A stretch of 64,000 nt of DNA from positions 6,431,001 to 6,495,000 of the forward strand of contig JARFIW010000999.1 of the NCBI GenBank assembly GCA_036346225.1, read 5' to 3'. Positions 1-64,000 of the stretch are shown here, piece after piece. Both the position numbers and the translations under genes were made by a program. Position 1 is the stretch's first letter, and every line of letters begins with the position of its first letter. Below the pieces are notes generated by a model. It made no database searches. It worked only from the letters and a program-made list of their open reading frames with translations, and was not told the origin of the DNA. This stretch comes from Platerodrilus igneus (taxonomy: Eukaryota; Arthropoda; Insecta; Coleoptera; Lycidae).

Positions 1-2192
1 GATAGGAGAAATAGGCTGGTAGAATTTAGCGACAAGAACAACTTAACCATCACAAATACATTATTTCAACATCATGCTAGAAGACGATACACGTGGAAGA
101 TGCCAGGACATATAAGAAGATATTAAATTGATTATATTATTCTTAGACAACGGCTTAAAAATCAAGTAAAGGACTGTAGAAGCTATCCGGAAGCAGATAT
201 AGACACTGACCACAACATCGTAATTATGAAGACCGCACTTAAATTTAAAAATCATCTGAAAAGGAGGAACGGAAAAAAGCACTTTGACTTTGAGAAGTTA
301 AAAGATAAAGATATCCACGAAAGATTTGGAAAAAAGCCAAATGAATTGCTGAAAGATATCGGGGAAATTTCTGATACTAAGGAAGTAGAAACAGAATGGA
401 ATAACATTAAATCCAGCTTAGACATGGCGGCCAAAGATATTCTGGGGTATTCACAAAAATAAAATATGAAACCATGGATAACAAAGGATATCCTGAATTT
501 AATAGAAGAAAGACGAAAATACAAAAATAGATAAGACGAAACAGGAAAACAGAGATACAAAGCCATAAGATGGTAAATTATTCGCAAATGCAGGAAAGCT
601 AGAGAACAATGGATTGATGAAAAGTGCAACAAAGTACAAACTAAGATGGAAATACGAAAACCATACTATAACTATACTTAGAGATGAGTTTGAATTAGCA
701 TTAAAGACTGTGAAAAATGGTAAGGCACCGGGTACAGATAAGGTGCAAGCAGAAACTGTAAAAGCCGCTGGACAAGCAGTAACAGAACGTCTTTCTCGAA
801 TTGTAAACTATATGTATGAGACAGGCGAGATACCCGAAGATTTCAAGCGTAACATCATAGTAACTATACCAAAAAAAAAAGATGTGAAAATTTTTGAACA
901 ATAAGCTTGACAGCACACGTTTCAAAAATATTAACTAGAATTGTACAAAGACGAATGGAAAAACGAGCGGAAGAAATACTGGGAGGAGATCAATTTGAGT
1001 TTAGGCGAAACAGGGGAACACTGGAGGCTATTTTAGCTGTGAGAGTGATAATGGAGAAAACAATAGAGAAGGCGGAAAGCGTATATATAAGGTTTGTAGA
1101 TCTGGAAAAAGCATTTGACAATGTAAAATGGAAAAAAATGTTCGAAATACTCAAAAAGATTGGAATGAGTTATAGGGATAGACGAATAGTACATAGCTTA
1201 TACAAAGAACAAACAGCAGTAATAGAATTAGAGCAAAAAAGTAGAGAAGTAAATATTAGGAAAGGCGTGAGACAGAGATGTGCCTTATCCCCATTAATTT
1301 TTAACTTGTATATAGAAGAGGCCATGAATACTGTCAAATGCAGGAAGACATTTGGAATTAATATGCAGGGACAAAAAATTGATATGCTTAGATTTGCAGA
1401 TGATATAGCGGTATTAGCATCTAGCAAGGAAGAGTTAGAAGCTGCTCTTAATGAAATGGAAACGGTTCTAACGGAGGGATATGATATATAAATTAACAAA
1501 AATAAAACTAAAGTTCTACTTTGCAAAAGAGGGGATAATAAATCAAAAACAAGAATACAAATAGGTAACGACAACTTACAAGAGGTTAAGGATTTCTGCT
1601 ACCTAGGAGGTCAAATAACACAAGATGGGAAAAGCACAAAAGATATAAAACAAAAATTAGCACAAGGTCGTGCTACATTTAACAAGAAAAAGCAACTACT
1701 GTGTTCAAAGACCACAAACATAAAAACAAGGAAAAGATTGCTTAAAACATATGTGTGGAGAACAGCACTGCATAGCTGTGAAGCCTGGACAGTAAGAAAA
1801 GCAGACAAGAAAAATGTAGAAACCTTTGAAATGTGGTGCTACAGACGCATGATGAAGATACTATGGACAGACAAAGTTATGAACAAAGAGGTACTAGAAA
1901 TGGTAGAGGAAGAAACAACTATGTGCAAACAGTAAAAAATAGGAGAGGTAAGATGATAGACCACATACTAAGACATGAGGAAATAGTGCGGAATAAATTA
2001 GAAGCAGAGATAGGAAAAAAGAGAAGTAGAGGTAGACCTAGGTTAGACTACCGCACACAAATAGTGAAAGATCTAGGTTGTGAGAATTTCAGAGAAATGT
2101 TTAGGCTAGCTCATAATAGAAATCAACAGAGGTACGCTTCCAACCAGCCACAAGATGGAAAAACTAATGACAAAAATAATAACTGTACTTAA
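1..2192 (+). pseudogene. Endonuclease-reverse transcriptase of RTE copy A, decayed
   Basis: The polyprotein would nick target DNA and reverse-transcribe element RNA at the nick. Bases 4-240 encode the C-terminal end of the apurinic-type endonuclease (NTLFQ, RRRYTW, then D.DHN near 205). A linker follows, then RT at about 640-1490 with FRRNRGT, VDLEKAFDNV, KGVRQ and the catalytic FADD at 1393-1404. The C-terminal region has KTYVWRTALHSCEAW, FEMWCYRRMMKI and RGRPRLDY. It is dead: stops at about 125, 461 and 903, several frameshifts, and a deletion near 655. The frame can be followed to the stop at about 2190. Confidence 0.85.
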
Positions 2193-3245
2193 ATATGGTG
2201 ATTATTATAAACAACTACAGATATTGGTTTTGCAATACTAATGTTAATTGTGCGAAAGGATTTATTTTAAAACTATTGATACCGCAAATGTCTAAGTGTT
2301 GGGGGATACTTGGCAGTCACAGGCTGCTTGAACCTCTTCACATACCACTGAATTTCGGTGAAATAGGGCATAAAATTAGAAAACAATAGAAGGGAATCGA
2401 GTTGTATATCGGCTGTTGTGAGAATTGCAGGGAACGGTGTAGGCTAGCTCAGAACATAAATACTCTAAGGTACAAGTCCAAGAAATTTCAAGATGTAAAA
2501 CCCAATGACGAAAAATTAAGTGCTCTTAAATCTGATGATTATTATAAACAACTGCAGGTGTTGGTTGTGAAATATTATCAACGAATGTTGATTGTGCAAA
2601 AAAATAAATTGGAAAAACTATTAATTTGACAAAGGTTCAGGTGCTGGAAGAACTTGGCAGCCAAAGGCTGCTTACCCCCCTTCACATACCACTGAATATT
2701 AGGGAAATAAGGTATATAACTGTAAAACAATAGAAGGTGACCGAACTGCATCAAATAAGGAAGAACAGCAGCTATGTTCAAAGACAACGAACATAGATAC
2801 AAGAAGAAAACTGTTCAAAGCATAGTGTGGAGCACAGCACAGTACATCTATGAAATAGGGGCAGTAGGAAAAGCAGACAAAAAGAGATAAAAGTCTTCTG
2901 GAATGTTGTGCTTCAGATGTATGAAGATGGTAGCATGGACACACAAAGTTAATAACAAATAGGTTGTAGAAATAGTAGAGGAATAAAGATATCTGTGGAA
3001 AATGAAAAAATAGGAGAAATAGAAGGACAGGATACGTCTAAGGCATTTCTGGGGAATGGCACGAGATATACAACAAGCAGAGATAGGAAAAGAGAGGTAG
3101 AGGTAGATCGAGATCAGACTTTAGCACACAGATAGTGATAGATGCAGACTGTGCAAATTTCAGGGAAATGTGTAAGTTGGTTCAGACTAGGAAACAATGA
3201 GTGTATGCGTCCAACCAGTTCTAGGACTGAAGACCTAATGATGAT
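1680..3245 (+). repeat. Degenerate tandem copies of the RTE 3' coding tail
   Basis: The end of the RT gene (about 1690-2260) is echoed twice downstream. At 2402-2600 the text again reads like ENCRERCRLAQN, followed by DYYKQLQ and the same non-coding words. At 2745-3230 the stretch from the words for 'ttcaaagaccacgaacatag' through a RGRG-like segment and an ANFREMCKL-like segment returns in order. These are decayed duplications of the C-terminal coding module now serving as 3' untranslated DNA. The same three-part tail is present in RTE copy C, so the duplication predates both insertions. Confidence 0.75.
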
Positions 3246-3335
3246 GAAATAGAAATCATGTGTGTAGGCTGTATTTTCATGTTATTATCGCAAGAAAACC
3301 CAAGAAAAACTTGCAATGCTACCTAAATATTAGAG

Positions 3336-4950
3336 GCATTTAATTTTCATTCGTTATTTCTTTTAATAATGGAATCCATTGTGTACTGAAAGTCACGGAT
3401 TCGTTTGCTATGCAGTTATTTTTATGTAGGGTTATATAAGCAGCTTCTTTGATTTTGCGGTTTTGATAGTTTTGTTCTTTGTCAATCATTTTTGCATTCT
3501 CTCATTTTATTTTATGACTGAAGTCCCATGCATGTTAACAAATCATGGATTTTTCAAATTTTCTATTTTTTATATATGATTTATGTACTTTTAATCGAAC
3601 TTCAAATGGTCTGGATATAAAACTTGTTAGTTACAGTTGCACAAAATTTTGTAGATGCAATTTTTTGAACTTTGTATTGCGTTTTTGGGTTTTGTTTTTG
3701 TTAATTGTGTTCTTAGTGTATTGTTGGTTCTAAATACTGTTTTGATTTTGAAATTGTTTCCTATTCTTTGAATTTTTGAAGAATCCTTCTATGTACAGTA
3801 TTAAGAGCATTTTTTTGCTGCATATTCTTGTTTCTGTTTTCTTCTTTTTTATTTTTTGGGACTTTATTCATTTCTTTCTCTATTATTCTTTCAGGATACT
3901 TGTTTTTTATTAGTGTACATTTGATTAGGTCTTCCTCTTTCTTTAAAATTTCTTCCTTTGATGATAATAATTTTGCTCTATCGAACATGCTTTTAATAAT
4001 TCCTCGTTTGACACAGTGTGGGTGGTTTAAATCGAAGTTTATCTGATTGTGTGTGTTGGTTTTCTGTATGCTGATGTATTAATTGTTGTATCGTTTTTGC
4101 TAACTAGAATATCTAAAAATGTAAGTTTTCCATGTTGCTCTAATTCATATGTGAATTTAATAGTTAGCTTTATTTTGTTAATTGAATCTACAAAGTTTTG
4201 TATTATGAGGCCAAATAGCATAGACATCATCAACGTATCTCCACCATATCAGTGGTTTCAATTCTTGTGTGAATATTACATCTTTTTCGAATTCCTCCAT
4301 GAATATATTACTAAAGATTGGTGATAGTGGACTTGCCATCGCCACTCCAAAGCTCTGTTTGTAGAATTGGTCACTTATTTGAAAATATGTGGCATTCACG
4401 CATACACCAAGTAATTCCACGATTGATGATATACTTAGTTTTGTTCTTTCTTAAGGTTGCCATCTTTTTGTAGTTTGTTTTTTATAATATTAGGTGTTTT
4501 GTTTACAGGGACATTTGTGAAAGGATTTACTACATCAAAACACCATTGTGTGTGTATTTTCAAAAAGTGTTAGATATATTTATGAAAGAATTCGTTTTGT
4601 CTGCTGTTAGATTTATAATTTTTAGCAGAAGTTTTAAAAAATTATGGTGAATCTATGGAGCCTGCGATAGGTCTCAAAGGTACGTCTCTTTTACAAATTT
4701 TTGGTAGACCGTAAAAGTGGGATGTTTTACTGTAATGTGGGACTAGTTTGCTTCTTTCTTTGTTTTCGAATTTATTTTTAAATTTATATAGAGTTTTGTA
4801 TATTTTATTTTCAATTGATTTTGTTGGGTCCCTTTCTAAACTAGTGTAATTCTCAGTGTTTAGCAGTCCGTTGATTTTGCTTTGTAATTGTTTTCATCCA
4901 TTACTACTGTTGCATTACCTTTGTCAGCAGGTAGAATTATAATTTCAGGC
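3336..4950 (-). pseudogene. Penelope-like RT plus GIY-YIG endonuclease remnant
   Basis: Read on minus, the sequence gives a Penelope-type RT. It has FGVAMASPLSPI, WWRYVDDV with catalytic YVDD at 4226-4237, and TFLDILV at about 4110. A basic linker follows (about 3988-3761), then the start of a GIY-YIG nuclease (KNCIYKILCNC at about 3650) with the C-terminal words EAAYITLHKN near 3400. The reading ends at a stop near 3340. Several frameshifts and stops make it non-functional. No pLTRs could be seen beside it. Its 5' end meets a second, oppositely oriented piece at about 4955. Confidence 0.75.
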
Positions 4951-4959
4951 CCATACCTG

Positions 4960-5350
4960 ACTATCTAAACCTAAATCAGTAACACCAAAATCAATACCAA
5001 CATTTGAAATAATCGGCTGTATTGAGAAAACAGCAAACCAACTCGACGAAGATCAAGCAAACAAATTTAGAGTACGATGCAAAATCGCAATAGAAAAGAA
5101 TCACAAAATAAAACCAAATGTAAGTAGTAACTAAATAAAAGCAATTCGCAATCTAAAAAACGATAACTCAATTATATGCTGACAAAGGCAATGCAACAGT
5201 AGTAATGGATAAAAACTATTACAACACAAAAGTCAACGAACTATTAAACACTGAGAATTACACCAGTTTAGAAACGGACCCAACAAAATCAATTGAAAAT
5301 AAAATATACTAAACTATATATAAATTTAAAAATGAATTCGAAAACAAAAG
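4960..5350 (+). pseudogene. Penelope-like RT N-terminal fragment, head to head with the previous copy
   Basis: Plus-strand reading gives the front of the same RT (TFEIIGCIEKTANQLDEDQ, then YADKGNATVVMDKNYYNT and NTENYTSLETDPTKSIEN). The last of these stretches is also present on minus at about 4740-4930, so roughly 180 bp exist as an inverted duplicate. Either two copies inserted in opposite orientation or one insertion underwent internal inversion. Stops at about 5130 and 5160 break the frame. Confidence 0.65.
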
Positions 5351-5957
5351 TAAATAAAAGTGAAATATGAGTTTATAAACTTCTTTGCAGATGACACAGA
5401 GTTAGTGATGTAAAACTTGAAAATGTTATACAAAAAATGAGTACAACATTGCAATAGACTAAGTATACAATTATAGTAGTTAAGGTAATGAAATACCTAG
5501 GATATATTATAGATAATCAGTTATTAACAAGTAAAGGTCACTGTAGGTTTGTATATAAAAAAATATGTACAAAACTATTTTTCTTTTCAGAATTGCTAGA
5601 AATTTATCAACTTACTCAAAATTGTTAATATATGTCAGTTTTACAGCCACATTTTGGGTATTGTAGTACTTTATTAAACTTATTAGACAAGAACAGTATT
5701 AAATCAATACAAAAACTTCAAAATCGTGCTATGCGAGTTATTCTGCAATATACTATATATTCCCTTTGCAACCACAACATAGGGAATTTGCATGTGAAAT
5801 CCAATCTGTCCTTATTAAGGGACGTAAAAAAAAACTACTACTATAATATTTGTGGTTTTTTCTACAATGAAAACAGTTAATCATTGGCGACAGATCCGAA
5901 GGGAATGTTTGGGGCAATTGCTTCATGATGACAGCATACGCATGTTTTCAAAAACAG
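5350..5957 (+). pseudogene. C-terminal part of a Jockey/CR1-type reverse transcriptase
   Basis: The reading begins with FFADDTEL (FADD at 5384-5395), passes VMKYLGYIIDNQLL and reaches YVSVLQPHFGYCSTLL and IKSIQKLQNRAMRVI. These are the usual post-catalytic words of Jockey/CR1-group RTs. The gene stops abruptly at 5957 where the giant palindromic element begins. About 45 bp to the right of that element (20858-20905) could be its continuation, but this short stretch is weak evidence. The exact clade is uncertain. Confidence 0.65.
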
Positions 5958-6203
5958 TAGTAGTGTATTTAGTTACGAATCAGCACCACATTTCCACCAG
6001 CATCCACATTTCCACACACATCTGGACCAAATTTACATGTAAATTCGCACTATAAAGTCTTATTTTTTAAGAATCTCCACCTGCTCTCTCCCTGTGGAGA
6101 TGAATCTCCTCCTTGTGGAATTTTTTACCCCAACCATTTTGATTACATCACACCCGCATTCTTTCCACCCGCGAGATAAATCTTTCTCCACATTTCCACC
6201 CAC

Positions 6204-6880
6204 GAGATAAACCTATCTTGTTTGGTATCAATTAATATTAGAATTTTCTCAGCTACCTGAATCTCTAGGAATTTTTCAGATTGCATCATCCCCAAGGGAG
6301 CTACCCTCATTTTAAGATTTCTTACCTGTAGCGACTTTTGAGCGTTCTTATAAATTTTTTATACATGCGATACATCTTGTTAGTCTAAAATTTTACAGAA
6401 TTCAAATCTGTAAACAGATTTGAAATCGGACCATGCCCTGCAAAGTTATACCCCTTTAAAGTCCTGATCTTCTAAATTTTGCTCTTTGCTTTATAAGCAA
6501 ACCTAACAAATAGTTTTCTTCGTCTGACCAATGCATCTTTTGAGATAAACCTATCTTGTTTGGTATCAATCAATATTAGAATTTTCTCAGCTACCCAAAT
6601 CTCTAGGAATTTTCAGATTGCACCATCCCCAAGGAGCTACCCTAATTTTAAGATTTCTTACCTGTAGCGACTTTTGAGCGTTCTTATAAATTTTCTTAGT
6701 CATGCGATACATCTTGTTAGTCTAAAATTTTACACAGAATTTGAATCTGCAAACAGATTTGAAATCGGACAACGCCCTGCAAAGTTATACTTTAAGCCCT
6801 CAAACCTCTTTAAAAATTTTGCTCGTATATATTTAACTCCATTTTTAAAACCTTTTTCGCTACCCAAGACATATGCTTTA
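6204..6880 (+). repeat. Two tandem units of about 338 bp near the left terminus
   Basis: The stretch starting gagataaacctatcttg at 6204 recurs at 6542 and continues in step through the words for the caatctgtaaacagattt-like segment. The mirror pair is present in the right arm at about 19980-20610. Sub-terminal direct repeats of this kind often bind an element's own replication or transposition protein, but no such role can be shown here. Confidence 0.8.
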
Positions 6881-7293
6881 ACCAAACAGTTAGAGGTAGT
6901 AACACAAAATTAAGAACACAAAATTTTAATAATTTATTTATCCAACTTACAGTTTAATAAACTTATAGAATGCAATTTTACAAAGTATAACATTATTTCC
7001 TGTGCGTAGCCGAAAGTTTAACCTGTAACAAAAGGAAATTAATGTGTTGTTTAAATAGACCTGTAATAAAAGAGATTAATGTAAAAAAGGAGACATGTTT
7101 TCGGTTAATAAGACATATTATCGTTAATCTAACAATATGTTTTACCGTCCAGCGACATCACGTGGAGGTAAACACATTCCAATGTAATGGGTTTTAAATA
7201 GGAAAGTACGCTAAATACAAATCAATTAACAGCAATTAAATATTGCTTACTGACCTACCTTAATTAGGTTGCTGTGCTATTAGGAATGATGTT

Positions 7294-7841
7294 TAAGACT
7301 TCGTACGTATTTTCCGGATTATATGTTGTATTCTTTTTTTATTAAGTAATCGAATAAATCGTTCCTTCTGCTTCCAAAGAAACTCGGACACTCCATTGTC
7401 GACGCTGGCGTTATTTATGCGATAGCTAGCCATACGGTTGTTAAACGCTGTGCTAATCATTTCTACACCATCTTCGTTAGTAGCGGTAACTGATGCATTT
7501 TATGTTTGTTGCTCCTTAAGTGTGCGGTATATGTATTTTTTCCATTTCGAAATCGCATACTTTACACATAATTCGTGGTTGTTTCGTACAAGTCCCTTTA
7601 ACAGCTGGCGGAGCTGAACGTTTAAGGCTTAATGACATACCGTGCTGTTTTTCCTTGTGTCGCAGTAAGTTGTCCATTCTCGTAAAAGCGAAACCGCAAG
7701 TCCCACAGTTTAAGTACTTTGCTGCGGACGGCAACCCTGGGCGATGTTACACACGACATTTGTTCTGGTGCCGTTTGAGAGCATTTTTCCAGGTATAGGA
7801 AGCACCGCAAGGTTGCACTTATAAACGTTTGCAGGTACCAT
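7294..7841 (-). pseudogene. Zinc-finger gene, left-arm copy, frameshifted
   Basis: This is the reverse-complement twin of 18968-19519. It starts at the ATG at 7841-7839 (MVPANVYKC). A C2HC-like finger is spread over two frames. The C2H2 finger CGTCGFAFTRMDNLLRHKEKQH is next in a third frame at about 7700, then the spacer SLSLKRSAPPAVKG and a third Cys pair CKVCDFEMEK. A frameshift after that finger hides the tail (STAFNNR..) until the stop near 7294. It is not translatable as a whole. See the right-arm entry for function and affinity. Confidence 0.65.
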
Positions 7842-8357
7842 TTTAGTACAAAACAAAACCCGCATATAGCACTTTGGTTAAACGAACTAGCTAACAAAGA
7901 GTTTACTCGCATCCGGTTTATGTCCTATAGAATGCAACCGAAGGTTTCGAAGACACCGAACGAGTTGAGGATTCGGCGGAACTAAATGACGTCATCATCG
8001 CTGCTCGTCCAACATTTAGCGCAATGCATGCCCTTCGCTTCGTCGATGGTGAATGCCGTTAGTAGAAACACCGGAAAACTCTTCCATGTTATACGGATCG
8101 CATGCTATTAAAAATCCAAGGTGTAGCACACGCACACAATTGTGCAGTCGTGCAGAAGATGCATGCTACTATAACCAAAAACACTTTAAACCATTACTAA
8201 GAAAATACCAACTTGTTTTACAGGATACTATCAACACATTTAATTTTAAATACTCACGTCATATTTGGAATGGGTGAATATTTTCCAATGAATCAAGCGA
8301 AAGATTACGTAGATACCCATTATTCCATTTTACGACCGTGGTTAATTATAGATTGAA

Positions 8358-8800
8358 TTAATTTGCACGTCGAGCTCTCGTAAACAACAATTTTAAGCAA
8401 CAAGCCGATAACAGCACCCTTCGCCGCGCACGTATTCTTGTAATTGCTAGAAAGTCACCTTTTACTGTTAGACGATGCAAGCACCATTTTATACTTTCTA
8501 TAGCACATCGCACTTTTTCGTCGAAATTAAATTTTGCTTCTAGGCTTTTACACTTTCGCATAGCGGTCGGCCGCACGATTGATTTCAGAACCGGTAAGCC
8601 GATATCCTCCAAATAGAATTGATGCTCGATGTCGTCAATTCCAATTCCCTCGTAAAGGTGAAAAACTCAGTCAATCATCCATTAACTTCGACCCGCTCCT
8701 GTTCGATAATTTACAAACATTTCAAACGACAGGGCCGAGAATTTTAAACCTCCGAGGATCTTTAAGTCGTGATCAATTACATCCGAGCTACGCGTAAACA
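8358..8800 (-). pseudogene. Unrecognised conserved reading in left arm
   Basis: On minus the sequence reads, across frames, LKILGP near 8740, EQERVEV near 8690, a FGGYRLTGSEINRAADR-like segment near 8600-8560, then CAIESIKWCLHRLTVKGDFLAITR. The right arm reproduces these words with different breaks. Shared amino-acid sense between two diverged copies suggests this was once coding. No family was recognised. A shortened third version lies at about 8820-9010 in the same orientation, so the module is tandemly duplicated. Confidence 0.4.
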
Positions 8801-9289
8801 ACATATTTTGCAGCAACTGTAATACATGCTACCTTCTCTGCGCTACTGTATTCTGAGTTGCTTGAAAAGTCAGTCGCCCTTTATGTAGCCGATGCAAGCA
8901 CCATTCATACTTTCTTTATATGTAGCACATCGCGCACTTTTGTCGGATACATTAATTTGTTTATGTAGCCTTTACACTTTCGCTTATTTAAACATCTAAT
9001 ACGATCAATAACCACTTTGATTATTCAACGGAGAACCATACATTCCGCATCGTCTTTTATCCACGACCAGGGCTACCATACACCGACGTATCTTTCCTAC
9101 TATTTGTTAAACAAAACACCGGTATCGCATTGTGGACAAGCAGATGTTGGATGTGCACGAGATGTAACCATATACATTATGTCTAGCTATTTTATTTAGT
9201 CCACGAAAACTATATTTTCTAACACCACACCAATATATTCAGCCATTGATCCGGGCCAGGAATTATTAACATTTCTGCCGCCAGATGAC

Positions 9290-10740
9290 TTGGTGCACTT
9301 CATGGTCAAACCTTTAATTCTTATTGCACGAGACCCCAATTATTCTCGCCCACACAGTACGCTACAAGTCTTGCATGTCTATTTCACCCTTTCGAGCGTA
9401 TATGATCGTTCATTTAAGACCATCGTTATTACTAACACATTCCGAGATTTGACCACTTTAATCCTTTTGCTAACGTACATCTTTTACCCAAATACACCGA
9501 TAGACACGTTAACATTCGTACAAATTCAATCGAGCTGAGGACACAACGTCATATTAAATCTTCACAACTAATTCATTTATGATTGACAGATGTTACTTTG
9601 ATATCTTCTTCCTCGGATAACCACTCTTGCTGCGATGCAAATATATCCATCGCAGCAGACAACTGAACACCTTATCTAGGCGACAGCCGCAACATCAGCT
9701 CACACACTCGCGCATTTGAATCACCACCCATCACAACGCGTCACTGCACCGTTTTCCAAGACATTCTTGCTCACTTTCATTTCAACACGCATTTTATAAC
9801 AAAGAACACTTATCATACTTTAAGTTTATTCCGAATCAAATTTAAAATACGCTTACGATCCTTTAAACCACTAACAACAGCGACAGTCCTTTCAGTGTGA
9901 GCGGCTAATTTCAGTAGCGCAGCTAATGACAACGTTCATTCCTTCAACTATTCAATCTCACTGTTGTCATGATAGATTGCCTCATATGTCTGATTCCGCC
10001 GACAACCATCCATTTGCGTATTGCGCGATGCACCATCGCACACGATTTTCACCCCGATCACAATTTACTCACTACTTAGCAGACGCAGTATACAGAACCA
10101 ATACTACCAACGATAAATTAACTGACCTGCCGAGATGTATAAGACCTAATACCATACAAGAAAACTTTTCAATTCCAGATATTTAAACTAATAAAAATTG
10201 CTTTAAAAAACCTTGTAATAAAAATCTTTCTACAGTTCACATGTGGGAAATCTCATTACTTGACTAACGAAATCTGATAAAACAAGGGAATAAAACAAAA
10301 TTAACTAAAACATTGTAATTATTTAAATTTTGAAGGGTATTTCAAACAAAAGTATCCTATTCTTTCGTATTAATTATTTAAATTTAAACCTCTTATAAAC
10401 TTTTGAACTTTTTTTTTATAATTTTGTTTTTGGCTTTACGACCAAAATATCATCCAAAAAAAACTAATCCCTATTAATTTAAAGGCATTTAACCGTAAAT
10501 TTAACTTTTTGAAACCTTTTTGCACTCTTTTATTTGATAATTTTTGCTTTTTTTAAAATACTTTTAGACTCCTTTTTATCACGGTCACTTCTTTAAAAAC
10601 GCTGATTGAACTAATTTTTCAAATTTACATAACTTGTTATTCTCCAGGAATTATTTTGATTTTCCTCCCTTTTGTACCGTTTTAATCCTTATTTTATTCA
10701 GTATCAAATAGCCCTAATTATTCATTTTTATTTTTGGTTT
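9290..10740 (-). repeat. Diverged duplicate of the inner left-arm module
   Basis: Segments at 9590-9930 echo 11080-11470 in order (TCTTCCTCGATAA-like start, the gcagcagacaact or gcagacagct segment, tttataa..aagaacac, then gacagtcctttca). Further on, tctgattccgccgacaacc near 9988-10006 matches the reverse complement of the Rep-like pseudogene near 15990. The block is therefore a second decayed copy of the inverted Rep-gene 3' end plus its flank. No intact reading frame remains. Confidence 0.5.
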
Positions 10741-11389
10741 AAATTTGTACATAATTTTCTAGGACCCCAAATCTGTAAACAGATTTAAAGACCACCATAC
10801 AAGTTATGCGTTTTAAAGACAATTTGCTCATCTTTATTTAACCCATCTAGAACCTTTTTCCAACCAAGACATATGCTTTAACCAATCCTTTCTAACATCT
10901 AAAACCGACAGTTGTCACCGCGAAACCACGGAGATAACACGTATCCTCTGTCAACCAGGATAAGCCGGAAGGATTTGAAGGTGAGAAGAACTTAAAATTA
11001 TGGAATCTTAAAACAATATATACAAACTAAACAACTATCTTATATCTTTCACGTAGATTGTTGTACTATTAGAATGATGTACCTTTGTCATCTTCCCTCG
11101 ATAAACCAATTTCATATAGCTGCGTATGCAAATCGTATTCTTTACTCCGGATACATACGCAGACAGCTACATCACACCAAAATGATGCTTGACGTAACCG
11201 CCTCTCAGCCAATCCATCCCATGCACCAGCCCACATGCCATCCGCACTGCTGCACCCCCACTGCGTTCCGCCGCATCTTGTGCGACCTATCAGGTAAGTC
11301 AGCCTTTATAAAAAGAACACGTTAATACATTATAAATGTTTATTCGACATTTCAAAATTTAAAAATTTAAGCAGGATCCATTTAAACCA

Positions 11390-13350
11390 TTTTAACAAAC
11401 AGAAGACAGTCCTTTCATGCTTGTTGAGTGGCTTTAATTTTATCTTTTAGCGCAACTTTAACGTACCAGACTACTCCTTTCAATCCTTTTCAACCTAGTT
11501 GACATGTAATCGATCCTTAATACAGATGCTCTATTCCGACCCGATCCGACTCTCGATCTTCATTGCTTTACGCAGCTTTCCCATCGCTAGTCTTTACTTG
11601 CGTCTCTGCGTCAGCAGAATCTACTCGCACTCTGTTGGAATTTCACTTGATCAGTGTAGTGATACCTCAGTTTTGAACATATGAAGTTTATAAATCAATG
11701 ATCTACGAGCTTCTCAGCAACGTACCGACTTCCTCTTGCGTTGTTACGCAATCGATAACGCATTACTGTTATCGTCATTTGTAACACTTTCTAGAATAAC
11801 CTCAGCATACGAGATTTACATCCTTTCAAGAACGTCACATATCAGAGTCTTTCACACGCACACATAGAAACCAGATGTATTCTGTCGTTCCATCGCACAA
11901 ATTACATTCTTACCTCATTTTCTCATCATAGCATTGTTTCACATATCAGTCGTTCACCGTCACACAGCAGTCGCTTGCATCCATTTCTCACTCCAGTTCT
12001 TTCCTTCCGACAGCGATGATACTCTTTCACGTCAACGGACAGCCCATCATGCGTTTCGTGCACGAACGCCAGCGACTTTCAATCTGTCTCGAATCATTTG
12101 ATCGAATCTGGCTGCAGAACCATTCACCTCTATATCGTAAAGCTTTAAGATATTTTCATCTTCCTCATTCCAACATCAGGTAACAGTTGTACCAGCCGCA
12201 GTTACACTTTATCAATCCTCCTTTTCCGACAGCTCGCAATTGCATCCTCGTCACTCACCATTCACGCAGCAGGTTACACGCCAGAGCATTTCTGTCCGAT
12301 ACCATCATTTGCAGTGGCCCGAGCATTGCCTTTAGAGCATAACCATTCATCCAGTTAAACCATTGCCATACCAGCTCGCCACGCAGTTGCACAGTTAATT
12401 GTCCCATTGTCAGAACGCAATGCCGTTTCAACGCAATTGACAACGTCAATCCAGCAGTTGCCGCCGTTATTTAGCCACTGTCCATGCCACTGCAGTTATC
12501 TCCAGATCTGCCGTCAACCATCATTCATTTTCCGTATCATAGCAAAGTTCATGCGTATACATCTTTCATCTTCAACCATGCCACCAGTTATCCACATAAG
12601 ACAATCTCGCTTTCATTACGTCTTACAGTTTCCTATACCAATCGTATTCTTCACTTATTAGGAACAACTAGCTTCGATTTTATTACTCGTTCAGCATAAT
12701 CCTGCTCTCCACTATGTCAACAAAAACGATCCAGGCGACGTTTGACGATCAAAGTACAAATTTCAGTATTTATACCAGAAACATTTTTAAATAAACATCC
12801 TTATGGTACATCTCGCAGCGCAATCAGAAATCATCTGCAGTTTTCGCACGCCGTACACACGCCGTCAATCAAGTGCAACGCCCGTCTAACATAATTCGCA
12901 GCTTAATCTTAATCTATCGCTCAATGATTCGAACCCATTGTATGACGCCCCTAAACGTCTACCTCACAACTTTTGAAATTTAATTTTTCGCGGTCAGCAC
13001 TCTTAGAAACTACTGAGGTATCGCAATTAATTTCAGACCAACAATCTCCAGACACCTTCAATCACGTTTCAGCACATTCAGTCGATACAGCCTCTGACCC
13101 AGCCGACACAACCACGATCACACAACCATGCACACATGACCACAGATGACCACATCGACCAGATACGACATGACGACAGCGTACATCAGACCAGCGATAC
13201 AGCATACACCCACGAGTTTTCATTACATCACGTTACAGTTTTCCACAAACGGTGACATTAATAAGCAGTTAGCCAGCGCCGGGCGCTGGCCAACCTATTA
13301 AATTTTCCTTTAGGTCCAACACACTTGTTTTTAATGGAAAAACTCATTAA
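11390..13350 (-). pseudogene. Heavily decayed inverted copy of the Rep-like gene
   Basis: At 11399-11450 the words acagaagacagtccttt and gagtggctttaattttatc match the reverse complement of 16140-16192, the 3' end of the Rep-like pseudogene. Farther in, cgcagctttcc at about 11571 matches the reverse complement near 15930, and agttgcacagtt near 12385 matches the region around 14745. Between these islands similarity is not obvious by eye. The strand is C-rich and G-poor. I infer the whole stretch is the left-arm counterpart of 13815-16192, eroded by substitutions and small deletions. Confidence 0.45.
13272..13290. other. Perfect GC-rich hairpin near the symmetry axis
   Basis: The 19 bases gccagcgcc-g-ggcgctggc form two perfect 9-bp arms around one base. 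The surrounding DNA is AT-rich, so the hairpin stands out. It lies about 130 bp from the geometric centre of the element. Confidence 0.8.
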
Positions 13351-13403
13351 CAAGCAATTAGTGCTAATGGGTTTTAAAGAGAAAACTCATTAAAAGCAAT
13401 TAG

Positions 13404-13586
13404 GTCATGGGTCATGGTCATATGGTCATGTGGTCATGTGGTCATATGGTCATGTGGTCATATGGTCATATGGTCATGTGGTCATGGCATGTGGTCATAT
13501 GGTCATATGGCCATGGTCATTGGTCTATGGTCATATGGTCATGTGGTCATGTGGTCATTATGGTCATATGGTCATGTGGTTATGTA
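13404..13586 (+). repeat. 9-bp minisatellite (tggtcatat/tggtcatgt)
   Basis: About twenty head-to-tail units of tggtcatat or tggtcatgt, with a few irregular units around 13487-13530. Open frames across it (MVMWSYGHVVIW and similar) are just the translated repeat. The element's midpoint, (5958+20857)/2, is 13407.5, so the array starts at the symmetry axis. Confidence 0.9.
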
Positions 13587-13814
13587 GCAGGAGATTAAAT
13601 TTGTATATAGGACCTACATATATCCGGACATGTGTTGATGATCTGCTAGACCTAGGTCGGATAACAAACAGTTCCTAAACCAGAGAATGTAGCGATATGG
13701 TGGTGTACCGACATATTCGACTATTTTCGGTAATATACGCCCCACTCTGTAGGATACATAAGGAACAGATTTTCGTATTCAATTTAGTATTTGACGGTAG
13801 CTAGAACGGTAAAC

Positions 13815-16192
13815 ATGAGCGTCTCCAAGGTGATTAACGTTTCTCAACTTTGGGAATAAAGTGAAACCGACAAATGAGCGATTTGGATTATGGCTGTTGG
13901 CAGAAAATATGTGCAACAATAATCTGGTGACAGATATTGGTAATATTTGTTATGTCGAAGGCGAAAAGATGCTGACTGGCGGACTACACACACCAATTAC
14001 AGAACCATTTTGTGACAATATAATGTTGGTTAAAATTTGCGACCTTTCTGACGCCGAACAAACATCGGCAAACAAAAGGATGTTTATCCTAAAAAAAGAA
14101 ATTTGTGGTGCATTTAACAGCTATCTACGAAGAAAGTTCAACCGATTTGTTTTCGCTAGGCATGGTGTTAAAGCTAAGCTTCCGTTTTCTCGGAAAGCAG
14201 TAACAAGATAGGCCAGAGAGTAAAAGAAATTATCGGAAAAGAAGACATCGAATGCATTAATAAAAAATTCCAAAATCCTATATGTGTTCCATACAAAGTG
14301 GAACTAGCAGATGTTAAGTTGGAAACTTTATTGGAGGAACTACCAGATATATTAGACGAAGTCGAAAAGATTATTTCTATCTTTTGACATGGATGTAACC
14401 CAAGATTTTGCAGGCATATTTAGCAAGATGGAGATGTGTAATTATTTAACTACAAACCATAACTTTTGCTATAAGGGCGAATACGAAGAAAAGTGTAATA
14501 TTATAGTTGACAACGATAAAACTGCGGGGATTGATTGTTTAACATGGCTAACAACCAATGCAAGAATTAAGATTTACAACAAATTTGTGTGCCAGATAAC
14601 AAGTCCTGGTGTTAATAAACAACTTGGCAATCATATACTAGATTTTTTACGTTGTCCAGATGTACGTTTAAGGGAAACATTTGCGTCTACTTTGGCCAAA
14701 GAACATGGTATTACGCGATTGGAAGCGACAATATACAACTGTGCAATTGGAAGCTATGTCAGTGCGGAACGGGTGTATAAACCCTTAAAAGACTGTTTAA
14801 CCTTATTGGAAGATAGTGTTATACTTCCTAAAGGCACCAATGTACTCGGTACCACTTACCAAAATGTGGAGTAAGCTATCGGACAAGCTACAAAATAGCT
14901 GCTGTTTAGTGTATAATAACCTGCTACAGTACGTGTATTGGGGGAATGGTAATACAAAGAAATTGACGGGCTTGCAAATTAAGTTGTCCAAAAAACCAGA
15001 GGAAAAGGAAAAGGAAAAATTGATAAAGTATGTGCTTTCGGCTTTTAGTTTTAACTATTTACCTGTAAATTATTTGGAGATAGTATAGGAAGATGTCCAA
15101 GATAAAATAAAAATCTTACACAAGTGCTACATTAAAGCAGGTAGTACATATTTTACACAATCTGCCACACCATATTCTACAATTCCAAAAGAAATAGTAA
15201 TTTCGGACTTGGGATTGATAGATACGCCTAACATTCGTCCAGAGGTTGTACGACAACGCGTAAATATTGGTAGTAAACTCTATCCGTTTACGCTAAAGGA
15301 AATTACCCCATTATGTATACCATACGCTGTAAGTGGAAGGAAAAGACAACTGGAATTAGAGGAAATGGATGCAAAAGGCGAAAATTGACTACATGGAAAA
15401 CACTGCGACAATACGCGATCAATACAAAGATGTGTTAGACAAAGAACATCTTATTAGAGAAAATGAGGAAGAATTAAAAGATTATTTTATGTGCCGATGG
15501 ACTGACTTAGATACATCTGGTTTCTACAAGTTGTATGCATTTGCGGTTAGTAAGAAAGACTCTTTAGTTATGTAGGCGTTCTTGCAGAAAAGGATGGTAC
15601 TAAATCCGTATACTTTTTAAAAGGTTATTCTAAAACGTATTTATCAAAATGGCAGATAACAAAGACGAACTAAGGAATGCGGGTTTCGTAATCTTTGCGT
15701 ACACCACACGCAAAGGGGGTCCGTTAAACATTGTATATTTGCCTAGTAAAGAACCTTTCGGATCATTTAAAACCGAGGGTCTTACAACCTATAACAACCA
15801 TATATTCCCAAAAGTGGTGGAATATGCAACTACGCAACGGTGTGTGGAGAAAAGGATTTCCTCCAATACCGACAAGAAGAAGTCGATCAAGCTAACAAGA
15901 TACGTATGCAGGATATAGTGGAAAGCTGCGATTAAAAGATTGTCACAAGCTGCAAGAATTACACGAAGGAATGGATCTGGTTGTCGGCGGAATCAAAGAC
16001 TTTAAATATAGAGGCAAACTTCGGTACATTTTACAATTCGAAAACCTAGACGGTCTCTATGTATCAAACTATTGGTTAGAAAAGGAGATAGAGGACTTGG
16101 GTATCGATTTAAATTTTAAGCTGCGAATAAAATTAGATAAAATTAAAGCCACTCCAAACAAGCATAAAGAAAGGACTGTCTTCTGTGTATAA
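13815..16192 (+). pseudogene. Long Rep-like gene of the giant element, frameshifted
   Basis: I do not recognise a named family. Joined across frames it would be about 780 residues. A start at 13815 (MSVSKVINV) is followed by NERFGLWLLAENM, then at 14389 DVTQDFAG. Later come LTTNARIKIYNKFVC at about 14545, GNHILDF at about 14620, GITRLEATIY at about 14710, TKKLTGLQIKL at about 14955 and LSAFSFNYLPVNYLEI at about 15040. The order D-x-T-x-D, KIYNK, TRLE resembles replication initiators of the filamentous-phage gene II type, which suggests a replication role, but no HUH motif was found. Breaks: frameshifts near 13856, 14200, 14385, 14850, 15375, 15560 and 15915, and a stop at 15086. The damage is modest beside its length, so decay looks recent. 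Confidence 0.55.
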
Positions 16193-16344
16193 CTTTGTAT
16201 TAAAATTAAGTTTAAATGGATCCATGCTTGGCATTAAATATTTTTAAATTTGTTATGTATAATGTCAGAATAAACATTTTATAATAGTATATAACATTGT
16301 TCTTTATTTATAAAAGGCTGTGACGTTACCCTGAAATAGCAGTC

Positions 16345-16465
16345 GCACAGAGAGGGGTGCGCATGGGCAGCACGCATGGGCAGGGGTGTGCACGCGCATG
16401 GGCGCGCATGGGCAAGGGTGTGCATGCGCAGGGGTGCTCATGGGCTGGGATGTGTCTGGGCGTAC
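16345..16465 (+). repeat. G-rich degenerate repeat (gcatgggca-ggggtgtgca units)
   Basis: Units built on gcatgggc and ggggtg alternate across 120 bp. The left arm has only a poor counterpart (about 11200-11275, C-rich). Long open frames here on both strands reflect composition rather than coding. Confidence 0.7.
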
Positions 16466-17212
16466 ACGAGGGAAGCGGATGTTAACAGTCACCAAGCATC
16501 CAATTCTTTATTTGGTGTGGAGTACTTGTCTGCGTATGTATCCGGAGTAAAAGAATACGATTTGCATACGCAGCTTATTAATAAAATTAGTTTATCGAGG
16601 GAAGATGACAAAAGGTACATCATTCCTAATAGTACAACAATCTACGCATGGGGGTGTAAAGATATAAGATAGTTGTTTAGATTTGTATATATTAGTTTTA
16701 AGATTCCATAATTTTTAAGTTCTTCTCCCACCTTCCAAATCCTTCCGGCTTCTATCCTGGTTGACAGAGGATACGTGTTATCTCCACGTGGTATTCGCGG
16801 GACACTGCGGTTTTAGATTTCTAGGGAAACGGTTGGTTAAAGCATATGTCTTGGTTAGCGGAAAAAAAGGGTTCTCAAGATGGTGTTAAATAAAGATGAG
16901 CAAAAATTAGTCTTTAAAACGCATAACTTTGTATGGGTGGTCCTATTTAAAATCTGTTTACAGATTTGGGGTCCCTAGAAAATTTAATATTAGTTGATAC
17001 CTAGCAAAATATATTTATCTTAAAAGAGTGACTACCCGCGTATAATAAATACAATATAACACTTGTCAACAAAAAGTTGTAGAGAAATTAAAGACGTATT
17101 TAATGGGGGTCCAGTATTAGAATTTGTTGGTAGTAATGTTAAGTCCTACTGTATTGTAGGCGAGAAAGATACGATTAAAAAGATTAAAGGGTCTCACGAA
17201 TTGTAGTTATAA

Positions 17213-17300
17213 AACCGAGGGTCTTACAACCTATAACGAGCATATACCTCAAAAGGGGTAGACATGCAACTACGCAGCAGTGCGCGGAGAATAACAATTC
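17213..17300 (+). pseudogene. Duplicate fragment of the Rep-like gene inside the right arm
   Basis: The stretch aaaaccgagggtcttacaac..tgcaactacgcagc matches 15769-15850 at most positions, in the same orientation. It encodes the KTEGLTTYN segment with small deletions. It shows that gene pieces were copied outward into the arm. Confidence 0.75.
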
Positions 17301-17919
17301 TCCAATAAGAAATTAAAGTTTCCATGTACGTAGCACCAGTCATTGGGTAATGGTAGAAATGTTAAACCTATAAAGGCGATTATTAATTGTGGATTAGAAA
17401 ATAGTAGTTTTCGTGGACTAAATAAAATAGCTTAGACTAATTAATGTATATGGTTACATATTCTCGACACATCCACAAACATCTGCTTACGTCCACAATG
17501 GCGATACCGGTAGTTTTTGTTTAACAAATAGTAGGAAAGATACGTCAGGTGTTAGTGCGTGAAGCCCATAGGATCGTTGGAATTAAAAAGAACGATATGG
17601 CGGAATGTATGGTTGTTCCGTTAGAATAATCTAAAGTGGTTAATTGATCGTATTAGATGTTTAAATAAGCGAAAGTGTAAAGGCCTACATAAACAAAAAT
17701 TTAATTATCCGACAAAAGTGCGCGATGTGCTACACTTATAAAGAAAGTATGGAATGGTGCTTTGCATCGGTCCTAACATAAAAAGGGCGACTGACTTTTC
17801 CAAGCAACTACAAGAATAGCAGTAGCGCAGAGAAGGGGTATGCATGTATTATACAGTTGCTGCAAAATATGTTAGTTTACGCATAGCTCGGATGTGTAAT
17901 TGATCACGACTTAAAGATC

Positions 17920-18371
17920 CTCGGAGGTTTAAAAATTCTCGGCCCATTGTCGTTTGAAAATGTTTGTAAATTATCAGAACAGGAGCGGGTCGAAGTTTAA
18001 TGGATGATTGACTGAGTTTTTCTACCTTTACGAGGGAATTGGAAGTTGACAGACATCGAGCATCTAATTCTATTTGGAGGATATCGAGTACTTACCGGTT
18101 CTAGAAATCAATACGTGCGGCCGACCGCTATGCGAAAGTGTAAAAGCCTACAGAAGCAAAATTTAATTATCAGACGAAAAAGTGTGCGATGTGCTATAGA
18201 AAGTATAAAAAATGGTGCTTTGCATCGCTCCTAACAGTAAAAAGGAGAGTGACTTTTTCTAGCAATTACAAGAATAGCAGTAGCGCGGCGAAGGGGTATG
18301 CATGTATTATACAGCGCATTGTTGCTCTAAAATATGTTAGTTTACGAGAAGCTCGAACGTGCACAAATTAA
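17920..18371 (+). pseudogene. Unrecognised conserved reading in right arm
   Basis: Counterpart of 8358-8800. Across frames it reads DLGGLKILGPL, KLSEQERVEV, LTDIEHLILFGGYRVLTGS, then RPTAMRKCKSL or CGRPLCESV depending on frame, and MCYRKYKKWCF. A continuous frame runs from 18189 to the stop at 18369. A shortened second version precedes it at about 17640-17880. No domain was recognised. A nucleic-acid-binding role would only be a guess from its basic composition. Confidence 0.4.
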
Positions 18372-18399
18372 ATTTCAATCTATAATTAACCACGGTCGT

Positions 18400-18967
18400 A
18401 AAAATGGGAAATTAATGGGTAATTTGAATACCGCTAAGCATATACTTTCGCTTGGTGATTCATTTGGAAAAATATTCAAGCCCCCCATTTCCTAAAATAT
18501 GACGTAGAAGTTATTTAAAATTAAATTGTTGTAAGTATCCTGTAGACAACAAGTTGGTATTTTCTTAGTAATGGTTTAAAGTGTTTTTGGTTATAGTAGC
18601 ATTGCATCTTCTACAGCACGACTTGCACACAATTTGTGTGCGTGTGCTACCACCCTTTTGGATTTTTAATATGCATGCGATCCGTATAACATGGAAGATG
18701 TTTTCCGGTGTTTCTACTAACGGCATTCACACCATCGACGAAGCGAAGCAGGTGCATGCATTAGCGCTAAATGTATTGGACGAGCAGCAAGGAATATGAC
18801 ATCATTTAGTTCCCCGCCGAATCCTCAACATCGTTCGGTCGTCTTCGGAAACCTTCGGTATGCATTCTATAAGGAACATAAATCAGGTATGCTCGAGTAA
18901 GCTTTTTAGTTAGCTAGATTACAAGTTTAACCAAAGTGCTATAGTGCGGGTTTTGTTTTGTACTAAA
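18400..18967. other. Right-arm stretch with no clear gene
   Basis: It mirrors 7842-8360 in the left arm. One strand reads CSTRTQLCSRAED on the left (8113-8151), while the other reads IDEAKQVHALALNVL on the right (18753-18800). Neither is supported by both copies in one frame, so I cannot say which, if either, was coding. Confidence 0.4.
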
Positions 18968-19519
18968 ATGGTACCTGCAAACGTTTATAAGTGCAACCTT
19001 GCGGTGCTTCCTATACCTGGAAAATGCTCTCAAACGGCACCAGAACAAATGTCGTAGTGTAACATCGCCCAGGTTAAGCCGTCCGCAGCAAAGTACTTAA
19101 ACTGTGGGACTTGCGGTTTCGCTTTTACGCGAATGGACAACTTACTGCGACACAAGGAAAAACAGCACGGTATGTCATTAAGCCTTAAACGTTCAGCTCC
19201 GCCAGCTGTTAAAGGGTCTTGTACGAAACAACCACGAATTATGTGTACAGTATGCGATTTCGAAATGGAAAAGAATACATATACCGCACACTTAAGGAGC
19301 AACAAACATAAAAATGCATCAGTTACCGCTACTAACGAAGATGGTGTAGAAATGATTAGCACAGCGTTTAACAACCGTATGGCTAGCTATCGCATAAATA
19401 ACGCCAGCGTCGACAATGGAGTGTCCGAGTTTCTTTGGAAGCAGAAGGAACGATTTATTCGATTACTTAATAAAAAAAGAATACAACATATAATCCGGAA
19501 AATACGTACGAAGTCTTAA
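18968..19519 (+). pseudogene. Three-finger protein with STAFNNR tail, right-arm copy
   Basis: Start ATG at 18968 (MVPANVYKC). Finger 1 is C-x2-C-x12-H-x4-C once a 1-base shift near 19000 is allowed. A stop follows at about 19054. From 19060 the frame is open to the stop at 19517: finger 2 CGTCGFAFTRMDNLLRHKEKQH, a basic spacer, finger 3 CTVCDFEMEKNTYTAHLRSNKH, then VEMISTAFNNRMASYRINN and a basic end. From memory, fingers followed by an SAFKNR-like motif are the N-terminal module of long invertebrate Polinton/bidna-like type B polymerase ORFs. Here the polymerase part is absent. Nuclear DNA binding is likely for such fingers, but activity of this copy is doubtful. Confidence 0.6.
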
Positions 19520-20857
19520 ACATCATTCCTAATAGCACAGCAACCTAATTAAGGTAGGTCAGTAAGCAATATTTAATTGCTGTTAATTGATTTGTATTTA
19601 GCGTACTTTCCTATTTAAAACCCATTACATTGGAATGTGTTTACCTCCACGTGATGTCGCTGGACGGTAAAACATATTGTTAGATTAACGATAATATGTC
19701 TTATTAACCGAAAACATGTCTCCTTTTTACATTAATCTCTTTTATTACAGGTCTATTTAAACAACACATTAATTTCCTTTTGTTACAGGTTAAACTTTCG
19801 GCTACGCACAGGAAATAATGTTATACTTTGTAAAATTGCATTCTATAAGTTTATTAAACTGTAAGTTGGATAAATAAATTATTAAAATTTTGTGTTCTTA
19901 ATTTTGTGTTACTACCTCTAACTGTTTGGTTAAAGCATATGTCTTGGGTAGCGAAAAAGGTTTTAAAAAATGGAGTTAAATATATACGAGCAAAATTTTT
20001 TAAAGAGGTTTGAGGGCTTAAAGTATAACTTTGCAGGGCGTTGTCCGATTTCAAATCTGTTTGCAGATTCAAATTCTGTGTAAAATTTTAGACTAACAAG
20101 ATGTATCGCATGACTAAGAAAATTTATAAGAACGCTCAAAAGTCGCTACAGGTAAGAAATCTTAAAATTAGGGTAGCTCCCTTGGGGATGGTGCAATCTG
20201 AAAAATTCCTAGAGATTTGGGTAGCTGAGAAAATTCTAATATTGATTGATACCAAACAAGATAGGTTTATCTCAAAAGATGCATTGGTCAGACGAAGAAA
20301 ACTATTTGTTAGGTTTGCTTATAAAGCAAAGAGCAAAATTTAGAAGATCAGGACTTTAAAGGGGTATAACTTTGCAGGGCATGGTCCGATTTCAAATCTG
20401 TTTACAGATTTGAATTCTGTAAAATTTTAGACTAACAAGATGTATCGCATGTATAAAAAATTTATAAGAACGCTCAAAAGTCGCTACAGGTAAGAAATCT
20501 TAAAATGAGGGTAGCTCCCTTGGGGATGATGCAATCTGAAAAATTCCTAGAGATTCAGGTAGCTGAGAAAATTCTAATATTAATTGATACCAAACAAGAT
20601 AGGTTTATCTCGTGGGTGGAAATGTGGAGAAAGATTTATCTCGCGGGTGGAAAGAATGCGGGTGTGATGTAATCAAAATGGTTGGGGTAAAAAATTCCAC
20701 AAGGAGGAGATTCATCTCCACAGGGAGAGAGCAGGTGGAGATTCTTAAAAAATAAGACTTTATAGTGCGAATTTACATGTAAATTTGGTCCAGATGTGTG
20801 TGGAAATGTGGATGCTGGTGGAAATGTGGTGCTGATTCGTAACTAAATACACTACTA
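19520..20857. other. Outer right arm, non-coding
   Basis: No gene is evident. It contains the 338-bp tandem units and, near the end, repeated ggtggaaatgtgg words (20615-20640, 20800-20830). The outer left arm 5958-7290 is its mirror. Confidence 0.6.
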
Positions 20858-20904
20858 ACAGTAAATTAAAATATTTTAATTTGGAGTGGTTTATAGAATC
20901 ATTT

Positions 20905-21981
20905 CATCCCAAGCTCAAAAATTCACGTTTGTTCGGGCACTGCTCGGCTTTGATAATATTTGGGTTAACTCGATATAAATACAATTTAAAGCAGAACTGA
21001 TCGTTGGCTACTATCCCAGTACATTCCTAGCACTTTATCTATAGTATCAACTGGATTAATTTTAATTACGGCACTCATGGGGCTTTGATTGCCATTTAAA
21101 ACAGATTGTACTGTGCTAGAATTGGACACGAAACCTCGAAGTTCAAATCCAGCCTTTGCGTGCGTATCCCTAACGCAACCCTATGCGTAGCGCTGTCTCC
21201 TTACTGTCAAAACTTGAGACCAAGTCGTCCATATAGTGATTGACTTTTGTTGCTGTCACCACTTCAGACTCGCTACTTGCCGATTCCTCGGCATTCTTAT
21301 TACTAACATGCAAGGCACTGCATGGGGAACAAGAGGCTCCAAACACCATTGACGTCATTACATATGTTTCGACTGGTTTTTCCTTATTTCCGCTCCTCCA
21401 AAGAAATTGTTGCGAATGCAGGTCTTCTTTATTTTAATTTGAAGGAACATTTCTTTTATATCTGCACACAAGGCAATTGCATTTTCACGAAATCTAAACA
21501 ATATGCCATTCAACGGTTGATTTAAATCTGGACCTTTTAATAAAACTGAGTTCAACGAGATTCCGTTTACAGCTGCAGCGGCGTCAAATACGATGCGTAC
21601 CTGCCCTGGCTTATTTGGATTGACCACGGCAAAATGAGGGAGGTGCCAAGTTCTAGGCGTTTTGACAGCTATCTCGTTTGGGCTTAGTTTTCTAGCATAT
21701 CCTTTGGATATGTAGCTAGTCATCACGGTGTTGTATGCTTCGTAAAATAACGGATCTTTTTTCATTTTTAGCTCTATATAACGCAAACGATTAAATGCCA
21801 TTGTGTAGTTATTTGGTAAAGTCAGATCGTCTGCTTTCCATAATAAACCAGATTCAAATATGTCACCAATCCTTTTAGTTGTCAACTTCAATATTTTTCT
21901 CGCTCTGAGTATTTCTTTAGATTCGAGAGGTTCAGCTGACGGCATGGCAACACCAAAATTTTCAGTAGTAAAATACTCTTT
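20905..21981 (-). pseudogene. Bel-Pao RT, N-terminal half, inverted
   Basis: On minus the reading starts at 21981 (EYFTTENFG) and gives DIFESGLLWK, WHLPHFAVVNPNKPGQVRIVF, DAAAAVNGISLNSVLLKGPD and ADIKEMFLQI. A frameshift near 21430 leads to the part with catalytic NHYMDDLV at about 21240. The end, NPVDTIDKVLGMYWDSS near 21030, is repeated on plus at 21985-22120. It would copy the element RNA into DNA in the virus-like particle. It cannot work here because the remainder of the gene points the other way. Confidence 0.85.
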
Positions 21982-21984
21982 TAT

Positions 21985-24723
21985 GATACTATAGATAAAC
22001 TGCTGGGAATGTACTGGGATAGTAGCAATGATCAGTTCTGCTTTAAATTGTATTTATATCGAATTAACCCAAATATTATCAAAGCCCAGCAGTGCCCAGC
22101 CAAACGTGAATTTTTGAACTTGGCGATGTCAATATATGACCCGTTTGGAATGCTGGCCAACCTTACAATTTATGGAAAGGTACTGTTGCAAGAATTGTGG
22201 CGCGTAGGTGTCAAATGGGATGAAATGATTCCTAATGAAATTTATATGAAGGTCAGACAGTTTGTAAGAGTTTTACAAAAGGTAAAGGACTTCCACTGGA
22301 ATCGCCATTATTCAAGTTATATAGAACAACCTGACACAATTCTCGAGTTCCATGTTTTTGTCAATGCGAGTGAGATTGCTTTCGCCGCAGTCGCCTACTG
22401 GCGTGTCCTATGGCAAGATATTATTGAAGTTTGTTTTATTGCGGGGAAAACTAAGTGTGCACCACTTCTTGTCTATTCCTCGTTTAGAACTTCAAGCGGC
22501 GTTATTAGGTACACGTTTGCAAAATGCAATTGTAGAAAATCACAATGTGCAGCCAAAAAGGTCTTACTTCTGGAGCGACTCGAAAACGGTAGTTTCCTAA
22601 ATAAAATCAGACCATCGACAATTTAAAACATTCGTAGCACTTCGAGTAGGTGAAATATTAGAATCAACGCATGAGAATGACTAGAATTGGTTGCCGACAA
22701 CATTGAACGTGGCCGATGTGGGAACTCGTACTAAGTACCTGATAAATTATGAAAGGAACAACACATGGTTAATGGGACCAGAGTTCTTAAAACAAACTGA
22801 GGAGTTCTGGCCCAGATTTGTTGACAAACAAATACCTATTGAATGTTTTGAAGAGAAACGTCAATGTCATGTGATTTGTTTAGATACGGTTATTATGGAT
22901 TTTACTAAATATTTCAATTTTCTTCGTTTAGTACGAACAGTTGCTTGGGTAATGAGACCTCTTCGTGTTATTCGAGAAGCTAGTAGAGATGGGAGCCTAA
23001 AAAATACAATACCCTCTCTATCCGTAGAAGAGATTCAACTCGCTGAAAAAATATTATGTAAGTTAGCCCAGCGTCAAGCTTTCAGTAGCGAAATTGATGA
23101 TCTAAAAGCTAATCGGTCAGTTTCAAGTGGCAGCAGCATATTTACACTTAACCCTATGCTAAACGAAGAAGGTGTACTTTGTGCGTATGGGAGAACTGAT
23201 TATGCTTCGGCATTACCAGAGTCTGCACGTCGACCAGCCATACTCCCTAAGAACCACGCTTTCACCGATTTAGTCGCCTCATGGTATCACATGACATAAC
23301 TCACAATTAGGTAGCGGTCTGGCATGTTAGCAGCGATTCGTTGCTTAAGCCTTACCATAACATATAATTTAACACTTTTTGTTTTTTGAAGCGGATAACC
23401 AGGTAATATTTCTTTATAAATGGGAATCATGTAAACATGTTAGAGTTTTTTAAAAACCATCAGGTTGCTAATATCTATGTAGAGTCAGCTGGATAGGAAA
23501 AAGATAGAAGGATATAGGAAGACCTAGATCAAACTATATTACTCTAATTATTAGAAATTTAGGTTGTGAAGGGTATGTAAAGCTTTTTAGATTAGCACAG
23601 AATAGAAAAGAAGTTAGAGCTGCGTCAAACCGACCTTAAGTAAGGTCGAAAACAAAATGATGATGAATGGTATCACAATAGATTTCACCATATGAACAAA
23701 GAATTAGTGATTAATGAAATAAGAAGAAAGTACTGGATAGTGCATGTCAGAGTAGTTGTGAGACGAAATAAAGCAAACTGCATTTAGTGCAAAATTAGAA
23801 AGGCTACACCAAAACCTCCTATGATGGGGCAGTTACCAGCAGATCGTTTAACACCATTTATAAAACCATTTACTTACACTGGTCTAGATTATTTTGGTTC
23901 GTTGCAAGTTGCTATAGGAAGGAGAAGAAAAGAGGTGGACCGCATTATTTACATTCATGACAATTCGCGCAGTACATATAGAGCTAGCCACTAATCTATC
24001 CACAGATGTCTGCATATTGTGCATAAGAAATTTTGTTAATCATTGCGGGGTCCCTATCAAGATACGCTCAGATATAGGCACTAATTTTGTAGGTTCTGAT
24101 GGCGAGCTACATAAGGTTGAAGATATATTCGACTTGGCCTGCATTCAGAACGAACTTTCAGTTCGGAATATAAAATTGGAATTTAACTGTCCAGCCAACC
24201 CCAGCAGTGGTGGATGTTGAGAAAGGCTTGTCCAGTCGATCAAAAAGGTACTTGCGATAGTGCTGAAGGAAGTAGCTCCGCAGGTCGAGACTTTACGCAG
24301 TCTTTTGATAGAAGCTGAAAACATTATTAATAGCCGTCCACTTACTCACATAACCACTTTTTGCTGGGTATAACAAATTCGACTCAAACTCCAGGATCAG
24401 AGACAGCATCTAGTGGCCGAAAGCAATACCAGATAAGTCAGCAACTAAAGAACTGCTTTTGACGTCGCTGGATACGCGAATATTTGCCAACTCTTACAAA
24501 GCAGACTAAATGGTTTTTACCCCAAAAACCGTTTAAAGAAGGCGACCTGGTAATAATTTGTGATGAGGCCTCTCCCAGAAGTCAGTGGCGGAAAGGCGTG
24601 ATTGTAAATACTTTTCCTGCTAAAGATGGGCACATACATATAGTTGAAGTTAGGACGAGCAGCGGTGTTTTAAAACGTCCTGAGTCAAAATTAGCCAAAC
24701 TGGATGTGATAAGTAAAGCTTGA
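21985..24723 (+). pseudogene. Bel-Pao pol: RT end, RNase H, integrase, C-terminal domain
   Basis: It begins inside the RT (DTIDKLLGMYWDSS) and continues with SIYDPFGMLANLTIYGK. An RNase H-like part follows with IPRLELQAALLG and WSDSKTVV at about 22570, and the WLPTTLNVADVGT boundary at 22690. Integrase has an HHCC-like segment split by an insertion at 23292-23677, then YTGLDYFG, RSDIGTNFVG and ERLVQSIKKVL (about 23890-24250), consistent with D, D and E. The C-terminal QWRKGVIVNTFP-like domain ends at the stop at 24721. Breaks include frameshifts near 22440, 22600 and 23960 and stops near 23785, 24218 and 24370. Confidence 0.85.
23292..23677 (+). mobile_element. 5'-truncated RTE 3' end with 11-bp target duplication
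   Basis: The insert reads, with stops, like the RTE protein tail (GRPRSNY..., LGCEGYVKLFRLAQNRKE) and ends in gatgatga. It is flanked by atggtatcaca at 23281-23291 and 23667-23677. Removing the insert and one repeat restores the integrase frame (WYHN). This is a small target-primed insertion. Its sequence is diverged from the full RTE copies here, so it belongs to a related subfamily. Confidence 0.85.
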
Positions 24724-24815
24724 TAGCTTTACGGTGGGTGGAAATGTTGCAGTACAACATAAATAATACTGAACTTTGGATTTGTTTTGAATTTATGAAA
24801 GTTTAAGGAGGCATA

Positions 24816-25060
24816 TGTTGATGCCATGGTTATTATATTTAAATTTGTCATATAGTTGTTATTAGTTTTTGAAAGGAGAAAACATATCAGAAATAAACCT
24901 TACCCTAAACTACAAGATTTATAATTTTTATTGTGTATACCTTGCCTGTCTACACCTCTCGCCTAATCTTGTAGAGGTTCTATTTCTTTCCATCTCGATT
25001 GCCAATTTGCGGATTAGCCAACCGCAACAGTCCTCATTTTATAATTTTGATTGACACCCT
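24816..25060 (+). repeat. Possible 3' LTR of the Bel-Pao element
   Basis: A purine tract (aaggaggca) precedes TGTTGATGCC at 24816, and an AATAAA-like word lies at about 24890. The right limit cannot be fixed because no 5' LTR is available for comparison. Confidence 0.35.
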
Positions 25061-25385
25061 ATCTTGTGACCAATTGATGTTTAAAACAAAAAAATTTAGC
25101 AAAATTTATTCATTAGATCTATTTAAAATAGAATTTAAATTACAAAACCTCACAACTATTTGCACTAATAGGTGTATATCTAGGTAGTGTTCAATTTTAC
25201 TGAAAAGAACCTAGCTGTAGCGTAACCTACCTAGGTATAGGAAAACATACAATTCAACTAATAATGATTTTAAGCAACCTCTCAAAGAAAGCTTTGTCTA
25301 TTTCTTGTTTAAATCATAGTTACATAAAATGAAAAGCATGGCTATAGTTATGAAGTGAAAGCACGACATTTTAAATGTCTTTAAC
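25061..25385. other. AT-rich spacer, nothing recognised
   Basis: No coding sense, repeat or structured element was seen between the Bel-Pao end and the Penelope-like element. Confidence 0.5.
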
Positions 25386-25397
25386 AAACTTTGAATA

Positions 25398-25668
25398 ATG
25401 AAATAAATTAATAGAATGACTCAAAATCTCCCCATGTGTCAATTTAATAAAATAAACAAATTATTATGGTACAAAAAGTTTCGCTCGCTACATGTTTCAG
25501 GCTTATAATTCTTAGCCCATCTTCAGGCGCTTGAAAGTATCGAAGAAATATTTTTATATATGAAGTACAAAATAACGATTAGGATTTATAAATCGAACAT
25601 GAGGATAGTTTTAATCTTTGTGTATATGTTTGTTTAATGTGTTATGATGTCTATTTTTTGAATTTACA
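25398..25668 (-). repeat. Left pLTR of the Penelope-like element
   Basis: It starts atgaaataaattaatag and is the inverted partner of 27972-28289. It contains a hammerhead-like motif on minus. Confidence 0.9.
25479..25536 (-). ncRNA. Hammerhead-ribozyme-like motif, left pLTR
   Basis: On minus it reads the same core as the right copy (CTGAAGA, a stem II with loop, GAAAC, then GTA). The flanks gcgc and gcg can pair to close stem I, with a second pairing tttc/gaaa beyond an internal loop. See the right copy for details. Confidence 0.6.
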
Positions 25669-25699
25669 AAATCACAATTACACAAAATCAAGAACTCAG

Positions 25700-27824
25700 T
25701 TGAAACATATGGTACTTATTTATTTAATAATTTGTATAAAAAACTCAATAATCTCACTATACAACAACATCAATCCAATACAACAGGTAAATATACCTAT
25801 TCAAACTACACATTTCATCCAAGGGTTCTTAACCTAAGTTCACAAACTTTATCTAACCATGAAATAAATATTTTGAATAATGGCTTAAAATTTAACCCTC
25901 CAAACAATAAATCGAAGAATATAATATTATCAGATTTAGCTGTTACTGCTGATAACATTTTTTCAACTGTGAATATAGATCAAACTGATGTTATAAAATC
26001 AGAAATTTTGATTTCTCTTAGGAAATTTCATCAACCTTTTTTCCAACAGAATAAAAAAAAAAATTTCTGGAAATAGAAACAGTTTTAATATTAAATCATT
26101 ACTTGATAAATTTAATAAACCTAATGCTAATATAATTTGCACCAAAGCAGACAAAGGAAATTGTGTAGTTATCCTAGACAAATCAGAATACATAAATAAA
26201 GTCATTGATTTTATTAATACTTCAAAATTCACAGAAATCTTCACAGATCCACACATAGTTTTATAAATACAGTAAGAAGAACAATATTTGATTCACGTCA
26301 TGTACTAGATACGATTAATATTAAATATCACAAACTATTAGAGATGAATCCAACAACCCCACGCATGTACGGTTTACCTAAATTACATAAAAACAATATT
26401 CCGATCAGACCCGTTATATCTTACATCCAAACACCATGTCATAAAATTTCAAAATTTCTAAATAAATTCCTTCAAACCCATTTACATTTCAAATCTACAT
26501 ATTCAATTAAAAATTCATATGATCTAATATTGCAAATTAACAAATTAAACTTACCTGAATCATACAACATAGTTTCATTTGACATCACTAATCTTTTTCC
26601 CTCAATACCACCACGTGATTGCATACAGCTTATCCACGGTTTATTAAACAGCTCCGAACTAACCGATCTTCAAACCTTTACCATTCTTTCATTATTAAAC
26701 TTAACGATCAAACAAAACTTTTTCAAATTCAATAACCGATATTTCAAACAAAACAATGGTTTAGCAATGGGGTCCAACCTATCCTCCTTAATGTCAGAAA
26801 TATTCATGAACAACCTAGAAATTACCCATATCAAAACATCTTCCTTTTCAAAGAAAAATATTACTCTGGGCACGTTATGTAGACGACATAATATGTATCC
26901 ACACAGGATCTAATTCCGACATTGATACTTTCTTAAATTTCATTAATACCATACATACAAACATTAAATTTACAGCAGAATTTTCTTCCAATAACATATT
27001 AAATTTTCTTGACCTTTCACTCACAATATTTCCAAACCGCATTAGTTTCAATATATATAGAAAACCCACATACACTGACAACGTAATCCCATTCAATTCC
27101 AATCACCCTCTTTCCCATAAGTTAGCTAGTTTCAGATTTATGTTCAGACGACTTATTAAAACTCCGTTAGATAAATCAGATTATCACAAAGAATTAAATA
27201 TAATAAAACAAATTGCAGTGAACAATAAATTTCCTATTAACCTAATAAATAAGACGTATTATAAAATCAAAAGAAAAATAGAACAACAAACCACTCTCAC
27301 CCCTAATCATAACATAGAATCCGTTTATTATAGTATTCCTTTCTATAACAATATATCCTATAAACTAAAACAAATTTTAATAAACACAATATCAATATTT
27401 CTTTTCTACAACCAACAATTTAAAAACTATATTAACACACAACAAAGACAAAATTCCAACTTTAAAGAAATCCGGTATTTACAAACTTATTTGTGACACT
27501 TGTCACTCCTACTACGTTGGTCAGACCGGTAGAAGCTTTGAACAACGCTTTAACGAACACAAAACTATTATTAACAAATATAGGAATAATAAAGATTCTC
27601 TAAATTGTAAATCCGCCTTCGCTAATCACATAATAAATACCAACCATACATTCACAGATACCAATTTTGAAATACTGCACATACACAATAAAGGTAATAA
27701 ATTAAACTATCTAGAAATTTTAGAAATTAAAAGACCTTCTCACTTCACATGTATTAATGAAATCACTGACTTTGATCAAAATTTAATCACCATCAAAATA
27801 CAAAACATTTTAAATCCACACTGA
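25700..27824 (+). pseudogene. Penelope RT with GIY-YIG endonuclease, frameshifted
   Basis: The start is uncertain: a frame is open from about 25637, and ATG codons lie at 25732 or earlier. RT motifs are KADKGNCVVILDK (about 26150), PRMYGLPKLHK (26360), VSFDITNLFPSIP (26570), NGLAMGSNLSSLMSEIF (26755) and the catalytic ARYVDDII at about 26870. A linker and a GIY-YIG nuclease follow (KLICDTCHSYYVGQTGRSFEQRF at about 27485-27550), ending NPH-stop at 27822. Frameshifts occur near 26055 (in a run of A), 26265, 26865, 27110 and 27475. Only a handful of breaks over about 700 codons suggests a fairly young copy. It would prime on nicked DNA and copy element RNA. Confidence 0.85.
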
Positions 27825-27971
27825 TGACATTTTAGTTACATCCAAAAATTGCTTCTTTTAATATTAACACCTATACAATTTCCTTTACATGATGGCCGCA
27901 GATGCAGTATAATGCTTAACATATTTTTCGAAATTTCTGGTTTTATCATGGGGTTCGACCTCATGGTAGGT

Positions 27972-28289
27972 TGTAAATTCAAAAAATAGACATCATAACA
28001 CATTAAACAAACATATACACAAAGATTAAAACTATCCTCAGTAAGTATTGAAATGTAATACGCTATAATTTTAAGGTCAATGTTTTAGTGTTCGATTTAT
28101 AAACCTAATCGTTATTTTGTACTTCATATATAAAAATATTTCTTCGATACTTTCAAGCGCCTGAAGATGGGCTAAGAATTATAAGCCTGAAACATGTAGC
28201 GAGCGAAACTTTTTGTACCATAATAATTTGTTTATTTTATTAAATTGACACATGGGGAGATTTTGAGTCATTCTATTAATTTATTTCAT
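27972..28289 (+). repeat. Right pLTR of the Penelope-like element
   Basis: Inverted partner of the left pLTR, ending ..aatttatttcat. It is longer by about 47 bp (near 28039-28093). It carries the hammerhead-like motif on plus. Confidence 0.9.
28151..28208 (+). ncRNA. Hammerhead-ribozyme-like motif, right pLTR
   Basis: CTGAAGA at 28161-28167 fits the CUGANGA core. Stem II can form between gggct (28169-28173) and agcct (28184-28188). GAAAC follows at 28189-28193. A very short stem III region catgta contains the expected GUA cleavage triplet. Stem I can pair gcgc before the core with gcg after GTA, plus tttc with gaaa across an internal loop. Penelope elements are known to encode minimal hammerheads in their pLTRs, which supports the call. 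Activity cannot be judged from sequence alone. Confidence 0.65.
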
Positions 28290-28349
28290 CATATAAGAAC
28301 CCCATTTGGAGTAATAATTTCTTTTCTCACATTATTGAAACTTTGAATA

Positions 28350-28935
28350 TTTATACATATAAAATGGTTTTTATTACAGGAATCAGTAAATAACTATTGT
28401 ATTAAATGTTCAAATAAATTTCAATCACAAGCTAAGCAAAAATCTAATCTATAATAAAAATTTCGGTTTACTTTGGCAAGAGTGCACGGGTCAATGTTGT
28501 TGCAAATATTTATTATTTTTATTTTCAACTCTTCTATTGATACAATTTGCTTGAAAGTGTACAGCTGATTTTTAATATGAGACCAAAGAAAAGAATCACA
28601 CGGATTGATATCGGGTGATCTTGTATTTTTTCTGCACTTCCTATCTATTTATTAGGAAATGCATTATTTAACAAGTTTTATGTTGGTAACGTGGTGCGCA
28701 GGACATCCATCATGCTGATACCAAATATCACTTTCTCCGACAATATCTGTAATTTTGTCTGCAATTTCTTTTTATAGTAATTCTAAATAGTTTTCAGAAT
28801 TTAAACTACCCTCGATGAACACAGTTTCTACAATTAAAAAATTAAGTCCCCCCACCTCAAACGTTAATTTTTCGGAATATTGAGTGTTTAACTGAACAAA
28901 AATATGTGAATTTCTCTTTCGCCCAGTGTCATGTA
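28350..28935 (-). pseudogene. Tc1/mariner-like transposase C-terminal remnant
   Basis: On minus the reading gives FIEGSLNSENYLELL (about 28830-28780), SDIWYQHDGCPAHH (about 28730-28690), RSPDINPCDSFLWSHIKNQLY (about 28620-28560) and IEELKIKIINICNNID. The H-D-G-x-P-x-H and SPDxNPxDxxLW motifs hold two catalytic acidic residues of IS630/Tc1/mariner transposases. Stops near 28450, 28650 and 28780 kill it. The N-terminal half is absent. Its 5' side is cut by an RTE fragment. The Penelope target duplication lies just beyond its 3' end. Confidence 0.7.
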
Positions 28936-28939
28936 TAAT

Positions 28940-29433
28940 TACATTATTACTATATTTACCGGTTTACATTTTAATCTAACCATGAGTGCTTTTTTATTAT
29001 TTTGTGAATAGTGTTTTACACAGTGGCTTATCTCTTCCCTCATAACTATCTCCCAAATCCGAATTTCCTTCGTCTAATTCCATTTGAATTACACTCAAGT
29101 CTCTACTCCTACTTCTGGCCACCGAACTTCATTAACCCAATGCCATTCTATCAATTTCAATTTTCAAATTCTCTAGCTTACGTACTTGCTTCAGACTTTG
29201 AACATTCCACACCCCGACACAAGATGTTCCCGATGCTCATTGTCTTTTTATTGAACTTGCTGATCGCAACCTCCGAAATAGTTCCCTCTTAGAGACTCGG
29301 ATGGGGAACTATTTTAACTCCAGAATCGTTTATCTCAAAGGAAGCCATCATTTTTAAAAATGTCTTTGGTACGCTGTGTACTTGGAAGGTAATGTAGTGG
29401 TTTCGCATTGCCTCACAGTTGTATGTCTTAGAA
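28940..29433 (-). mobile_element. RTE copy B, inner 5' part
   Basis: On minus it matches RTE copy C (38600-39110): first the PHPSL-like and KTFLKMMASFEIN reading, then the NVRSMKQVGKL-equivalent stretch and the start of the endonuclease. It ends at 29433, where the hAT element begins. The same copy resumes at 33267. Its 3' portion is missing. Confidence 0.8.
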
Positions 29434-29539
29434 CCTAGGTCACTAAAGTGGTCTATATAGACCCCCATGAGTCTATTTAACAAAAGTAGAGGTCGATTTG
29501 AGCCAAGGGGTCGAAGGAAAAACAATTCTTAATATGCAA

Positions 29540-30055
29540 ATCACACACACCTTACTGCGTATGTAAAATTTGTGAATGTTTTTATAATTCACTTATTATA
29601 TCAGTTTTTTTTCTAGAAAATAAATTAACAAACGTATATTTATTCGGATGAAACAAGTATTTACGTACGAGCACGCAGCAGCGCAAACTCTGCATGCTTG
29701 GCTTATGAGTCATATGCATATGTGCGTTTGTCCAAATGTCACGAGTGTTGATGGTACAAATGCAAATATCATACGCAGTTTCAGCTCTCTTTGCAAATTG
29801 CGAATAGTGTCAAATACTTGCAGTGTCATTATTACTACTTTTATAGTAGTGGATAATTAGTTATAGTTTCTATAAAACTATTCATTTAGTTTAGATATCA
29901 ATACATGTAAAAAAGAAGATAAGCATTAATAATATGGATTAACCAAGTTATTTTTAACTTATTTATAGAACCCTAATTAGAGTTTCACTTTCTAAAAAGA
30001 AATGTTGGTAATATTTATTAAATTATTTGAAATTTGTATTTATTTATTCACCGAC
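29540..30055 (+). other. 5' non-coding part of the hAT element
   Basis: No gene is supported. A 70-residue frame at 29648-29860 has no homologue I recognise. The words atgcaaat and tatgcatat recur several times (29536, 29714, 29758). Confidence 0.4.
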
Positions 30056-30059
30056 AAAT

Positions 30060-32915
30060 GAAACGATTCCTATGTGTCTTCTATACGAAAAAATGCTTTT
30101 GGAAATGATTACATAAAACTCTCAAAAATAAAAGATCATCTTGAAAGGGTTCGCTCAGATAAAAAAATAAATAACAAAGAAAAAGTCACAAGTCGACAAA
30201 CTATAAAAAGTTTTATGAAGCAGTCTACTGAAGTTGAAACTGAAAGAGGATTAATAGCTTTGTACAAAATTTCGCTAAATATAGCAAAGAGGGGAACACT
30301 ACATGCATCGCTGAAGAAATTGTTATACCTGCATTTAAAGACGTCATTGAAGATGTAATAAAAAGCGACTGCGTTAATGTTTTAAAGTCCTTGCCATTAA
30401 GTGCAAATACTGTAAAACAGCGTATTGACGAAATGGAGCTAAAAATTGCAAGTTCTCTATTTAACTTGATGAATCTGTTTTTGGCGTTTCTGCTATCCTT
30501 ATGGTGTACGTTAGATATTCCAATAATGAAAGGACGAGTCATTGATGAATTTTTATTTGCTAAATATCTTGAAACTGACGGAAAAGGAGTGACAATTTTT
30601 AGATGTTTACGAGAATATTTAAATAAATACGATATTTTGCTTGAAAATATAATAGCAGTAGCCCTAGATGGCGCACCTGCTACGGTAGGGCGTTACCGAG
30701 GTTTTGCTACATTTCTCAAAGAAAAAGTGACCGGTATAAGTACTATTCATTGTGTGTTGCATAGAAACAACTTAGTAGCAAAATATCAGAGTCCAGAGTT
30801 ACATAAAGCTTTTCAGTTTTGTATTAAGTGTATCAATCAAATTAAAGCCCAACCTCTTAAATCAGAATTATTTTCCAAACTTTATGAGGAAAACGACAAG
30901 ATATTGTTACATGCCGAAAATCGGCTATGTATCATTTTTGGTTTAAGTTTTAAATTTGTGAGTGGATTCGCGCCAATATTTTTTTAAAAAAATAGACTTG
31001 TGCATTTCCGTAACTTCGGACAGTTGCGTCGGCGCAAGAGAATGCGCAGACGTGGAGTGAGGAAGTAAATGGCGGTTTCCGACACGACGCTCAGTAGTCA
31101 ACGAGACGTCAAACAGTGAGGTTTATCTGTATCTTTTTTGTCTTTTCTCTTTTAGGTAATGTAGGTTTCTTTATCGTATCTCTACCTTGTATCGTTCCCT
31201 ACCTTTATTGCTCCGTCCTATCTACGATCACGAAGAGGAAAGACAAAAAATCTGGTTTCAACGAGGGCGAAGCCCGACCTACGCCCAAAATGGAAATGAA
31301 GATGGCTCCTGCCACAAGAATAACCGCAAGGTCGTGAAAAGCTCCACATTATTTTGTGAATACATTTGGTCTTTTTCTTCAAGGCGCCTCTTGTATCACA
31401 ATAAATATTTTTGGTATGTGATACAATTTGAGACGCAATTATGACGTAATATATTGTTGCGCAATATTATGTACGTGTTTAGTATGTATTGCCAACTATC
31501 GTAGTAGCTCTGAAACGCGCACGCGGGACTTTAACGGTTATACCTTAGACTATAATAGTTGCATGCACTATAACAGTGACGCCCAACGTGAAGCTCGAAC
31601 TGTTATAGTGCATACAACTATTATAGTCTGATTAACCGTTAAAGTCCGCGCGCGCGTGTTCAAGCTACTACGGTAGTTAGCAATACATACTAAACACGTA
31701 AATAATATTGCGCAACAATGTATTACGTCATAATTGCGTCTCAAATTGTATTACATACCAAAAATATTTATTGTGATTACCAGAGGCGCTTTGAAGAAAA
31801 AGATAAAATGTACTCACAAAATAATGTGGAGCTTCACGACCTTGCGGTTATCGGAGCTCTTCATTTCTCGTGATTGTAGATGCGGAGCAATAAAGGTAGG
31901 GAACGATACAAGGTAGAGATACGATAAAGAAACCTACATTACCTAAAAGAGAAAAGACAAAAAAGATACCGATATACCTCACTGTTCGACGTCTCGTTGA
32001 CTTACTTCCTCGTCTGCGCATTCTCTTGCGCCGACGCAACTGTCCGAAGTTACGAAAATGCACAAGTCTTTTTTTTAATATTGGCGCGAATCCACTCACA
32101 AATTTAAAACTTAAACCAAAAATGATACATATCTGATTTTCGGCATGTATCAATATGTAACCAATTACTTCTCCAAACCGGAATTAGATGGTTGTTCAGA
32201 GGTGTATGCTTGCAACGGCTCATTGAGTTATTTGAATCCACGACAGAATTTCTCAGCAAAACAAATCCTGTTGTGAGTGCTGAACTCCAAAACAATAAGA
32301 ATCATATTTTTTATTTAGCGGACTTACTTGGAAAATTTAATGACGTCCAAACAAAGCTGCAAGAAAAAGATATAACAATTATCCAAGTTCAGACAATACT
32401 GTTAAGCTTCCAGGTAAAATTAAATTTATTTCGATCTTTATTTCTAGGTAAGAATTATCAGTATTTTCAAATCTGCGACAATTAGAAATAAAACAAGACT
32501 TGAAAATATATACAAGTCATCTTCAAAAATTAAGTGACGATTTTAAACTGCGCTTTGTTAATTTGGAGAACATCGACATCCGTGAATGGATTATTGGGCC
32601 ATTTTCTGCTCAAATTGAAAACGTGGACATCAACCTGCAGGATGAGCTTGCTGAATTATTATCGGATGTTGAAGCAAAGACGCTTCTTAAAAATTTAACA
32701 ATATGCATATTTTGAACAAATATAAATATAATGCAAAAATATGTAAAACTTTACAAAATAGCTCGACCGTTTATGCTGGCGTTTTCAAGTTTATATATGG
32801 TTGAAGCCGGTTTCAGTCACGTAAATTCAATTTTAACTAAGTACAGAAATAAACTAAATGTGAAGTTTTGCGGGGATTTAAGAATAAAATTGACCAATTC
32901 GAACCCAATATAGCG
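30060..32915 (+). pseudogene. hAT transposase, ZMYM6/SCAND3-like, interrupted
   Basis: Front part: KLSKIKDHLERVRSDK (BED-type finger end, about 30110), GLIALYKISLNIAKRGT (30250), LPLSANTVKQRIDEM (30390). The catalytic domain has IAVALDGAPATVGRYRGF (30655) and THCVLH-like STIHCVLHRNNL (30740). Then DKILLHAEN (30896-30925) runs into the palindrome. The frame resumes at about 32170 with LLLQTGIRWLFRGVCLQRL, and goes on to the C-terminal dimerisation part (MLAFSSLYMVEAGFSHVNSILTKYRNKL, about 32770). Frameshifts near 30310, 30480, 32410, 32470 and 32710 also break it. Domesticated relatives of this family exist in vertebrates. This copy is dead. Confidence 0.85.
30895..32150. repeat. Imperfect palindrome of about 1.25 kb inside the hAT gene
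   Basis: The left arm 30895-31576 and right arm 31600-32150 are reverse complements around a 23-base loop (31577-31599). The arms match closely apart from about 130 bp extra in the left arm (near 31065-31085 and 31220-31310). Both arms end with a piece of transposase coding sequence, HAENRLCIIFGLSF on plus and HAENQICIIFGLSF on minus. Confidence 0.85.
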
Positions 32916-33258
32916 AACCTTACAAAGAATCTCCATGTACACCCATCTCGTTGATTAAGATGCAATGAATCGGTAGTTACTTTACTTATTATTTTTACTC
33001 ATTTATAATTACTTATTATTTAATAAATATTAAGGTATTTAAATTTCAACATTAACATATTTTTCATAAAACTATTGTTACACAATGTAAAATTACTTTA
33101 ATAAATGTTTAAAGTCATAAAATAAATGTACAAACGCAGTACTGTACCTAATAGATAATTTTATTTTAATTAACGGAAAATTACTTTTATAGGGGGGTCA
33201 ATAGAGATTTTGAAAAATTATATAGGGGTCGATGATCTAAAAAGTTTGGCGACCCCTG

Positions 33259-33471
33259 TCTTAAAATGACAATCCGACCCCTATAGTCTCTGCTAGTCTA
33301 AGTACCGAAAAAACTGCTGCCCTCTTTTGGAGATGTCTTAATTTGGTTTCTCGCTAAAGACCCCAGTAATTTAGTTAAACCTATAGTTCGGCTCTTTAGC
33401 TCACTGAACCACTCAAGCCATTCTACTCGTAGTATTTTAGAACTTTTTCAAGGTGCAAGTCCGTTCAGAAT
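33259..33471 (-). mobile_element. RTE copy B, outer 5' end
   Basis: It matches the 5' untranslated end of RTE copy C (39111-39330) almost word for word: cgacccctatagtctctgc, then ctcgctaaagacccc, then ggttaaacctatagttcgg-like sequence. It ends at the ttcagaat word near 33469. With 28940-29433 it forms one RTE copy split by the hAT element. Confidence 0.85.
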
Positions 33472-33713
33472 GCCTAATTAACTTAAATTTATTATATTTA
33501 AGAAGTAATGTTTTATACACTTTGCTGGTTAAAATTATTTACACTAAATCTTGAATAAATTGGATCAATCTCCATTCGTTCATACAATGATAATGAAAAA
33601 CAAATACATTGTATTTTAATGTGCTAGTGTCCTTACTTGCACATATAAACCATTTTTTATGCAATATGCAAAGACAGCACTTACGAATTACTAACTATGG
33701 TTATTACTTGCAG

Positions 33714-33820
33714 GTATGACAGCTGAAGACGAATGGTACAATAAAAGTTTATCAGCTTTAAGAATGAATTCTTCGCATCATCCAAATTTGGCAGCCCCAA
33801 TGTTGCAGTATCAAACGTAA
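33714..33820 (+). CDS. Probable terminal coding exon of a host gene
   Basis: A consensus branch point tactaac (near 33689) and the acceptor ttattacttgcag (ending 33713) precede an open frame that reads TAEDEWYNKSLSALRMNSSH and a further 13 residues to a TAA at 33818-33820. The sequence is compositionally unlike the elements around it and has no break. An AATAAA lies 102 bp past the stop (33922-33927). SLSALRM loosely recalls the C-terminal OAR-type motif of paired-like homeodomain proteins, but I cannot name the gene. Upstream exons would lie to the left, beyond a large element-filled intron, or outside the window. Confidence 0.5.
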
Positions 33821-34959
33821 TGTTTAGAAAATTCGGCCAATTTATATGAAAAATTTTGGGCCAACATGTTCAATTAGATATTTATCACTTTTCCATTCAA
33901 CGAGTATAAAACAACAAACAAAATAAAACAACTTTTCTTGAGTTTGTTGGAGTTAGCATTTGTTTTGCAATTTTTATGTTTTAATAATTATATCTTTACA
34001 GATCTGTTTTATTGCAATGTGAAATACTATAACTTTTTCTCCATTTTGGCATGATTTTATAAGAAATATTTAGTTGATTTGAAGACAATATGCAACAATT
34101 AATTTTTACAAAATTTACTATCTACGTTTTTATGGGATTTCTGAATATTTTATAAAAAAAGTACAAACTAGCTGTTTCGTCTTTCGGATACATCGTGCAA
34201 AAAACGCAAATCATTTGGATATGACTACGACAATAATAAAAAAATTTTTAAGTCTCCAATTTTCGAATAATTTCATCATTCTGACAAAGTTTTATGGAGG
34301 TTCTCGACATACTACTAGCAGTTGTAGCTTAAGTAGTTGTAGAAGAATATTGTTTATTTCTGTAAGCGTAGCTTTTAACTACCAAATCCTGATTACTATT
34401 TATTCATAAATCAAAAATCATTCGACATATTAGAAGTTGACTTTATCTTGCTATACAGGTTTTCTTTTGTTTATTGCATATCTTAATTACCATAAAGATA
34501 TATTTTATTTCTGAAAATGCAAATTGAGGAATAGAAATAGACAAAATAAATTCTCTTAATTTTTCTAGTTTAGTTTGGTTTGAAGGAGTACCGTAAAATG
34601 GGACGAGGATCACTTCTTAACTTTAACTTTGAAAAAACCCTGTTTGCAATTTTAGAAAAATAAGTATTCCAGAAAAAAAATTTATATCATTCTTATTTAA
34701 CCTAAGGCTTGAAAGGTTTGTAAAATGTGGGTCCTCTTTCTTAGAAAAAAATTAAAACTGCCTTTGGTCAACTTCACCACATATGGAATGAAGTTGACAA
34801 CATGCATAAATATATTTGAAAAGGCATTTTTGTCATACCTGGAGTAAATTTCACCAAGTGAAAAATAAACAGTAAAGTATTAATCATTTTATTAAAAAGA
34901 AATAGACTTTTAAAGAGAACAAATAATACTATTATAGCCTAAAACCAGATTCTTTGCTC
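33821..34959. other. Non-coding stretch, possibly 3' UTR then intergenic
   Basis: AATAAA words occur at 33922 and 34545. From 34585 a stretch beginning ccgtaaaatgggacgagg resembles the termini of pogo/mariner-type MITEs, but no partner end was found. No gene is supported here. Confidence 0.4.
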
Positions 34960-34969
34960 TAATTTTTCA

Positions 34970-35984
34970 TCATCATCATCATTAGGTTTACAGTTCTACA
35001 ACTGATTGGACGTATACCCTCATTGTTTCCTAGTCTGAACCAACCTACACATTTCCCTGAAATTTATTTGCACAGTCTGCATCTATCACTATCTGTGTGC
35101 TAAAGTCTGATCTCGGTCTACCTCTACCTCTCTTTTCCTATCTCTGCTTGTAGTATATTCCGTACTATTCCCCAGAAATGCCTTAGAACGTATCCTGTCC
35201 TATTTCTCCTATTTTTCGTTTACCACAGATATCTTTATTCCTCTACCATTTCTACAACCTATTTGTTATTAACTTTGTCTGTCCATACTACCATCTTCAT
35301 ACATCTAAAGCACAACATTCTAAAAGGTTTCTATCTCTTTCTATCTGCTTTTCCTACTGCCCCTATTTCATAGATGTACTGTGCCGTGCTCCACACTATG
35401 CTTTGGAGAGTTTTCTTCTTGTATCTATGTTCGTGGTCTTTGAACATAGCTGCTGTTCTTTCTTGTTTGATGCAGTTCGGTCACCTTCTATTGTTTTACA
35501 GTTATATACCTTATTTCCCCGATATTCAGTGGTATATGAAGGGGATAAGCAGCCTTTGACTGCCAAGTTCCCCCAGCACCTGAACCTTTGTCGAATTAAT
35601 AGTTTTTCCAATTTATCCTTTTGCACAATCAACATTAGTTGAAAATATTTCACAACCAACACCTGTAGTTGTTTATAATAATCATCAGATTTAAGAGCAT
35701 TTATTTTTTCGTCATTGGGTTTTACATCTTGAAACTGGTTGGACTTGTACCTCAGCTTATTTATATTCTGAGCTAGCCTACACCGTTCCCTGCAATTCTC
35801 ACAACAGCCGATATACAACTCGATTCCCTTCTATTGTTTTCTAATTATATGCCCTATTTCACAGAGATTCGTTGGTATGTGAAGGGGTTTAAGCAGCATG
35901 TGGCTGCCAAGGTTCCCCTAACACTTAGACATTTGCCATATTAATAGTTTTCAAACAAATCCTTTCGTAGAATTAACATTAGTT
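34970..35984 (-). repeat. RTE copy C 3' region, decayed duplicates of the coding tail
   Basis: On minus, 35818-35620 reads GCCENCRERCRLAQN and DYYKQLQ, a copy of the true tail at 36180-35985. The region 35460-34990 repeats the earlier TTNIDTRRK to NFREMC order in broken form. It corresponds block for block to 2402-3240 in copy A. Confidence 0.75.
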
Positions 35985-38900
35985 AAGAGTATTGCAAAAC
36001 CAATATCTGTAGTTGTTTATAATAATCACCATGTTTAAGTACAGTTATTATTTTGACATTAGTTTTTCCATCTTGCGGCTGGTTGGAAGCGTACCTCCCT
36101 TGATTTCTAGTCTGAGGTAGCCTATACATTTCCCTGAAATTCTCACAACCTACATCTTTCACTATCTGTGTGCAGTAGTCTAACCTAGGTCTACCTCTAC
36201 TTCTCTTTTTTCCTATCTCTGCTTCTAATATATTCCGCACTATTCCCTCATGTCTTAGTATGTGGCCTATAATCCTATCTCTCCTATTTTTTACTGTTTT
36301 CCACATAGTTCTTTCTTCCCCTATCATATCTAGTACCTCTTTATTGTTAACTTTGTCTGTCCATGGTATCTTCATCATACGTCTGTAGCGCCACATTTCA
36401 AAGGCTTCTACTTTTTTCTTGTCTGCTTCTCCTACTGTCCAAGCATCACAGCCATATTGTGCTGTTCTCTACACATATGTTTTAAGCAATCTTTTCTTTG
36501 TTTCTATGTTTGTGGTCTTTGAGCACAGTAGTTGCTTTTTCTTGTTAAATGTAGCACGACCTTGTGCTAATCTTTGTTTTATATCTTTTGTGCTTTTCCC
36601 ATCTTGCGTTATTTGACTTTCTAGGTAGTAGAAATCCTTAACCTCTTGTAAGTTCTCGTTACCTATTTGTATTCTTGTTTTTGATTTATTATCCCCTCTT
36701 TTGCATACTAGAACTTTAGTTTTATTTTTGTTAATTTTCATACCATATCCCTACGTTAGAACTGTTTCCATTTCATTAAGAGCAGCCTCTAACTCTTCCT
36801 TGCTAGATGCTACTACCGCTATATCATCTGCAAATCGAAGCATATCAAGGTTTTGTCCCTGGATATTAATTCCAAATGTCTTCCTGCATTTGACAGTATT
36901 CATTGCCTCTTCTATGTATAAGTTAAAAATTAATGGGGATAAGGCACATCCCTGTCTCACCCCTTTCCTAATATTTACTTCCCTACTTTCTTGCTCTAAT
37001 TGTATTGCTGCTGTTTGTTCTTTGTATAAGCTATGTACTATTCGTCTATCCCTATAACTCATTCCAATCTTTTTGAGTATTTCAAACATTTTTTTCCATT
37101 TTACATTGTCGAATGCTTTTACCAGATCTACAAACCCTATATATACGCTTTCACTCTTCTCTATTGTTTTCTCCATTATCACCCTCAGAGCTAAAATAGC
37201 CTTCCGTGTTCCCCTGTTTCGCCTAAACCCAAATTGATCCTCTCCCAGTATTTCTTCAGTTTGTTTTTCCATTCGTCTTTGTACAATTTTAGTTAATATT
37301 TTTGAAACGTGTGCTGTCAAGCTTATTGTTCGAAAATTTTCACATCTATCCACGCCTCTTTTTTTGGTATAGTAACTATGATGTTACATTTGAAATCTTT
37401 GGGTACCTCGCCTGTCTCATACATATAGCTTACAAGTCAGAAAAGACGTTCTGTTACTGCTTGTCCAGCGGCTTTTAGAGTTTGTGCTTGCACCTTATCT
37501 GTGCCCGGTGCTTTACCATTTTCAGACTCTTTAATGCTAATTCAAACGCATCTCTAAGTATAGGATATACCAGGTCATCCTTTTCAATGTCTGATTCCTG
37601 TTCTAATGCTGCTAATTCCTCTCCTGAATATAAATTCCCTATATATTCCTGTCATCTAGCTACTTTCTGTACATTTTCTATAGTGATGTTTCCTCCCGCA
37701 TCCCTTATATTTTTGCTATATGGTTTTATATCCCTAAAATTCATTTTAATTAATTTGTATGCTTCGTCTGTCTTTCCTATTTCCATCTTAGTTTGTACCT
37801 CGTTGCATTTTTCATCAATCCATTGTTCTTTAGTTTTTCTGCATTTGCGAATAATTTTCCATTTTATGGCTTTGTATCTCTGTTTTCCTGTTTCGTCTGA
37901 TCTATTTTTGTATTTTCGTCTTTCTTCTAGTAAATGCAGGATATCCTTTGTAATCCATGGTTTCTTATTTTCTTTTTGTGAATACCCCAGAATATCTCTG
38001 GCCGCCATGTCTAAGCTGGATTTAATGTTATTCCATTCTGTTTCTACTTCCTTAGTATCAGAAATTTTCCCGATATCTTTCAGCAAATCATTTGTCTTTT
38101 TTTCAAAAATTTCGTGCATATTTTTATTTTTTAGTTTCTCAAAGTCAAAATGCTTTTTTCCGTTTCCTTTTTCAAATTTTTAATTTAAGTGCAGCCTTCA
38201 TAATTACGATGTTGTGGTCAGTGTCTATATCTGCTTCCGGGTAGCTTCTACAGTCTTTTACTTGATTTCTAAACCGTTGCCTAACAACAATGTAATCTAT
38301 TTGATATCTTCCCATAACTCCTGGCGTCTTCCACGTGTATCGTCTTCTAGCATTATGTTGAAATAATGTATTTGTGATGGTTAAGTTGTTCTTGTCGCAA
38401 AATTCTACCAGCCTATTTTCCCTGTCATTTCTCGTGCCTAAACCAAATAAACCTACTATCCCTCCTTCCCTACCCTCATCTACCACTGCATTAAAATCCC
38501 CCGTAATTATTAAATTTTCATGTTCTTTTACATATCTTAATATATCTTCGATATCTTTGTAGATCGCTTCTACCTCTTCCTCACTGTAGCTAGAGGTGGA
38601 AATGTACACTGTATTATTACTGTATTACTGGTTTAGTTTCAAATCTAACCATGAGTACTCTTTCGTTCTTTTGTAGGTAGTTTTCTACACACCGTGCTAT
38701 CTTGTTCCGCATAACTATCTCCACATCCAAATTTCCTTCCTCCGATCCTGTATGAATTACCCTGAAGTTCCACTCCAAAAATTTCCCGCCTCTAGCCAGC
38801 GGACTTCGCTAATTCCTACTATGTCTAGTGCTAACCTATCCATTTCGAGTTTCAGGTTCTCTAGCTTACCTACTTGTTTCATACTTCTGACATTCCACGC

Positions 38901-39098
38901 TCCGACTCGCAGAATGTTCACAGATCTTATTCTATTCTTTCGGATCACATCCCCCGAAGTAGTCCCCTCCCGGAGATCCGAATGGGGGACTATTTTACCT
39001 CCGGAATTTTTTACCTCAGAGGATGCCATCATGTTTAACAATTTCTGTACGCAGTGTACTTGGGAAGTAATGTGGTGGTTTCCAGTTGCCTTCCACAT
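35985..39098 (-). pseudogene. RTE endonuclease-reverse transcriptase, copy C
   Basis: Endonuclease: VGAWNVRSMKQVGKLENLKL (about 38950), VGISEVRW (38810), ITGDFNAVVDEG (38500), NTLFQHNARRRYTW (38360), IDYIVV, then DTDHN (38220). Linker: 38119-37660. RT: FRTISLTAHVSKIL (37340), FGFRRNRGTRKA, GFVDLVKAFDNVKW, GVRQGCALSPLIF (36950) and the catalytic FADD at 36823-36834. The C-terminal part ends SNQPQDGKTN near 36050. Breaks: frameshifts near 38640, 38150, 37640, 37520, 37360, 36745 and 36450. It is much better preserved than copy A and nicks and copies by target priming in intact relatives. Confidence 0.9.
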
Positions 39099-39399
39099 CG
39101 CAGTAGTGTGTCTTAGAATGTCATACCGACCCCTATGGTCTCTGCCACTCTAAGTACCGAAAAAGCTGCTGCCCTTTTTTCGGGAACCTGTCTTAGTCTG
39201 GTTCCTCACTAAAGACCCCACTAATTTTGGTTAAACCTATAGTTCGGCTCCTTAGCTCATTGAAACGCGCAAGCCATTCTACCTGTTCTAGTATTTTAGA
39301 ACGTCGTCAAGGTGCAGGTCCGTTCAGAATAGTAATTTTTCACATAAAATTAAAACAAAGGTCTCTGTGACAAGATGCATTTGGGTTTTCTAGTATGGT

Positions 39400-41330
39400 T
39401 TTAATGTTTTTTTAAAGTGCTTCATCTTTATCTTCTATATTAGGCCAAATAAACCTATCACCTTTCAATCGCCTTAAAAAATTAATAGAGACCTCATTAT
39501 CATCTACTGACACTTTTCCAATAAAATGTTTGATGTTCTTTTCTGTTTCGTATTGCACTATAACCCACGAGTCTTTTTGTGTATCACTACGTTTGAATTC
39601 CTCCTCAACAGTTTGTTTCTTCAACATTACCGGTCTTCAAATCAGAGTAATGATCATTCTCTGAAAATAACTCAACCCACTTTTACATTTTTGACTGTCT
39701 GTAATAATCTTTCTTATTGCTGCTTAAATCTTGCTTCTTGCTTGTTGAAGACTTGTTTTCATTATTCTTTTCTAAAGAATCTTCAAAGACGACCAACCTT
39801 CCTGAAATAACATTTAATTTTTTCTTTTTTACTACTGAATCACATTTTTTTCTTCCCCAAAAGTAGTGATGGGACTTGTCGCAAATTAATCGAGTGACTC
39901 GAGTGACAACACTACTCGTGTGAATCGAGTCAAGTGACTGTACAACTCAAGTCGACTTGAAACTCGAGTCGACTTAAACTCGAATCGATTCGTGTAACTC
40001 GAGTCAACTCGTGACTCCAGTCCCCTTGTAACTCGAACCGATTTGCAACTTGATTATAATCGACTATTAAGTTGTGATTTTTTCAATTCTTAAGTTAAGT
40101 TGGGTGGGTTTTCCACTCAACTCGAATTTTTAACACTCAAAGTTCGTGAATTTACGTGTGGCTCCAATTGATCTTCCTTCTGTAGTTCAGTTTGATTGAA
40201 AGTGAATCATATCTCGGAAAGATACAATTTTCCCTTTTCTTTTATCGATATTTTATATACAGAACGTTATTGTTGTTATTATTATTTTAGTCTATGAGAA
40301 AGCGTATAGAACTTAAGGGGTGTCCCGAACTCAAACGTGATGGAATCAATAGTACTTCATTCACTAGCTGTGGCTGCACCTATACAAAGAGAATATGTAT
40401 TTATTTATTACAGATTACAGCGTTTTTATAATAAAAAAGATATTCCATATTTAATTTAATATACGTATAAAGCAATAAAAGACACGGCACTGCCAATCAG
40501 CATAGTAGTTACTCACCACGTTGTGACTGGGTTTTAGCGTTGATTGAATACTTCAATCAACGGTTTTAGTATCAACTCAAATCAGAGGAAATTTATATTT
40601 GAGTCACTCGAGTAAATAAATTGATTCGAGTAAAAAATATTGACTTGAATCCCACTACTAGGCTTTTCAACTCCAGTTCAATATCGAACCGAGTTTTAAC
40701 TCGACTGGAGTTTCTACTCGAGTCAAATAGAAATTACAATTGAGTTACTCAAGTACAAAAAATTGGCTCGAGTCCCATCACTACCCAAAACTTTCTCTGT
40801 GGATTTCCTCCTGTGCATGAGGAATTTTATCCATAAACTTCTGCTTACGTAATAGAAAAAATCCACTGGCAGAAAATCCCTTTTGAGCATTCAGTTTGGT
40901 TACAAGAGCTAGTCTGTCAAACAATTTTTTAACATACTACAAAAAATACTTTTTTCTACAGAGGTAGTATCTGCATTGGACTTTTTAATTTGTTTAATAT
41001 TTGCTTCCACTGATTTTTCATTGATCCGAAAAAAACTTACATCTAGTGGTTGGCACAAGTGGGTTGCATTTGGTAAGAGACAAACGAAGTCAATGTTATT
41101 TTCCATACAAAGTTGACAAACTTTTTTTGTAAAGTGGGATGAAAGATTATCGCCTATTAGAACCTTTTTACCCTCTATTAATTGAGCATGCGGTAAAAAA
41201 GATCTTTTAAACCAGTTCGTAAAACAGATGGCGTCAAACCAATCACCACAGCGGTCAGGTTCGTCCTGAATTAATGTTAAATTTGCACAGATAACCAAAA
41301 ACTTTTACTACCAAAGAACGGAAAGACATC
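39400..41330 (-). pseudogene. pogo/Tigger-like DDE transposase, interrupted
   Basis: On minus, 41298-40909 reads DRCGDWFDAICFTNWF, LIGDNLSSHFTKKVCQLC, LPNATHLCQPLDVSFF, which are the second and third acidic motif regions of CENP-B/pogo-type transposases. The reading continues to about 40790, is split by a 920-bp MITE (39864-40783), and ends with SWVIVQYETEKNIKHFIGKV and FLRRLKGDRFIWPNIED (stop near 39412). The first catalytic Asp region and the helix-turn-helix front are absent. Frameshifts near 40905, 39830 and 39640. Confidence 0.75.
39864..40783. mobile_element. hAT-type MITE rich in ACTCGAGT motifs
   Basis: Terminal inverted repeats TAGTGATGGGAC (39864) and GTCCCATCACTA (ending 40783). 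The 8-bp flanks cccaaaag and cccaaaac differ by one base. Inside both ends the words actcgagt, attcgagt and gtcgacttgaa recur many times. The interior codes for nothing recognisable. The 8-bp duplication and the TIR start fit a non-autonomous hAT element. Confidence 0.8.
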
Positions 41331-41873
41331 AAAAGTATCAGCTGAAGTTATTTTCAGGATAAAATAACTTAATAAATAAAACCTGTATCAGATTCATAGA
41401 ATAATTTGATCATCACTATTCAGGTAAAAGTTTAATTACCAATTTATAATGCTTAATTTCATAGCTGCCTTCAGGTGCATGCCCATTCGTTGCTAATTGT
41501 CGGAATTAAACTTTTTAGTAAAATTTTGTAAATAAAACCAATTACAATGGCACAACCCTAAGATACATAGGTAAAAGTTAAGTTTACGAATACCCTACCG
41601 GTTTAAATGTTTTTTTTTTTTTAGTTTTTGGTCATCTTGATTAGCATGAACTTTTGAGCAAGTCCTATTGTTTTTGGAATTAAGCGAAGTCACTAAATTT
41701 ATTAATTTTAAATTTGACACTAATCTCTTCAGTGTTATAAATCTAATAGTTTGGTGAAATTATCTAAGCTGAATAGTCTACAGTAAAATTGAAACAATTA
41801 TCAAAGTAAATTATACAATTTTATAAATTACTGGATTATAATAATACAAAATAATCAACTACATGTTGCTTGC
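41331..41873. other. AT-rich spacer, nothing recognised
   Basis: No gene, repeat pair or structured sequence was seen here. Confidence 0.5.
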
Positions 41874-42060
41874 TTGATAATGGAATCCTACAATCTCAAA
41901 CCACCAGATGAGGAAATATTTGGATATCCTTGTGATACTTGCAAAAATAGTATATGTAAAACCTGTGCAAACATTAGCTCTACTGAAGTTTGTGCAATAT
42001 GCTTAAAACAGTACTGTCCAACTTATCATAACCCGCGAGGCCACATTTTCTTCCCCAAAC
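41874..42060 (+). pseudogene. ORF1 front of a Jockey/CR1-type element (zinc-binding)
   Basis: MIMESYNLKPPDEEIFG is followed by CDTCKNSICKTCANISSTEVCAI, a Cys-rich pattern shared with the start of ORF1 at 47811 and the fragment at 56670. Such domains open the ORF1 of many insect non-LTR elements. It stops being similar near 42060, where a hAT element is inserted. Confidence 0.5.
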
Positions 42061-42065
42061 ATTTC

Positions 42066-44120
42066 AGGGGCCAAGAAGGTTGATAAATGAAAAGTCAGTT
42101 TATGTTAATTAAAAAAATATTTTATTTATACTAAAAAGAAAACTTTAAAATATTCGTAATATATTAATGAGAACAATGTGGCCGTAATTGTTTAGCTACA
42201 ATATCTTTTATATCCATATCAATATTTGTTGTGGCAAGTTTAATTATATCTTCCAGAGTAGAATCTTTCAAACTGTTTCCATATTTGGACTTTATATATT
42301 TTATCGGAGTATGCGCGCTCGCAGATATATGTACTTCCGAACATTGATACAATTTGAAGTCCAAAATCTCTCCATTTTGGATATTTTGCTTTATCTAAAA
42401 ATTTTGAATATTTCTATTCCAGTTACTCCACAAGATGTAAAAAATGGGTCAGCCTGCAGGTCGCATAATTCTATTTGATATTTAAGATCAACGGAGTTGA
42501 TATCAATATTAATTGGATCACAAAATAAATCAATAGACAGATTAAGATCATTAAATTGAGAAAATCTTTCATTGAAATCTGTAATTAGCATATCCAATTT
42601 TGGTAGAAATATTTTAAAATCCGCTTCTATATTACATTCTTTCATTTCTTCATAGATCTCTTTGCAAGATTCAAAATGAAATAAATTATTTTGCTCCAAA
42701 TTAAAGCTTAATAATTTTAATTTGTTTCTAAATTCAGTAACATATTTATAAAGGCCACACACAGTTTGATCTTGTCTTTGCAAGGATTTATTCAAAATTT
42801 TAAATAATTTTTAATGTCCATTAGGAAAGCAAGTTAATAAATAAAATTTTTATCAACTAAATTTACTGTCATATTTTCATCGACGGCAATTTCTGTGAGA
42901 AAAAGATGAACTTCTTTTCGACGTTTAAAGAATCTCCTCAAGCACTTTCCAGCACTTAACCAACGAACGTTACTATGTAAAAGCAGATCTCCATACTTAG
43001 TTTCCAATTCATCCAAAAATGTTTTAAATTTTCGATGTGTAAGAGAACGATTTCCGCCACGAATTAAATTAGTAATTTTGCAAACCTTGTCCATTAAGTC
43101 TTTTAGATGTAGGGATAAACCACATAATGCCTCCTGATGGATAATACAGTGTATCATACGACATGTTATTCCTTCTTTTTTTAAAAGTTTCGCGAGCCCA
43201 ATATTTTTGCCAGTCATAGCTCTAGCACCGTGGATTACAATAGCAGTGCACTTGTCAAATCCGCCAATACTGCTCTACTGCACATTTTAATTGTCGGTAA
43301 ATATCTTTACCTTTTGTTGTTCGATGTAATGATTGTAATTTTAAAAGTTCTTCTGAATAATTACAGTTTTCATTTACAGTTCTCGTAAAGATAAGCATTT
43401 GACTTGTATCGGAAATGTCTGTGCTTTCATCCAATGCTATCGAAAAATAGCAGTAACTATTGATTAGGTTTTCTAATTTATTAGTGACATGCATGCTAAT
43501 CTCGTTTACACGTCGGCTTACAGTCTGATGAGAAAGTGATACTGTTTGAAATTTTCTTACCATTTCGTTGTCATTAAATGCTTGAGCCATTTTTATGGCA
43601 CATTTTTTGATTAGTTCTCCATCCAAAAATGACTTCTTTACCTTTACTATTTCTAAACAAACTTTAAACGATGCAGCTACATATGCTTCTTGAAGTTTTG
43701 GTTTTTGATTAAAATAATTAGTTTGATGATCCAGCTGCTTTTTCAATTCTTTTTCACTAGTAGTATTTTCATGTCTCGTGTGTACGAATGATACTTTTTT
43801 CATGCATGGAAAAATAATGGCGCTTCCAGTTATATTCTTTACACACAACTATGATTTGTAAACATTCCAAACACTGTGGTGTACCATTCTCGTTCAGAAT
43901 AAATAAATAATCTATCTCCCAGCAATCTAGAAATTCTCGATTTTCGAGGTCTATTTTTCTTTTATCAGTAGCACTCATATTCAATAATTATTTTAATTAA
44001 TAAATAAATATGAAATTGCATGAATAAACCAAATAGCGCAGAGTAGTGGTCGCATCATGTACGCCAACCATATATAAACAACAACCAACCACAAATATAA
44101 TAGTGGCGCCAACGTTGAGC
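42066..44120 (-). mobile_element. hAT element (GTF2IRD2-like transposase)
   Basis: The transposase fills 42164-43984 on minus. A right end near 44117 reads, on minus, CAACGTTGGCGCCACTA, like a hAT terminus. The left end is uncertain: caggggccaag at 42066 is only a weak partner, and no clear 8-bp target duplication was found. It separates two parts of an ORF1 on plus. Confidence 0.6.
42164..43984 (-). pseudogene. hAT transposase, GTF2IRD2-like, frameshifted
   Basis: A BED-like front at 43984-43800 reads CWEIDYLFILNENGTPQCLEC. Then come FPCMKKVSFVHTRHENTTSE, FSIALDESTDISDTSQML (first catalytic Asp region, about 43430), MTGKNIGLAKLLKKEG (43217, second Asp lost or in the gap), CIIHQEALCG (43140), LLLHSNVRWLSAGKCL (42985) and the C-terminal IKYIKSKYGNSLKDSTLEDI (42290). 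Frameshifts lie near 43830, 43250, 42810 and 42400. Family assignment rests on the WEIDYLF/CIIHQEALCG wording known from GTF2IRD2-type hAT proteins. Confidence 0.8.
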
Positions 44121-44129
44121 CAACCATCA

Positions 44130-44876
44130 TCAGACGTTAAACGGATTGCTGCTGTACTTTAAATTCAAATTAGATTTAAATTTTCACATAGTAAAATTAA
44201 GTCCGGTTCAACTAGGTGTAGGCATCACTGGGGTGAAACAAATACGTGATGGATCGGTGGTAATTAAGTGTAAAAGTGATGATGAGGCAACTAAAATTAA
44301 AGCAAATATCCAGCAAAATCTTGGTAAAAATTACACTAGTCAAATTCCAACAAAACGAAACCCTCAAATAAAAATAATCGGTATTGATTCAGATTTCACT
44401 GAAGAGCTATTACTTGAGGCTATTTATAATCAAAATGCTGATAAGATAGATAGGAATAACCAGTTAGAAATCAGAGTACTTAAAAAAATGAAAACTAAAC
44501 CTTTTGCTATAGTTGATTGTGATCCTACATCTTTTGCCAAATAATGGCTAATTCAAGTGAGGGGTATCTATATATTGGTTTCAACAGATGCTCAGTTTTT
44601 GAATATATACATATCTTGCGTTGCTTTAAATGTAATCAGTATAATCACACAGCGAATGCTTGTCGAAATGGTGATTCCTGTGGTAAATGCAATAGTAATA
44701 AACATGACACAAAAACTTGTCAAACTAATGAACAAAATTGTATTAACTGCTCAAATCATGATGCTCAGCTCGGTACACGTTTTATCACAAAGTACACTCC
44801 ATATGACCGTAATTGCCCAGTTTATCGAAAATTATTAGCAACAATGATAACAAAGATACGGTACATAGAGGCGTAG
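44130..44876 (+). pseudogene. ORF1 C-terminal half with zinc knuckles, Jockey/CR1-type
   Basis: It resumes the ORF1 interrupted at 42060. GVGITGVKQIRDGSVVIKC (about 44215) and LEIRVLKKMKTKPFAIVDCD (about 44470) match the RNA-binding-like segment of the other ORF1s here. After a shift near 44545, CFKCNQYNHTANAC (CX2CX4HX4C), CGKCNSNKHDTKTC and CINC follow, and the frame ends at 44876. It would bind element RNA. Confidence 0.75.
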
Positions 44877-44885
44877 CAATTAGAG

Positions 44886-46275
44886 ATGTCACCGATAGTT
44901 ACTCCTAATCAAATTTGCGCCAACTTCATTTATCAGAATGTAAGAGGTTTAAGGACTAAAACTGATTCATTCTTAAATTCATTCAATTTAGTAAGTGACG
45001 AAGTTGATGGGATAATGACAGAAACTGGTTTAAACAAAAACATATTTAACAATGAACTATTTCCCACTAACTTCAATGTATATAGAATGGATAGGAATAT
45101 TAGTACTTCGATAAAAGTTAGCGAGGGGGGGTGTACTTATTGCAATAAAAAATAAGTTCAATTCTAGTGTTGTGAAGCTAAGCTTTAATCAACCTGGAAG
45201 TGAGATGGTATGTGTTAAAATACAACTCGCAAATTATTATTATATTTACATCATTTGGATTTACATTGTACCAGAGTGCTCTATTGCATCTCTTAGGCAG
45301 TTATATAAATACTTGGAAAGCTTACGATTTCTATTTGAAAGTGATTTCTTAATTGTAGGAGATTTTAACATTAGTAGACTCAATGATTACTATTGTAGCG
45401 GGCTAATACTTCCGCGTTTCTTTAATTTAAAACAAGTAATAACCAGAGTCTTTATTACTCACTGTTCACAAGTCTAATTAACAGTATATGCCTTATTTGT
45501 AGATGTTTTCAGTCCACTTAACAATGAAGCACTATTACACTAATGAATTTACAAGCACTAATATCTTCTTAAACTAACTTATTTAGGATCGGTCCATTAA
45601 CAACACTAACACAACTATTTATTAATTATACACTTTGTCTATTTATGTATACTACAAGCTGCATGTACATTAGACACAGCATATAACATTTATGTATACA
45701 CTTGAACTTCCAAAAGCTCAACTACTATTACTTTACAACAATATAATTTATATTAGACATTCTAGTACCTATAGACTGACTCTTGCATTTATTAGCGGTC
45801 TTATATATACGCTGAGTTAAAGATATGACTCATCCTCTAGTAATTACGAGAAGCTTCCGGGTCCATTGAGAATAAACAGTGCTGGCGGCGTTTTGTGTGT
45901 TTGATTGGTAGAAGAATTCTCAAATCCTGAAGACTATGCAGAGCCTACAGCGCTTGTGTGTTTGATGGGTTGTCTAATAGTAGCTTGCAACACTATCAAT
46001 ACCATGTTAGTGACATTTTTGTAAGAGAACTGTTTTTTTTCCTAAATTTCTACAAGTGCAAACAGTTAAATAGGGTTACTAATAAGTTGGACAGAATTCT
46101 TGATTTAGTTATTTCAAGAATGAACAGTAAAGTAAATCAATGTACCTTCAGTTTAGTAAAGGAGGATTTATATCACCCTACATTAGCTATTGGGATTCCT
46201 CTTGGAATATATAAACCAAAGGAATTACATTTATGTCCTACAGATTATAATTTTACGAAGAGCAATTTCATTTAA
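44886..46275 (+). pseudogene. Endonuclease of a Jockey/CR1-type element, split by an insert
   Basis: Front: ANFIYQNVRGLRTKTDSFLN (44915) and GIMTETGLNKN, then after a shift near 45135 the stretch to FLIVGDFNISRLNDYYCS (45340-45399). Sequence of unknown origin intervenes at 45400-45984. The frame then resumes exactly with LQHYQYHVSDI, and includes DRILDLVISRM (46090) and EDLYHPTLAI (46165, the final catalytic His region). It would nick target DNA. Confidence 0.75.
45400..45984. mobile_element. 585-bp insertion in the endonuclease gene, type unknown
   Basis: The coding frame is continuous if this segment is removed, and gtagc stands on both sides (45395-45399 and 45980-45984), a 5-bp duplication. 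The insert has no terminal inverted repeats and no coding sequence. A 5-bp duplication would suit an LTR-type insertion, but TG..CA ends are not present at these positions. Confidence 0.6.
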
Positions 46276-46316
46276 TTTCACAAAACAACTGGGATGACCT
46301 TCAATATGATTCTGAT

Positions 46317-46679
46317 GTGAATGCTGCTACCACTTGTTTTTACAATATAATGTACAATATTTTTAAGGAGTGTGTCCCTAAGGCAAAGGCAGTAAATCAC
46401 CACTATCCTGCATGGTTTAATCGACAAATCATAAAAGGTCTGACGCAAAAAAATGGTGATGTTCGGATTAAGAATGAATATACTAAGTTAAGAAGTAAGC
46501 TCAAACAAGAGATTGATAGAGCTTATCGTCACTATATAATTAGCTTGCAAACAACCATCACGAAGGATCCAAAGTCATCTTGGCAATTTATCAACAGCAA
46601 AAAAAATAAGGTAGCGATACATAATAGAATGTATAAAGATGAGCAAGAACTTACTAGTGGGGAAGATATTGCTAATGCA
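46317..46679 (+). pseudogene. Start of the RT region, truncated
   Basis: HYPAWFNRQIIKGLTQKNGD, LRSKLKQEIDRAYRHYIISL, DPKSSWQFINSKKNK and DIANAF correspond to the segment before RT in the intact relative at 51900-51550. The reading is cut at 46679 by a MITE. The catalytic part is not found beyond it. Confidence 0.75.
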
Positions 46680-47202
46680 TTTTCCGACGACCACTTGCGA
46701 AAACAACAGATTATACACTACTTATTTATGTAGAAAGTAAAGTATATCACTCTAGAGTGCGAAAGTACATATCACTCTAGTGTTGAAATACTTTTCAACT
46801 CTAGAGTGATATGATTTATGTTAGTATGCTAGTTACCTAGGCAACCCAAACGACTACCGGTTTCTACCTTTTTGCATTCATTCGTTTCGTTTTGGCTAAT
46901 AACAGTTTAAAATGCCCATAGTTAAATCGATACTGACAGTTTCCGTTTTACTTAAAGATGTAATTACTCATATTAGTTTGTAATTCAAATGATTTCTTCA
47001 ATAAAAATTGAGAATGCATACGCTAAAAGCAACAGATTTGCGGATATTATAAAAACAAAGTAGGTGTTCGAATTTTCAACATCAAAACGTCAATTAAATT
47101 TTATAGGTGTCTGTCTGTCTTGTATTATTGCGTACACATTTATTGCAAATAAGCATAAAAATAACTATTTTGTAATTGTTTTTAGTGGTGGTCGTCGGAA
47201 AA
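46680..47202. mobile_element. MITE with TTTTCCGACGACCAC terminal repeats
   Basis: TTTTCCGACGACCAC at 46680 is matched in inverted form by gtggtcgtcggaaaa ending at 47202. Inside, near 46740-46805, tatcactctag words form a second imperfect hairpin. There is no coding sequence. The target duplication is not clear, so the superfamily is open. Confidence 0.65.
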
Positions 47203-47209
47203 ATAGTGT

Positions 47210-47328
47210 ACAGTACTCGCGTGGAAAGTGACATTTCACACTCGTGGAATAGTCGCACTCGGCTGACGCCTCGTGCGACAACACTCTTCCACTCGTGTGA
47301 AATGGGTCACTTTCCACGCTAGTAATGT
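47210..47328. repeat. Foldback hairpin of about 119 bp
   Basis: The left arm gcgtggaaagtgacatttca.. and the right arm ..aatgggtcactttccacgc pair over about 50 bp around a loop near 47269 (tcggctgacgcctc). It adjoins the MITE. It may be a separate small foldback element. Confidence 0.75.
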
Positions 47329-47344
47329 AATATACTATTGCATC

Positions 47345-47810
47345 TTACTTCAGCAGTGTGTGTAACACCAATAGTACAGCTGGTACTGGTAATAAATGTC
47401 ATTAATCGATAGCTAAATGAATGAATGAAATCAAATTAGTAAATGTGACAAGTGTATTAATGTGCTCTTCACAGTATTACAAATTTCACTGATAATTAGT
47501 GCTATTTATATATTAATTTTGGTATCCTCTTCAAGCTTGTTACACTGACTTTCATATTAAATTTCCTTTTATAAACAAGAAGCATCATATCTATGAAATC
47601 ATTTAATTTATAATTGCAAAGATTGCAGTAATTGCAATAAAACATGAGCATCTGTAATTAGAAGATAAACAATTAGAGTTAAAAGCAACATTTTCAGTGT
47701 TATCTACATAGCCTTGCTTTTAATAGTTATAAACATAACAACATACTATTTTTATGTTTATCTCTATTTTTGCAATTGAATTAAGCTAAATAACTATAAA
47801 GGGTGACTAA
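47345..47810. other. AT-rich stretch, probably 5' UTR of the next element
   Basis: No gene was seen. A taaatgaatgaatgaaatc run near 47414 could be the 3' tail of another non-LTR copy. The right part likely belongs to the 5' region of the element whose ORF1 begins at 47811. Confidence 0.35.
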
Positions 47811-48898
47811 AATGTCACACTGTACTTCATGCAACAATAAGGACAATTATTTTACTGTGATAAATGCCAATCACCTATTTGTGATAATAGTAGTGAGCTT
47901 ACCATAACTGAAATTCGATGCCTTGAGTTGAAATAACGAAATCTATTATTTTACTGTAAGGTTTGTCTATCAGAGGTAGATAATAAACCTGATGTTGATT
48001 TAGAGAGCTTGGATGACCTACTGCAGGCCAAATTTCAAGAGACATTAAATAACATAAATGCTTCATTTAAATCGTTTAAAATTGAATTTATTGATATGGC
48101 AACAAAATATGTTTCTACAACTCAGGCACCTACTTTGACTGATAAACCAATTACATCCTATGCATCCATGGCAAAATCTGAACCCGTCCTAGTGGTAAAA
48201 CCAATGCATAACCAACTAAGCAAAAAAACTAGGAGCAAAATAAAAAATACTATAAATCCAGCCTCCATTGGAGTGAATGTTTGTAAGATTCGTGACTCAT
48301 CTCAAGGTGGTATAATTATTGGCTGTCATAACAAAACAGAATGAAGCTTACTACAAAAAGAGATGGTTGGTAAACTCGGTGACAGATACAAGATAGTAGC
48401 TCCAAACTTAGAGAAACCCAAAATCAGAATAGTAAACATTAACAATGATGACGTTTGTGATACAGACATGAACAACATAAGTGCAAAAATTATTCAGCAA
48501 AACAAATTGAAGAACGACATCAACAACTTCCATTTAAAAGTGCTTAAAATTATGAAAAGTGAAAAAACAGGCAACAGTGTAGTAATAGTTGAAACTGATT
48601 CAGATACCCACAAAGCACTAATTCAAATGGCAAAAGCAGCAATTGGATGATCCATGGGCAATGTGCACAACCATGTGCATGATACACAGTGCTTTAACTG
48701 TCTTAGTTTGGTCAAATGGCTCAGGTTTGTAAGTTTGAAACCATATGCTCCTTGTGTTCTGGTACACATAGGTATGTAAATTGTACTGCTGACTTCAAAT
48801 GATGTTCAAACTGCACAGCTGCTAAAGCTAAATTAAATATTGAGATCCATAATGCTCATACAGCAATTGATAATGTCCTTACTACTTTCAATCTTTAA
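47811..48898 (+). pseudogene. ORF1 (zinc domain, RNA-binding segment, zinc knuckle)
   Basis: Start at 47811 (MSHCTSCNNKDNYF). After a shift near 47856 the front zinc domain reads CDKCQSPICDN and then CKVCLSEV. From 48009 it reads LDDLLQAKFQETLNNINASF, then INPASIGVNVCKIRD, PKIRIVNINNDDVCDTDMN and FHLKVLKIMKS. The tail has QCFNCLSF, CSLCSGTHRYVNC and CSNC knuckle-like motifs (48690-48820). A frameshift or stop near 48342 and shifts near 48655 and 48800 break it. It is the element's RNA-binding protein. Confidence 0.75.
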
Positions 48899-48984
48899 AG
48901 AAAGAACTCGCTAAAATTGAATACCTAGATATATCATAGTAATCATATACTTTTACTCAGAATAACACTTGTTAAAAAAAAATG

Positions 48985-49815
48985 TCATGATTTGGTAGTT
49001 GGTCCCTTACGAACTTTTCTTGTAAATATTAGATCATTGGATTCGTGTTTTGACGATTTTTTAACCTACATAATTAACCAGGATTTTGATTTAATTGGAA
49101 TTACTGAAAAGTGGTTGACCAGTGATTTTCCCTCAACCCCTGTACAGACACCAGGCTACAGCATTATTCGGGCAGATAGAAAGTCCAAAGGTGGTGGTGT
49201 GTGCTTGTATATTAACCATGCCCTGCTTCGTAAGCAAATCAGCATTGACTTCATTGAGCATCCTTCACTCGAACAACTTTGGATTACTTTTAAAATTAAA
49301 AAAAGGTCTACCGCTATAGGTATTGTTTATAGATCACCAACTATTGGCACTTCCTGTCTGCAGGAATTGGAATTGGTCTTAGCCAATGTTTACATGAAAT
49401 ATGGCAACCTAATTTTAATGGGAGATCTTAATATGGACTTTCTGCACTATAACACTAATCGAACCAAGCTGATATCTATATTTAATACATTTAATCTTTC
49501 ACTTCAAGTTACCGAAGCAACACAAATAACATCTACTTCATCGACCCTTACTGACATTGTATGTACTACCCCTGGACTTAAGGTCAACAGGTGTGGAACT
49601 GTAGACCGACTTAACTTTACAGATCACCAAGGGATTATATGTGATTTTGACTTAATGGTCCCTAAGCATCAGCCTTTAACTTTAAACAGTAGAGATTACT
49701 CCTGTTTTGATAATGATGAGTTCGACTTTGATACAGGAAACATGCAATGGAATATGGTACAGACCTTACCTGACATAGATAGCAAAGTAAAATACCTTAA
49801 TGAGGCTGTTACGTT
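48985..49815 (+). pseudogene. Endonuclease of the split Jockey/CR1-type element
   Basis: NIRSLDSCFDDFLTYI, DLIGITEKWLTSDFPS, ADRKSKGGGVCLYINHAL, GIVYRSP, LILMGDLNMDFLHYN, STLTDIVCTT and FTDHQGIICDF are the ordered motifs of an apurinic-type endonuclease. The usual ITETWL reads ITEKWL. The reading is open for about 275 codons. It breaks at VTF (49808-49816), where the nested element begins, and continues from 53863. Confidence 0.85.
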
Positions 49816-49969
49816 TATTTATTTATTTATTTATTTATAGAAAAAAAAATACATCCGACAGACAAGCCAATTACAGGATGTATACCAAAAAAAAATAACA
49901 AAATAAGGTACATTTCATATGCAGCAACACAAATTATAATAAGTCCCTATATCTATAGCATACCAGCTT

Positions 49970-52055
49970 TTAATTGTGGCAAAGAGTCAAAAATAAATCA
50001 AAATTGTCCCGAATATCAAAATAATTTAGAACCATAACATTAACAGGAGACAATTTCAATATATTTGTTCTAGGAGTTTTTACATAAAATAAAGACGCTA
50101 AGCGAGTTTTAACGTTGGGTGCATGAAAGTAAAGTTGAACTAATAAATTGGGACAGTTAATCAGATTATTAAGTAACTTATACAACATACTGACTGAGTA
50201 GAATTTTCTAAGTGTACGTAGATCGTTTAATCCAAACCTATTTAAAAGAACATCCTGAGGAAGGCCACGCTGAGGATAAGTACCATCAGACTTAAACCAC
50301 AGAAACTTAGCGTATCGTCTCTGAATTTTCTCTAACGCCCAACTGTGTACTTCATATCCTGGGCTCCAAACAACAGAGGCATATTCCATCTTACTGCGCA
50401 CAAATGCATTATACAGGGCAGAGATAGTTATAGATTGAGAAAGATGATAACCATTTCTGAGTACAAATCCCAAATTTTTGTACGCTTCTTTTGAATGGTT
50501 GTAATGTGTTCAATAAAGGTAAGCTTTGAGTCAAATTTGACACCGAGGTCTTTTAAAACACTACACTTACTAATTGAAACATTCTCAATGGTGTATGTGT
50601 AAGAAATAGGATTAATCTTACGTGTATAGCTAACGGTAAAGCACTTCGAGATATTTAAAGGTAGATTGTTGTTACTACACCAATAATACAAGCTAGCTAG
50701 ATCATTTTGAAGTTTCCTGCAGTCATCTGTTGATAATATAGATGTAAACAATTTTAAATCATCAGCATAGAGAAGAGACAACAAGACAAATGACGAACGA
50801 TGTCATTAATGAAGATTATAAATAACAAAGGCCCAAGAACGGAGCCTTGAGGTACACCGGATGAAGCTACAAAGTCAAACGACTGATGACCATGATATTC
50901 CACGCACAGCTTACGATTACTTAAGTATGATTCAAAAAATCTTAGGAAAGATAACGTGAGTTCAACTTTAGAAAGTTTAGTGATTAAAATACCGTGATCA
51001 ATTCTATCAAAGGCTTTTGAAAAGTCAGTATACAAAACATCAACTTGACCTCCATTATCAAGTTGTTCTGCAACATATTGAGTGAAGCAAACAAGGTTAG
51101 TAACTGTAGATCTACCTGGTACAAATCCATGCTGCTCAGGGCATATTAGAGACTTAACATGAGATGCAAGTATATTATAAATAACAATTTAAAAGACTTT
51201 TCCAAAATTACACATAATTGTAATAGGCCTATAATTTTCAATTTGTAACTTTGAGCCATTCTTATAAACCGGGCAAATTTTAGAGACCCTCCAACATTGC
51301 GGAAATTGTTTCATTTTAAAAGCTAAATTAAAGAGTAAGGTAAGTGGTTTAACAAAAATCACTGCACAATCCTTTACTAAGAAGGCAGGTATATCATCCA
51401 CTCCCCTAGTGTCCTTAGGTTTTAGTTTCATTAGCGCCTTTAAAACATCAGCTTCATTAAGAAATGGAATTCCGCAGCTAAGAACATTAGTGGTATCGTC
51501 CAGTGAATTAGATTCAAAGTATGTGGACTTGATATAAGAAGCATGAAAAAGCGAACCAAATGCATCAACTATGTGTTGCGGATTACTAAGAGATCTATTG
51601 CCATAGCTCATGGTATTAGGTATTCTGCTGGTTTTTTTTTGAGCATTTATATAGCTCCAGAAACGATTGGGGTTACCTGGTATGCTGCTTTCTATTTTTA
51701 TTAAATAGTTTTGATAGCACACGGAAATGTCATGTTTAATTTTACTTCTCAAACAACTAAACTGATCATAAGCATTCCTGTCAAGAGTTCTTTTGTACAA
51801 ACGTAAAAAACGATTTTTAATTTTGATATTCGAGACAATTTGTCGATTAAACCAGGGTGGTAGGTTAGCATTACCACGGTAACCTAATTTTGGTACATAT
51901 GCAGCAATCACCGAATCTAAGAGTAAATAGAACATATTACAAGCTTCATCAATATCACTAAATTCAGATAAACTATCCCAATTTATGTTGCAAAGATCAC
52001 TGTACAATTGAACTAAATTTGCCTTCTTATAGTTATATACAAGTTTATGTAACAC
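49970..52055 (-). pseudogene. RT of the nested element
   Basis: Front: LPPWFNRQIVSNIKIKNRFL (51870), KPKDTRGVDDIPAFLVKDC (51410), WRVSKICPVYKNGSKLQIEN (51290). A shift near 51190 leads to CPEQHGFVPGRSTVTNLVCF (51140), VLYTDFSKAFDRIDHGIL (51030), SSGVPQGSVLGPLLFIIF (50860) and the catalytic YADD at 50758-50769, in the next frame. A further shift near 50475 leads to the C-terminal part (MEYASVVWSPGYEVH, LEKIQRRYAKFLWF) and a stop near 49970. Three frameshifts only. Confidence 0.9.
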
Positions 52056-52059
52056 AGCA

Positions 52060-52628
52060 AAATGTTTTTGCCCTGAGACAGGGACAGCACTATGTCCAAT
52101 GGTGGATGGTGACCATCTTCAGGAAGAAATGGGTCTAGCGACCGTGTGACAACAGTATCCAATTCACTGAGCACCAGGTCAAGCAGCCTACCGTTAGCAT
52201 TGAGAATAGAATTAACTTGGTGTAGACCTAAATACGCACAAAAGTTGTCTAATGCAGTAATGTTGTAAGTACTCATTGATTTGTTTAAACGACTAGAGTA
52301 GAAAGTAGGTAAATTGAAATCACCTAATATTAATAATTTGTTTTCACAGTGAGTCCATTCAGAGTTATTAATAAAGCTATAGAATACATCGCGAGTTTCA
52401 TAATTAGTAGCAGGAGGAAAATATACGACGAATATATATAAGTTACATGTTTGAATTAATAGTTTCAAAGCGAAACACCACCCAGTTTTCATGAAACATT
52501 TCAGCATCGTAAACAGATGAATTCAACCAGGTTTCAGAGAGTACTAAGACATCATAGTCAGCTTCAATCGAAAAATTAAAAAGTGCTTGAAGCTTAGTAT
52601 TTAAACCTCTAACGTTCTGATAAAGCAC
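52060..52628 (-). pseudogene. Endonuclease of the nested element
   Basis: MLYQNVRGLNTKLQALFNF (52628) and YDVLVLSETWLNSSVYD come first. A shift near 52460 leads to LYIFVVYFPPATN, LLILGDFNLPTFYSS (52320), LDLVLSELDTVV and LPEDGHHPPLDIVL. The ETWL, GDFN and H-H-P-P motifs are those of the non-LTR endonuclease. The order and spacing are normal. Confidence 0.85.
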
Positions 52629-52663
52629 TCTAAACGATTTGTTTGGATCATAAGGATTACTTA

Positions 52664-53761
52664 TTAATTGCTACTTACCCAACATAGAATTTCTGTGATG
52701 GGTAACCTTTTTTTGATAAACAGTGCAGTTGGTATGATTCCACGCACAGTGATCAGTATTTGCAATTCTAGCGTTAACACAGTTAATGCAACGTGTTTTG
52801 GAATTTGGGGGACAATCTTTAATTTGATGAGATAATGCGCATTTTGGACAAGCAATATTTCTCGTACATAGCTTTTGATGGTGATTGTAACCACAGCATT
52901 TATAGCATAGATCAAGATCAACTGCATCGAAGACAGAGCATACATCATAGCCAACAAAAGATGCTGTAATGCAATGACTCTGTTATAAGTCTCAGAATCA
53001 AGTTCCAATATAGCCTGAAAGATTTTCTCATTCTTCTTAGTAGCCCAAATTCTCTCAATCTTACAATTAGAGGACAAATGAAAACATCATTTTGTAACCT
53101 AAGTAATGACAATAGTTCATCTGCTTCATATTTTCAATCATCCCGACTACTCTAATTTTAGGAATATTAGCGCGTACACGTTTCACATCGTAGGATTCGG
53201 AAAGCCTAGCATTTGCAGCAGTTAGAAATTTGGCCGCATCATCAGCATTACTACAGCCAATAAGAATTCCCCATCTCTAGTGTTTTAACCCTAGATACGT
53301 GTATATTCAGTTGACTAGGCTTTATATTGGTCATAAGATCAGTCTTAGTTTGCAAATTGTTCTGAGTAGAGTCCTTTGGTTTAACAATCACCATGGAATG
53401 AGGAACATTGTTAACTATTTGAGTGTATGATGGTTTCTCAGAACTAAGTGGAATCATTGTTTTAATTTATCATTAGCTAAAACCATGATTTCTTCTTTAA
53501 CAACAGAAAACAGTGATTCAATGTTTTAACAACATCATTTAATTTCCCATCAATAGATTCTGAGAGATATTTGTTAAAATTAGAAGCAGCAGAATAACAA
53601 TCATTGCAGTACCATAAGAGTCCATACGATTTAAAATTTTTGAAAACATCAGGTGGAATACCAACACAGCTGATATGATAACTATTCTGACCACAAAAGC
53701 CGGCACAAATAACACCTGGTTTTGAGCGGCTAATCTGGGAATCACACGTTAAACAAACCAT
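52664..53761 (-). pseudogene. ORF1 of the nested element (PHD-like finger and zinc knuckles)
   Basis: Start at 53761: MVCLTCDSQISRSKPGVICA, then YHISCVGIP and WYCNDC, a PHD-like Cys4-His-Cys3 pattern. After a shift near 53470 come EKPSYTQIVNNVPHSMVIVK and LNIHVSRVKTLEMG. The tail, in another frame near 52960-52670, has CYKCCGYNHHQKLC (CX2CX4HX4C), CPKCALSHQIKDC and CINC. The gene overlaps the endonuclease start by little or nothing. It would package element RNA. Confidence 0.8.
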
Positions 53762-53862
53762 GGTATTAAATCCCGTTCATCATTTAAATAAATTCCTATT
53801 AACGATAACGTTAGGCTAACAAATAAATGTTTGTTTAAGTTAAAGTTTACGAACACTACGTT

Positions 53863-55808
53863 CCTATTTGATCTCCATGCACCTGTCATAACAATAGTAA
53901 GAAGGAAAAAAGCATTGCCTTATATGACTTTTACTATTAAACAAATACTCAAACGAAAAATGCCGCCCTTAAACAATATCGAGTAACTGGTGATAAGACT
54001 AAATTCCAATATTATAAAGATTTAAGGAATTATGCTACATTTGCTATCATAAGTGAAAAGAAAGCATACTTAGACTACCAATGCAGACTTCATCACATGA
54101 ACTCAAAGAAACTCTGGAATGTCTTTGATAGTTGTCAAATCCATACCAAAAATAAATCTCATATCTCACATGAGATTAAAGATCCCGATCAGTTAAATAA
54201 CTTATTTATAACATCTATCCCTAGAAGTTATTCATTTGGAACCTGTCTTGCTAACTTTCAGCCAGTTACAACAGACCTAGTATGAAAATCTATTAAAAGA
54301 CTCAAATCTAATGCAGAGGGTAAATATGGAATTGACAGGAAGATGCTATTGTTAATAATGCCATATAGCATTGATGTGATTACACACATCATTAACTTCT
54401 CACTTTAACGGGGCTCCTTTCCTACTATATGGAAGGAATCGCTAGTTACACCTATTCTGAAAATACCACTAGCAACTACCTTTGCAGACCTACGTCCAAT
54501 AAGTATACTATCTGTTATATCCAAAGTTATAGAGCATTTGGTGTATATTCAAATAACTCAACATATCGCTAATCATAATATACGACCTGCACATCAGTCA
54601 GATTTTCGTAAAGGCTATAGTACTGCTACAGTATTGATCAAACTCATATCTGATTTTAGTAGTTCAATAGAAACAGCACAAGTTACATATCTGGTATTAC
54701 TTGACTTTAGTAAAGCTTTCGATGTAATTAACCATACACTGTTAGAAGCAAAGCTAGCTTACTATGGAATTCAAGGTATTGTTCTACAATGGTTCACAAG
54801 TTATTTAAAAGGAAGGACACTGTCAGTCAAAATTAACAACCAAATATCCATGCCCCTTGCTATTGCTCAAGGAGTTCCACAAGGTAGCATCCTGGGACCA
54901 CTATTGTTTGCAATCTTCACAGCAGATCTACCTCAACAGTTATCATCCGCTTGCAAATATCATATGTATGCCAACGATGTGCTTCTATATACTTCAACAG
55001 ACATTTACAATATTAACCATGCTATCAATCAGTTAAATGATGAATTTGCAGCAGTCAGTTCATGGGTAGCCAATAACGGTTTGGTACTTAATGCAAATAA
55101 GACTGTAGCTATTTGTGTTGGTTCCAAAACTTTCTGCACCAAGGCTGAAATGAGACGCACTGTTGACCTACATATTGATAATTCAATAATACCCATTTGT
55201 GATTATACTAAATTCTTGGGGTAACTATAGATTCTCAACTTAGCTTTAAACAGCACGTTAATACAAAAATCAGAATTGCTTATCACAAAATGCGCACCTT
55301 GTACAGATACAAATTACTTCCAAGTCCTTCCATAAAATGGAGACTTGGTAACATTCTAGTATTGTATAATCTTGACTACTGCAGTGTGGTTTATTACAAC
55401 TTTCTATCACAATTATTCAAACACAAAATACAGGCGCTGCAGAATGTATGTTTTAGATACTCATTTAACGTGGAATCTAAGAAACATGTAATACCTCATT
55501 ATAACTCCAGAGCAATGCTTAAAATCCATAATAGAGCTACACTGCAGTTCTCGTCTTTCACATATCAAGTAACCACTGCAAAATGTCCTGCATACTTAAT
55601 TGAAATGCTACTACCCAGGGCACTGACACATAAGTTAAACTTAAGGAATATTCAAGATTTATCTATTCCTTATCATTCAACTAGAAAATTTCAATGTTCT
55701 TTTCTGTACATGGCTCCATCCATATTCAATAAATATTATTTGCTCTTTCAAGTTAGCCGCAAGAAGAGCTTTAAAAAGCAAATCTTATTACCTTTATTAA
55801 TGGATTAA
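53863..55808 (+). pseudogene. RT of the split Jockey/CR1-type element, with YAND active site
   Basis: It resumes the host frame (FDLHAPVITIVRRKKALPYM). TGDKTKFQYYKDLRNYATFA and NSKKLWNVFDSC lead to the RT: RPISILSVISKV-like words (54495), SDFRKGYSTATVLIKLI (54600), LLDFSKAFDVINHTLL (54700), AQGVPQGSILGPLLFAIF (54868). The active-site box reads MYANDVLLY (YAND at 54967-54978) instead of YADD, which should abolish catalysis. A stop at about 54284 and shifts near 53985, 54408 and 55222 add to the damage. The C-terminal part ends at 55808. Confidence 0.85.
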
Positions 55809-56005
55809 TGCTACATTAGTAGCACTTAGTCATATGCCCTATCTTGTAGTACTCAAAATACTGTAATTTACACATAAAACTTATTGTTTGTTTGCTGTAT
55901 TGTTTTATGAGAGCTTGTAAACCAGCTTAGCTGAAGCTCTTCTTATTGGAGTTCTAGTTCACTGTACAGGTGTCTAGTGTACCAATGAATGAATAAATAA
56001 ATAAA

Positions 56006-56560
56006 TATTAAGATATGAGATCATATGCATCATATGCATCATATCACAATATTAGCTGTGTTATGTTTATTTCTTTCCTTTAAGTGAAGAATTTTTTTAA
56101 CTTTTATATCATTCTGTTCTTAATATAAAGCAGTAACTAACATTTTATTTTTAAATTGCATTATTTCCTCAGTTCCTCAATGGAAATTTCACATGCCAAA
56201 CGCATTATGAAAGGTGACATGGTCTACAAAATACAATTAGAAGTCGAATTAACTTGATCTTCCTTGAATTCAAATAAAATAATTTTCAGTGACCTTTCTT
56301 TTTTGACTTATAAATTACTTCATAACCTAAAAATATTTTAAAGACTAGTTTTCTGATTTCCCTAATAATGTAGCAAATCTTTTTTTTATCAGCTGCTAGT
56401 CTTATGTTCACAAATTTTCTAATTTTGACTTCAAACCTAGTTTTTTTTTTTAAATTAATGCATGATATGGTAGGTATCTGTTTGGCAACAAATAATTCTA
56501 GTATATTATATTAAAACTATAAACTAGAAATCCTCATTTATACTAACTAATAATATCAAA
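56006..56560. other. AT-rich spacer, nothing recognised
   Basis: A tandem catatgcat pair lies near 56025. No gene is supported here. Confidence 0.5.
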
Positions 56561-56561
56561 A

Positions 56562-56795
56562 ATGTCGCATCGAAACAATCAAGTGTACTCTGAATATCCT
56601 TACAAGACAGCAGAAGGACAATCGTCTTGTTTTAAAAATAAGTTTATATATAGGGTAATCATCATACCTCCTTATTACATATGCAACAGTGTGGATAAAG
56701 TTATTTACTGTGACAGATGCCTAAGAAGTGTTTGCAATGATTGTACTGAACTGACATATAGTTAATTACGATGCCTCGTATCAATAAGACAGGTT
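56562..56795 (+). pseudogene. Fragment of a Jockey/CR1-type ORF1 zinc domain
   Basis: ICNSVDKVIYCDRCLRSVCNDCTELTYS, with LRCL just after a stop, follows the same Cys spacing and wording as the ORF1 start at 47811 (CDKCQSPICDN..SELTI..IRCL). Only this domain is present. The DNA to its right shows no continuation. Confidence 0.5.
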
Positions 56796-56799
56796 GGCT

Positions 56800-57850
56800 A
56801 ACTATTCATTTACAGAAACTATGTTGCATTTTTCTTTCATTAAAGTTAAGAAGATTTTAGAATGAAAAGTATTTATAAATTTTAAGAAATTAAAATTCAC
56901 TTTACAGAGTACACATTGGCACTCACATTAATTTGACTTCGCATGATTTTATTTTAAAGAGAAAAATTGAAACTATTACTGTATTAAACAAAAACAAAAC
57001 CAAATTACACAAAATGAGAAATCATAAAAACACCAAGCCATTAATCAATTTATTATATGCTCAAAGGAAGCTTGAATTGTTTTATTTCTAGTATTCTGAT
57101 GTGCTATGATTGTATTATTATCGGTGATATTGTTATAATGAATATTAAATTATTTCTTTTTATGCTCTGACTAGCTCAGTAATACTCCGCACAGAGTGAA
57201 CGACGATATGATAACAGAAAATTTTTCCCCACTCCTTTCTAACGCTCCATATACCTGAATAAAACAAGCGAAATTAACCAAAATTTGTATAATAAGCGAA
57301 GAAAATTTACAATGTACTATTTACATAACTTTTGAATCAAAACTAAAATAATATTCCTATCAAATTTGTTTATTACAAAGATTATAACCTTTTTTACATC
57401 TTTTTATATCAATTAAAGGCAGCAAAAAGAATTGTATTATACCATGGACGTTTCGTTGAACGTTCAAAGAACTACCCCCTTTAAAAAGTACTTCTGCATA
57501 CCAACCAAACTTTTGTTGACCTTATACACACAATATTTAAATTACATGCAAATTTTAAACTCAGCAAATATTTAAAATAATAAATGTAACATACTATAAA
57601 TTGAAAAGATAATCCTGACCTTATGTTCCTTTTGTAGTTTCTCACTAGAGCTTCCTGACCCAAATCAATAATTTGTTCAGTAGTTTCGAGTCGTTATCGC
57701 GCAGCTTGGCGTGCTCCCTAGTACTTCTAAATATATACGCAACTTGGAGTCGTTTTTGAAATACTAACCTAAGAAATCTGCACTAGAAGATTTTAAGAGA
57801 GTAGTGTTGATTTTTAATTTTAAAAGATCAGTAGGCTTTAGAATGTTCAC
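56800..57850. other. AT-rich stretch without a clear gene
   Basis: It lies downstream (on minus) of the gag remnant and may hold its eroded continuation. A 60-residue minus frame at 57663-57481 has no recognisable family. Confidence 0.4.
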
Positions 57851-57899
57851 ATCACTTCCCGTGTCCACTTACGAATATTACTGTCAATAATTTTGATAT

Positions 57900-58820
57900 T
57901 TTCAAACTATTCCATAGAATCTACATAGTTTATTTCGTTCTGTGTAACCGACCATGCCACATGTTAATTAAAATTATCACACAAGTCATCAGCAACAGGA
58001 TTGCGATTTTCTTCCAAAACCTCATTCGTAACTTTATTACGGCAAACTTTTCAATAGTGCCCCTTTTATTACAAAAAAAAAAGTAGTAAACTAGCAGGAT
58101 ACTTACCCATCAGGTGATGCAATCCACAACTATCACACTCTGATTTACCTTGTGAAGTTCGTTGCTTGCTGCCAGACGTTCCTACATATGTGGTGTAATT
58201 ATTTTGATTTTGGTTGTTCCTGTCACTCCTGTGACGAAATCCAGTCTTTTTAACTGCACTAACCGAAACAGATTCCTTAGTAATTTCTCTTTGAGTTGTT
58301 ACACTATTTTCTACAGCCCTACAAATGTCGATAGCCTCTTATAGTTCCAAGTCGCCTTTTTGGTGAAGTTTTTCTTGTATACGCGGATCATTTACTGTTA
58401 ATACAATTCTATCACAAATTAAAACTTCTTTTTTCTTGAATTCACATGTTACTGACAGTTGTTTTAAGGCTGTAACAAACTGATCGATTGTTTCACCTTG
58501 AAGGTGATCACGTTTTAAAAACTTAAAATGCTCATAAACGGTGTTTTTTAACGGACTACAGTCTGACTAAATTTATCTAGTATCGTATCTAATTTCGTTT
58601 GATTTTCTCTTTCAAGGTATTCAAAAGTGTTGTAAATTTGTATCGCTTCATCACCTAAGAAATTCAACAATATCGCTATTTTAATTTCATTTGATTTTTT
58701 TGATTTGTCGCTAGCTAATAAATATAGCCCAAACTTCTGTTTCCACAGTTTCCAGTTGTTTATTATGTTACTACCCACAAAACTAAATTTTTCAGGAGCT
58801 CTACTTTGATCACTCATCAT
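57900..58820 (-). pseudogene. Gag remnant of a Ty3/Gypsy-type retrotransposon
   Basis: Start at 58820 (MMSDQSRAPEKFSFVGSNI), then NWKLWKQKFGLYLLASDKSK, KIAILLNFLGDEAIQIYNTF and LDTILDKFSQ, the capsid wording of insect Ty3/Gypsy elements. After a shift near 58550 come GETIDQFVTALKQLSVTCEF and ICDRIVLTVNDPRIQEKL, then a knuckle start CDSCGLHHLMGKYPA (about 58130). The His/Cys end of the knuckle is lost. No protease, pol or LTR was found on either side, so this is an isolated gag piece. Confidence 0.7.
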
Positions 58821-58824
58821 AGTA

Positions 58825-59240
58825 TCAAGTTACATAGCACCAACAAAATGCGAATAAAACAAAAAACGCGTTTTGTTTTATTTTGTTTAGTAAACAAGCA
58901 ACTTGCAATCCAAAGAATAGCCGATAATGCAGCAATTGTCTTACACACGTGCACAACCTTCAACACTAAACTACGTTTTTATGCTTTAAAAACTATTTAT
59001 TTGTTACTTTAACATAACCTGGTCGCGATACCGCTGCCGCCATGTGTTGTTTGGTTTTTGTTTATGTTTAATTAAAACACTATTAACGTTAGTAAGATTA
59101 TATTTATACATAAATATCATAAAGTGTAATACGTAGTACATGCTATTGGTATTGACGATACACGTGCTTACTGTGCAATACAACAAAGACAAAGTGTGGC
59201 ACTGATAATCACTTTATGTGACAGCTTCCATCCTTTTAGA
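58825..59240. other. Spacer between gag and piggyBac remnants
   Basis: It should hold the leader and LTR of the gag-bearing element (on minus), but no LTR border can be defined with one copy. The palindromic word aaaacgcgtttt is at about 58863. Confidence 0.35.
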
Positions 59241-59242
59241 TT

Positions 59243-60645
59243 TCATTCTTTTTTTCCTATAAAGTAAATAATGAAATATTCCTCGAATTTCAAGGTGGTT
59301 ATTTTGGAACATGTATATTTTTGATAAAATATACATGCATTATGTATACACATTTCTATTTTATACAAAACAATTCTCTTGGACCATCGAATATTCTTTC
59401 CTAGACAAGAATAGTAAGATAGCATCTGATCAGAGCTATCAATTCCTGACATTCCAGAACTATAGTCCGTAACTATGTTGGGTTTTAGCAACACTTTTTG
59501 ATTTCTATTGGGCACTTCCGTCATTTCTGCCTTATGCATATTCGAGATTGTAAGGACTTTTTTATCTTCTATTTGCACACTACAACTGAATCATTTTTCT
59601 CCATACATTTTGCTCTTTTTCAGCTTAGTTCTCAACAACCTGTATACGATTATTCTTACGATTTTGTGTCAATATTCTGGCAATATACTTTTTACTACCA
59701 CTAAAGAGTTTATTCGAAACATTGAATTATAGAAATTGTCTGCATATACAATGTATCCCTTATCTAGGTAATTTTCCATCGTTGATACAACTAGTTCCGA
59801 GGCATTGCCGCATGGCCCATATTCAATTCAGACTTTTCAGATTTCTCGCATTTGATTTTTAGTACCATTTCATTAGACACATAATTCATACAACTTTATT
59901 CCACATTTATGTTATTTTCCTATTGTCGGAAAAACAAGCGACTATGCCACACCACCATTGATTCATCGATACATAATTTTTGATCAAAAACTAGCCTGAT
60001 CATGTACAATCTATAATTATTTTGTTTTGAGTTATCGACAAAATATAAAAATCGAAGTAATACCTGAAATCTGTTATGGCTCATAATGGAACTCCAAAAT
60101 AAACACATTAGTGCTCCAATAATGTAAGTGGTGGACAGGAGCATGGCTTCATATGTAACATTAGTTCTAGGAACACTTTCATTTGTGCTACATCAGTTGT
60201 TTTCCATTGATTCAATTTGGAATTTCTTCGTAGTGGTCTTTGTTTTCTTATTTTTTAATCTGCATAAAGGTTAGTTTGTTGAACAATATGAATCATCTTA
60301 AAAGAATAAATTTACTAAGGTTTCAATTGATAACTATATTTATCAATTTTTAAACCAGGGAAATCTTTGAAATTGAAGTTCTCGATATCTTTAAGAATAG
60401 CACAGCAATTGGTTCCTGCACTACTACTTAGTACCTGATTAGCCGCCAGCACAGCAGCGTAGTTTTCAAATTCTGAAGATTCTGGATTAGTAGAATCACT
60501 GCTCTCAATATCACTATCAGACAGTCCATAATTTTCATTGTCGTTTGTGTTGTTCCTCAAAGATTCTGACTATTCTGCTTGATCCGCATCAAGTTGTTCA
60601 AAGTCATTTTTAGTTAGTTGTACTTTTTTCTTAACATTTTATACC
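59243..60645 (-). pseudogene. piggyBac-like transposase remnant
   Basis: Acidic front at 60560-60330 (DSDIESSDSTNPESSEFENY). After breaks, TTDVAQMKVFLELMLHM (about 60200) and MSHNRFQVLLRFLYFVDNS (about 60085) are the usual piggyBac words, then LCIDESMVVWHSRLFF with the first catalytic Asp (about 59975). A deletion removes the middle catalytic part. The end reads YSSGMSGIDSSDQMLSYYSC (about 59455), the GGVDxxDQ motif with GMSGID, and the C-terminal NACIFYQKY. At least four frameshifts and a large deletion. TTAA-flanked terminal repeats could not be confirmed. Confidence 0.8.
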
Positions 60646-60779
60646 CCACGCAAATAGCTATAATGCATTACTGATAACAATTAAATAATATAAGTATACG
60701 CCCGTAAACTCACAAACAAATACTACTTAGCACAAGAATGTAATCAGTATGTTACAGATGTAATTTTTCTTGTTGCCGT

Positions 60780-60905
60780 TGAAGCAATTTCAATTTGCTG
60801 TGACGAGGTGGGAACCCCATAACAATAAAAGGGGTGTGTCGGCTAATTACTGTTGTCGGGGGGTGGTTCCTATAGATAACTGTTATCAGGGATAAAATTA
60901 AATAC
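60780..60905. other. Palindromic sequence near the 5' end of the piggyBac remnant
   Basis: gataactgttatc (around 60879) is a perfect palindrome, followed by agggataaaattaa. On minus this reads TTAATTTTATCCCTG. It could be the terminus next to a TTAA target, but no partner end was found on the other side. Confidence 0.3.
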
Positions 60906-63030
60906 ACGAGTTTTTAGTTGATTGGCATGATTATATAAAAGTTATAAGTAAGCTAACTATAACATAATTCAACAATTTTTTTTTAAAAAAAATCTTTTTG
61001 AATGCAAATTTAAGTAATGTCAGGTTTAAAAAGAGTGTTTTAAAAAAACTACTCAAACGACGACATTAGTGTGCGGAATTGAATTCCATAATAACCAATG
61101 ACAGCGAACGTGTTAAAGGGTATGATTGGATTTAGAAAATTATGTAGATTCCAATTAGTAAAAGAAAAGTATGCTTCATTTAAGACTTCAAGGGTGATAC
61201 ACATATAGTCTTGTCTCGGCCACGAGATGTGGAAAACAAAATTTCAGTCAAAAATATATTACTTTTTAAAATTCCTGAAGAAGTTAATAAATTTATCGAA
61301 AGCTCCAATGATTAAAAAAGTGTTTTATTAATTTAAAAAGTTTGACTGCTTCCCCGATATCTATGCTAAAATAATATTTGAGACGGTTAATATATCTTAT
61401 TTATGTGTGTGTGCACGCATGAGTACATGCATGTGTGTGGGTGCACCGGTGCGTGGGTGTACGCATGCATGCGTACGTGTGTGGGTATTCATAAAAAAAG
61501 TTTCAAATACTATTCATTATATCTTGTTTTTCCAATAAATGTTCGTTGCTGTTGAAAACCCAACGAATATTATTCAAAACTTGGAGCCCTGAATATATTT
61601 GTCATTCACAGTTAAACCCTATGACGGTATTGGTAACCCTAACTGGAAATGTTATGTTATAACTTATTTGCCTGCTAAAAAGGAATTCGTTTTTTTCAGA
61701 TCCCCTTTGTGTTATGGTGCAAATGTTTAAATACTGTTTAATTTCTATATTAGATTTGGGTAGTTTTTTTATTATAATTTTAATTTTTAGTTGGTGTCAC
61801 TTGTTATAAAAAGAAAAGAGAAAGGGTTATAGTATTATATTTACTACTAAAAATAATGTATTATTCTTTTTAATATTTTGTAATAACGTCCTGGTTCAAT
61901 TTTTAGTTTAATATTTCCATACTTGTTACAATCTATGTTAAATTTGTTCATATTAATACAATTTTTTTACTATGAGCTGTCGTAATAAAGAAGCTTCCAA
62001 ATAGATTCCTTGATTGTAAATTAATAAAATTTAAGTATATCTATTTTGTTGCTTTTTGCGACAATTGTCAAAAAGGTATTATAGTAATACAGAAATGTAT
62101 AAATTCAACATCCACGCAAATGATTTTTAACAAATTATTTGTTACGTATTGTGCGATGTATACATCGACAAGCGGAATACAAGCCAAAACTCGCACAAAT
62201 TATCTGAGAACCTGTAAGCTTTTGTGAGCCCACTAGAAACATCCATAGCAGTCCTCTTTTTGTTCATTTACCAAAGTTCATTAAGTGCACGAAGAATCAT
62301 TGTAAATTATGAGAATACTTGACTTAGTTCTGCTTGTCAAATGTATACACGGTTTATTAAAAAATGTGTTAATATTTTAAAACTAATATTATGTACATAT
62401 ATAATAAACACGACCCATAAGGTTTGTCGTGGCATACTTTTTGTAAATTAAATGTAATTATTGTTAGTATACATATTACTCCGTAATGTGTTCTAAAAAA
62501 AGAACAATTTTTTTCTTATTATTATGCTAAATGACTTAATTGCATTCATTTCGACTATATTAACAAAATCCTATTATATTATGATAAAGTACGTATACAA
62601 AAATAGAAATGAATATACGTGATGCCATAATAAATGTAACATTTCGATGTATATGTATGTGTATTAGGTTAAAATGTATCAATTGTAAATAAAATCTACA
62701 CTTTAAATATGGAATGTTGTATTTTTTATAACATGATCTCAAATAATATGATTATCATTGTTTTCATTAACTAAAAGTTTTAAGAAAATGAGCTATGCTT
62801 TAATGGACACCTCTGAATTTCTAAATGTTTTATTCCTAACTCTGACAACATTGTCAGTAGTGTAGAGTCTTCTGTTGAGTTAATCTCTTTAATGGTTCGA
62901 CATGAATCTGACAAAACTACACATTTCGATTATTATTCCTATTTATAAAATCGTTAATGCTGTACAATATTACAATAACGAAATAATTTAGCATTTGTAA
63001 GTATAATCCCATTCTAATTGGACATGCATC
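60906..63030. other. AT-rich DNA without recognised genes
   Basis: About 2.1 kb with no coding sense in six frames beyond short chance frames. The only distinct feature is the GT-rich run at 61395-61490. Confidence 0.5.
61395..61490 (+). repeat. GT/CA-rich alternating purine-pyrimidine tract
   Basis: tgtgtgtgcacgcatg..gcatgcatgcgtacgtgtgtg is an interrupted run of alternating purines and pyrimidines, a sequence type able to adopt left-handed helix form. Confidence 0.8.
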
Positions 63031-63036
63031 TTATAG

Positions 63037-63297
63037 ATGTTCTAGAATACTAAAATGGGTAGAATGGTTTGCATGTTACACCAAGCTAAAGGGTCAAACT
63101 ATAGGTTTAACCAAATTTGTGGGGTCTTTAGCAAGGAACTAGACTAAGCCAGATCTCCGAGTGGGCAGCAACTCTTTTGGTACTTAGATTGGCAGAGACC
63201 TTGAGTCGGTATGGTATTTTCAGACACACTACTGGGATATGGAAGGCAACGAAAACCGCCACATTACCTCCCAAGCACACGGCATATCGAATAAATT
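63037..63297 (+). mobile_element. RTE copy D, 5' end only
   Basis: It matches the reverse complement of 39060-39300: gttctagaatactaaaatggg, actataggtttaaccaaa, gtggggtctttagc, cggtatg, cacacta, then cacattacctcccaag. It is cut at about 63297 by an ORF1 fragment. Confidence 0.8.
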
Positions 63298-63301
63298 CTA
63301 C

Positions 63302-63778
63302 AGCAGTGTTGTCTTATCAAAAGTAGAACCAATTCTTTTTTTAAAGCCTATTAAAAAGAGAAAGATACTAAGATCGAGATACATGATGTGATTAGCCCTG
63401 CAGATTTAGGATTTAATATATTTAAAATTCGAGAGGTTGCCAAGGATGGAGTTGTCATCGGATGTGAAAACCAAGCAGATTGTAATCGGCTTAAATCTAA
63501 AATGGATGAGACATTGTGTAGTAAATATTATATTCAAGCACCAACCCTCAAAAAACCCAAACTACGGGTAGCAAACATTAGTACAGATGATCTGGACGCG
63601 AACATGGACCTTAATGTAGCAAAAATTATTAAACAAACTAAAACTGACACCACAGAAAACAACTTTCACTTCAAGTAATTCAAAGTAAGAAAAACACAAC
63701 TTCCACTATAATCTTTGAAACTGACCCCTCTAAACATGACTACATCATAAAGAAGGAAAAAGCGGTGATAGGCTAGTC
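63302..63778 (+). pseudogene. Fragment of a Jockey/CR1-type ORF1
   Basis: VISPADLGFNIFKIREVAKD (63388), CENQADCNRLKSKMDETL, KKPKLRVANISTDDLDANMD and the end KKEKAVIG-stop correspond in order to 48235-48650 in the split element (NPASIGVNVCKIRD .. KPKIRIVNIN .. KAAIG-stop). The front zinc domain and knuckles are absent. A frameshift near 63675 breaks it. Confidence 0.7.
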
Positions 63779-63811
63779 AATGGGCAGCGTATAGAAGCAT
63801 ATCAAAATAAC

Positions 63812-64000
63812 ACATCATCATTAGGTCTTCAGTCCTAGAACTGGTTAGACGCGTACCATCATTGTTCCCTATTCTGAACTAACCTACAGATTTCCCTGAA
63901 ATATGCACAGTTTGAATCTATAACTGTCTGATCTAGGTCTACATCTACCTCTTTTTTCCTATCTCTGCTTGTAATATATCACATACCATTCACCAAAAAT
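63812..64000 (-). mobile_element. RTE copy E, 3' end
   Basis: It begins (on minus, ends) with catcatcatt and matches 34975-35165 of copy C: aggt.ttcagt..tagaactggtt, tccctattctgaac, cctgaaatatgcacagttt, then ctcttttttcctatctctgcttgtaatatat. It runs off the window. Confidence 0.85.

What the first reader, a model, noticed from the sequence alone, without database searches (positions are those of the whole stretch)
5958..20857. A 14.9-kb head-to-head palindromic element that looks like an integrated linear-replicon dimer
Seen: near-identical inverted outer arms of over 2 kb, ends TAGTAGTG/CACTACTA with acag on both flanks, the same gene order mirrored in both halves, and an axis near 13400. It carries a Rep-like pseudogene and zinc-finger genes but no recognised transposase, integrase or RT. 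Known: head-to-head dimers are replication intermediates of replicons with hairpin or protein-linked ends (parvoviruses, poxviruses, linear plasmids). Inferred: a virus-like replicon with a monomer of about 7.4 kb was integrated as a dimer, or a new class of giant foldback transposon is involved.
Basis: partly seen in the sequence, partly recalled or inferred. Interest (0 to 1): 0.87.

Follow-up and report, generated by a model that had tools for sequence, protein, structure and literature searches.

The report
Palindromic mobile elements derived from Polintons
This 15-kb mirror-image stretch is one copy of a large, young family of mobile DNA related to virus-like giant transposons called Polintons, doubled head to head around a hairpin, and one half of the copy shown here has been badly misread by the sequencing.

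Summary
The palindrome is real and more complete than it looks. The left half is the right half's reverse complement with roughly 7-40% of bases missing inward of 7.75 kb, nearly all on one side: a known nanopore fault after inverted duplicates. The same terminus occurs at 40 places (reporting cap). Of 13 copies examined (window plus 12), 12 are head-to-head. Copies that keep the monomer's inner end turn at one GC-rich hairpin. In C969, C537, C927 and C371 both arms are clean, so assembly error does not explain the palindrome. Polinton-type loci in this genome (PolB; at C918 also capsid, PLA2 and ATPase-like genes) share subterminal DNA and the zinc-finger gene, and one has half the hairpin. 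Best reading: non-autonomous Polinton derivatives, probably made by copy-back at an internal hairpin and inserted by an integrase acting in trans (inferred). The 'Rep-like pseudogene' is an orphan gene, open over 613 codons elsewhere.

The parts
5953..5958 (+). target-site duplication, left copy AACAGT
   Evidence: read directly; 6-bp length fixed by other copies
20857..20862 (+). target-site duplication, right copy AACAGT
   Evidence: read directly
5959..13269 (-). left arm (reverse complement of the right arm); outer 1.58 kb clean, about 7-40% of bases missing per 300 from about 7.75 kb inwards
   Evidence: mirroring beyond about 12645 not shown by the sub-window test
13292..20856 (+). right arm, the better-read half
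   Evidence: 97.6% to the clean arm of C1107 over 7,650 columns
13270..13291 (.). axis: GC-rich hairpin, damaged here, perfect in C969 and C537
   Evidence: C969 form folds as a 32-bp stem with a 4-nt loop
13414..13580 (+). ATGGTCAT tandem array beside the axis, 21.6 copies
   Evidence: longer in C1463
13834..16192 (+). open-frame pieces of orphan protein-coding sequence; the part from about 14360 corresponds to a single frame of 613 codons in C1275
   Evidence: no family match
17666..18361 (+). direct duplication, 17666-17896 and 18129-18361, 81% identical
18920..19519 (+). C2H2 zinc-finger gene (ORF piece 19058-19519), homologue of the zinc-finger gene of the C918 Polinton-type locus
   Evidence: Pfam scores below the curated cut-offs
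7296..7746 (-). mirror copy of the zinc-finger gene
20023..20611 (+). subterminal direct repeats of about 250 bp (20023-20273 and 20364-20611, 94%), part of the DNA shared with PolB loci

Best explanation
The element is one copy of a young, high-copy, non-autonomous family related to Polinton/Maverick elements. Each copy is two copies of one arm (about 7.58 kb when full length: terminus, subterminal repeats, zinc-finger gene, orphan gene) joined head to head at a conserved hairpin. Steps: (1) inferred: during protein-primed strand-displacement replication of a Polinton-like parent, a 3' end folded back at the internal hairpin and copied its own strand to the terminus, giving a molecule with the same end twice; (2) inferred: PolB and integrase act in trans; (3) shown: 6-bp target duplications outside AGT...ACT ends, the trace of retroviral-type (DDE) integration; (4) shown: some copies have lost DNA next to the hairpin or turn elsewhere. 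The base loss in the window's left half is a nanopore fault caused by the real palindrome (inferred from its pattern; the sequencing platform is not known to me). I put the palindrome, its mobility and its Polinton kinship at about 0.9 and the copy-back step at about 0.5.
For: Forty places with the terminus at 97-100% (cap). Of 13 copies examined 12 are head-to-head. Eight of nine with both ends read have a perfect 6-bp duplication. Both arms clean: C969 6,469 columns, 11 mismatches; C537 2,299, 1; C1463 2,692, 3; C927 6,794 self-aligned, 46 (each counted twice); C371 3,192 and 2,662, 10 and 7. One-sided base loss also in C1107 and C1706, and less cleanly in C209, there in the other half. Hairpin at the turn in 6 of 9 copies that reach it by fuzzy search, by eye in the other 3, and in C371 and C1275. 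Three of four PolB loci share subterminal DNA at 80-93%; C918 zinc-finger homologue 1.75e-28; half hairpin beside PolB in C1441; C927b has the family terminus and homologues of C918 genes. In C927b the hairpin stands without a mirrored arm in the fetched DNA, so it can exist apart from the palindrome. C969 has an extra turn near 15.77 kb with a short T-run overlap, as a template switch would leave.
Against: No complete parent with the AGTAGTGTA end plus PolB and integrase was found; integrase was not searched for in the genome. The PolB loci have a somewhat different end, whose exact edge I did not prove. C1463 lacks a duplication and has mirrored host flanks over 928 bp. Three of 12 palindromes (C927, C673, C1463) do not turn at the hairpin. 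No replication intermediate was seen. Arm-sister test was not resolvable.
Confidence: 0.6

Rival explanations
1. Hairpin-ended linear replicon: the free form is a monomer with one open, integrase-recognised end and one covalently closed hairpin end; replication round the hairpin gives the head-to-head dimer that integrates (parvovirus- or poxvirus-like turn-around).
For: The axis is a fixed hairpin with perfect stem in C969, C537 and C371; full-length copies share one turn point.
Against: The hairpin stands unmirrored in C927b and, as a half, in C1441; three palindromes turn elsewhere; no parvoviral NS1, helicase or protelomerase match among the pieces scanned.
Confidence: 0.25
2. Palindromes arose in the chromosome after integration of ordinary elements, through hairpin-initiated breakage and inverted duplication.
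For: C1463 mirrors 928 bp of host flank.
Against: Eight of nine copies have different host DNA on the two sides and a perfect 6-bp duplication, so the palindrome was there when it inserted.
Confidence: 0.05
3. Assembly or fold-back read artefact.
For: The left half of the window and the right halves of C1107, C1706 and C209 are badly read.
Against: Target duplications with two different flanks cannot come from a folded read; in C969, C537, C927 and C371 both arms are clean; among the 150 scored orphan-gene matches 8 opposite-strand pairs lie within 20 kb, all divergent (counted by hand).
Confidence: 0.03
4. A giant foldback transposon unrelated in mechanism to Polintons, moved by its own orphan protein as transposase.
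For: The orphan gene is kept in very high copy, in frames up to 656 codons, and matches no known family.
Against: 6-bp duplications and AGT...ACT ends fit the Polinton integrase class; zinc-finger gene, subterminal repeats and hairpin are shared with PolB/capsid loci.
Confidence: 0.06

Closest known systems
Polinton/Maverick (polintovirus, adintovirus) elements
   Same: 6-bp target duplications, long terminal inverted repeats, AGT...ACT ends; subterminal DNA, zinc-finger gene and half hairpin shared with Polinton-type loci of the same genome
   Different: no PolB, integrase, ATPase or capsid match in the pieces scanned; two identical arms instead of two different halves
Copy-back (snap-back) defective viral genomes and palindromic defective genomes of protein-primed viruses (recalled, no call)
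   Same: one end copied to both ends; helper-dependent
   Different: here inherited in the germ line, in many copies, with a recurrent turn at a defined hairpin
Parvoviruses and other replicons with hairpin ends (recalled)
   Same: head-to-head units joined at a hairpin
   Different: no parvoviral gene matched; integration with a 6-bp duplication
Foldback/Galileo transposons (recalled)
   Same: most of the element is inverted repeat
   Different: those belong to the P superfamily with longer duplications (recalled); here 6 bp and Polinton kinship
Bidnaviruses (PMC4061559, passages read)
   Same: small DNA replicons thought to have taken PolB and terminal repeats from a polintovirus
   Different: no PolB or parvovirus-type gene in this element; that paper says bidnavirus repeats do not form hairpins

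Membership tests
Polinton/Maverick | 6-bp target-site duplication | tested here: met
   8 of 9 copies with both ends read; C1463 not
Polinton/Maverick | long terminal inverted repeats with AG...CT ends (ends recalled) | tested here: met
   AGTAGTGTA...TACACTACT
Polinton/Maverick | protein-primed PolB in the element | tested here: not met
   no PF03175 match in the ORF pieces scanned; present in relatives
Polinton/Maverick | retroviral-type integrase in the element | tested here: not met
   no rve match in the ORF pieces scanned; the genome was not searched for it
Polinton/Maverick | capsid and packaging ATPase genes in the element | tested here: not met
   present at C918
Polinton/Maverick | descent: DNA shared with Polinton-type loci | tested here: met
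   3 of 4 PolB loci share subterminal DNA; zinc-finger gene; C1441, C927b
Parvovirus-like replicon | NS1/Rep with HUH nuclease and SF3 helicase | tested here: not met
   no Pfam match; a remote relation was not testable, structure models failed
Parvovirus-like replicon | closed hairpin end in the free form | not testable with these tools
   no extrachromosomal data
Foldback/Galileo transposon | longer target duplication and P-type transposase (recalled) | tested here: not met
   6 bp; no transposase match

The most novel reading that the evidence does not exclude
An animal genome carries a very large population of satellite replicons of Polinton-type viruses that have dropped polymerase, integrase and capsid genes, keep an orphan protein and a hairpin turn of their own, and spread as head-to-head palindromes: a way of life between virus, satellite and transposon that I have not seen described.
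Probability: 0.35. Interest if true: 0.86.

Novelty: new variant of a known kind. Interest (0 to 1): 0.76.

Why it matters
If right, Polinton-type elements throw off transmissible palindromic satellites, much as viruses throw off copy-back defective genomes, and such satellites can become very numerous. The recurrent, sequence-defined hairpin makes the turn directly testable in DNA of the organism. It also warns that long palindromes can hide in long-read assemblies: one arm can be so short of bases that repeat and gene finders see only unique junk and pseudogenes, and the distance between arms then says nothing about age.

Tried and rejected
Arms diverged by evolution: rejected; five other repeat pairs of the window have 252 substitutions to 26 indel events, the palindrome 167 to 486. 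Two of the five control pairs (25395/27971 and 30901/31868) also lack 44-48 bases on one side, in 1 and 6 events. A fold-back chimera replacing a true left half was considered after and dropped when other copies showed both arms clean. Rep/HUH reading: neither supported nor excluded; two single-sequence models had mean pLDDT 39.8 and 33.3, so no fold search was run. No relative of the orphan protein in phages (one 172-aa piece) or IMG/VR. Sister-arm test not resolvable. The left-only stretch 9400-10150 is a damaged copy of sequence found elsewhere in the arm; its origin is unexplained. C927b: no second terminus in the DNA fetched between 1472500 and 1495099. The organism was not identified.
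Full report
WHAT IS THERE. The window is G000:C957:6431001-6495000 of a 2.71-Gb genome in 1,723 contigs. The palindrome is real. Outer arms 5958-9468 and 17177-20857 align at 90.8% over 3,726 columns; the outermost 656 bp are identical. Read against other copies, the element is 5959-20856 with a 6-bp target duplication AACAGT. GC skew changes sign near the axis, as mirrored halves require.

THE LEFT HALF IS A MISREAD RIGHT HALF. From about 7.5 kb inwards the left arm lacks bases that the right arm has: 193 bases against 4, with 18 substitutions, for 7537-9160; 826 against 40, with 149 substitutions, for 10753-12666. The stretch 11446-13300, which looks unrelated to anything, matches the reverse complement of 13601-16135 with z = 23 against dinucleotide shuffles, and z = 0.5 on the same strand; in sub-windows the signal fades beyond about 12,645. 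Five other repeat pairs of the window have 252 substitutions to 26 indel events; the palindrome has 167 to 486. Spealman et al. 2020 (PMC7229812; passages read) describe such a fault: after an inversion junction nanopore reads give missed and wrong bases, and the low-quality part is shorter than the part before it. That this assembly is nanopore-based is my inference. In C1107 and C1706 it is the right half that lacks bases (for example 175 missing against 0, and 514 against 15); C209 shows the same but less one-sidedly (365 against 138, 110 against 88); C1527 does not show it clearly (26 against 73 in one block, z = 2.4 in another). So arm divergence and broken frames in the window copy cannot be taken as evolution.

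A FAMILY. A 301-bp terminus finds 40 places at 97-100% (the number scored; 2,305 first-look candidates). I read DNA at 12 other places of that list. With the window, 12 of 13 copies are head-to-head: window, C1107, C12, C673, C927, C1638, C1463, C1527, C969, C537 and, over a short stretch, C209 by BLAST, C1706 only by permissive alignment. C927b is not mirrored in the fetched DNA. Both ends were read in nine. Eight have a perfect 6-bp duplication: window AACAGT, C1107 CAAATA, C12 CTAATC, C673 TCAACA, C927 ATTGAA, C1638 CCGGCC, C537 ACTAAC, C969 ATTATT. C1463 has none: its right flank mirrors the left for 928 bp at 99.5%. Among these nine, sizes run from 6,752 bp (C927) to 18,466 bp (C969). Arm against arm: C969 6,469 columns with 11 mismatches and 45 gap openings, C537 2,299 with 1, C1463 2,692 with 3, C12 1,476 with 5 and 1,515 with 3, C673 3,861 with 24, C1638 2,661 with 28, C927 6,794 self-aligned with 46, each counted twice; C371, found through the orphan gene, 3,192 and 2,662 with 10 and 7. 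Over 1.07 kb, copies within the two main subfamilies are mostly 0-0.9% apart by substitutions and the subfamilies about 5% apart; C673's right arm, C1638, C1527 and the window's left arm give higher values. The family looks young.

THE AXIS. Copies that keep the inner end of the monomer turn at one GC-rich hairpin. It is perfect in C969 and C537 and folds as a 32-bp stem with a 4-nt loop in C969. A fuzzy search finds it in window, C1107, C1638, C969, C1706 and C537, that is 6 of the 9 terminus-search copies that reach it; in C12, C1527 and C209 a damaged form is seen by eye. C371 and C1275 have it too. C537, C969 and C371 have lost DNA that starts close to the hairpin on one side. C927, C673 and C1463 turn elsewhere; C969 has an extra turn near 15.77 kb with a short T-run overlap. 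A similar hairpin stands in C927b without mirrored arms.

GENES. A C2H2 zinc-finger gene lies near each terminus (Pfam scores below the curated cut-offs). The stretch called Rep-like is, in C1275, part of one frame open over 613 codons (L043:1515-3353), with no match in Pfam, PHROGs or the PDB. Shorter pieces gave only weak matches, the best E near 0.02-0.05 and far below any cut-off, in Pfam, PHROGs, NCBIfam and the PDB. 'Rep-like' is unproven. The gene finds 150 scored matches at 83-100% (cap; 14,176 first-look candidates). Reading that list by hand I count 8 opposite-strand pairs within 20 kb (C1032, C782, C1107, C1154, C1598, C433, C371, C1209), all divergent, none convergent, and 1 same-strand pair (inside C969); 0.16 close pairs of either orientation would be expected by chance. 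Only C371 of these eight was read.

KINSHIP. PF03175 (PolB) gives 115 matches in the genome (87 of 6,269 candidates scored). Of the four PolB loci returned, three (L030, L031, L032) share the element's subterminal region at 80-93%; L029 does not. At C918 (L033/L034) lie PolB (7.7e-32), a zinc-finger gene, a PLA2-like gene (7.3e-11), a double-jelly-roll capsid gene (3.4e-51) and a gene with Psq and A32-like matches (9.2e-10, 2.7e-5): a Polinton-type provirus. Where the similarity ends it reads AGTAGACC; I did not prove its terminus or find its other end. Its zinc-finger protein is homologous to the element's (1.75e-28). The orphan protein has no match there. C1441 has subterminal DNA, PolB, then half of the axis hairpin, then stretches like the element's zinc-finger region and 13.6-14.0 kb. 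C927b has the family's terminus and zinc-finger region, then homologues of two C918 genes (70% DNA identity over 209 columns in the ATPase-like gene; 1.9e-9 and 5e-11 for another). So the palindromes and Polinton-type loci of this genome are one kindred.

HOW IT LIKELY WORKS. Shown: two identical ends, 6-bp duplications, hairpin axis, loss of DNA beside the axis, low divergence between copies. Known: Polintons encode a protein-primed PolB and a retroviral-like integrase (PMC6431247, passages); that integrase typically leaves 6-bp duplications (PMC12220804, passages; PMC8547959, passages, says 5-6 bp). Inferred: a strand of a Polinton-like molecule folded back at the hairpin and was copied to its end, so that the molecule gained two working ends; enzymes of relatives replicate and insert it. 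The chief rival is a replicon with one closed hairpin end. They differ in the free form expected: open palindromic linear DNA against hairpin-ended monomers.

NOVELTY. The paper searches on this theme that were answered listed no palindromic Polinton family. I saw listings, plus passages of the papers named here and of PMC4046053, PMC12721341 and PMC4061559. Forty-one papers hold both 'polinton' and 'palindromic', of which ten were listed. Five further searches failed and most subscription papers are not held, so 'not in print' is not established.

Noticed in passing
L033/L034 (G000:C918:1428500-1446400): Polinton-type provirus with PolB, zinc-finger, PLA2-like, double-jelly-roll capsid and Psq/A32-like genes; a second PolB fragment lies at L033:2548-3537.
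   Followed up: partly
L018, L019, L006 (G000:C1463:5357000-5376960): The palindrome of this copy runs 928 bp into host DNA on both sides at 99.5%, with no target duplication.
   Followed up: partly
L022/L023 (G000:C969:1416193-1434658): 18.5-kb copy with three turn points: two at the hairpin and one near window-equivalent 15.77 kb.
   Followed up: partly
window 9400-10150: Left-only stretch resembling, in damaged form, sequence elsewhere in the same arm (10805-11726) and the reverse complement of 16477-17200.
   Followed up: partly
window 1-3247 and 34973-38426: Inverted pair of copies at 91-92%, mostly substitutions; one ORF looks like a reverse transcriptase (label recalled).
   Followed up: no
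window 31320-31851: A 532-bp stretch that matches its own reverse complement at 89%, perhaps another foldback repeat.
   Followed up: no
window 16359-16454: GC-rich tandem repeat of 16- and 32-bp units in the right arm.
   Followed up: no
window 21358-23299 and 25648-27824: ORFs that look like BEL/Pao and Penelope-type retroelements (labels recalled, not searched).
   Followed up: no
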